From a virus, in IMG/VR virus record IMGVR_UViG_3300031963_008481, positions 1 to 32,803 of that record: a DNA stretch of 32,803 nucleotides. One strand, 5' to 3'. Below, piece after piece: positions 1-32,803 of the stretch (position 1 is the stretch's first letter; each line of letters begins with the position of its first letter). Position numbers and translations under genes: made by a program. The notes under the pieces are model-generated. The model saw nothing but the letters and a program-made list of their open reading frames with translations. It had not been told where the DNA came from and did not search any database.

Positions 1-1
1 T

Positions 2-166
2 GCTGAGGGAATAATCAATAGCACACCAACACTAGAGAAATATGTTAACGAAACATTTGACTTATTGCTAGAGGCGTTGAACCTTGTGGATTCTGGGTTT
101 GACGATTTGCAAGACCTTTGGGATTGTATAGAAGCATTAGACCAACACAATAATCCCAACCCCTGA
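2..166 (+). CDS. C-terminal fragment of an unknown protein (cut by window edge)
   Basis: An open frame enters from the left edge and ends in TGA at 164-166, giving 54 residues. It is rich in Leu, Asp and Glu (LEKYVNETFDLLLEALNLVD and so on) and looks helical. The start lies outside the window. No family is recognised. It may equally be the end of a longer early protein. Confidence 0.6.
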   Translation, partial: AEGIINSTPTLEKYVNETFDLLLEALNLVDSGFDDLQDLWDCIEALDQHNNPNP

Positions 167-178
167 AAAGGGCCGGGA
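154..178 (+). terminator. Weak hairpin over the stop codon of the first gene
   Basis: TCCC at 154-157 pairs with GGGA at 175-178, and CCC at 160-162 pairs with GGG at 170-172, with a 2x2 mismatch between the two helices. Only a weak pyrimidine run (cttctt) follows. It could slow or end transcription of the first gene, but it lacks a true U-tract. Confidence 0.3.
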
Positions 179-289
179 CTTCTTATTAACAAACCACAAA
201 CCTCTAAACCTTATTACGAAAAGACATTACGAACCCCTAAAACTTTCCCCCTGCTGAACATTACGATCCAAACCTTTATATCCCCAAAC

Positions 290-318
290 CTTATACCACG
301 CAAACCTTGGTTTGTCAA
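290..318 (-). promoter_or_regulatory. Minus-strand promoter in the left control region
   Basis: On the minus strand, TTGACA (318-313) and TATAAG (295-290) are separated by 17 bp. The spacer holds the dyad AAACCnnGGTTT at 302-313. It fires leftward into 1-289, where no minus-strand gene is evident. The same TTGACAAACCAAGGTTT block recurs on the + strand at 716-732. Confidence 0.45.
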
Positions 319-326
319 ACTAGGTG

Positions 327-332
327 TATAAT
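327..332 (+). promoter_or_regulatory. -10 element of a leaderless promoter
   Basis: TATAAT lies 6 nt upstream of the ATG at 339, so transcription would begin at or next to the start codon. The -35 is poor. The spacing matches the other leaderless genes in this window. Confidence 0.5.
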
Positions 333-338
333 TTATAT

Positions 339-587
339 ATGAGTCCAAGACACTTTGCAAACCTTTATAGCGAAAGATCTCATCGCCATGACTCTAAAAG
401 AGATATCGAAATATTTCATGATGACATTCAAACCATAACAGGTATGTTGTATTCTATTGTTACTCTTAGGGCTTTCTTTCCTTTCTTTAAGTCCCCCGCC
501 GAAATCATTGACAGTACTATTACGAATGCGCCTTATCCAATGCCGCAAATTGCGGGGGATAAAGAAGAACAAAACAACCCCCTATAG
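339..587 (+). CDS. Small hypothetical protein (82 aa)
   Basis: It starts MSPRHFANLYSERSH and ends GDKEEQNNPL. The ATG at 339 is chosen because a TATAAT lies exactly 6 nt upstream (leaderless). A GTG at 324 in the same frame overlaps that promoter. A clear terminator at 665-689 on the same strand supports rightward transcription. The composition is mixed and no domain is recognised. An opposing open frame at 333-572 is judged a shadow. Moderate doubt remains because the region is rich in repeated motifs. Confidence 0.45.
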   Translation: MSPRHFANLYSERSHRHDSKRDIEIFHDDIQTITGMLYSIVTLRAFFPFFKSPAEIIDSTITNAPYPMPQIAGDKEEQNNPL

Positions 588-664
588 AATAACAAACCTT
601 TTATCCTGGTTTTCTACAAATTTCATATTGGTTTTATAAAATAACATTACGATTATCGACAATT

Positions 665-689
665 TCTCCCTGGTTTTGGGAGATTTTTT
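665..689 (+). terminator. Intrinsic terminator
   Basis: A perfect 6-bp stem, TCTCCC (665-670) with GGGAGA (678-683), has a 7-nt loop and is followed directly by six T residues (684-689). It would end transcription from the small gene at 339-587 just before the consensus promoter at 716. Confidence 0.75.
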
Positions 690-715
690 ATGGGCAAAAT
701 CATGCATACAAGGAC

Positions 716-744
716 TTGACAAACCAAGGTTTTGCATGTATAAT
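716..744 (+). promoter_or_regulatory. Perfect sigma-70-type promoter pointing into the origin-like region
   Basis: TTGACA (716-721), a 17-bp spacer and TATAAT (739-744) all match consensus. The spacer holds the dyad AAACCAAGGTTT (721-732), the reverse complement of the dyad at 302-313, which suggests an operator. The transcript would start near 751. No convincing gene follows before 1023, so it may make a short RNA or an origin-activating transcript. Confidence 0.75.
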
Positions 745-870
745 GCCCAAACCTTACAATGGGGATATGAGGTTTGACAATATGGCGCATATGTGGTATG
801 AGGTTTGGAGGTTTGGGATAGGAAGGTTTTTCGATTTGACATTACGAACAATCTATGAAAGTGCGCCATT

Positions 871-900
871 CTCCACTATCCTCCACTTCACTCCACTTCT
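871..900 (+). repeat. Three 10-bp tandem iterons (CTCCACTnnn)
   Basis: CTCCACTATC, CTCCACTTCA and CTCCACTTCT are exactly adjacent at 871, 881 and 891, one helical turn apart. They lie just left of an AT-rich stretch and three DnaA boxes, which is the usual arrangement of initiator-binding iterons. Confidence 0.65.
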
Positions 901-999
901 AGACTGTTTAATAATATAATCAGTAACATTTATCTGTGGATAAACCTGTGGATAACTTCTATATCCAAACCAATATAGATGTGTCAACCCTGTGGATAA
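901..999. other. Putative replication origin: AT-rich segment plus three DnaA boxes
   Basis: Three perfect DnaA boxes (TGTGGATAA, complement of TTATCCACA) lie at 935-943, 947-955 and 991-999 in the same orientation. An AT-rich segment at 902-934 separates them from the iterons and could be the unwinding element. DnaA recognition of TTATCCACA is established, and use as a phage origin is inferred. The boxes could instead make the promoter at 1006-1014 DnaA-responsive. Confidence 0.6.
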
Positions 1000-1005
1000 C
1001 TATGA

Positions 1006-1014
1006 TGCTATAAT
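1006..1014 (+). promoter_or_regulatory. Extended -10 promoter TGCTATAAT
   Basis: TGC directly precedes TATAAT (1009-1014), 8 nt upstream of the ATG at 1023, so the transcript would be leaderless or nearly so. The same 9-mer occurs at 5219 and 8489 on the + strand. Confidence 0.6.
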
Positions 1015-1022
1015 TGATAAGT

Positions 1023-1163
1023 ATGAACCTACATGAGATTATCGCAGATATTATCTATGATCATTTGAAGGGTAAGCATAAAGATGCCCTATCTATCAAA
1101 CTAGCAAACCAGATAATTGAAGCAACTGCAGAGTATTACGAAGGCTTATCAGAACCCTCTTAG
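1023..1163 (+). CDS. Small hypothetical protein (46 aa)
   Basis: The product begins MNLHEIIADIIYDHLKGKHK and ends GLSEPS. It is helical and charged with no recognised domain. The start fits the extended -10 element 8 nt upstream, with no Shine-Dalgarno sequence needed. It follows the DnaA boxes directly, so a role in replication or its control is possible but unproven. Its 3' end overlaps the convergent oxygenase gene by 15 bp. Confidence 0.6.
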   Translation: MNLHEIIADIIYDHLKGKHKDALSIKLANQIIEATAEYYEGLSEPS

Positions 1164-1964
1164 ACTATCTCTAAACTCTCTTACTTCTTTAAACATTTCA
1201 TTATCTGGATGGTCTGGAAGATAAGAATAGTCTGATGGTTTCTCTTGATTGCCAAACCTTACAAAGAGCATTCTCACATATTCTCCATCCTTAAACTCCT
1301 TATGGACTCTCCAATGGATCTCTTTGTTGGGATTAAAAACCAGGGCAGAGTTGTCTACTAGGCTATATGTCTCAAAGTTTAAGCCTAAAGCCCAATCTGT
1401 ATTAGACTCTAACTGGATATTTAGAATCAACTCAGTTGAATCTCTATCGACATGTGCTGGTAGGTTGGGTTTGCCATACAACAAGTTATATTCTACATAG
1501 GTAACATTGCTTATCTGCAACGGTAGATCAGTAACTTTCTTTATAACATTATGTAACTTATCAAAAATCTTTTGGCTTACGCTATTTGACATAAGGGCAT
1601 ACCTAATCCTGCCATACTCGTCAGTTGACTCTGACTTATTGGCCTTTATGTTCTCATACAAAATCTCTATCTCTTCTTTTGAGAATATATCAGTGACTAT
1701 GCTTATGTCCTTTGAGGATATTTTGGCGGTACATGAATCAAAAACACTATGTGACAAAAACTCCCCACATGGGCAATTTGACTCATTACACTGACAATCA
1801 TCTGGTATTGGTAGATAATCCTTCTCATTGGCTGTATCTAAAACCTTACATGGGCTATCTGCCTCATGGGAGACAAATCTGCCACATCTGCAAAAGCCTA
1901 TCTTGCCATATTCACCGCTATGACCTATTCCTTGAGGGCTTGCATTACATAGGTTTGGTTTCAT
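1149..1964 (-). CDS. 2OG-Fe(II) oxygenase-like protein with duplicated Cys-rich N-terminus
   Basis: The C-terminal part (about residues 85-240) has the look of a double-stranded beta-helix dioxygenase. H171-x-D173 in PAHVDRDSTELILNIQ, a distal His (H217 or H221) and R231 would bind iron and 2-oxoglutarate. The likely reaction is hydroxylation of a protein, nucleic acid or small molecule, with unknown substrate. The N-terminal 80 residues hold two copies of a motif, CxCGRFVSH...C at about 25-39 and CPCGEFLSH...C at about 64-78, possibly metal-binding. The start is leaderless: TAGAAT lies 6 nt upstream. Confidence 0.75.
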   Translation of the reverse strand: MKPNLCNASPQGIGHSGEYGKIGFCRCGRFVSHEADSPCKVLDTANEKDYLPIPDDCQCNESNCPCGEFLSHSVFDSCTAKISSKDISIVTDIFSKEEIEILYENIKANKSESTDEYGRIRYALMSNSVSQKIFDKLHNVIKKVTDLPLQISNVTYVEYNLLYGKPNLPAHVDRDSTELILNIQLESNTDWALGLNFETYSLVDNSALVFNPNKEIHWRVHKEFKDGEYVRMLFVRFGNQEKPSDYSYLPDHPDNEMFKEVREFRDSLRGF

Positions 1965-1970
1965 ATATGT

Positions 1971-1979
1971 ATTCTATCA
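1971..1979 (-). promoter_or_regulatory. Extended -10 leaderless promoter of the oxygenase gene
   Basis: On the minus strand, TGA (1979-1977) precedes TAGAAT (1976-1971), which is 6 nt from the ATG at 1964. The interval 1965-2074 otherwise holds only a TGCCCT/AGGGCA hairpin (2042-2056) with no U-tract. Confidence 0.5.
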
Positions 1980-2074
1980 TGGTATTGGGGATTATGATGA
2001 TATCTTTTTCTTCCCCGCATTTTTAGGATACTAACCGCTATTGCCCTCTTAGGGCATAGGAAGGTTTGTTAACT

Positions 2075-2404
2075 CTATTTTGCGCCGAACTCTAAAGACT
2101 TGCTAATAGCATTATTGACCATGCGGACCAAACCTCGTCTCGTAATTTTTGACGCATCAAACGTCTCCGTATACCCACCTTGAGGCATATCTGCCTTGCT
2201 TAGGAAGTGTCCGTACTTAGTCCTTAGTGTGTCTAATACTAGGGATTCTACTGCTCTTGCTTGATCCCGTTCGGAAAACCACCAATACTTGATTAGAACC
2301 CAGCCCTTCTGCCTGTGGCTTGCAAACCTTCTACCAGACACATCTGATATACCTATCTTGATAGCCTTGTATATAGGGCTGTAGAGTATGTATAATAGGG
2401 TCAT
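2075..2404 (-). CDS. GIY-YIG / T5orf172-type small protein (109 aa)
   Basis: It opens MTLLYILYSPIYKAIKIG: LYILYSP and IKIGIS match the GIY and YIG strands of the GIY-YIG fold. R in RFASHRQKGW and E in RAVESLVLDTL follow as in the MUG113/T5orf172 branch. GGYTETFD closes the domain. Members are nucleases or nuclease-derived DNA-binding proteins in phage genomes. The frame is open to 2554, but the ATG at 2404 is chosen because TATAAT lies exactly 6 nt upstream. It is divergent to the gene at 2453 and shares its promoter region. Confidence 0.7.
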   Translation of the reverse strand: MTLLYILYSPIYKAIKIGISDVSGRRFASHRQKGWVLIKYWWFSERDQARAVESLVLDTLRTKYGHFLSKADMPQGGYTETFDASKITRRGLVRMVNNAISKSLEFGAK

Positions 2405-2410
2405 AAGTCT

Positions 2411-2446
2411 ATTATACTTGACATCCCCCGCCAAAATCGATATACT
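2411..2446. promoter_or_regulatory. Divergent overlapping leaderless promoters
   Basis: On the + strand, TTGACA (2418-2423), a 17-bp spacer and TATACT (2441-2446) lie 6 nt from the ATG at 2453. On the minus strand, TATAAT (2416-2411) lies 6 nt from the ATG at 2404. Both 5' ends are packed into 49 bp, so the two genes probably compete for polymerase. Confidence 0.65.
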
Positions 2447-2452
2447 TAGGAT

Positions 2453-2659
2453 ATGATCAATATGGAAATACCAGATCCATTTCAAACCTTTGTAGCCAAC
2501 AAGTATGCCAACGCTAAAGGTGCTGTGTATGACTTCTTTGCTAGAGAATGGCATATGAAGTGTGGATGCTGTAGCGAAGATCTTTTTGCACCTACCCGCA
2601 AAATTTTAACAAAAGTTAGACTATACCATACAAGAAATGAGTGCTGTGGTGGATACTGA
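2453..2659 (+). CDS. Small Cys-containing hypothetical protein (68 aa)
   Basis: The start MINMEIPDPFQTFVANKYAN is leaderless behind a consensus promoter. Cysteines cluster as CGCC at about residues 37-40 and CC near the C-terminus (NECCGGY), suggesting a zinc-bound fold. Its 3' end overlaps the next gene by 23 bp in another frame, which is typical of a dense early phage region. No family is recognised. Confidence 0.6.
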   Translation: MINMEIPDPFQTFVANKYANAKGAVYDFFAREWHMKCGCCSEDLFAPTRKILTKVRLYHTRNECCGGY

Positions 2660-2771
2660 ACAAACCTTTGACCAAGAGTTTACTGTTGAAGAATTAACCA
2701 AGATTATCGTTGATCAGGCTAAGGCTGATATTAAGGCTAAGTTTGGTAATAAGAAAAGGCATAGACAATGA
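2637..2771 (+). CDS. Small helical hypothetical protein (44 aa)
   Basis: The product is MSAVVDTEQTFDQEFTVEEL and on to a basic tail KAKFGNKKRHRQ. The acidic N-terminal half and basic C-terminal half suggest nucleic-acid binding, but no family is known. It overlaps the gene before it and shares ATGA with the one after it, so translation is probably coupled. Confidence 0.5.
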   Translation: MSAVVDTEQTFDQEFTVEELTKIIVDQAKADIKAKFGNKKRHRQ

Positions 2772-2869
2772 TCTGTAAAACCTGCGGGATGGATAAAGAA
2801 AACATTAACTACTGGGATACCCATCAAACTATGAGTGATTACAAGGTGTGGTGTGCCAAGGGAGCCTAA
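2768..2869 (+). CDS. Tiny zinc-knuckle-like protein (33 aa)
   Basis: It starts MICKTCGMDKENINYWDTHQ and ends VWCAKGA. A CxxC pair at residues 3-6, a His near 19 and a Cys near 29 could form one zinc knuckle. The ATG overlaps the stop of the previous gene (ATGA). Confidence 0.5.
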   Translation: MICKTCGMDKENINYWDTHQTMSDYKVWCAKGA

Positions 2870-2879
2870 GATTACGAAG

Positions 2880-2975
2880 ATGGATTGGCGTTCCCTAGGC
2901 TACTGGCCTGTCTGGAAAGATGGGAAAAAGGTGTGGGTGCCTAAAGATAAAGTAAGTTCAGATAGTAATAAATAA
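2880..2975 (+). CDS. Tiny hypothetical protein (31 aa)
   Basis: MDWRSLGYWPVWKDGKKVWV continues to a Ser/Asp-rich end. It is Trp-rich for its size. It sits between co-directional micro-genes and ends just before the promoter of the next one. No domain is recognised and no strong ribosome site is visible, so the call is tentative. Confidence 0.35.
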   Translation: MDWRSLGYWPVWKDGKKVWVPKDKVSSDSNK

Positions 2976-2984
2976 CATTATTTA

Positions 2985-2993
2985 TGATATAAT
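2985..2993 (+). promoter_or_regulatory. Extended -10 leaderless promoter (TGATATAAT)
   Basis: TGA precedes TATAAT (2988-2993), which is 6 nt from the ATG at 3000. No good -35 is seen, consistent with an extended -10 promoter. Confidence 0.55.
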
Positions 2994-2999
2994 GGTTTT

Positions 3000-3125
3000 A
3001 TGACCAAAACAAAATGTTTTTTCTGTAATCAAGAAGCGATCTACTATGATGTAGTCGTTAAAGATGAAAAATATATTGTTGCCGATGTCTGTGCCAAACA
3101 CTTTACTGTAGCCTTGGTATCTTGA
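3000..3125 (+). CDS. Small zinc-ribbon-like protein (41 aa)
   Basis: MTKTKCFFCNQEAIYYDVVV carries CFFC at residues 6-9 and CAKH in its C-terminal part, a compact CxxC...CxxH zinc site. The arrangement resembles the larger DUF7455-like protein at 22338-22565. The transcript is predicted to be leaderless. Confidence 0.6.
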   Translation: MTKTKCFFCNQEAIYYDVVVKDEKYIVADVCAKHFTVALVS

Positions 3126-3139
3126 GATAGGACCTAAAA

Positions 3140-3370
3140 ATTAATAAAAGAAAACTTAAAGATGGATCAGAAGTTGATTCCTACGAGAAGCCTGTTGATT
3201 TAATTATACACACCAAGGCTCCTGCCAAATGGAAACTAATTGACCTTGAAACAGGACAAGAATACATCGGTTCAGAAATGCCTCACGGAACATTTGCAGA
3301 AATATTAAGAAGTAAAGTACTCAATGGATTTATAGGCTCATGGTTTAAGACCAAGGGCAGAGATATTTGA
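3140..3370 (+). CDS. Hypothetical protein with probable ATT start (76 aa)
   Basis: The frame from 3131 to the stop at 3368-3370 reads like a real protein (VDLIIHTKAPAKWKLIDLET, then GQEYIGSEMPHGTF) but has no ATG, GTG or TTG upstream of its conserved-looking part. ATT at 3140, 7 nt after AGGA (3129-3132), is the best start. The frame is closed upstream by TAG at 3128. A frameshift from the previous gene is the alternative. No function is recognised. Confidence 0.5.
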   Translation: MNKRKLKDGSEVDSYEKPVDLIIHTKAPAKWKLIDLETGQEYIGSEMPHGTFAEILRSKVLNGFIGSWFKTKGRDI

Positions 3371-3395
3371 CTAAACCACTGACATAGGGTATACT
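3367..3395 (+). promoter_or_regulatory. Leaderless promoter TTGACT-17-TATACT
   Basis: TTGACT (3367-3372) and TATACT (3390-3395) are 17 bp apart, and the ATG at 3402 is 6 nt after the -10. The -35 overlaps the stop codon of the previous gene. Confidence 0.7.
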
Positions 3396-3401
3396 GGATA
3401 T

Positions 3402-3650
3402 ATGGAACAATTAATGGATACATATGGCTCATGGATTCTTGCTGTCATTGGGGTAGCAGGTATATACTTTGTTGGCCGTAAAGATGCATGGGGATGGTTT
3501 GTCTTATTGTTTAATGAGACACTATGGATAGGTTATGCTATAGTTACTAAGCAATATGGATTTATTCTATCTGCCCTTGCATATGCAGCAGTATACATTA
3601 GATCCTACATTCACTGGTCTAAAGAACCAGTCAATGAACTACCACTATAG
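3402..3650 (+). CDS. Small membrane protein (82 aa), PnuC-like segment
   Basis: Three hydrophobic stretches lie at about residues 10-25, 31-48 and 52-68, separated by short basic turns (GRKDAWG, TKQYG). The end is charged. The segment WFVLLFNETLWIGYAIVTKQ recalls part of PnuC-type transporters and small phage membrane proteins. At 82 residues it is far too short to be a full transporter. It has its own leaderless promoter. Confidence 0.6.
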   Translation: MEQLMDTYGSWILAVIGVAGIYFVGRKDAWGWFVLLFNETLWIGYAIVTKQYGFILSALAYAAVYIRSYIHWSKEPVNELPL

Positions 3651-3660
3651 GAGATAGTCT

Positions 3661-3750
3661 ATGATAAGTGCATTCTTTTTAATCCCTGCTTTTATACTTG
3701 GGTATATTGCATGTTATTTTATAATGACATATAAAGTTGATCAGAATTAA
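3661..3750 (+). CDS. Single-span membrane peptide (29 aa)
   Basis: MISAFFLIPAFILGYIACYF spans the membrane once and ends in a short basic tail. A Shine-Dalgarno-like AGGAGA lies about 8 nt upstream, unlike the leaderless neighbours. It follows the 82-aa membrane protein by 10 nt, and the two are probably co-translated. Confidence 0.5.
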   Translation: MISAFFLIPAFILGYIACYFIMTYKVDQN

Positions 3751-3764
3751 AGGCTGGAAATAAA

Positions 3765-3944
3765 ATGAGTATTGATGAAATGATGCTACGGGAAGAGATT
3801 GCACTAAAGATAGAGTCTATCCCAATTGCAGAAGGTGGTTCACAACTAAACGCTCTTGGTATGCGTATTCTTGCTGCTGCGGTGGCCAGAGGAAAAGATA
3901 ACTACATGACCAATATGTTTGAAAACCAAAAAGATTTTGAGTAG
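3765..3944 (+). CDS. Small helical hypothetical protein (59 aa)
   Basis: MSIDEMMLREEIALKIESIP leads into a second helix (LNALGMRILAAAVARGKDNY). The alternating charges suggest an all-helical protein that may oligomerise. It follows the membrane peptide by 14 nt in the same transcription unit. No family is recognised. Confidence 0.55.
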   Translation: MSIDEMMLREEIALKIESIPIAEGGSQLNALGMRILAAAVARGKDNYMTNMFENQKDFE

Positions 3945-3947
3945 TAG

Positions 3948-4250
3948 ATGATATCTCATAAAGTAGAAAAGACTAATATTCTTCCATTAAGATGGTTTGG
4001 GAATCTGTGTGGTCAAATTTCAAGTAATAGTTTAGTTAAAGCATTTAACCTACAGGATGATGAAAACTTTGGACCTCGCTTTAAATTTCATACAAAGGTT
4101 TGGCACTATGTAAACAAACCATACGAGAAGTGGGGCACATACTACATGGTAGACCTACTGTCTTTTAAAGAAGATATGTCTGGTCCTGAGTGGGATGACT
4201 ATGATGAAGATGGAATTCCGTATTGGGAAAAATGGGGAAAAGATGAGTAG
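3948..4250 (+). CDS. Hypothetical acidic protein (100 aa)
   Basis: It has aromatic-rich and acidic parts: KVWHYVNKPYEKWGTYYMVD and then a tail EWDDYDEDGIPYWEKWGKDE. It begins 3 nt after the previous stop, without an obvious ribosome site. It overlaps the next gene by 8 nt. No domain is recognised. Confidence 0.6.
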   Translation: MISHKVEKTNILPLRWFGNLCGQISSNSLVKAFNLQDDENFGPRFKFHTKVWHYVNKPYEKWGTYYMVDLLSFKEDMSGPEWDDYDEDGIPYWEKWGKDE

Positions 4251-4347
4251 ATTAGTTATATGTGCTATTTGTAAAAAAGAATGGGAATTAAGATGGGGAA
4301 TCATGGCCAATGAGTCTCTAGCAAGACATATGAAAGATCATAAGTGA
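4243..4347 (+). CDS. Single C2H2-type zinc finger peptide (34 aa)
   Basis: MSRLVICAICKKEWELRWGI then ANESLARHMKDHK gives CxxC at residues 7-10 and HxxxH at 29-33, the classic C2H2 spacing with little else in the protein. It probably binds DNA or a partner protein. It overlaps both neighbours by a few bases. Confidence 0.6.
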   Translation: MSRLVICAICKKEWELRWGIMANESLARHMKDHK

Positions 4348-4793
4348 AGCCTACAGCACACATCTACGATGTAGATGGAACTCTTGCCAATGTAGATCCG
4401 TTCTTACACTATGTCCGTAATGGTAATAAAGATTACGATGCATTTCACTATTCTTCTATTGATGCCCTGCCAAATGTAGAAGTTGTAGAGATGCTAAATA
4501 ATTCTGCTAGTGATGACCACTCTATAATAATTGTTACATCCAGAAAAGAAAAATACCGTGGCATAACCTCTCTGTGGCTTGCAAGAAATAAGATAAAGTG
4601 TCATGCACTTTTTATGAGAGCAGACGATGATCACAGGCCAGATTACGAAACCAAAAGAGATATACTTAATAGAATTACAGAACTTTGGGATGTTGTTCAT
4701 GCAGTAGATGACAACCCATATGTTATAAAATTGTGGGAGGACAATGGAATTCCTACTACAAAAATAGGAGATTGGGACGGTGATCGTGGTTGA
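4344..4793 (+). CDS. HAD-superfamily phosphatase, polynucleotide-kinase 3'-phosphatase-like
   Basis: Motif I is D9-V-D11-G-T (HIYDVDGTLANVD). A VTSRKEKYR segment supplies motif II with its Thr, and AVDDNP supplies the acidic motif IV. The segment LFMRADDDHRPDYETKRDIL matches the phosphatase half of phage T4 PseT-like proteins. There it removes 3' phosphates from nucleic acid ends; the role here is likely end repair or nucleotide salvage. No kinase half is present. The start is GTG at 4344, overlapping the previous stop; it is the first in-frame start and leaves motif I intact. Confidence 0.75.
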   Translation: MKPTAHIYDVDGTLANVDPFLHYVRNGNKDYDAFHYSSIDALPNVEVVEMLNNSASDDHSIIIVTSRKEKYRGITSLWLARNKIKCHALFMRADDDHRPDYETKRDILNRITELWDVVHAVDDNPYVIKLWEDNGIPTTKIGDWDGDRG

Positions 4794-4818
4794 CTATACG
4801 TGGCAACTATGATATGAT
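4790..4818 (+). promoter_or_regulatory. Leaderless promoter TTGACT-17-TATGAT
   Basis: TTGACT (4790-4795) and TATGAT (4813-4818) are 17 bp apart, 6 nt from the ATG at 4825. It would also transcribe the three tRNA genes. The -35 overlaps the end of the HAD gene. Confidence 0.65.
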
Positions 4819-4824
4819 TGTATT

Positions 4825-4986
4825 ATGAAAAAAAATAACAACAAGGCATCTCAACACAAAGCAAAACGCTATGCTAAAAATAAGAAAAGAATAAAAGATA
4901 AGCCATACTTGTCAAAGCATGAACGCAAACTAATTGCTAAAAGACAAGAGATTATTTCTTCTGGCTTAAGACTAATATCAAATTAA
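4825..4986 (+). CDS. Small, very basic hypothetical protein (53 aa)
   Basis: About 40 percent of residues are Lys or Arg (MKKNNNKASQHKAKRYAKNK and on). The composition suggests RNA or DNA binding. It is the first cistron of a unit that continues into the tRNA genes. No family is recognised. Confidence 0.6.
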   Translation: MKKNNNKASQHKAKRYAKNKKRIKDKPYLSKHERKLIAKRQEIISSGLRLISN

Positions 4987-4993
4987 TATACGG

Positions 4994-5067
4994 GGAGCAG
5001 TAGCCAAGTTGGTCAAGGCCCCGAACTCATAATTCGGTTATCGTAGGTTCAAGTCCTACCTGCTCTA
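4994..5067 (+). tRNA. tRNA with CAU anticodon (elongator Met, or Ile2)
   Basis: A full cloverleaf is visible. The acceptor GGAGCAG pairs with CTGCTCT (one G-U). The anticodon stem is CCGAA/TTCGG with loop CTCATAA (anticodon 5028-5030), and the T arm is GTAGG-TTCAAGT-CCTAC. Initiator features (C1-A72, three G-C pairs in the stem) are absent. CAU read as Ile would require host TilS modification. CCA is not encoded. Confidence 0.85.
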
Positions 5068-5071
5068 CTAT

Positions 5072-5144
5072 GTCTCCATGGTCTAGAGGCCTAGGACTCC
5101 ACCCTTTCACGGTGGCAACACGGGTTCGAATCCCGTTGGAGATA
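5072..5144 (+). tRNA. tRNA-Glu (UUC)
   Basis: The acceptor GTCTCCA pairs with TGGAGAT. The anticodon stem is CCACC/GGTGG with loop CTTTCAC (anticodon 5106-5108), and the T arm contains GGTTCGAATCC. It sits 4 nt after the previous tRNA. CCA is not encoded. Confidence 0.88.
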
Positions 5145-5148
5145 CTGA

Positions 5149-5220
5149 ACCTCTGTAACTCAGCGGAAGAGTAGCGGACTTCTAATCCGTTTGTCGCAGG
5201 TTCGATTCCTGCCAGGGGTG
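5149..5220 (+). tRNA. tRNA-Arg (UCU)
   Basis: The acceptor ACCTCTG pairs with CAGGGGT. The anticodon stem is GCGGA/TCCGT with loop CTTCTAA (anticodon 5181-5183), and the T arm contains GGTTCGATTCC. It reads AGA/AGG codons, which are common in these AT-rich genes. CCA is not encoded. Confidence 0.88.
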
Positions 5221-5227
5221 CTATAAT
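5219..5227 (+). promoter_or_regulatory. Extended -10 promoter TGCTATAAT overlapping the tRNA 3' end
   Basis: TATAAT (5222-5227) preceded by TGC lies 7 nt from the ATG at 5235, so the first gene of the carbamoyltransferase cluster is leaderless. The element starts in the last base pair of tRNA-Arg. Confidence 0.6.
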
Positions 5228-5234
5228 TAGTTAT

Positions 5235-6146
5235 ATGAACGAAAATCTTTTGTTTTACAGAACATTAAAGGAAGCATCAAGAAGACATCCAAGTGAACTT
5301 GGTAAAACGGTTTATTCTAATCAAGATATTTTAGAGGAAATATCTTACAATATCAATAGCCATGGCTACAGATCTGAAGAATTTAACAAAAACAACGAAG
5401 TAGTGGTTTTGGGCTGCTCTCAAACCTACGGCTCTGGGATGCACAACGAACTTACATGGCCTGAGTTTTTTTGTAATTTTACAAATCAAAAATATTCAAG
5501 GCTTGCAATTCCAGGAGATTCCATAGGTGCTCAAGTATATAAAGCCTTTAAATATTTTGAAGAAGTAGGAAATCCAAAATTAGTTATTGGGCTATTTCCA
5601 CTATATAGACTAGAATATATTTCTGTGCCAGGAAAATTTGAAGGTGATAATCCAAGAAATGGGGCACAAAGATCAGAGTTATCAGTAGGAATAGCATTCT
5701 TTTATCAACAATACATAACAAAAATTTCAAAAGTACCACACAACCCAGAATATGTTATTCCAAAAGAGTTTGTGATGTTTTATAATTTTATGCTTATAAA
5801 AATGCTTGAACAATACTGTGAATCACACAATATAAAATTTATATGGAGCATATATGATAGCAAAGAAGATAAAAAAGAAATGGAGTTTTCTTCTTACAAC
5901 ATTTTAAAAAATTATTTAAACACATCAGATTTACTTCAGCAGCCAGACGATCAACCACAAAGTCACCTTTCAAATTGCTCTATATCGTCTCAAAAAGAAT
6001 ATTGCGGAAAATTTTCTCGACACAAACTATACTCTTGGGCAGCAGATACTGTTTCAGAAAAACAATTAGGTCATTGGGGAATACATGTAAATCACCATAT
6101 TGCAAAACTATTTGCAGATAAATATATGGAGATAAAAAATGATTAA
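5235..6146 (+). CDS. SGNH/GDSL-hydrolase-like protein (paralogue 1)
   Basis: Block I is VVVLGCSQTYGSG with the candidate nucleophile S62. The C-terminal block GHWGIHVNHH (about 279-288) supplies the His, with an Asp in AADTVSEKQLGHWG a likely partner. Such enzymes hydrolyse or transfer acyl esters on sugars or lipids. It is a clear paralogue of the protein at 7651-8496: both share YRTLKE/YRSLKE, NSHGYR/NTHGYR, LGCSQT and LTWP. They flank a carbamoyltransferase, suggesting joint work on one glycan or small molecule. Substrate unknown. Confidence 0.6.
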   Translation: MNENLLFYRTLKEASRRHPSELGKTVYSNQDILEEISYNINSHGYRSEEFNKNNEVVVLGCSQTYGSGMHNELTWPEFFCNFTNQKYSRLAIPGDSIGAQVYKAFKYFEEVGNPKLVIGLFPLYRLEYISVPGKFEGDNPRNGAQRSELSVGIAFFYQQYITKISKVPHNPEYVIPKEFVMFYNFMLIKMLEQYCESHNIKFIWSIYDSKEDKKEMEFSSYNILKNYLNTSDLLQQPDDQPQSHLSNCSISSQKEYCGKFSRHKLYSWAADTVSEKQLGHWGIHVNHHIAKLFADKYMEIKND

Positions 6147-6225
6147 CAATATTAGATGGCAGTACTACAAAATAGTCATATACTTTAAAAATAAAAAAAG
6201 AAAAAAGAAAGACTTTATATATTAA
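6139..6225 (+). CDS. Basic 28-aa coupling peptide
   Basis: MINNIRWQYYKIVIYFKNKK continues with a Lys/Arg stretch. GGAGAT lies about 5 nt upstream of its ATG. It overlaps the end of the SGNH gene by 8 nt, and its TAA shares a base with the ATG of the carbamoyltransferase (TAATG). It may serve mainly to carry ribosomes onto the next gene, which has no strong site of its own. Confidence 0.45.
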   Translation: MINNIRWQYYKIVIYFKNKKRKKKDFIY

Positions 6226-7646
6226 TGATAATACTTGGAATTAACGAAACATCTCACGACGCTTCAATATCCCTAATCAAAGATGGAGAAATACTTTTTG
6301 CAGGACATGCAGAAAGATATAGTAAGAAAAAAAATGACTGGTATATCAATGATAGTTTAATAAAAGATGCTTTAAAATATGGCGTACCAGATCATATTGC
6401 TTACTATGAGAAACCGCTTTTAAAGGCTTCCAGACTGGCTTTAAGGGGTGGGACTGGAGACTGGAAGCCAAGGTTTGAACTCCCTGGAATTCCAAGAAAA
6501 TCTTTTAGTCATCACTACTCTCACGCTGCAGCAGGATACTATACAAGTTCATTTAATGATGCTGCAATTGTTGTTTTAGATGCTATGGGTGAATACAATA
6601 CCTCCACAATTTGGGTTGGCGAAGGCGAAAAGATTAAACTAAAGTATAAGCAAAATTATCCTATTAGTTTTGGATTATTCTATTCAGCCTTTACACAACT
6701 AATAGGTCTTATGCCAAACCAAGAAGAATATATTATGATGGGTATGGCTGCTTATGGTGATTGGACAAAGTATTATAAGAAGGTTGACGAGTATTTCCCT
6801 TCATACGACAATCAAAAATATAATTTTCATAAAGGAATTACAGATTGGGGCTGGGTTTTAGAAGAAGATAAATTTGATATTGCAGCAGCAGTTCAGTTTG
6901 TTTATGAGCAAAGACTAAATGACTTTATGCGTATGGCAAAGTCAATTACTGGTAAAAACAATTTAGTATTTATGGGTGGGTGTGCTCTTAACTCTTCAGC
7001 AAATACGCTATTATGGAATATTTTTGATACGATTTGGATTATGCCAAATCCTGGTGATGCTGGAAGTTCTTTAGGCGCTGCAGCAGCACTATACGGAAAA
7101 CATATTGAGTGGAAAAATCCTTACTTGGGTTACGATTTGGGCGGGGAATACCCAGTAAGCAAAATATTAACAGGACTAATAAGAGACAAAGTTGTGGCAG
7201 TGGCATCAGGTAGGGCCGAGTATGGTCCAAGAGCATTGGGTAATAGGTCTATACTTGCAGATCCAAGAGATCCAAACATTAAAGATAAGGTAAATCTAAT
7301 TAAACAAAGAGAACTTTTTAGACCATTTGCACCAGTGGTACTAGCAGAGCATGCACACAAATGGTTTGATATGGATTTTGAAAGCCCCTATATGCAGTAT
7401 ACCGTTAAATGTTTGCAGCCAGATAAAATTCCTGCTGTGGTTCATAAAGACGGGACTTCAAGGGTACAGACAGTAAAAAAAGAACAGCATCCAGGACTAT
7501 ATGAAGTATTATCTAATTGGCATGCAATGACAGGTATTCCTATATTACTAAATACAAGTTTAAATATAAAAGGACAACCATTGTTAAATGACGAAAAAGA
7601 TATAGAAAAATGGGAGCAAACATATAGTAGTTCTGTGGTAAAATAA
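6225..7646 (+). CDS. NodU/CmcH-family carbamoyltransferase
   Basis: This family transfers carbamoyl from carbamoyl phosphate to a hydroxyl of a sugar or antibiotic via carbamoyl-AMP. The N-terminal kinase-like domain opens MIILGINETSHDASISLIKD and contains the His-rich segment FSHHYSHAAAGYY and the block MGMAAYGD. The C-terminal domain has GRAEYGPRALGNRSILADPR and LNTSLNIKGQP, both hallmarks. At 473 residues it is shorter than the usual 540-610, mainly between domains and at the C-terminus. It lies between two SGNH paralogues and before a glycosyltransferase, which suggests glycan decoration. Confidence 0.88.
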   Translation: MIILGINETSHDASISLIKDGEILFAGHAERYSKKKNDWYINDSLIKDALKYGVPDHIAYYEKPLLKASRLALRGGTGDWKPRFELPGIPRKSFSHHYSHAAAGYYTSSFNDAAIVVLDAMGEYNTSTIWVGEGEKIKLKYKQNYPISFGLFYSAFTQLIGLMPNQEEYIMMGMAAYGDWTKYYKKVDEYFPSYDNQKYNFHKGITDWGWVLEEDKFDIAAAVQFVYEQRLNDFMRMAKSITGKNNLVFMGGCALNSSANTLLWNIFDTIWIMPNPGDAGSSLGAAAALYGKHIEWKNPYLGYDLGGEYPVSKILTGLIRDKVVAVASGRAEYGPRALGNRSILADPRDPNIKDKVNLIKQRELFRPFAPVVLAEHAHKWFDMDFESPYMQYTVKCLQPDKIPAVVHKDGTSRVQTVKKEQHPGLYEVLSNWHAMTGIPILLNTSLNIKGQPLLNDEKDIEKWEQTYSSSVVK

Positions 7647-7650
7647 CAAT

Positions 7651-8496
7651 ATGAATAATGAAATTATCAATTTAGAAAAAATACCAGACATTTTTTTATA
7701 TAGATCACTAAAAGAAATGAGTGGACACGCTTTGCCAAATACAAAAGCAGACTCAGTTAAAATAGAATACAGACTAAATACTCATGGATATAGATGTGAT
7801 GAATTTACTAATCAAAAAATTCTAACTCTTGGCTGTTCTCAAACAGAGGGTCACGCACTCCCAATAGAATTAACCTGGCCTTACTTGATATCACAAAAAA
7901 TGAATAAAGGCTATATAAACTTAGCAAAAGGTGGAGATGGGATGCAAGCGCAAATAGTAAAAGCATTTCAATTTTTTAAAGAATTTTATCATCCAACACA
8001 CATATTCGCAGTATTTCCAATAACAAGAATGGAAGCACCTTTAATTAATCTAAAAGTAAGAAATAACAAAAATATAAAAAACTTAAATACAGAAGATTAC
8101 ATAGGCAAGGCTTTACTTTCAAATAATTGGATTGAAAAATTTTCTAAAGAACCTCACACAATAGAAAATGTTTTACCAGAAGAGTTTGCAATTTTTTACA
8201 ATATTTTATTTATGAAAATTTTTATACAATACTGCAAATCCAACAACATTAAACTAGTATGGACCTATTATAATGATTCCTCTTTAGAAAAATATTCATT
8301 TACAAAATTTACTGACACATATTTTGAAAGCCCTCATATAGATAGTGTGTGCATTCCAAAAGAACTGGGATGTCATATGGAATTGTCAGATAACAAATTT
8401 TTTGATTATGCTGCAGACTATGAGTATTGGCCACCTGGACATTATGGATTTCACAAACATTTGCATATTGCAGAAGAAATGTTTAGCATGCTATAA
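7651..8496 (+). CDS. SGNH/GDSL-hydrolase-like protein (paralogue 2)
   Basis: It has the same layout as the protein at 5235-6146: YRSLKEMSG, NTHGYRCDEF, LTLGCSQTEGHALP with the candidate nucleophile S63, and a C-terminal PPGHYGFHKHLHIAEEM with the candidate His. A nearby Asp (AADYEYW) could complete the triad. It starts 4 nt after the carbamoyltransferase stop. The last codons carry the extended -10 promoter at 8489-8497. Confidence 0.6.
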   Translation: MNNEIINLEKIPDIFLYRSLKEMSGHALPNTKADSVKIEYRLNTHGYRCDEFTNQKILTLGCSQTEGHALPIELTWPYLISQKMNKGYINLAKGGDGMQAQIVKAFQFFKEFYHPTHIFAVFPITRMEAPLINLKVRNNKNIKNLNTEDYIGKALLSNNWIEKFSKEPHTIENVLPEEFAIFYNILFMKIFIQYCKSNNIKLVWTYYNDSSLEKYSFTKFTDTYFESPHIDSVCIPKELGCHMELSDNKFFDYAADYEYWPPGHYGFHKHLHIAEEMFSML

Positions 8497-8497
8497 T
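8489..8497 (+). promoter_or_regulatory. Extended -10 promoter TGCTATAAT at the end of paralogue 2
   Basis: TATAAT (8492-8497) with TGC in front; a start near 8504 would open the transcript exactly at the 5' arm of the structured element at 8505-8567. No good -35 is seen. Confidence 0.5.
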
Positions 8498-8504
8498 AGG
8501 AATA

Positions 8505-8567
8505 AGGGTGTGGTTGGCCTATATTTGTCGGGAAACTTTTATAGTCTATGTTGCAACACCACACCCT
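8505..8567 (+). ncRNA. Structured RNA element closed by a 10-bp perfect stem
   Basis: AGGGTGTGGT (8505-8514) pairs perfectly with ACCACACCCT (8558-8567), enclosing 43 nt in which CTATA and TATAG can pair again. It lies between an extended -10 promoter and the glycosyltransferase ribosome site. It could be a small RNA, a leader that regulates the downstream gene, or a long-loop terminator followed by CCTAATTTTT. No known RNA family is recognised. Confidence 0.45.
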
Positions 8568-8590
8568 CCTAATTTTTGAGGTGAACTTGT

Positions 8591-9655
8591 TTGATTAAAG
8601 ATTCAATATTTATACCAATAGCAGCCTGTGAAGAAAGATTTATAGAGCAAACTGTAAAAAGTGCTTTGTCTAACGCCGAAAATCCAGACAATATCTATTT
8701 TGGTATATTTAACAACATACTAAAGAAAGAACATTCTTTACTAGATAATGACTTTTTACTAAATAATGATCAAATTTTTTATGTTGAACTAATAACTCCA
8801 GCGCCAATGGGTACTGGTTTTGGAAGAATGAATGCTTCTTTGTTGCAATTTAAAGAATTTGACTACATGTTTCAGATAGATGCTCATACATTTTTTAGCA
8901 AAAAATGGGATAATCAACTAATAAATATTTTTAATAAAATTAAAGAACAAGAAAATATTAATGAAAATAAGTTGGTTCTTTCTGCGTCAAGTGGATTTAC
9001 TTGGACTTACTACGATGAAAATCCTGAAAAAGTTTATATCATTGACAAAGAAAACAAAACAGCACTCGAAATAGATCCTTTAAATTTAGAAAAAAATGCT
9101 GAAGAATTAATAAACAGGGGCATGACAAAACTCAAATTTGTTTATGATGGAAAACAAAATAACAATTTAGTTAAAGACCATGTAAATTTCCCAATAGTTT
9201 ATGGCGATAACTATATAGATAAAAAAGAATACGAAGAATCAAACGGAGTTCATGGAACTTTTATGTTTTCTAAAGCAAAACTAAGTAGAGAAGTTCTTCA
9301 CGACCCAGAGGATCATTTTCATGGAGATCAAACAAACTATTCTATTAGGCTTTTAAGCAGAGGATATAAAATTTTTAGTCCCAAGTATCCGACCATTGCT
9401 GTTTTAAATCAAGTATATATAGATAAAGATTTTAAAGAAGATGCATCTATTCCATTAGGCAAAGGCCACAACTGGAAGACATATGAAGCAAATAAGGTTG
9501 GATCAGACTACTTAGAGACAAAAATAAATAACTCTGCAACAAATTTTCAACAAATAATATCTGGAGATTATTTTGGATACTGGGGAACAACAGACAAAGA
9601 TTCTCTAAATAAAGTAAAAAATCAAATTGGCTATCCAATGGACAACCAAAAATGA
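8591..9655 (+). CDS. Glycosyltransferase, GlcNAc-transferase-like (PF11397 type)
   Basis: The 354-aa protein opens IKDSIFIPIAACEERFIEQT and continues KSALSNAENPDNIYFGIFN, the Rossmann start of this family. PMGTGFGRMNASLL and FQIDAHTFFSKKWD follow, where D-x-H stands in for the metal-binding DxD. HGTFMFSKAKL and HDPEDHFHGDQTNYSIRLL supply the acceptor side. It likely transfers a sugar to a protein or surface glycan. The start is TTG at 8591, supported by GAGGTG 7 nt upstream; no better start is available. Confidence 0.75.
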   Translation: MIKDSIFIPIAACEERFIEQTVKSALSNAENPDNIYFGIFNNILKKEHSLLDNDFLLNNDQIFYVELITPAPMGTGFGRMNASLLQFKEFDYMFQIDAHTFFSKKWDNQLINIFNKIKEQENINENKLVLSASSGFTWTYYDENPEKVYIIDKENKTALEIDPLNLEKNAEELINRGMTKLKFVYDGKQNNNLVKDHVNFPIVYGDNYIDKKEYEESNGVHGTFMFSKAKLSREVLHDPEDHFHGDQTNYSIRLLSRGYKIFSPKYPTIAVLNQVYIDKDFKEDASIPLGKGHNWKTYEANKVGSDYLETKINNSATNFQQIISGDYFGYWGTTDKDSLNKVKNQIGYPMDNQK

Positions 9656-9810
9656 ATTTAGAAAATGAAATAAAAGATATACTTTTTGAAATAGGAAAGG
9701 AAATTAAGGTTCACAAACTTATTGATGGAAACCTCATTATAGAAATTGATTATGACAAGTATACTATTTCAATTATGGAACTAATTAAAAAATATTTATC
9801 TAACGACTAG
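9652..9810 (+). CDS. Small hypothetical protein (52 aa)
   Basis: MNLENEIKDILFEIGKEIKV then ELIKKYLSND: amphipathic helices flanking a short beta stretch (NLIIEIDYD). The ATG overlaps the stop of the glycosyltransferase (ATGA), so it is translationally coupled. It is the last + strand gene, ending 11 bp inside the convergent sulfotransferase gene. Confidence 0.6.
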   Translation: MNLENEIKDILFEIGKEIKVHKLIDGNLIIEIDYDKYTISIMELIKKYLSND

Positions 9811-10537
9811 GATTCCAAAACAAAGAATCATTTTCGTATATCTCTTTATCTAGTTTAAAGTTTTCAAGTATTGAATCTTTTTCGCTTTGATCTAAAGAAT
9901 TAAATAATCTTTCTGAAGCATCATTCTTAAAATATGTTTTATTAATTTGTGACAAATCAATATTTAATTCTACACCCAAATCTTCTGATATCTTTTTAAC
10001 TAACAACTCATAGTCCATAGACTCTAACTCGTCAGTCCTAATAAATAGGTTTGTTCTCTTAATTCTGTCGTATATCAACTCTGTATCATATTCTTTTTGT
10101 TCATTATGAAAAAATTGTGCTTCTTTGATAACAGACATTGCTGCTGGATCTGGACTTAAAGCAAAATTGTGAGACTGAAAATCTTTCATGTATGGCCATG
10201 TGGATAATTTTTCAAACAACTCTTCTTTTTCAACATGAAGATTTTCTCCATTGATTGTGTGCCAATTTTCTTTGTCTATTAAGTCTGCTCTACCTGCAGC
10301 AGCGTGGCATACGGAACTAACAAAAAATTCACAAGGCTCTCTAAAAACTGAAATGACATATGTTTCATCATCTATAAAGAATGGCCATCCACCGTGTTGT
10401 CTCATGTCTTCTGGCATTCTTAAATACTCAATGCCGTGCTTAGCAAGAGTCTCTTCCATAGGTCTAAGGATGTATTTTGTTAAAAACCTTCCACCAGTTT
10501 TTGGTATGTGTAAAAAATAGACTTTATTGTATTTCAT
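9800..10537 (-). CDS. Sulfotransferase-family protein
   Basis: The N-terminal FLHIPKTGGRFLTKY is the 5'-phosphosulfate loop of PAPS-dependent sulfotransferases. VISVFREPCEFFVSSVCHAA matches the 3'-phosphate-binding segment (R-x-P...S). The likely reaction is transfer of sulfate from PAPS to a sugar or small molecule. It is 245 aa, in the normal range. It overlaps the thioredoxin gene by 4 nt. A second member lies at 20934. The acceptor is unknown. Confidence 0.7.
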   Translation of the reverse strand: MKYNKVYFLHIPKTGGRFLTKYILRPMEETLAKHGIEYLRMPEDMRQHGGWPFFIDDETYVISVFREPCEFFVSSVCHAAAGRADLIDKENWHTINGENLHVEKEELFEKLSTWPYMKDFQSHNFALSPDPAAMSVIKEAQFFHNEQKEYDTELIYDRIKRTNLFIRTDELESMDYELLVKKISEDLGVELNIDLSQINKTYFKNDASERLFNSLDQSEKDSILENFKLDKEIYENDSLFWNPSR

Positions 10538-10785
10538 GAAAACATTGATTTCAAAGTAAACTCAGATACAGTGCCAGAAACACGATCATAAATCTTGCCA
10601 TCAATTTTAGATATAAGTGTGGGCACTGATTGAACATTGTATAGTTCTGCCTTTTTAAATTCTTTGTCTACATCTACCTTGTCATAGTAAATATCTTTAT
10701 TGTTTACGATAAACTCCTCTATGATAGGGGCAATTCTTTTACATGGAGCACACCAGTCTGCTGTAAAATGTATTAGTTCTTTCAC
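10534..10785 (-). CDS. Thioredoxin-like protein
   Basis: The 83-aa protein starts MKELIHFTADWCAPCKRIAP, with the redox motif W11-C-A-P-C15 (canonical WCGPC with Ala for Gly). The cis-Pro segment is SVPTLI, and the short chain ends soon after. Phage thioredoxins reduce ribonucleotide reductase or act as polymerase factors. The GTG start at 10785 shares a base with the stop of the upstream gene (TAGTG). Confidence 0.85.
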   Translation of the reverse strand: MKELIHFTADWCAPCKRIAPIIEEFIVNNKDIYYDKVDVDKEFKKAELYNVQSVPTLISKIDGKIYDRVSGTVSEFTLKSMFS

Positions 10786-10934
10786 TACTTATCCTTCTTA
10801 TACTCTCCGTATTTACCAAGGACTGCTTTAACTGTCCCGTCTTTTCTTAAACGAACAATCATTCCATCTTTAATCTGAATAGGATTAAATGGATGCTTTG
10901 TCCTAAACTTACCAGATGCTTTTCTATTTCCCAT
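10785..10934 (-). CDS. Small basic hypothetical protein (49 aa)
   Basis: MGNRKASGKFRTKHPFNPIQ followed by a short beta-rich part (KDGMIVRLRKDGTVKAVLG) and a basic tail. The strands suggest a small SH3-like or nucleic-acid-binding fold. Start and stop overlap its neighbours by one base (TAATG, TAGTG), so it belongs to a coupled operon. No family is recognised. Confidence 0.6.
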   Translation of the reverse strand: MGNRKASGKFRTKHPFNPIQIKDGMIVRLRKDGTVKAVLGKYGEYKKDK

Positions 10935-11215
10935 TAGATAGTATACTTTTCTCTTTGTACTTTGGTATGATCTTTTCCAAAGTCAGAAAACAAACTCTCT
11001 GCCTTTGCAGCAGGAATACAATTAGGAACTGGTTTACCGTCGGCCCCAGGCTTCATTCCTCTTTGAACATATCCATCCCAACAAGGTGCCTGCTTATTGA
11101 CATTGCCACAGCAATCCGATTTCATTTCTCCTGCTTGGCACTGTGGACAATCTTCACAACTAACATTAAGTTCTTTGCACATAGGGCATCCGCAGCCTTC
11201 GTATTCTTTTAACAT
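10934..11215 (-). CDS. Cys-rich protein with phage CWDGY motif (93 aa)
   Basis: Cys pairs in GCGCPMC, SCEDCPQC and DCCGN suggest bound metal. The second half has APCWDGYVQRGMKPGADGKP then VPNCIPA, a short motif found in many phage virion-associated proteins. The transcript is predicted to be leaderless: TATAAT lies 6 nt upstream. Exact role unknown. Confidence 0.6.
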   Translation of the reverse strand: MLKEYEGCGCPMCKELNVSCEDCPQCQAGEMKSDCCGNVNKQAPCWDGYVQRGMKPGADGKPVPNCIPAAKAESLFSDFGKDHTKVQREKYTI

Positions 11216-11221
11216 CTAACT

Positions 11222-11230
11222 ATTATATCA
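11222..11230 (-). promoter_or_regulatory. Extended -10 leaderless promoter (TGATATAAT)
   Basis: TATAAT (11227-11222), preceded by TGA which is also the stop codon of the HNH gene, lies 6 nt from the ATG at 11215. Confidence 0.55.
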
Positions 11231-11503
11231 CTTTATAAAACCTAAGAACCTATTATGAGTCCTTATCCTGTGGCAGTTAGCGCAAACCACTTCACACTTT
11301 TCAATCTCTTTTTTGATAGCCTTCCAGGACATCCCATCGTGGACCATTCTTGAGACATTATATTTTTTATTTCCCAGGTGATCAAAATCTAAGACTATAG
11401 GGTTCTTATTCCCACAATCAGCACAGCCAGCAGCCTCTTTTATCTCTGTCAGTCTCTGCTTAAACTGTTTCTTATTGTAAGCGGACAACTCTTTGTCTGT
11501 CAT
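11228..11503 (-). CDS. HNH endonuclease (91 aa)
   Basis: Two CxxC pairs (CADCGNK and CANCHRIR) and the central LDFDHLGNKKYNVSRMV form the zinc-bound beta-beta-alpha metal nuclease core. The catalytic His is in DHLG. The start MTDKELSAYNKKQF is chosen; frames open further to 11548 but run into structured non-coding DNA. Free-standing HNH proteins are common in phages as homing or packaging nucleases. It is about 6 kb from any recognised enzyme it would obviously serve. Confidence 0.75.
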   Translation of the reverse strand: MTDKELSAYNKKQFKQRLTEIKEAAGCADCGNKNPIVLDFDHLGNKKYNVSRMVHDGMSWKAIKKEIEKCEVVCANCHRIRTHNRFLGFIK

Positions 11504-11542
11504 AGATACACCCATTATATAGCCTTTTAAGGGCACTAAAAG

Positions 11543-11622
11543 CCCCATACAGGCGATTCAGGCACGAAGGCCACGGTATATATCAATGGGTAACTAAGCC
11601 ATCTCTAAGGTCCTGTATGGGG
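11543..11622 (-). ncRNA. Structured RNA closed by an 11-bp perfect stem
   Basis: CCCCATACAGG (11543-11553) and CCTGTATGGGG (11612-11622) are perfect complements enclosing 58 nt. A TATAAT at 11636-11631 would start a minus-strand transcript near 11624, two bases before the stem. A second hairpin, CTTTTA/TAAAAG (11524-11542), follows without a gap. No protein is encoded. It may be a small RNA or a leader controlling the HNH gene. It is unlike any RNA family I recognise. Confidence 0.55.
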
Positions 11623-11630
11623 ACAACTAT

Positions 11631-11636
11631 ATTATA
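11631..11636 (-). promoter_or_regulatory. -10 element in front of the structured RNA
   Basis: Minus-strand TATAAT overlapping the 3' end of the transporter gene region. A start 7 nt downstream would fall at 11624, next to the 11-bp stem. No convincing -35 is seen. Confidence 0.45.
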
Positions 11637-11645
11637 CTGCTAGTT

Positions 11646-12581
11646 TTATTTAACTACCCCAACTAGTAGCACTATAACTACAGATATGGCTAGTCCTAGA
11701 ATAAGTTTCCCAAAATCTCCTGCAACTAGGGGGAATACCTTGCTAGATTTCTCTTTTTTGACAGTCCTAATCGCTAACTCTCTTCCCGCCAAAAGCCCAA
11801 CAAACACCCAGGTGGTAGACATAGGAATGTCATTTAACTCTTTAAAGTATAACAAAATTAAAAAGTAAATAAAATCTATAGCAGTAGCGGATCTAACAAA
11901 TTCAGTATTATGTTTACTCTGTACTAATTTTTGAATCTTGCCTCCACGCTCTTTTAGCATAAATCCTAGTCCTATTACGAACACTGCGCTTATTCCAACC
12001 ATCATATCAAATGGTATAGATCTTGGTAAAAATACTGCTATGTTAGCAAGATCCTGAGATAGCCAAGCCCACCACAATAGCCCAGTAGCAACCCATTGGG
12101 CGACCCTCCATTTTTTGCTATTATCTTCATTTGGGGGTATCTTTCTAAAGAATAAAGTGATCAGAAACCAAATTATATATGCAGTAATACCAGCAATAAG
12201 GTATCCAATAATGCTTTTCATTAAAACAGAATGTAGTACGTTTTGTGCAGCAAAGGCTGCTAAGACTAAGAAAGAAGTAGAAACAGGAATTCCTACTCTG
12301 GTCAATAATAAAAGAATTGCTGGTGCTGCTGCGTGATACCACTGCACTTCTTGAAACGGTATTTTATTCAGTCTTTCATAAGATATATCTCCGCCGTATG
12401 TATGCCAAGCATACCAAATTGTTCCAAGTAGGATAGATGAGGCGTACGCCCACATGTATTTCCAATTTGTATTTTTAGAACTTGAGATCCATGTTCCAAG
12501 AGTTTGAACTGAATCGTTAGCAATTACAGAATATGATGCTAAAAGAAACCCTAGAGCCATCCATACTGTAAGAAGTTCCAC
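11646..12581 (-). CDS. PiT-type phosphate transporter-like membrane protein
   Basis: The 311-aa protein has about eight to nine hydrophobic spans. VIANDSVQTLGTW matches the family's AND...G signature near the N-terminus. GIPVSTSFLVL and IPMSTTWVFVGLLAG match the paired PVSTT-type repeats, with WLSQDLANIAVF as the second ND-like site. It likely imports phosphate with a cation during infection. It is shorter than most bacterial PiT proteins. The start is GTG at 12581, after a 170-nt structured leader. The call rests on motifs, so another transporter activity is possible. Confidence 0.65.
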   Translation of the reverse strand: MELLTVWMALGFLLASYSVIANDSVQTLGTWISSSKNTNWKYMWAYASSILLGTIWYAWHTYGGDISYERLNKIPFQEVQWYHAAAPAILLLLTRVGIPVSTSFLVLAAFAAQNVLHSVLMKSIIGYLIAGITAYIIWFLITLFFRKIPPNEDNSKKWRVAQWVATGLLWWAWLSQDLANIAVFLPRSIPFDMMVGISAVFVIGLGFMLKERGGKIQKLVQSKHNTEFVRSATAIDFIYFLILLYFKELNDIPMSTTWVFVGLLAGRELAIRTVKKEKSSKVFPLVAGDFGKLILGLAISVVIVLLVGVVK

Positions 12582-12749
12582 ATTTTAATTGTACAGCCCC
12601 TTTGGCATATATAAGAAGACAAGGGGTAAACATTAGGTGAATAGTGGAGCAGTTTAATAGACTTGCTCAGGTCCCCCAGGTAATGACCCTGGTCCTCCGT
12701 ACTCAGCAATAAGGTTGCTATAAGCAACTGCATGTATCATGACGGAATA
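12582..12749 (-). ncRNA. Structured non-coding leader upstream of the transporter
   Basis: The leader contains three hairpin elements. GTTGC/GCAAC closes 12714-12728. CCAGG/CCTGG (12676-12692) is nested in TTGCTcAG/CTcAGCAA (12663-12709). CCCCTT/AAGGGG (12597-12626) lies nearest the gene. A minus-strand open frame 12551-12733 crosses it but looks unlike a protein. It may be a riboswitch-like leader or separate small RNA. Confidence 0.45.
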
Positions 12750-12755
12750 CTATCT

Positions 12756-12761
12756 ATTATA
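12756..12761 (-). promoter_or_regulatory. -10 element for the structured leader
   Basis: Minus-strand TATAAT ending where the Hsp20 stop codon begins (12762). The -35 is weak. It would start the 12582-12749 leader near 12749. Confidence 0.45.
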
Positions 12762-13223
12762 CTACTTGATTTTAATAGACTTGGGTTTCTTTTCTTCTGG
12801 AACTACTCTGATGACATTTACATTTAAGATGCCATCTTTTAGTTCTGCTGAGGTCACTTCCATATACTCGCCAAGAGCAAAAGATCTTACGAACTTTCGT
12901 CCTGCTATACCCTTGTGAAGAACTTGACCACAGCCACAATTTGAGGCTATCGTGCAGCCACAGCCTGACTCTGTTGCTTCATCAACTATTTCTCCTTTAA
13001 TGATTAATGTTCCGTTTTCTACGGAAACATCAATATCATCTTTAGAAAAACCAGCAACCGCAAGAGATATCCTATATGTATCCTCATCTAGTTTGATAAG
13101 ATCATAAGGTGGATATGATTGTGAGTTTGTTTTGTATGCATTGTTTAGGCGATTCAACTCTCTGTTGAAGCCAATAAAAAAAGGATCATTAAATAGATCC
13201 AGTGTTGACCATGTTTGTTTCAT
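12762..13223 (-). CDS. Hsp20 / alpha-crystallin small heat-shock protein
   Basis: The 153-aa protein has an alpha-crystallin domain from about residue 42: YRISLAVAGFSKDDIDVSVE, GTLIIKGE, FVRSFALGEYMEVTSAELKD and GILNVNV, ending with PEEKKPKSIKIK, which carries the C-terminal I-x-I-like anchor. It is an ATP-independent chaperone and known in cyanophages. An unusual insertion with CGC and CGCG (about residues 88-100) lies in the loop before HKGIAGRKF and could bind metal or form disulfides. It has its own strong promoter and a Shine-Dalgarno AAGGGG. Confidence 0.88.
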   Translation of the reverse strand: MKQTWSTLDLFNDPFFIGFNRELNRLNNAYKTNSQSYPPYDLIKLDEDTYRISLAVAGFSKDDIDVSVENGTLIIKGEIVDEATESGCGCTIASNCGCGQVLHKGIAGRKFVRSFALGEYMEVTSAELKDGILNVNVIRVVPEEKKPKSIKIK

Positions 13224-13280
13224 TTTATTCCCCTTTCAAGCGAATAATTTAGTTTGCCCCCCTATTGGGCAGGCATAAAT

Positions 13281-13309
13281 ATTATAGCATAAGAAAAGAC
13301 GGCTGTCAA
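13281..13309 (-). promoter_or_regulatory. Consensus promoter of hsp20, nested in the upstream terminator
   Basis: TTGACA (13309-13304), 17 bp, and TATAAT (13286-13281) preceded by TGC form a near-ideal promoter. The -35 lies inside the terminator hairpin of the preceding operon. The 5' UTR contains a G/C-rich hairpin (TGCC...GGCA) before the ribosome site. Confidence 0.8.
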
Positions 13310-13321
13310 ATGACAACCGCC
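13292..13321 (-). terminator. Intrinsic terminator of the 10-kb accessory/lysis operon
   Basis: Minus-strand stem GGCGGTTGTCA/TGACAGCCGTC (13321-13299), about 10 bp with two G-U pairs and a tight loop, is followed by TTTTCTT (13298-13292). Confidence 0.75.
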
Positions 13322-13339
13322 AAATCTTATTTAGTCTTA

Positions 13340-13639
13340 TTACAAGACGTTGTGAGAAGTTCCTCCACCAGACGACTTCTTCTTTGCAGGAGCCTTCTTA
13401 GCGGTCTTCTTTACTACCTTTGCATTCTTAACTGCAACATCTACATCTTCTACCGATGGCATTCTACCGAACGCTGGATCAGATGGATTGGCTGCTCTCA
13501 ATACTACGGGCACAAGTGCACCAAGTAGTGAGTATGCTAGTGTCTGTGGATCAGTTACACCAGCAGCATACATTGCTGTTGCTGCTCCAAGTACTGATCG
13601 TCCGTATGACGCTAGTGCATTTTTGATTTGTTGGTTCAT
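13340..13639 (-). CDS. Holin-like small protein with KK/GGG tail (99 aa)
   Basis: MNQQIKNALASYGRSVLGAA and on to LAYSLLGALVPVVLRA gives two hydrophobic helices. These are followed by NPSDPAFGRMPSV, as in small phage holin-like proteins. The tail is VKKTAKKAPAKKKSSGGG plus a hydrophobic end. A very similar tail ends the endolysin at 23080, the first gene of the same operon. AGGAGG lies about 8 nt upstream of the chosen ATG. Function as a holin is inferred. Confidence 0.6.
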   Translation of the reverse strand: MNQQIKNALASYGRSVLGAATAMYAAGVTDPQTLAYSLLGALVPVVLRAANPSDPAFGRMPSVEDVDVAVKNAKVVKKTAKKAPAKKKSSGGGTSHNVL

Positions 13640-13650
13640 GTTTATTCCTC

Positions 13651-13836
13651 CTAGGATATGAACTTCGATATGGCTGTCCAAACTGGTTGGGCAAGCCATA
13701 ATCCAATTATACCAGCAACACCAGCAAAAACTGGGGGAGCAGGGATTGGAATCTTAATTGGGGATATTGCGCTTATTGATAGGATAATTAAACCTAAAGT
13801 AAGCCCTACGGATAGTGATAGTAATATTTCTTTCAT
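13651..13836 (-). CDS. Small XapX-like membrane protein (61 aa)
   Basis: MKEILLSLSVGLTLGLIILS starts the first span. IPAPPVFAGVAGIIGLWLAQ is the P-A-P-P turn and second span typical of XapX/DUF1427 proteins. GAGGGAA lies upstream of the ATG. It follows the preceding stop without a gap. Confidence 0.55.
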   Translation of the reverse strand: MKEILLSLSVGLTLGLIILSISAISPIKIPIPAPPVFAGVAGIIGLWLAQPVWTAISKFIS

Positions 13837-13998
13837 TTATTCCCTCGATTTTTGTAGTTGTGTATAATGATTTAAACAGACATCTAGAACTTTTGTTTCC
13901 GTGCTAAACAATTTTTCTCCGTCAACATCGCATGCAATAACACTACAAATACCCAATGGCTCAAAAGAAAGTTGATCGTAGGTTTTAAATTCTATCAT
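13837..13998 (-). CDS. Small hypothetical protein (53 aa)
   Basis: MIEFKTYDQLSFEPLGICSV then IACDVDGEKLFSTETKVLDV. It looks alpha/beta with two Cys and resembles no family I know. It shares ATGA with the SsuD-like gene before it and abuts the XapX-like gene after it. Confidence 0.55.
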   Translation of the reverse strand: MIEFKTYDQLSFEPLGICSVIACDVDGEKLFSTETKVLDVCLNHYTQLQKSRE

Positions 13999-14873
13999 TG
14001 TCTTGAGTCCACATAATTTTTTATAAAAGGAACTATTACTTCTACTTCTTCTGATGGAACAGCATTAATAAGCATATGGTTTATACCTCTGCTTTCAAGA
14101 GTATTCACAAGATCGTCAAACTGTTCATAAGTAAAGTATGCAGCATCAAGAACAGGCTGTGGAACTTCTCCTTTTTTCCATACTGGTCTAACTACATGAT
14201 TAGTTAATAAATCAAGTTCTTCTTCTGTTTTTCTGATAATTGGAGTAATTGCTAACATTACTTCCATGCCTTTTAAGTCAAGTGGAACTGATACAGAAGG
14301 ACCCTTCAAAAAATCAGACCAACCTCCACGAGCATATATGTGATATGGCAAGATAATTTTGTGTCCATATTTTTTTGCTGCTTCAAAAACATAATGATTT
14401 GTCGTTGAAACATAAACATCTAACTTGTTTGTGTGGTTTGGATCACGCCAATATCCTGGGGATTCCTTATCTTGATCCATTTCGTTTAGTACTTTAAGAA
14501 ATTCTATCATATAGTTTGATCTGTCAACGTTACTTGATTTATCGTTTACGTTTCCAACAATACCACCAACACCATCTTCATGGTCTTTAATATATCCACA
14601 AATCAAATTAACCTGAAGCCTATTTTTGTCTATTCTATCCATAGACCTATTTATCATAGAAAGATATTGAGGAGATATTGTGTATGGACGAATTGCTACC
14701 AAATATTTAATGTTTTCGCCTTGTTTTATATCTTTTGCTGCTTTTATAAACATATCACCTTCTGGAATATCATGTGTAAACATTACTCCAGAGAAATTAT
14801 TGCTGTTTAAGTTTGATGGGGATTTGATATTTTCGGGATCTCCCATTACTCCACCAAAATAATAAAATTTCAT
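13995..14873 (-). CDS. SsuD-like FMNH2-dependent monooxygenase (paralogue 1)
   Basis: LLM-superfamily TIM-barrel signature: IKYLVAIRPYTISPQYLSMI then DRIDKNRLQVNLICGYI. It matches the FLVAxRPG.xSPxxAA / GRLxxNxVTG block of alkanesulfonate monooxygenases, which use FMNH2 and O2 to release sulfite. The length, 292 aa, is shorter than SsuD (about 380). It is a paralogue of 21508-22338 in the same operon. No flavin reductase partner is seen nearby, so the host must supply FMNH2. The true substrate is unknown. Confidence 0.7.
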   Translation of the reverse strand: MKFYYFGGVMGDPENIKSPSNLNSNNFSGVMFTHDIPEGDMFIKAAKDIKQGENIKYLVAIRPYTISPQYLSMINRSMDRIDKNRLQVNLICGYIKDHEDGVGGIVGNVNDKSSNVDRSNYMIEFLKVLNEMDQDKESPGYWRDPNHTNKLDVYVSTTNHYVFEAAKKYGHKIILPYHIYARGGWSDFLKGPSVSVPLDLKGMEVMLAITPIIRKTEEELDLLTNHVVRPVWKKGEVPQPVLDAAYFTYEQFDDLVNTLESRGINHMLINAVPSEEVEVIVPFIKNYVDSRQ

Positions 14874-15283
14874 TATACTATTTTATCATAATCTTCTGGT
14901 AATAAACTTTTTAATTTTTTAAATTCTGAAGATATTTTTTTTAAGGCAAAGTCGTGTGGAGCAACCATACCATCTACTGCTGCACCATATCTATCGTAAT
15001 ATTCAACTTGAGGACCAACCTCATCAATAAACGACTTAAGTCCAGCCTGAACTTCTTCTATGTATTGGTATGCCCAATCACGAGAATCTGAAACAAATTT
15101 TAAAAAATCTTCATTAGATTTTTCTTTATCTGTTTTGCTGGCTTCGTGCTCTTGTTGTTGATGTATCAATAGTTTTAGGGTATTGGCAAGAATGGCCTTA
15201 TTGTTTTTTCTTTGTTTTAAATAAAGGTACAAAAACAAAGAAGTAAAAGTAGACATCACAAAAATTAAAACTAATTCAATCAT
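14873..15283 (-). CDS. Membrane-anchored coiled-coil protein (136 aa)
   Basis: One N-terminal span (MIELVLIFVMSTFTSLFLYL) is followed by a basic turn and a long charged helical region (LLIHQQQEHEASKTDKEKSN). It is reminiscent of spanin-like or envelope-tethered proteins, but no lipobox is present. Overlapping TAATG and ATGA junctions keep it in the operon. Confidence 0.55.
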   Translation of the reverse strand: MIELVLIFVMSTFTSLFLYLYLKQRKNNKAILANTLKLLIHQQQEHEASKTDKEKSNEDFLKFVSDSRDWAYQYIEEVQAGLKSFIDEVGPQVEYYDRYGAAVDGMVAPHDFALKKISSEFKKLKSLLPEDYDKIV

Positions 15284-15519
15284 AACTCTTTACCACCTTC
15301 TCTAACTAAAAGAACTATTGCTCCATTATCCTCTAGTGCTTTTTTTACACGAATCATATACTCTACGGCCTGTCTTTTAAGATCAACCGTTTCTAAGGAC
15401 ATAAAGACTTTTTCTTTTGCTTTAACAGTAATAAAACTATCATTGTCTATTACCTCTAAAGAAAATCCCTTGGGACAATCCAAAGATCTAAACGCTCTTC
15501 TCATTTGATCTGTATACAT
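15280..15519 (-). CDS. Hypothetical protein (79 aa)
   Basis: MYTDQMRRAFRSLDCPKGFS leads into beta strands (SFITVKAKEKVFMSL) and a helix (KRQAVEYMIRVKKALEDNGA). It looks like a compact alpha/beta protein. It overlaps the next gene by 4 nt. No family is recognised. Confidence 0.55.
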   Translation of the reverse strand: MYTDQMRRAFRSLDCPKGFSLEVIDNDSFITVKAKEKVFMSLETVDLKRQAVEYMIRVKKALEDNGAIVLLVREGGKEL

Positions 15520-15520
15520 A

Positions 15521-15802
15521 TTACTCCATTGTTAGGGATTGCCATGTTGTTCCCCAATCAGCCTTTGTTTTATGACTAGAAAATTCTTTTGACAACTCTC
15601 CATTTTCTAAGTATACCCCGCCCCAAACGCCCCACTCTTTACCAGAAATACCAACAGAAAAACATTCTTTTCTTACTGGGCAAGTAGAGCACAATAAATC
15701 TACAGCAGGTCTTAAAAGTTCATCTTCTTCATACTTGTCAAAGAATACATTTGTATCATAATCCAGGCATGCAGCATTATCTTTCCATTCATACTTATTC
15801 AT
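15521..15802 (-). CDS. WhiB-family iron-sulfur transcription factor
   Basis: Four cysteines C12, C38, C41 and C47 give the spacing C...CxxCx5C that binds a [4Fe-4S] cluster. G58-V-W-G-G62 is the turn that contacts sigma factor A and DNA. WhiB proteins are confined to Actinobacteria and their phages, the best host clue here. Phage WhiB proteins can repress host whiB genes and alter redox or septation control. It is 93 aa, normal length, without the basic AT-hook of some members. Confidence 0.92.
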   Translation of the reverse strand: MNKYEWKDNAACLDYDTNVFFDKYEEDELLRPAVDLLCSTCPVRKECFSVGISGKEWGVWGGVYLENGELSKEFSSHKTKADWGTTWQSLTME

Positions 15803-15803
15803 G

Positions 15804-16016
15804 CTACCTTACATACTTGTCAGGTATTTCCCATCCATTTCTAGAAACGACGAAAATCTTTTTTAGGTGCCAGGCATTATTTTTTAATGCTCCGTACTTT
15901 GATGTAAAAGCCTTATCTGACTTTATCATCTCTACAACATCCCATCCATCCCAGGACAGGTTGCTGTTCTTGGAAACAATTGCTTCCATTTTTTCAAGAG
16001 AATTAACTGATATCAT
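15804..16016 (-). CDS. Small hypothetical protein (70 aa)
   Basis: MISVNSLEKMEAIVSKNSNL then SWDGWDVVEMIKSDKAFTSK. It is Trp-rich, with WDGWDV and NGWEIPDKY. It precedes whiB by 1 nt, suggesting joint expression. Function unknown. Confidence 0.55.
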   Translation of the reverse strand: MISVNSLEKMEAIVSKNSNLSWDGWDVVEMIKSDKAFTSKYGALKNNAWHLKKIFVVSRNGWEIPDKYVR

Positions 16017-16028
16017 TGTGTGTACTCC

Positions 16029-16382
16029 TTAGAAGTTGTATACGTTTGTGTTGATGTTTTTTGATCTTGACAAATTTACTACTTTAGAAACTTGTTCTTT
16101 TGGATTAGCAACAAAAGCAAAATGATTAAAACTATCTATGTTTTCTTCAACCCATTCAGGGCTAACTCTAAATAGTTTAATAGACTTTCCTCTAGCCTTC
16201 ATTCCTCTTTCAGAAAGATTTACAAACTCTGACGCCATTGCACTAATGTTTCCTGGACCAGCAGTATACAAGTAAAACTCTTTCTCATCTTCTTTTAATT
16301 CAGATAAGGCAACTGCCATTGCTCGAAGAAAAATATTATAGTTTTTGAAACTAGGCGTCCCTTGAACCCCTACTATCATCAC
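16029..16382 (-). CDS. SLOG/DUF2493-like Rossmann protein (117 aa)
   Basis: MMIVGVQGTPSFKNYNIFLR has the strand-loop-helix of the SLOG fold. NHFAFVANPKEQVSKVVNLS then INTNVYNF resembles its C-terminal ADP-ribose-binding half. Such proteins sense or cleave nucleotide derivatives and occur in phage and defence contexts. Similarity is weak. The ATG at 16382 follows AGGAG by 6 nt. It overlaps the end of the upstream gene by 32 nt. Confidence 0.4.
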   Translation of the reverse strand: MMIVGVQGTPSFKNYNIFLRAMAVALSELKEDEKEFYLYTAGPGNISAMASEFVNLSERGMKARGKSIKLFRVSPEWVEENIDSFNHFAFVANPKEQVSKVVNLSRSKNINTNVYNF

Positions 16383-16779
16383 TTACTCCTTCTCTCAGTT
16401 TGTCCAGAATGAACAACATCTGATCTAATTGTACCTTATCCATGTGGGTTGTGTCAACTCTTTGTGCAGACTCTTTGTCAACCAGGTTATTTATTAGTGG
16501 GGCATTGTAAAAAATGTTATCTTTAATCCAATAAGCCTGACCATCTACAATAATGACCCGAACATTTGTTTCTTTCTCATGATTTTTAGATTGACTTTTT
16601 CTGTTAAGTTTTCTTGAATACCTGTTTCCACCAGAGAATCTATACTGTAGCATTGCTTGGCTAACTATCGGGGAACTTTTTGAATTTAATCGTGCTTTAA
16701 TTATATAAACAGACAAAAGCAAAAGCATACTTACGCTTACTATTCCTGCCCCCAAGGCGCTATTCATAAAAGCATCCAT
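16351..16779 (-). CDS. Membrane protein with basic cytoplasmic region (142 aa)
   Basis: One N-terminal span (GAGIVSVSMLLLLSVYIIKA) precedes a basic Arg/Lys/Ser region (FSGGNRYSRKLNRKSQSKNH), a short beta part and a helical acidic tail. The function is not recognised. It is probably anchored with the C-terminus in the cytoplasm. Confidence 0.5.
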   Translation of the reverse strand: MDAFMNSALGAGIVSVSMLLLLSVYIIKARLNSKSSPIVSQAMLQYRFSGGNRYSRKLNRKSQSKNHEKETNVRVIIVDGQAYWIKDNIFYNAPLINNLVDKESAQRVDTTHMDKVQLDQMLFILDKLREGVSDDSRGSRDA

Positions 16780-16791
16780 TCCACTATTCTA

Positions 16792-17124
16792 TCACTTTTT
16801 ATCAAAAAGAACCTTGATTATTTGCTGAAGGGCTGTTCTTTCATCAACAGGAAGAGCCTTTATTTTATTTATATCAAAGGCCCTCTCGCTTATAGTTACA
16901 ATTGGGTTTGGCAAGGTTATGTCCATGTCTACAAAACCTTTTTCCCACAACTTCATTGCTACTTCTGAAAAATAAACAGACATTTCTCGATCAAGATTGG
17001 GATCTATGTCTTTTAGCAGTTCTGTTCTGACATACATATTCTCTCCAGTTTCTGGATCTTTTCCAGTAAACTTTATTCCACCAGTTAAAACCAGCCTATC
17101 AAATATTTCATCTTCATTGATCAT
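16792..17124 (-). CDS. Hypothetical protein (110 aa)
   Basis: MINEDEIFDRLVLTGGIKFT then ENMYVRTELLKDIDPNLDRE; alpha/beta composition, ending in a helix ERTALQQIIKVLFDKK. It shares ATGA with the thermonuclease gene. It may work with it, but no domain is recognised. Confidence 0.55.
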   Translation of the reverse strand: MINEDEIFDRLVLTGGIKFTGKDPETGENMYVRTELLKDIDPNLDREMSVYFSEVAMKLWEKGFVDMDITLPNPIVTISERAFDINKIKALPVDERTALQQIIKVLFDKK

Positions 17125-17528
17125 TTCCCTGACTTCTTTCTAGCCTTTGCTAAAGCATCAAAATCTTTTACCTTGGTATCTCCAAGATATCCCCATGCAT
17201 AACCATCATTAATCATCATGTCATTAAGAGACACAGTGTCATCATTGACATAGATCCATCCTAAGATACGACCATACTTTTCAGATGAATCCATCTTCTC
17301 AGTCTTAATCACAACGGACTTAGCGTCCTTTAGAGCCTTCTTCAGGTACTCCTTAGACTCAAGACCAAGAGCCTTCTCTTTAAGATCCTTGGTGCGAGAC
17401 TCAGGTGTATCAATACCCGCCAATCTCACACGGGATGAAAACAAAATGTCAAACCCTAAATCAATAAGAACGTCAATGGTATCTCCATCTACTACGTTCT
17501 CTACTTTTCTTACATAATATTGATACAT
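17121..17528 (-). CDS. Thermonuclease (staphylococcal-nuclease fold)
   Basis: The domain covers almost all of the 135 aa. VDGDTIDVLIDLG supplies the metal-binding Asp, RVRLAGIDTPES the first catalytic Arg and the second Asp with Glu nearby, and SEKYGRILGWIYV the second Arg. It cleaves single-stranded or unwound DNA and RNA with calcium. No signal peptide is present, so it acts in the cytoplasm or is released at lysis. It could degrade host nucleic acid. Confidence 0.88.
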   Translation of the reverse strand: MYQYYVRKVENVVDGDTIDVLIDLGFDILFSSRVRLAGIDTPESRTKDLKEKALGLESKEYLKKALKDAKSVVIKTEKMDSSEKYGRILGWIYVNDDTVSLNDMMINDGYAWGYLGDTKVKDFDALAKARKKSGK

Positions 17529-17538
17529 ATAAGCCCCC

Positions 17539-17823
17539 TTAGACCCAATACTTAATTATAGCAGTTATAGCCAATATAGACCATAGTAAGTTAAACCATA
17601 TTAATGTTGGTATTGTCTTTACTGTAGATGACCATATCAGCATTAGACTTGATACCAGCGCAAAAATGTAAAGCCACCAGATCTGTTTATTAAATAAAAG
17701 ACCTGGAATAATAATTACTGCCTTGGCCACAAATGCAAAGAACTCGACAGTATTTGGTTTGTTCCAGTATTTTCTATTAAGCATTCCGCTTAATGCGATC
17801 ATCCATTCTGGCTTCTGTTTCAT
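17539..17823 (-). CDS. Small membrane protein (94 aa)
   Basis: Three hydrophobic segments (FVAKAVIIIPGLLF, WWLYIFALVSSLMLIW, TLIWFNLLWSILAITAII) follow a basic, Trp-containing start. The ATG overlaps the halogenase stop (ATGA). It may help locate or supply the halogenase, but that is a guess from neighbourhood. Confidence 0.55.
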   Translation of the reverse strand: MKQKPEWMIALSGMLNRKYWNKPNTVEFFAFVAKAVIIIPGLLFNKQIWWLYIFALVSSLMLIWSSTVKTIPTLIWFNLLWSILAITAIIKYWV

Positions 17824-19364
17824 TTTAATCCCTCTAAAAATTGTCTATGGTCTACACATTCTGAGACCTTGTAGTCTTGATATTTTTTGTAATAGTCATA
17901 CATATCAACACCCTTCTTGTAGTCTGCAGAATTTTCTATATATGTTTTTGCAATATCTTTATTGATTGTATTGTGTGCAGAACCCAAAAAGGTCCAACTA
18001 TTTGATGACCAATGTTCTCCAGAATCAAACTTATTTGGAAGTCTACCCCTCCATTTGTCAATCCTTTCCTGCAAACCCTTTGGTGCATTTTCGTATGAAA
18101 ATTTTTGCCAAAATTCTGTGTCATTTCTCAAGGTCATGTAATGGAAATATATAAAGTCAGAAATATTGTTATTCATATTAACTATGTTCTTGTTAAACTC
18201 TTCTCTTACATCTTTTGAATTTCCAAACAACCATAGTGGGTTATCAAATATTTGTGTCAACTGTACAATACTAACCCAAATAGAGGTTGCTTCAAGTGGC
18301 TCAACAAAGTTTGCTGCAAGGCCAACTGCTACACAGTTATTAATCCATGGCTCTTCATAGCATCCAGCACTGAACTTAAAGCCCCCTTTGTCCTTTCTTG
18401 GATAGGTTGGCTCATAACCTAAGAACTCTTCTATCTCTTTTGCTGCTTCTTCTTCAGAGATCAAAGATGAGTCATATACATAGCCGCAACCAAACCTAGA
18501 CTGCAGAGGTATCTTCCACATCCAACCATACTTCATTGCAATTGCCTCTGTATAAGGAGGGATCTTATCTTCCATATCAACAAAGAATGGGAGAGCAGAA
18601 TCAACTGGAAGAAAGTCTTTATAACTTTTCCACTTTGAATTATAAACTTTGCCAATGATTAGTCTATGTAGTCCGCTACAATCAAAAACAAAATCACAGG
18701 AAATCTTCTCATTATTATCTAATACTAAACTCTTTACATAGTCTTTTTCATCTAGCAAGACATCTTTTATTGTGCCATCAACTAATCTAATTCCTCTTTC
18801 TGAACCTATTTCTTTTAGTCTATCTGCTAGTTTGGTTGCATTAAAATGTATAGACACATTTCCTATTTTTTTGTAATCATTAATAGGATCTTTATTAGCA
18901 ACAAAGCCAAAATCTCTTTTGCTGGCTTCTAAAATAAAAGGGACCTTCTTAGATTCTGAATTTTTTTCTGTAAAGTCTATGTCCTTTACACTACCATTTA
19001 AGGCAATGCTTGCTGCAATTAAAGGGCTATTAGAAAGATACCTATCATATACAGCGTCAAACCCTAAAGATCTGTCTGTTGTGGAAAATCCATGATAGTA
19101 AAATTCTCCGTCGTTATTCCAATTTGTAAATTTAATTCCATTCTTAATGGTTGCATCACAATTTTTTACTAGATCAGAAATAGGGATACCTAGGTGGTCT
19201 ATAAAGTCTGTAAGGTATGGAGTTGATCCCTCTCCTGCTCCTAAGATTCCTATTTCTTTTGACTCAATAACCGTGATGTCTAATTCTGGGTATGATCGTT
19301 TTGCTTTAAGTGCAGTAAGCCACCCAGCAGTTCCTCCACCAACAACAACTATCTTCTTTGTCAT
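17820..19364 (-). CDS. Flavin-dependent halogenase (tryptophan-halogenase family)
   Basis: The 514-aa protein has all family hallmarks. The FAD-binding VVVGGGTAGWLTA is at residues 6-18. A catalytic Lys (K74, in ATIKNGIKF) stands where PrnA/RebH have Lys79. W281-M-W-K-I-P286 is the WxWxIP motif, and NFVEPLEATS (352-361) carries the active-site Glu. It would use FADH2, O2 and chloride or bromide to form HOX and halogenate an aromatic or other electron-rich substrate. The ATG at 19364 (MTKKIVV) overlaps the upstream stop (TAATG); an in-frame start 10 codons earlier lies inside that gene. A phage halogenase (VirX1, cyanophage) is known. Substrate unknown. Confidence 0.9.
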   Translation of the reverse strand: MTKKIVVVGGGTAGWLTALKAKRSYPELDITVIESKEIGILGAGEGSTPYLTDFIDHLGIPISDLVKNCDATIKNGIKFTNWNNDGEFYYHGFSTTDRSLGFDAVYDRYLSNSPLIAASIALNGSVKDIDFTEKNSESKKVPFILEASKRDFGFVANKDPINDYKKIGNVSIHFNATKLADRLKEIGSERGIRLVDGTIKDVLLDEKDYVKSLVLDNNEKISCDFVFDCSGLHRLIIGKVYNSKWKSYKDFLPVDSALPFFVDMEDKIPPYTEAIAMKYGWMWKIPLQSRFGCGYVYDSSLISEEEAAKEIEEFLGYEPTYPRKDKGGFKFSAGCYEEPWINNCVAVGLAANFVEPLEATSIWVSIVQLTQIFDNPLWLFGNSKDVREEFNKNIVNMNNNISDFIYFHYMTLRNDTEFWQKFSYENAPKGLQERIDKWRGRLPNKFDSGEHWSSNSWTFLGSAHNTINKDIAKTYIENSADYKKGVDMYDYYKKYQDYKVSECVDHRQFLEGLK

Positions 19365-19567
19365 TACTTTCTTCCCCATTGTATATAGTTCCATCCACGC
19401 TCATGGAAATAATAAAGAATTGTTTTTGTAATTACTTCAAAACTTGCAATTGCCCCTGCCGTGATTGGTTCTTTGGTTATAAACCAGGCAATGACAAAGG
19501 TATCTGCTGTTCCTATTATACGCCATGTAATGGCCTTAAGTGCTGACCTTTGTTTACTAACGTTCAT
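19364..19567 (-). CDS. DUF2061-like membrane protein (copy 1)
   Basis: ALKAITWRIIGTADTFVIAW then ITAGAIASFEVITKTILYYF and HERGW match the small two-span DUF2061 family. Function is unknown in all members. The ATG at 19567 is preferred over GTG at 19576 because it overlaps the stop of a possible 12-aa ORF. It is directly coupled to the halogenase. A second DUF2061-like gene lies at 22862. Confidence 0.75.
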   Translation of the reverse strand: MNVSKQRSALKAITWRIIGTADTFVIAWFITKEPITAGAIASFEVITKTILYYFHERGWNYIQWGRK

Positions 19568-19602
19568 GCTGGCCACTCATAATCATTAACTGGCCTGTTC
19601 AT
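19564..19602 (-). CDS. Possible 12-aa coupling ORF
   Basis: MNRPVNDYEWPA ends in ATGA shared with the DUF2061 start. It fills the only gap between two otherwise abutting genes. It may be a translated spacer that passes ribosomes on, or chance. Confidence 0.25.
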   Translation of the reverse strand: MNRPVNDYEWPA

Positions 19603-19615
19603 CTTTTTATAAATC

Positions 19616-20377
19616 TTAGATGCCCATTTCTTTACGCTTTTCAGTAGCCGAAATAGCATGAATCTCTGCCCCCAAATCTACTTGCTCAATCTTGTATCCT
19701 ACATCCCGCCCATAAACAATGTTAGTGATGTTTGGTAATCTTAATACTAATGCGTCATCCATAAATTCATCTTTAGCAATATATCCCTTAACCTCATCAA
19801 AAGTCAGTGGATCTTTCTCGCTTGTATTGTATGTATTACGGACTCCAAGTAGTACTTGATCTGTTCTCTTCCCCGCTTCTTTGTAAAGGGCGTGGTGTCC
19901 CTCGTGCCAAGGCTGGTACCTACCCAGCATCAAAGTTGTAGGTGCAGACCAGTCATGTAGGCCAAACTGATTAATTATTTCTGTTGCTTTTTCATTTGCG
20001 TTCCACTCATGACTAATAAACGCCATGTCAAAATTACTTGGCACTTCAAACATTTTATTAGTATCTTCAAACCGACTTTCTTTAATTGTTTCCATATAGA
20101 TTAAAATATCTGGCTTGCCAAATGCTAAACGAGTTAGATCTGTTGGACATACAAAGTCAACAATTACGGGAGCAATGCCTTGCTTGGCAATAAGCCTTGC
20201 CATCTCTCCCATACGACGAGCCTGCTCAAGTCTGTCCTCTGGTGCAAATCCCAAGTCTGAATTTACTGTTGCACGAACTTCATCTGCATTAAGATGGATA
20301 GCATTAATACGTTCTTTCAGTGCCTTGGCGAGTTCAGTCTTTCCTGATCCTGGAAGACCTATAATCTGAATAATCAT
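19616..20377 (-). CDS. APS-kinase-like P-loop domain fused to an NMNAT-like nucleotidyltransferase
   Basis: Residues 1-140 look like adenylylsulfate kinase: the P-loop G7-LPGSGK-T14, then LNADEVRATVNSDLGFAPED and RRMGEMARLI. Residues 147-253 are an HxGH nucleotidyltransferase: LGRYQPWHEGHH (H158-x-G-H161) and the C-terminal ISATEKR (242-248). Together the halves recall PAPS-synthetase-like logic (activate then phosphorylate), but the second domain resembles NMNAT/cytidylyltransferases more than ATP sulfurylase. It may feed the neighbouring sulfotransferase with PAPS or make another activated compound. ATGA overlap with the hydroxylase. Confidence 0.75.
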   Translation of the reverse strand: MIIQIIGLPGSGKTELAKALKERINAIHLNADEVRATVNSDLGFAPEDRLEQARRMGEMARLIAKQGIAPVIVDFVCPTDLTRLAFGKPDILIYMETIKESRFEDTNKMFEVPSNFDMAFISHEWNANEKATEIINQFGLHDWSAPTTLMLGRYQPWHEGHHALYKEAGKRTDQVLLGVRNTYNTSEKDPLTFDEVKGYIAKDEFMDDALVLRLPNITNIVYGRDVGYKIEQVDLGAEIHAISATEKRKEMGI

Positions 20378-20937
20378 TTTTTCCCCAACTCCTCATTTGG
20401 CATTATGTCAATAAGCAAATGAATTCTATCTATATCACTATTGTTTTCTACAAGGTGTGGCCTTGAGTTGTTAATTTCCCAACACTCTCCAGCCTGCATG
20501 CTGATCTTTTCATTTCCAACACCAAAGAAAACATTATCAGATGTAACGATTGGAATATGATTTCTTTTAGATAGCATTAGATAGTCTCCAGAGTCAAAGT
20601 GAATTGATATATCTTCTCTGGCCTTTAGTTTAATTAATAGAACCATGCCTCTAACACCATCATGAATTTCTTCTAGGTTTTTTATAATAGGCTCAAGTAA
20701 ATCGATCAACTTAGAGTCATCAGACTCTAGTCTTGTGGCAAACTCCTGGCCACTCTTCCATTGCAGGTTTGCTCTATATACAAAATATGAGACAGTATCC
20801 TTGTGAACATCATAGTTGTCTTGTCTTGATGTGTCTAGCAACCACTGACTAGAAAAGCCTGAAACATAATTCTTTATTTCATCAATGCTGTATATGTTGT
20901 GCTTTTTAAAGTTAAAGTCTTCTAGCGTCTTTCTCAT
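20374..20937 (-). CDS. Asp/Asn beta-hydroxylase-like 2OG-Fe(II) protein
   Basis: The 187-aa protein ends in a jelly-roll: ISIHFDSGDYLMLSKRNHIP supplies a His-x-Asp-like pair and the R-x-H-I-P segment. MQAGECWEINNSRPHLVENN gives the distal His and DRIHLLID the Arg, as in the aspartyl/asparaginyl hydroxylase family (PF05118). It likely hydroxylates a free or protein-bound residue. It overlaps both neighbours by 4 nt. Confidence 0.65.
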   Translation of the reverse strand: MRKTLEDFNFKKHNIYSIDEIKNYVSGFSSQWLLDTSRQDNYDVHKDTVSYFVYRANLQWKSGQEFATRLESDDSKLIDLLEPIIKNLEEIHDGVRGMVLLIKLKAREDISIHFDSGDYLMLSKRNHIPIVTSDNVFFGVGNEKISMQAGECWEINNSRPHLVENNSDIDRIHLLIDIMPNEELGKK

Positions 20938-21518
20938 TTTGTCTCCAAGGTTTGATTAAAGTCTTTAGAATACGCAAAGTTTATAAAGTCAGAACTGTAA
21001 AAATCCTGGACCATATCTATTGCCTCATCTGTATAGTCTTCTATATATGATTCTACCATATAGTTGCCTACATTGTAAAATCCAAGAGTCCATTCAAGTT
21101 CTTCTTCTAACTCCTTTAAGTTCTCAAACTTATAAATTCTGTCTACCTGAATAATGTCCTGATCAATTACATAAAAAGACTGGGGGATGTGGAGTAGTGG
21201 GCTTATTGGGGATATCTTTCCCTGTTTGATATTATTTAAGTACTCTGAAAATGAAATGTTTGTTTGATTAGTTTTATTGTATTGTTTATAGCAACTGTAT
21301 GTTCTCGTGTATGGGTTTCTTACAACAGCAAAAGAAAAGACACTGTCGTCTATTAAATTGGCTTCTTTTAAATATGAGTATGGATCGTGATGCCTTGGCC
21401 ATTCTCTTTTCCAATTGTCTAGATTTTTTTCATTTAGTATTTTAGAAATTGAAGATCCTGCAGTCTTTGGTATGTGAACAAAAAGTACTGCACTATACTC
21501 TTTATCTCTAACTATCAT
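20934..21518 (-). CDS. Sulfotransferase-family protein (194 aa)
   Basis: VLFVHIPKTAGSSISKIL is the PAPS 5'-phosphosulfate loop. FAVVRNPYTRTYSCYKQY is the 3'-phosphate segment. The later FENLKELEEELEWTLG matches the family's C-terminal part. It probably sulfates a carbohydrate or small molecule. The start at 21518 is chosen because GAGGA lies 7 nt upstream; longer starts exist to 21533. It sits beside the APS-kinase fusion. Confidence 0.75.
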   Translation of the reverse strand: MIVRDKEYSAVLFVHIPKTAGSSISKILNEKNLDNWKREWPRHHDPYSYLKEANLIDDSVFSFAVVRNPYTRTYSCYKQYNKTNQTNISFSEYLNNIKQGKISPISPLLHIPQSFYVIDQDIIQVDRIYKFENLKELEEELEWTLGFYNVGNYMVESYIEDYTDEAIDMVQDFYSSDFINFAYSKDFNQTLETK

Positions 21519-22338
21519 TTTCTGCATCCTCACTATTTATTTCTTTAACAAGTCTATTTACTCTTATATCGTTCTGTTGGTTCCAGTCTGAGTCTAAAAT
21601 TTCTGTATTCGTAAACAGTAGCAAATCAGTTATTCCCTCATCCTTTAGATTAATTATCTTTTGTTTAACTGTTTGATAGTCTCCAATAATTGAAAAGTTT
21701 ATGTGTCTAGGATTAGCAGGAATAATTTTTTCTTTATACTCTTCAATCTCTTTGTTTGATTCTAAGATGGTAACATTTGCGCTGACCATTCTTTTTTCAA
21801 TTCCGTCAAACTTTTTTATATTCTCTCTATATGTATCCAACATGCATAGCGATGTTCCCCCATGAATTTTTACAGTCTCTAAGGTGTAATCAGAGTATCC
21901 GCTAAAAACCATAGGAGGTCTTTCAGAAACTGGACAGTAAAGTTTATACATTTTTACAAAATTTCTTAAAAATGTAGTTCTTTTTTGTATAGTATCTATT
22001 GGTTCTGATTCTAAAAAAACATCTAACTCTATATCTGGCTCATCTGATCTATTATGAAAATCACCAGCAATCCAATTAATTATAAGTCTGTTACTTTCTA
22101 TCTCATTATATGCTTTAGTCATCATTGAAAGATACTGAGGACTTACATGATACGGTCTTAGTGCAATCATATATTTTAGTTTGTGGCCAGGGGTAAGAGA
22201 AGCAGCAGACTTTACAAAATAGTCTGGTTGTTGTGAATGAAAAGTTAACAAAACTGACTTATAGCCACATTCTTCTAGGTAATGAGAAAGAGCATCAAGA
22301 GGAAGTTGGGACTCTCTTAGCATGTAATGAATATTCAT
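21508..22338 (-). CDS. SsuD-like FMNH2-dependent monooxygenase (paralogue 2)
   Basis: The same block as paralogue 1: LKYMIALRPYHVSPQYLSMM and EIESNRLIINWIAGDFHN, in a 276-aa LLM barrel. The N-terminal HYLEECGYKSVLLTF and LVKEINSE at the end fit the fold. It lies five genes upstream of the halogenase. Members use reduced FMN and oxygen, some desulfonating alkanesulfonates. The substrate is unknown and divergence from paralogue 1 suggests a distinct one. Confidence 0.7.
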   Translation of the reverse strand: MNIHYMLRESQLPLDALSHYLEECGYKSVLLTFHSQQPDYFVKSAASLTPGHKLKYMIALRPYHVSPQYLSMMTKAYNEIESNRLIINWIAGDFHNRSDEPDIELDVFLESEPIDTIQKRTTFLRNFVKMYKLYCPVSERPPMVFSGYSDYTLETVKIHGGTSLCMLDTYRENIKKFDGIEKRMVSANVTILESNKEIEEYKEKIIPANPRHINFSIIGDYQTVKQKIINLKDEGITDLLLFTNTEILDSDWNQQNDIRVNRLVKEINSEDAENDS

Positions 22339-22565
22339 TATTGAGCAAGTTTTTCTCGTTCATCAATAATTGTTATAGCAAACTTCATCATTTTGTCATA
22401 GCCTACTGCATTATCCATGATTTTATTATAGTGATGACCACAAAATAGCAAGTCTCCGTTTAACCCAGTTACTTGAACCAGGGCTTCCGCATTGCACCTA
22501 TCGCATCTATTTAAAGGTGACAATTTCCATTCTGGTTTTACATCATCTTTAAGCATTGTAAACAT
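22338..22565 (-). CDS. DUF7455-like zinc protein (75 aa)
   Basis: LNRCDRCNAEALVQVTGLNG then DLLFCGHHYNKI forms a CxxC...CxxH zinc site seen in small actinobacterial DUF7455 proteins. The ATG at 22565 follows GGAAGG by 6 nt. Codons further upstream would overlap the FmdB-like gene. Role unknown. Confidence 0.65.
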   Translation of the reverse strand: MFTMLKDDVKPEWKLSPLNRCDRCNAEALVQVTGLNGDLLFCGHHYNKIMDNAVGYDKMMKFAITIIDEREKLAQ

Positions 22566-22566
22566 A

Positions 22567-22752
22567 TTATACCTTCCGATTGTCGGTTTTATAAAATCCA
22601 GAGCCATTGAATGTGACTCCTATATTAGAGTATACACGAACTAGGGACTGATTGCAAGTCTCACATTGATACCCTGGATCGTTTTCGGACATAGACCTAA
22701 TCTTTGTATATCTTATTGCACAAGACATACAGTCATATTCATATGATGGCAT
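22567..22752 (-). CDS. FmdB-type zinc-ribbon protein (61 aa)
   Basis: MPSYEYDCMSCAIRYTKIRS opens, and YQCETCNQSLVRVYS gives the second CxxC of a zinc ribbon. GVTFNGSGFYKTDNR closes with the family's F-x-G-S-G-F-Y-x-T-D block. It may regulate transcription or act as an adaptor; small FmdB proteins are common in actinobacteria and their phages. Confidence 0.85.
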   Translation of the reverse strand: MPSYEYDCMSCAIRYTKIRSMSENDPGYQCETCNQSLVRVYSNIGVTFNGSGFYKTDNRKV

Positions 22753-22862
22753 TATTTCTTTTTCGTTTTAGCCTTTACTTGCCATACTGGTAGGTTTAAT
22801 TGGTCTCCAGACCACTCATACCCTAATGCTTTTACGATAAACTTAATTATTTTTATTCTCAT
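22752..22862 (-). CDS. Tiny basic protein (36 aa)
   Basis: MRIKIIKFIVKALGYEWSGD then a tail KAKTKKK. TAATG junctions on both sides tie it to the neighbours. No family is recognised; it may be an amphipathic membrane-associated peptide. Confidence 0.5.
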   Translation of the reverse strand: MRIKIIKFIVKALGYEWSGDQLNLPVWQVKAKTKKK

Positions 22863-23080
22863 TATTTAATTCTCCCACCAAATTTTGACCAAACTCTTTC
22901 ATGAATATAGAAGAAAGTCATTTCTAGTGCTAGATATGACAGTCCATATAGACCAACATACTCCCACTCTGCCTCTCCAGTGTAATACTTAAGTACGAAA
23001 TAGATTATTCCAGAAACAAAAGTAAAGTGTACAAATGGCCAACTTGCAGTTTTTAGTAATGACCTTCTTCTAGACTCCAT
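22862..23080 (-). CDS. DUF2061-like membrane protein (copy 2)
   Basis: SLLKTASWPFVHFTFVSGII then YVGLYGLSYLALEMTFFYIH and ERVWSKFGGRIK give two spans and the H-E-R-x-W end of DUF2061. It diverges clearly from copy 1 at 19364. It is coupled to the endolysin gene by TAATG. Confidence 0.65.
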   Translation of the reverse strand: MESRRRSLLKTASWPFVHFTFVSGIIYFVLKYYTGEAEWEYVGLYGLSYLALEMTFFYIHERVWSKFGGRIK

Positions 23081-23727
23081 TATAGTGCTACCATTCCTTT
23101 TCCTCCGCCACCTACGGATTTCTTTACAACAGGCTTTGCAGCCTTCTTAACAGACTTCTTAGCGGGTACTACTGGTTGCTCTGCTAGTTTGTTTAGCAAT
23201 GGAAGATCTTCTTCGCCAGTATAAACTGGACGACCCCAGCCAACAACTCCATTGATTAGTTTTTTCTTGTTGTTCTTTACATATGCACGTGTTTTTTCTA
23301 CGCACATACCGCCATTTCGCTGGTCTCCCTTTGCAGTGCCTGATGTGTTGCCTTCAATAACCTGGATTGTTCCATCTCCATTATTCTTAATGCAAATACC
23401 AACATGTGAAATACGATTTACTCCGTCTTCTGGGAAATCAAAATAGATCCAGTCTCCTGGGGTTGGGTCGTCATTACGAGCATCTGCCCAACGATCATTT
23501 TTCTTAAACCAATCAGATGCTGCAACGGTTGATGCAGACTTTGGATACTTCTTTGGATTTAATCCTGATGTAAATGCACACCAAGAAACAAATGATTGGC
23601 ACCATGGTTGGAAATTAACACCAGTCCACTTACCATATTTTGTTTCATTATCTTTAGGACCTTCAATAGTTCCTACTTCTTTCTTTGCAACTTCAATAAT
23701 TGCTTCTACCGAACCTTTTACCGACAT
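23080..23727 (-). CDS. CHAP-domain endolysin (215 aa)
   Basis: The amidase/peptidase domain covers residues 8-165: C43 in FQPWCQSFVSWC, H108 in RISHVGIC, and E125/N127 in VIEGNTSG form the catalytic set. The enzyme cleaves peptidoglycan cross-links at lysis. No signal peptide is present, so it needs a holin. The tail KKSVKKAAKPVVKKSVGGGG resembles the holin-like protein at 13340. AGGAGG lies upstream, behind a perfect promoter. It is the first gene of the 10.4-kb operon. Confidence 0.85.
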   Translation of the reverse strand: MSVKGSVEAIIEVAKKEVGTIEGPKDNETKYGKWTGVNFQPWCQSFVSWCAFTSGLNPKKYPKSASTVAASDWFKKNDRWADARNDDPTPGDWIYFDFPEDGVNRISHVGICIKNNGDGTIQVIEGNTSGTAKGDQRNGGMCVEKTRAYVKNNKKKLINGVVGWGRPVYTGEEDLPLLNKLAEQPVVPAKKSVKKAAKPVVKKSVGGGGKGMVAL

Positions 23728-23757
23728 GCTTCCTCCTTGTTAATGTAGCATACATAT

Positions 23758-23786
23758 ATTATAGCAGAACAAGGTGTGTCTGTCAA
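23758..23786 (-). promoter_or_regulatory. Perfect consensus promoter of the lysis/accessory operon
   Basis: TTGACA (23786-23781), 17 bp, TATAAT (23763-23758) with TGC before the -10. The transcript would start near 23751 and carry a short leader with AGGAGG. No other strong promoter or terminator is evident down to 13300. Confidence 0.85.
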
Positions 23787-23796
23787 TAAGTGTGTA

Positions 23797-24588
23797 TTAT
23801 ATTTTTGCTAAGGATGGATTAAGGGCAGATCTTGCTCCCGCAATAGCCTTTTCAATTTCAGAACAAACAAAGGCAAACTCTTCTTCAAAGATTTCTGGAG
23901 ATCTGTCAGAGCCCATCGCTGGGTTCTTTCCTTCTGCAATTAGAGCCTCTTTTAAGGTTTTTTCTATGTCATAATTTAAGACTGTGCATGTAAAATGTTT
24001 CATAACATAGCCGTCCTTATCAATCAAATACTTCTCATAATTGCCACCCATTTGAACTCCATCATAAAATCCAATGTTTAGCCAAGGTGATTTAAATTTT
24101 CCTTCAACATTCCCATCTTCTAAAGAATCTCTCATTAACTGTAACATTTTCATCTGTGATGAAATTTCTGCATATACTTCGTGAGGTGGTAGTGTTGGTT
24201 GTCCTAGTCCGTTAGTTCCAGCGCTAAGTCCGTTCTCTAACACTTCGTTTAGTAACTCATGAGGAACCGAAGAAACCATCTCTGAGTACTTAAAGGTTGT
24301 ATTGTAAATTTCTTCCCCGTAGGCTTTTGAATCTAAACCACAAGTAATTCCTTGTGACCATCTTCCTTTGGTAACTCCTGGACCGCAGTAGTCGTTTGTT
24401 GGTATAGCAATTATTTCAAAATCTTCGCTGTTATACTTATCTTGAAGCATCTGTAAAACTTCTAGTTGGTTGGCGTTACCGCAACCGACTGTGGTATTTG
24501 CTACCAGTGTAACCTTGCCTTTGTATTGTTCAAGGTGGTTTGGGGTGCCTTCTGCTGAGTTTAGAGGAATATCATAGATTGATTTCAT
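23797..24588 (-). CDS. Glutathione-peroxidase-like thioredoxin-fold protein (263 aa)
   Basis: GKVTLVANTTVGCGNANQLE holds the peroxidatic Cys (in VGCGNANQ), followed by IIAIPTNDYCGPG, which replaces the FPCNQF motif and adds another Cys. NYEKYLIDKDGYVMKHF is the C-terminal KFL-D-G match. It likely reduces peroxides with thioredoxin-type donors. It is about 100 residues longer than usual, with an added helical region in the middle. The transcript is leaderless. Confidence 0.75.
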   Translation of the reverse strand: MKSIYDIPLNSAEGTPNHLEQYKGKVTLVANTTVGCGNANQLEVLQMLQDKYNSEDFEIIAIPTNDYCGPGVTKGRWSQGITCGLDSKAYGEEIYNTTFKYSEMVSSVPHELLNEVLENGLSAGTNGLGQPTLPPHEVYAEISSQMKMLQLMRDSLEDGNVEGKFKSPWLNIGFYDGVQMGGNYEKYLIDKDGYVMKHFTCTVLNYDIEKTLKEALIAEGKNPAMGSDRSPEIFEEEFAFVCSEIEKAIAGARSALNPSLAKI

Positions 24589-24594
24589 GATTTT

Positions 24595-24603
24595 ATTATA
24601 ACA
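24595..24603 (-). promoter_or_regulatory. Extended -10 leaderless promoter (TGTTATAAT)
   Basis: TATAAT (24600-24595) preceded by TGT lies 6 nt from the ATG at 24588. The -35 is weak. Confidence 0.5.
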
Positions 24604-24643
24604 TGTTTTTAAGGGCAGTTTTAGTCATACCCAGGACTGATGT

Positions 24644-25516
24644 TTAATTACGAATGTAAGAGGCAGACCCTATTACAATCTTTGAAAGAGAAGATAAATA
24701 CTCTCCAAAGGTACTAAAGGTATTGCGATTTACATACGAGGCTGCAGAAACTGCAGTTGCCACAGAACTTCCAGCAGTATCTGTTGGAGAACCATTGTAC
24801 TTGGTGATACGAACCTTGCCAGGAGCAACCATATCAAGTCCAGGACCTGTGTTTGTCAGTCCTTCTAGTTGTGTTGCGTTGCCCAATGCTCCCACACCAA
24901 TTACTCCATTAACACATGAAGGAAATCCTACAACATCTTTGCGTCGATCATTGCCTGTTGCAGCAAACACTGGAATGTTGTTTGCATTTAAAGATGCTAC
25001 TGCATTCACAGTAACTGTATCATTTGTGCATAGTTTAAGGTTGTTTGCGCTTACTGAGGACTGGCTGACTGAAAGAGCATCGATACTATACTTAGATGCA
25101 TTCTTTGATACCCAGTCAAATGCTAGTGCCAAGGCTCTTGCATCTCCCCTTGAATTTCCAAGGGATGTAACATCATTAAATCTAATAAAAACAATCTTTA
25201 GATTTGGATCAACAGTGAGAGCAGCCTTAACCATTGAATCACCATGGTAGGTAGCGTTGTTAATTGATTTTGGCCATGGAGCAGATGCTGCACCCTTGCC
25301 TTCCATAAACAGTTCTCCGTTAGGGCAAGACATGTTTTGAGAAACAATCTTTGACTTTACAGTTGTAAAGCAGACCTCGTGAATAATTTGAGGGAAGTTA
25401 TTAGAATTGATGGCAGAGTCAATAATCGCTAAGACTCTTTCATCTTGTGCCTGTGCTGGCTGAATTGCTGTGATTACAAGTACTGCTGATAGTAGTGCTA
25501 GTAGTGCTTTCTTCAT
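24644..25516 (-). CDS. Secreted subtilisin-like (S8) serine protease
   Basis: A Sec signal peptide (MKKALLALLSAVLVITAIQP, cleaved after AQA) precedes a compact S8 domain. The catalytic residues are D33 in VLAIIDSAIN, H91 in YHGDSM, the oxyanion N189 in FAATGND and S251 in GSSVATA. At 290 aa it is small and has little or no propeptide. It may process virion or host surface proteins outside the membrane. Divergent residues around D33 leave some doubt about activity. Confidence 0.75.
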   Translation of the reverse strand: MKKALLALLSAVLVITAIQPAQAQDERVLAIIDSAINSNNFPQIIHEVCFTTVKSKIVSQNMSCPNGELFMEGKGAASAPWPKSINNATYHGDSMVKAALTVDPNLKIVFIRFNDVTSLGNSRGDARALALAFDWVSKNASKYSIDALSVSQSSVSANNLKLCTNDTVTVNAVASLNANNIPVFAATGNDRRKDVVGFPSCVNGVIGVGALGNATQLEGLTNTGPGLDMVAPGKVRITKYNGSPTDTAGSSVATAVSAASYVNRNTFSTFGEYLSSLSKIVIGSASYIRN

Positions 25517-25543
25517 TTATTTTATCCTTTGTTTGTTGTTTGT

Positions 25544-25726
25544 TTATTCTTTTATTTTAAAAACTACTTGACATGGATCTCCACCGTCTTCCCACTCCTG
25601 CTGTTCTTCAGCAGTCATGTATGGATCTCCATCATGGGTGTTACAGAACGGTTCTGTAATCCACCCTCTATCTATACCGTTTTCCAACCATATAGTAAAC
25701 TCATCGTGATCTATTTCTTCTAGCAT
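25544..25726 (-). CDS. Small acidic protein (60 aa)
   Basis: MLEEIDHDEFTIWLENGIDR then MTAEEQQEWEDGGDPCQVVF. Highly acidic, with two Cys. It has its own perfect leaderless promoter that overlaps the end of the Thr-peptidase gene. No family is recognised. Confidence 0.6.
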   Translation of the reverse strand: MLEEIDHDEFTIWLENGIDRGWITEPFCNTHDGDPYMTAEEQQEWEDGGDPCQVVFKIKE

Positions 25727-25732
25727 ATAATA

Positions 25733-25761
25733 ATTATACTCCTAAGCACTGACAATGTCAA
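25733..25761 (-). promoter_or_regulatory. Perfect leaderless promoter TTGACA-17-TATAAT-6-ATG
   Basis: TTGACA (25761-25756), 17 bp, TATAAT (25738-25733), then 6 nt to the ATG at 25726. It is embedded in the last codons of the upstream gene. Confidence 0.8.
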
Positions 25762-26266
25762 CTGGACCCATGCAGGATGGGCTAAATTTTATGGCTGCAT
25801 TAACTGCCTGAAGAACTCTATTTCTTGCATTTTTTTGTTTGTCTGTGGCATACAAAACCCCATACGCATACTCTGCTCCAGAGCCCATGGCTAGATATGG
25901 AACTGTATATTTAGATAAAGACATATCCCCAGAACTGTGTTCATATATTTCTCCACGAATTGCAACAATTAATCCTAGGTCTCCGTCTTTGGATGTATCA
26001 ACCCAGAACTCGTTATAAAAATCACGAAGTTCTTTAACAAACTTAGTCTGCATAAATTTGTCTGTGTCTTTAAGGTTGGGTGCTGTTGGTTTAAAATTAT
26101 AACGGATTCTTTCTCCGTCCATTGCACCAGCATATCCAATAAGATATGGACCTATCTTCCAAACCTTTGGCGCATCAAGTGATAGAATAGTATTATCGTC
26201 AGATGCCCCACGATCTCCAGCCATATATACTTTACCTTCGTGTTTTACTACAGCAATACAGGTCAT
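25742..26266 (-). CDS. Proteasome/HslV-like Thr peptidase (Ntn hydrolase)
   Basis: After Met removal, TCIAVVKHEGKVYMAGDRGA places Thr1, Asp17 and Lys33 exactly as in 20S beta and HslV subunits. GSGAEYAYGVL holds the Ser129-like turn. It is 174 aa, HslV size, with no propeptide. It may form a ring peptidase in the cytoplasm, working with a host ATPase such as Mpa/ARC, or process virion proteins. No ATPase is seen here. The start at 26266 follows GGAGGGG and is fixed by Thr1; the frame is open to 26335. Confidence 0.85.
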   Translation of the reverse strand: MTCIAVVKHEGKVYMAGDRGASDDNTILSLDAPKVWKIGPYLIGYAGAMDGERIRYNFKPTAPNLKDTDKFMQTKFVKELRDFYNEFWVDTSKDGDLGLIVAIRGEIYEHSSGDMSLSKYTVPYLAMGSGAEYAYGVLYATDKQKNARNRVLQAVNAAIKFSPSCMGPVDIVSA

Positions 26267-26271
26267 GCGAA

Positions 26272-26325
26272 AGCCCCTCCAGATAGGTATGATTAAGTAT
26301 ACCATCCACCTGAAGGGGCTGTCAA
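26272..26325 (-). promoter_or_regulatory. Promoter overlapping a Shine-Dalgarno-sequestering hairpin
   Basis: AGGGGCT (26314-26320 on +) and AGCCCCT (26272-26278) pair, with inner CAG/CTG and GGTAT/ATACC pairs, burying the GGAGGGG ribosome site in read-through RNA. TTGACA (26325-26320), 18 bp, TATACT (26301-26296) starts a transcript near 26289 that lacks the 5' arm and leaves the site free. Confidence 0.55.
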
Positions 26326-26341
26326 CTAGGGTCAATAATGA

Positions 26342-26626
26342 CTAATTAGCCTTTTTGTCTACCGTTTTAAACGCATCATTAATCTCTGCTAATGTGAGTT
26401 TTCCATCGTCTAAGAAGGCTCTTGCAAGCCTCTCAATGACACTTGCTACACCAAGCAGACCTGCGAGCATTACTGCCTGAAGGGTATCAATTCCTACTAC
26501 GGCACCAGCACCAAGTACTGATAGACCAGAAGCAGCAAACACTGCTACGATACGCATTAATATATTAGAAAGGGCTTTTTGTGGGCTCTCTTTTTTAGGG
26601 GCCTCTACTACCTTTTTAGTTGCCAT
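26342..26626 (-). CDS. Holin-like membrane protein (94 aa)
   Basis: A short basic start (MATKKVVEAPKKESPQKALS) is followed by two hydrophobic helices (IVAVFAASGLSVLGAGAVVG, QAVMLAGLLGVASVIERLAR) and a charged tail. The layout matches small phage holins. It shares some pattern with the protein at 13340. Function inferred. Confidence 0.6.
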   Translation of the reverse strand: MATKKVVEAPKKESPQKALSNILMRIVAVFAASGLSVLGAGAVVGIDTLQAVMLAGLLGVASVIERLARAFLDDGKLTLAEINDAFKTVDKKAN

Positions 26627-26838
26627 TATTTATCTCCTTTCCCAGCGAAATATCCGCCAATAATTCCAATTAGACCTACTAAGGCATTTTGAACTAAAGC
26701 GATAGCATCTTCATTGGTTCCAAATTTTTCACCCGTTGAAGATTGCTGTAAGAGCATTGAGGCATATTCACCAAGAACTACTAAGCCAATAAAGCCAAGT
26801 ATGCCTAGGGTTATGACCCACATTAATTTATCTTTCAT
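26626..26838 (-). CDS. Small two-span membrane protein (70 aa)
   Basis: Spans at WVITLGILGFIGLVVLG and ALVGLIGIIGGYFAGKG, linked by a polar stretch with acidic residues. It may be a holin or antiholin. It abuts the holin-like gene after it and follows another membrane protein by 1 nt. Confidence 0.55.
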   Translation of the reverse strand: MKDKLMWVITLGILGFIGLVVLGEYASMLLQQSSTGEKFGTNEDAIALVQNALVGLIGIIGGYFAGKGDK

Positions 26839-26839
26839 T

Positions 26840-27067
26840 TTAGTCCTCCTTTCTTAGCGGTATTGTAATTAACCAAATTACTGTTGTTGCAAGTACTGCA
26901 ATACCAACAATATCTCTGGCTGATCCTGTTAGGGTTAACCATGCGATAAAGAAGCCAAGGAGGGTGAATGCCTGTGCAATTAATTCCATTCCTGCGTCTT
27001 TAAACCATTTAACTAATCCCTTTAGTAGTTTACCTAAAAGGTTAATTGCTTTATTGATTATCTTCAT
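26840..27067 (-). CDS. Small membrane protein with amphipathic N-terminus (75 aa)
   Basis: MKIINKAINLLGKLLKGLVK is a basic amphipathic helix, followed by two hydrophobic helices (ELIAQAFTLLGFFIAWLTL, VGIAVLATTVIWLITI). It could assist lysis or membrane attachment. It has AAGGAGG inside the end of the previous gene and shares ATGA with it. Confidence 0.55.
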   Translation of the reverse strand: MKIINKAINLLGKLLKGLVKWFKDAGMELIAQAFTLLGFFIAWLTLTGSARDIVGIAVLATTVIWLITIPLRKED

Positions 27068-29157
27068 TTGTTCCTCCTTATGACTGCCCCTGCAATTTGT
27101 GATACGATGATCACTGGGACAATTACTTCTTGCGCTTTCTCTCTCTGATCGTCTGTCATATCCATACCTAACTCAGAGAAATTAGATAGGAGTTCTACTG
27201 GGTCCACTGCAAAGACTGCTCCAAGTGGGTCTGCTAAGAATGCTTCTGTTTGTACTTCTGTTACTGCATCTGCTAATGTAAAGGGCATTGGTGTATCCCC
27301 TGCAGATTCTGCTCTATCACCAAACTCAACAAATGCTGAAGCAAGTTCTGGATTAGACTTCATCTGCTCAGCAATCTGTGCAACTTCTGAGACCTTAATA
27401 CCAAGATCTTCTGCAACCTCCTGCTTTGCTTCTTGAGTCAATGCTTTAAGTGTTTGGCTAACTGCTGTTATTTGTTCAGGGGAAAGAATAACTAATTTGT
27501 TATCCTTGCTTGTAAGGTTAGCAATAACTCCAGATAGATCTTCTGATGTTCCAGTTCCTTTTTCAGGAACAAGTGCTGCTAAAACTTCATCTTCAATTTC
27601 TACATCTGGCTCAGTCCAAGGATTCTCTTCTGGCTCTGGTTCTGGTCCAGGCTCTGGCGATGGTTCTGGGGTAGGCTCTTCAGTAGGCTCTGCAACTGGC
27701 TCTTCAGTTGGTTCTGGCTCTGGTGTAACCTCTGGGGTAGGTTCAGGTGTAGGCTCATCTGTAGGATCTACTGTAGGCTCTGGAGAAGGCTCTGGTGTAG
27801 GTTCTTCTATTGGTTCTTCAGTTGGCTCTGTAGAAGGTTCTGGGCTTGGCTCATCTGTAGGATCAGGAGTTGGCTCTTCAGTTGGTTCTGTAGTAGGCTC
27901 TGGTGAAGGTTCTGGTGTAGGCTGATTGGCTGCAGCATTGGCTGCTGCTTGAGCAATAGCAGCATTAAGTTCTCGTTGTGCCTGCTCATAATAATATTCC
28001 CATGCATCTTCAATGGCACTATTAAGATCAACTATTGACTGATCATATTCATCTTCTGCATTTTCTTTGTTCTGTAGTGCAGTTGCTGTGTTTGTTACGG
28101 CAGTATTATAGTTGTTAGTTTTACTTGTCAAGGTTTGGTTGTATGTGTTCAGTGTTGAAACTGCCTGATTGTAAACATTTAGTTTGTCATTGTATACTGC
28201 TTGGGCTGAGGTCTTTGCAACAAGGGCAGCATTATATGCATTAACTTGTTCTTGACTTGCTTGTGTGCCATGGGAGAATGTATTAAGATTACAACTAAAA
28301 CCTACACCCCATCCACCAGTATAATCACAACCTGCTCCAGTCCAACCTCCAGGAATTGCCCATCCAAGATGATAGGATCCTGGGCCTCCACCGTTATACC
28401 ACCATATCTCTACATCTAAAGTCTTGTCTTCACTAACATCGTACACTGGAGAATATGGACTCCATGTTGTTCCTTGCTCTACCCAGTTATTAACAGCAAG
28501 GTTTCCGTTAACATACATTCTAAATCCATCATCTGTGTACCCTGCAAAATATGTCGAGGTCCAGTGTGATGGCACCGTAATTACTCCAGTAAACTTAACG
28601 ATAATATTTTCATAGTATCCGCAAACTGGAAGGTTCATTGAACTTGAATTCCATGTGCCAGTACATATAACAGATCCAGGTATCGCTACGCTACCATTTC
28701 TTAATAGATGATAAACGGTATACTCAAGTCCTACACCACCCTGCACAGATGCTTGTGCTGTAGATAGATTTATATTTGCTATGTCAAGGGCGTCTTGTGC
28801 ATCATTTTTATTTTCTAGTGCTGTGGCTACCGTTACTGTTTGTCCATCTACTGCTGTTTGGGCTAAGTCTTTTTCTTCAAGTGCCGTGGTTTCTGCAGAT
28901 AGGGCATTGGTATGTGCAGCATAGGCATCGTCCCTATCCTGTTTAGCATCAACGGCAAAGTTATATTTATTTTCTGCTATATCAATAAGGCTATTGAACT
29001 GATCTTTATACCCAAGGTCATCTACGCTGTCTTTAAGGTCTTGTATTTCTTGAGCAGCAACTGATATGGGATCGTTAGGATTGGCCTCTGTAGGGGCTAT
29101 TAGAAGCCATCCAAAGGCCAATAAAGTGGCTGTTACTATTCTTGTTAAGCGTTTTAT
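27064..29157 (-). CDS. Secreted PA14-domain, coiled-coil, Pro/Glu/Thr-repeat protein (697 aa)
   Basis: With ATA at 29157 as start the product gains a complete signal peptide (KRLTRIVTATLLAFGWLLIA, then PTEA). It then has a helical coiled-coil region, a PA14-like sugar-binding domain (FAGYTDDGFRMYVNGNLAVN and GPGSYHLGW), more coiled coil, and a long PEPTxEP repeat (about residues 410-510). A helical domain and a C-terminal hydrophobic stretch VIVPVIIVSQIAGAVI with RRNK follow. It looks like a cell-wall-spanning adhesin or host-surface protein. TTG at 29121 would cut the signal peptide. AAAGG lies upstream. Confidence 0.7.
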   Translation of the reverse strand: MKRLTRIVTATLLAFGWLLIAPTEANPNDPISVAAQEIQDLKDSVDDLGYKDQFNSLIDIAENKYNFAVDAKQDRDDAYAAHTNALSAETTALEEKDLAQTAVDGQTVTVATALENKNDAQDALDIANINLSTAQASVQGGVGLEYTVYHLLRNGSVAIPGSVICTGTWNSSSMNLPVCGYYENIIVKFTGVITVPSHWTSTYFAGYTDDGFRMYVNGNLAVNNWVEQGTTWSPYSPVYDVSEDKTLDVEIWWYNGGGPGSYHLGWAIPGGWTGAGCDYTGGWGVGFSCNLNTFSHGTQASQEQVNAYNAALVAKTSAQAVYNDKLNVYNQAVSTLNTYNQTLTSKTNNYNTAVTNTATALQNKENAEDEYDQSIVDLNSAIEDAWEYYYEQAQRELNAAIAQAAANAAANQPTPEPSPEPTTEPTEEPTPDPTDEPSPEPSTEPTEEPIEEPTPEPSPEPTVDPTDEPTPEPTPEVTPEPEPTEEPVAEPTEEPTPEPSPEPGPEPEPEENPWTEPDVEIEDEVLAALVPEKGTGTSEDLSGVIANLTSKDNKLVILSPEQITAVSQTLKALTQEAKQEVAEDLGIKVSEVAQIAEQMKSNPELASAFVEFGDRAESAGDTPMPFTLADAVTEVQTEAFLADPLGAVFAVDPVELLSNFSELGMDMTDDQREKAQEVIVPVIIVSQIAGAVIRRNK

Positions 29158-29195
29158 TTGCCTTTCCCCCTTGCAGACTAATGTCTGATAGGGTT

Positions 29196-29204
29196 ATTAT
29201 ATCA
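29196..29204 (-). promoter_or_regulatory. Extended -10 promoter upstream of the PA14 gene
   Basis: TATAAT (29201-29196) preceded by TGA. The leader contains the hairpin CAGAC/GTCTG just before the purine-rich ribosome site. No clear -35. Confidence 0.45.
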
Positions 29205-29211
29205 TTTTATT

Positions 29212-29248
29212 GCACAAAAAAGGGGCTATCACAATTGATAACCCCTTT
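29212..29248 (-). terminator. Strong intrinsic terminator after the secreted Ala/Thr-rich gene
   Basis: A 13-bp stem (29219-29231 with 29236-29248, one G-U) has a 4-nt loop. In the minus direction it is followed by TTTTTT. It closes the terminase transcription unit. Confidence 0.85.
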
Positions 29249-29261
29249 AGTGTTGGACTAA

Positions 29262-30455
29262 TTACTTAACTAAAGCAACCTTAGCCTTTGGATTCTTCTT
29301 GTTCCACTTTGTAGCAAGTGCATTGAATGACTTCTTCAAAGAAGCAAGTGCAGCAGCGTTATCTGCTGTTAACTTAGCAATCTGTGCATCCTTAGCAGCA
29401 AGAGCAGCATCTGATGCTACCTTTGCATCTGCAAGTGCCTTAGCAGAAGCAGCCTTCTCTGCTGCAATAGCAGCATCTGCAACAGCCTTTGCCTGAGCAA
29501 CTGCGGTTGTTGTATCATCCTTGAACTTTGCAAGTTCAGCATTCTTAGCAGCAATTAGAGCAGTGTGCTCTGCTGTTGCCTTAACTAATGCAGCATCTGC
29601 AGCAGCCTTAGCAGCAAGTGCTGCATCCTTAGCAGCAGTCTGTGCAGCAAGTTCTGATACTAGATCACGGACTGTGATTTCTGCAAACGGTGCTAATGCA
29701 CGAGCAGGAAGACCTACTACATCAGCAGTTGTTGCATCTGCAGCAGTTGTTGGGCTGAATGTAATTAATGAGCGTGTTCCAGTTGCTGGAAGTGTTGCAA
29801 CAAACTTTGCAACTCCAAAATCTGAAAGCGTAGCACCAGTGGTTGCTGTTGCTGTGTCTAGTGTTGCTGTTGCAGCAAATACTGTTGCAGTAATTGACTT
29901 ACCAGATACTTTGTTTCCAAATGTATCTGTTGCAGTTACTGTGATATCTTGCTTTGTACCAGCAGCACCTGTGGCAGGTGCAGAGACTGTAAGAGTATTA
30001 ATCTTGCCAGCAGTTCCCTGTACATAGTATGTAAGGGTTGTTCCCTGGTTGTTGATTACAACTGTGCCAATTGCTGTTGTCTTTGTGTAGACATAAAATG
30101 TTGCAGTTGTTCCTGTACCAGTTGCAATTGTCAAAGATGAAGATCCTGATGTTGCTCCTACTGGTGCAGCGGTTGTGTGTAGTGCAGACACGATTGTTGC
30201 GTTTGTTGTTGTAACAGAAACCGATGTTCCTGTGTCAACTGTTGCGACGAACTTAAGTGCGTCTGCAGCGTCAACTGTGTTATCTGCGGGTACTGGCAAT
30301 GCAGCAGGTGTAGCAATAGAAGAGTTTGTAGTGTTTGCTACAGAATCTAATGATACAGCGACTGTCATTACAGCAGCACTTGCAGGTGTTGCTACGATTG
30401 TGCCCAAAGTCATGGCTGCAACCATGGCTAGTGCGATTTTCTTAAATGAGTTCAT
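29262..30455 (-). CDS. Secreted Ala/Thr-rich surface-like protein with coiled coil (397 aa)
   Basis: A Sec signal peptide (MNSFKKIALAMVAAMTLGTI, then VATPASA) precedes a Thr/Ser/Val-rich beta region with Ig-like features (KQDITVTATDTFGNKVSGKS). A long Ala/Lys helix (about residues 265-375) and a basic end KKNPKAKVALVK follow. It resembles actinobacterial S-layer-like proteins more than virion proteins. Its base composition is richer in G+C and Ala codons than its neighbours, which may indicate capture from a host. AGGAG lies upstream. Confidence 0.7.
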   Translation of the reverse strand: MNSFKKIALAMVAAMTLGTIVATPASAAVMTVAVSLDSVANTTNSSIATPAALPVPADNTVDAADALKFVATVDTGTSVSVTTTNATIVSALHTTAAPVGATSGSSSLTIATGTGTTATFYVYTKTTAIGTVVINNQGTTLTYYVQGTAGKINTLTVSAPATGAAGTKQDITVTATDTFGNKVSGKSITATVFAATATLDTATATTGATLSDFGVAKFVATLPATGTRSLITFSPTTAADATTADVVGLPARALAPFAEITVRDLVSELAAQTAAKDAALAAKAAADAALVKATAEHTALIAAKNAELAKFKDDTTTAVAQAKAVADAAIAAEKAASAKALADAKVASDAALAAKDAQIAKLTADNAAALASLKKSFNALATKWNKKNPKAKVALVK

Positions 30456-30475
30456 TTAATTTATTTCTCCTTGTT

Positions 30476-32257
30476 TTATAGTGTTTTTAGTCTGTCCAGG
30501 TAGTCTTTTATTTCTTCTATCTGGCTAGGTTTATATTGTATCACGTTCTCAGGTAGTTCGTCAACTCGCTTAGGTCTATCCCTAAAAGTATGAACCTCTA
30601 CCTCAGTGTCTGTATTTTTAGGGGTATAAGATATAGCCCCAAAAATAGCACCACACACAGCATCAGCCAAGTCCTTTGACTTTTTGCGTGGATGGTCAAC
30701 TCTATCATTTTTCATAATCTTTAACTGGGTTAGTTCATCAAATAATAAATCAATTGCAGGCATAGCAAGTCTTTCCTCATACACGAGCATAGCCATATCC
30801 TCATAGTGCTTCTTGGCAACAGAAACAGTATCAGTTTTCATTCCAACCTGCTTTAATTCATTTTGAATATCAAATGACTGCCAACGGTCAAACGAAACCA
30901 TGCCAATATCAAACCCTATCCTTCTAAGGTTTTGGATCCATTGTTTAACTTCAGATAGGTTTACTGGTCCTTCAACCTTTGGCTCCCACCACGCTACTGC
31001 ATCTACTACTACGATTGGTGCTACTTGTTCGTAGTTATTGATTACTTGTATGTTTACCCATTTTTCTACATGTGCAATTGCTACAGCACACTTGTCATGC
31101 TTCTGTGCAAGGTCAGCATGAACATAATATTTCTTAGTTGGATCTGGCTTAAAGGCTTCATCAAATCTTTTAAAGTTATCTATTGGGTTTCTTAATGTCA
31201 TACAGGCTCTTACTTTTTCTGCCTGCTTAAAGAATGCATCTGAAGCAAAAGTTGGTACGCATGCAAAGCGCATCATGGCATCACCAAGGTCTGTCATAAA
31301 TGCAATCATAAAGTCGTCAATCTTGCGAGTAGGGTTTACTTCCCATGTAGGTCTCTTTAGTGCAAATACTCCTGGGTACTTGTATGAAATTATATGATCT
31401 TCGTCCCACGAAATTTGAAACTTATTATCTGGATCTGTGTCTGGGAGTAGTGGATTAATTATAAACTCATGTGTTTTTTCAACTGATTCTTTTTCAGCAA
31501 TTACTGCATCATACTTTTCTGAAATAAAGTCGCCTGGATATCTTGGAAATGAAAGCAAAACAACCTTACCTAGATCTGGGAAACGAGAGTCTACTGATCC
31601 ACGGAAAGCCTTGTAAATGTTGTCTGCAGTCTTTCCTTGTTCGTTACCTGTTCCAACCTCAGATGCAAAACCAGAAATCTCATCAAGTACTGCAAGTAGC
31701 AAGTTCAAACCCTCATGTGATTCTCTTTCTGAGTGACCAGAATAAACAGTAATTGATTTATCAAACTCAACTGAGTCTGCCTTAGCATTATACTTTCCAG
31801 CAAACCATGGGGACTTTTCAATCTTAGATTTAAAACCTTTAAAGAAAACATTCTTTGCTTGTTGTGCGTTAATAGCAACATTGATAAGGTCAATAGCATC
31901 TCCAGAGGGCTTTCCAAAATACTTTGCAGGGTCTTTTAGGCATAATAGTTTATATACTATATATGAACATGCTACGGTTGATGTGAAGTCTTTTCCAGAT
32001 CCCTTGCCAAGTTGCAGGATGATTTCATTCTTTGTGTACTTATCGTAGTACCTTGATCCTTTTTCTTCCCCCATTATATCTATCAAATCTTCTTTACGAT
32101 AAATCTGACTCATAGCCTCAACAATGTCATATTGAATATCAGACAAAGGTGGTTGGCCAAGGTAGTCTGGAGACTCAACAAAAGTCTTTGCATCTACTGG
32201 GGTTTCTTCAAAGTGATTACTTTTAAGAACTTCTAAAAAATCATCAAAGTTTGCCAT
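30476..32257 (-). CDS. Terminase large subunit
   Basis: The 593-aa packaging motor has an ATPase domain with a Walker A-like GKGSGKD (84-90) and Walker B LLLAVLDE (186-193). A coupling-type SFPRYPGDFISEKYDA segment follows. The nuclease domain shows YYVHADLAQKHDKCAVAIAH and the late acidic DLADAVCGAIFGAI. It shares TAATG with the small subunit gene. It anchors the assignment of the window to a tailed phage. Confidence 0.9.
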   Translation of the reverse strand: MANFDDFLEVLKSNHFEETPVDAKTFVESPDYLGQPPLSDIQYDIVEAMSQIYRKEDLIDIMGEEKGSRYYDKYTKNEIILQLGKGSGKDFTSTVACSYIVYKLLCLKDPAKYFGKPSGDAIDLINVAINAQQAKNVFFKGFKSKIEKSPWFAGKYNAKADSVEFDKSITVYSGHSERESHEGLNLLLAVLDEISGFASEVGTGNEQGKTADNIYKAFRGSVDSRFPDLGKVVLLSFPRYPGDFISEKYDAVIAEKESVEKTHEFIINPLLPDTDPDNKFQISWDEDHIISYKYPGVFALKRPTWEVNPTRKIDDFMIAFMTDLGDAMMRFACVPTFASDAFFKQAEKVRACMTLRNPIDNFKRFDEAFKPDPTKKYYVHADLAQKHDKCAVAIAHVEKWVNIQVINNYEQVAPIVVVDAVAWWEPKVEGPVNLSEVKQWIQNLRRIGFDIGMVSFDRWQSFDIQNELKQVGMKTDTVSVAKKHYEDMAMLVYEERLAMPAIDLLFDELTQLKIMKNDRVDHPRKKSKDLADAVCGAIFGAISYTPKNTDTEVEVHTFRDRPKRVDELPENVIQYKPSQIEEIKDYLDRLKTL

Positions 32258-32802
32258 TACTGCTCACTAATTGATTCAGATACAATCGTTACTACTTCGT
32301 TTTGCTTTGCAATAGCAGATAGTCTTTGCATGATAATGTCTCTTACTTCTGGATGTTCTGACGCTATATCTCTAAGAATTCCCACCAGAACTTCTTGTCT
32401 TCTTTCAATCTCAACCATTTCTTCTGCAAGTTCTTTGTTCTCAAGCAAGCCAGCCTTCTGTAGCATATCAATTCTTTTAGATTCAATATCCATTACAAGT
32501 TTAATTGCAGCAGTCTTTGCGCTAAGGTTATTAGTCATTGATGCTTCATCAATAACTTCGTATGTACGAGAAACTAATTTACTGTAGTGTGTGTCTGCAG
32601 CAGCCAGTGCTTCTTTGGCACGAGCACGGATAGCATCATTAGCAGACGCCATAACCTTCCACTCATTAATAAGTGTTACTACTTTAGTCCTTGGGATGTC
32701 TAGTTGTTTAGAAATTACCGTAGGGTCATTTCCCTTTAGGTATTCTTCTACTACTTGATTAACTTGATCAAGATGCTTAACTAGATCATCTTCAGTTGAC
32801 AT
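32257..32802 (-). CDS. Terminase small subunit-like protein (181 aa)
   Basis: A helix-turn-helix segment (VEEYLKGNDPTVISKQLDIP then RTKVVTLINEW) is followed by a long helical part that could form the ring and bind the large subunit. Complete: the ATG is at 32802. Assignment is by position directly upstream of the large subunit and by fold pattern. Confidence 0.75.
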   Translation of the reverse strand: MSTEDDLVKHLDQVNQVVEEYLKGNDPTVISKQLDIPRTKVVTLINEWKVMASANDAIRARAKEALAAADTHYSKLVSRTYEVIDEASMTNNLSAKTAAIKLVMDIESKRIDMLQKAGLLENKELAEEMVEIERRQEVLVGILRDIASEHPEVRDIIMQRLSAIAKQNEVVTIVSESISEQ

Positions 32803-32803
32803 T

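Follow-up and report, generated by a model that had tools for sequence, protein, structure and literature searches.

Halogenases and sulfotransferases of phages are already known; we know of no native substrate established for either the viral halogenases or the phage sulfotransferases. The halogenase considered here (HAL) has several features in common with VirX1, a flavin-dependent halogenase of a cyanophage, and with the halogenases of HTVC008M, P-SSM2 and S-PM2: all are viral PF04820 proteins that contain the catalytic lysine and glutamate and the WxWxIP motif. The halogenases of phage isolates are less than 60% identical to HAL. Sulfotransferases and 2OG-Fe(II) oxygenases have been reported in marine phages, where the role of the sulfotransferases was called unclear (PMC10580990). 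The sulfotransferase (SUL) and the oxygenase (HYD) of the locus that we analyzed belong to the same superfamilies, but differ in that they form an invariant, overlapping pair within a cassette. A third protein, the fusion KIN, shares an APS-kinase-like N-domain with PAPS synthetase, a fusion of APS kinase and ATP sulfurylase, whereas its C-domain is instead NadM-like. By its sequence, KIN also appears to resemble NadM/NadR proteins in combining a kinase and an HxGH adenylyltransferase in one chain, although its domain order is reversed with respect to NadR and its kinase is of the APS-kinase type. Finally, SsuD and MsuD have a luciferase-like barrel that is also predicted for SSU, a 276-aa protein which lacks the Arg/His pair of SsuD and has a weak family score. 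In the open literature searched, we found no description of a cassette hotspot of the kind presented below, of an invariant SUL-HYD pair, or of a unit formed by HAL and the small membrane protein HALm. The explanation that we favor, and to which we give slightly better than even chances, is that the locus is a hotspot of exchangeable, co-translated modules whose likely targets are virion fibre proteins or the envelope and its glycans, and not a free natural product.

Layout and conservation of the gene block

The window, i.e. the whole stretch of DNA analyzed, corresponds to a linear virus record of IMG/VR with a length of 32.8 kb. The virus is an uncultivated freshwater tailed phage whose host, judged from gene types only, is probably an actinobacterium. 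A megablast search of positions 12000-32803 against 50,697 phage records gave no match and, among sequenced isolates, SSU has no close match, SUL one partial match and HYD four partial matches. The block is located on the minus strand and contains, reading downstream, the genes DUF7455, SSU, SUL, HYD, KIN, DUF2061, HAL, HALm and SNase. The original prediction had described five adjacent enzyme genes. Five long minus-strand open reading frames are indeed present at 17820-22338, but DUF2061 and HALm had been overlooked.

Most joints within the block are overlaps. Stop and start codons overlap in the sequence TAATG at the DUF7455/SSU and DUF2061/HAL joints, SSU and SUL overlap by 11 nt, and 4-nt ATGA overlaps are present at the SUL/HYD, HYD/KIN and HAL/HALm joints. 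The order SSU-SUL-HYD-KIN-(DUF2061)-HAL is repeated in dozens of IMG/VR contigs, with overlaps of 1, 4 or 11 nt at most joints, and is conserved far beyond chance; the view that this virus carries a conserved, translationally coupled tailoring block is therefore upheld. KIN is located within 1 kb of HAL in 55 of the 66 HAL loci having at least 3 kb of flank on each side, a count that, like the other locus counts given below, includes overlapping loci from the same contig. The genes of the block are real and intact and evolve under purifying selection, dN being well below dS in every gene for which dS could be estimated. The dS values calculated against one relative (L100) are 0.09 for HYD, 0.89 for KIN, 1.0 for HAL and 1.65 for SUL, and such sharp differences between neighboring genes point to gene-by-gene exchange or recombination.

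The sulfotransferase and oxygenase pair

SUL (20934..21518) is a Sulfotransfer_2 sulfotransferase that scores 29.9 bits against PF03567 (cut-off 22), and its PAPS motifs (5'-PSB and 3'-PB), HxPKTAGxS and RNPYxR, are nearly or fully invariant. Its start is probably the ATG at 21518, and not the GTG at 21533 of the listed open reading frame, as relatives have the same Met start. HYD (20374..20937) is an Asp/Asn beta-hydroxylase-type Fe(II)/2-oxoglutarate oxygenase that scores 48.6 bits against PF05118 (cut-off 22.6); its iron ligands H113, D115 and H161 (HxD...H) and the 2OG-binding R171 are all invariant among relatives.

SUL and HYD form the most robust unit of the block. HYD is located beside SUL in all 35 SUL loci with at least 3 kb of flank on each side (overlapping loci included). 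Moreover, the unrelated marine phages L231 and L233 retain the pair at about 42-44% identity, and in L247 it is present in reversed order. Hydroxylation followed by O-sulfation would be the simplest chemistry for such a pair: HYD would hydroxylate a residue, and SUL would then sulfate the new or a nearby hydroxyl group using PAPS of the host.

The halogenase and the small membrane proteins

HAL (17820..19364) is a flavin-dependent enzyme of the tryptophan halogenase family. Its start is probably at 19364, which is not the first start codon, the longer open reading frame extending to 19394. HAL scores 342 bits against PF04820 (cut-off 21) and contains the other features by which membership of this family is recognized, i.e. 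GxGxxG, WxWxIP and the catalytic Lys and Glu. Among 75 distinct sequences, K84 is present in all and E368 in 73, and WxWxIP is nearly invariant. The halogenase, hydroxylase and sulfotransferase named in the original prediction all score above the family cut-offs (PF04820, PF05118 and PF03567, respectively) and have intact catalytic residues.

HAL is flanked by two small membrane proteins. DUF2061 (19364..19576; PF09834, 80.2 bits), the partner of KIN, sits between KIN and HAL in 114 of 114 loci in which these two are adjacent, and the 94-aa HALm (17539..17823) accompanies HAL: it was found in 112/123 loci containing HAL and KIN, in 23/28 loci containing only HAL, and in 0/92 loci containing only KIN, both sets of counts again including overlapping loci from the same contig. 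A profile search around the halogenases of six phage isolates did not find HALm. The presence of two membrane partners suggests that the target of HAL is membrane-bound; positioned between them, HAL may halogenate an electron-rich group with FAD reduced by the host.

The family relationships of HAL and HYD may also be read differently, namely that separable enzymes tailor small molecules, producing host metabolites such as halogenated tryptophan or a sulfated hydroxy-amino acid that aid infection or block competitors. This would agree with the sequence of HAL, which is nearer to tryptophan halogenases (its best match among solved structures is the Trp-5-halogenase 8fov, 249 bits) than to VirX1 (158 bits), and with the nearest solved structure of HYD, the L-proline cis-4-hydroxylase 4p7w, which acts on free proline. 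However, the membrane partners of HAL argue against this reading, and of those window proteins that were scanned against Pfam, none was recognized as a scaffold-making enzyme (NRPS, PKS or RiPP). A natural product is therefore only a guess, and we consider small-molecule tailoring rather improbable.

The KIN fusion

KIN (19616..20377) consists of an APS-kinase-like P-loop domain (residues about 1-140; PF01583, 54.9 bits) fused to a NadM-like nucleotidyltransferase domain (residues about 145-253). The best Foldseek matches, which concern the fold only, are APS kinases; in the structure model the kinase half is good and the C-terminal half is of low confidence, so that the structural matches reflect mainly the kinase. 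In PDB and NCBIfam, the matches of the C-domain are confined to NMNAT and other nucleotidyltransferases (MJ0541, E 8e-8). Its motif is GRYQPWHEGH, and the NadM-type motifs GRxQPxHxGH and ISxTxxR are kept across the KIN family, with one homologue having IRAT instead of ISAT. A match of this domain to ATP sulfurylase was sought in both databases and was not found.

The original prediction had called this protein a sulfate-activation fusion. The APS-kinase-like N-domain is compatible with that name, but as no ATP sulfurylase was found a role of KIN in sulfate activation is unsupported, and in view of the NMNAT-like C-domain we rejected the reading of KIN as a PAPS synthetase. KIN may instead phosphorylate and then adenylylate a small NMN-like substrate, acting as an independent module.

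At least 597 relatives of KIN are present among the IMG/VR matches, and the family occurs in phages of Stenotrophomonas, Xanthomonas and Clavibacter. Our scan of 84,980 species genomes, at the sensitivity applied, detected it in a single one. In phage Bhz60 the KIN gene is overlapped by a NADAR gene, and in Casjensviridae KIN adjoins NADAR or MazG-like genes. Together with the NMNAT-like C-domain, the overlapping NADAR gene and the near absence of the family from species genomes would fit a counter-defence or cofactor module, in which KIN would restore NAD as an NMN-type kinase/adenylyltransferase and the other genes would be passengers of the hotspot. Against this, the kinase domain is APS-kinase-like and not NadR-like, and a search for known defence systems gave only a weak P-loop match; we regard this reading as decidedly unlikely.

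A cassette hotspot between DUF7455 and SNase

The block is bordered on the left by the backbone gene DUF7455 (22338..22607; PF24254, 54.4 bits) and on the right by a backbone gene encoding an SNase-family nuclease (17121..17528; PF00565, 59.5 bits). To remove seed bias, we assembled a module-blind sample of loci fetched by these two border genes. Among its 88 distinct backbones (border pairs), which are biased toward close relatives of the window, 45 contain no module, 37 contain KIN, 21 HYD, 11 SUL, 11 HAL and 10 SSU. The states observed between the border genes are empty, KIN-DUF2061, SUL-HYD, HYD, SUL-HYD-KIN-DUF2061, KIN-DUF2061-HAL-HALm, HAL-HALm and the full set, and SSU is among the cargoes found at this site in other backbones. 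At most of the empty sites DUF7455 is joined to SNase by an exact TAATG junction. The features of a cassette hotspot, i.e. the same flanks, a variable cargo and an empty site, are thus all present. Parsimony on the backbone tree, in which many forks are poorly supported, requires KIN to have changed 25 times, HYD 16 times, HAL and SUL 8 times each and SSU 7 times. Modules are therefore often gained and lost at the hotspot, the tight units being SUL-HYD, KIN-DUF2061 and HAL-HALm. In the module-blind sample, all 11 backbones with SUL also contain HYD, and HAL and SUL are found together in 10 of 11 cases (Fisher p 2.6e-11, kinship ignored). The latter coincidence could reflect one pathway or block transfer; a tree-corrected test of the association contained few supported pairs.

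The coincidence of HAL and SUL bears on the proposal in the original prediction that the block encodes a single pathway, in which the five enzymes would act sequentially on one small molecule or residue and the KIN fusion would supply PAPS to SUL. On the one hand, this coincidence, the purifying selection, and the constant gene order and the overlaps shared by dozens of contigs speak in its favor. On the other hand, KIN occurs alone in many relatives, its second domain is NMNAT-like, its neighbors in Casjensviridae belong to other families, and modules are also found elsewhere. We checked 20 records, most of them 80-120 kb in size, which may be fragments. KIN is present without the other modules in G003, G007 and G010, and HAL is distant from KIN in G005 and G012. 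SUL-HYD without HAL is found in G026 (98 kb), G029 (70 kb) and G034 (51 kb), and HAL without this SUL family in G015, G051 and G046 (contigs of 92, 62 and 59 kb), with the same proviso that these may be fragments. G016, possibly also a fragment, contains SUL-HYD-HAL without KIN, which indicates that KIN is not needed for SUL. The original prediction had stated that it would be refuted by the genes occurring singly in relatives at unrelated positions, which is in part what we observed, as modules do occur singly and elsewhere. As the modules are often gained and lost at the hotspot and occur apart elsewhere, a fixed five-enzyme pathway is unsupported, and we consider it unlikely.

Possible targets of the modules

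The same families are present in other phages. In phage DSL-LC01, a halogenase adjoins collagen genes and a glycosyltransferase, the marine phage L229 carries HAL-DUF2061-SUL, and L230 has HALm-SUL-SUL. G014, which has a SUL-HYD-KIN-HAL block, also encodes a collagen-like protein. In L231 and L233, SUL-HYD is located among glycine-rich, fibre-like and oxygenase genes together with a second sulfotransferase, and G014 has six 2OG-Fe(II) oxygenase genes in an almost unbroken row, with fibre-like genes in the same region, the fibre-like calls in these three having been made by reading the sequences, with Pfam empty for two of them. Collagen genes were not found beside the block in the window's own group, where collagen-like genes are located tens of kb away. 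This fibre and collagen context, together with the occurrence of the same families in other phages, favors modification of a virion or envelope macromolecule, and the block is probably a phage tailoring island acting on such macromolecules. Modification of the virion or envelope fits the context better than the natural product suggested by the original prediction.

According to our favored explanation, this phage group would insert and swap the modules SSU, SUL-HYD, KIN-DUF2061 and HAL-HALm between DUF7455 and SNase. A more specific version, which we offer tentatively and hold to be fairly unlikely in this full form, is that in lake phages HYD-SUL sulfates newly hydroxylated residues and a membrane-tethered HAL halogenates, both acting on virion components or the host surface, so as to block superinfection or change how receptors are recognized. 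Should the virion or the envelope prove to be the target, phages would have a means of varying their surface chemistry that has not been described before. The constant association of SUL with HYD, and that of HAL with a small membrane protein in nearly all cases, provide specific partners for finding the substrates, and the relatives with an empty site provide natural presence/absence controls.

The luciferase-fold proteins

SSU (21508..22338) is a distant relative of SsuD, SfnG and RutA. Its predicted fold is a bacterial-luciferase-like barrel (pLDDT 90; Z about 22 with SfnG, MsuD and RutA), and an SSU profile matches MsuD/SsuD with 64 bits, but its score against PF00296 is 10.7 bits, below the cut-off of 27.9. 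In the consensus of the SSU profile aligned to MsuD, the catalytic Arg226 and His228 of SsuD (E. coli numbering) are replaced by A and T, and on these grounds we rejected SSU as a true SsuD. The earlier description of this protein as SsuD-like holds for the predicted fold, but not for the catalytic pair or the family score. SSU may use reduced flavin or F420. A second luciferase-fold paralogue, SSU2 (13995..14873, minus strand; TIGR03565, 35.3 bits), is located about 2.9 kb downstream of HAL and also recurs in the contigs that share the gene order of the block.

At window positions 5235-10537, a gene for a NodU-type carbamoyltransferase is located between those of two related SGNH-like proteins, the gene next after this set encodes a GlcNAc-type glycosyltransferase, and a second sulfotransferase-like protein is encoded on the opposite strand. 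This gene group is possibly a second decoration locus.

In G014 (L425:6638-12736 and L424:10470-11201), a relative carrying a sulfotransferase-hydroxylase-kinase-halogenase block, six 2OG-Fe(II) oxygenase genes are near-consecutive and adjoin fibre-like genes; a collagen-like protein is also encoded in this relative. Two marine phage loci contain the gene sets halogenase-DUF2061-sulfotransferase (L229:6405-8534) and HALm (the small membrane protein)-sulfotransferase-sulfotransferase (L230:3818-5409). As for the window protein encoded at 1149-1964, PHROGs labels it a ferrochelatase, but its HxD...H...R pattern, judged by eye, resembles that of a 2OG-Fe(II) oxygenase.

In Stenotrophomonas phage Bhz60 (L166:8553-9729), a homologue of KIN, the APS-kinase-like/NadM-like fusion, overlaps a NADAR gene, an arrangement that hints at NAD or ADP-ribose chemistry. 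Copies of SSU2, the luciferase-fold paralogue, are in tandem and overlapping at L122, L128, L136 and L156, as in luciferase alpha/beta heterodimers. An HSP20 small heat-shock protein gene (12762-13223), retained across many relatives, lies in the vicinity of the block.

Window positions 24644-30455 encode proteins of secreted or anchored appearance (with a signal peptide, PA14 plus Pro-rich repeats, and an S8/mycosin-like protease), as well as a proteasome-like Ntn hydrolase adjoining the terminase. Together, these gene types point to an actinobacterial host.
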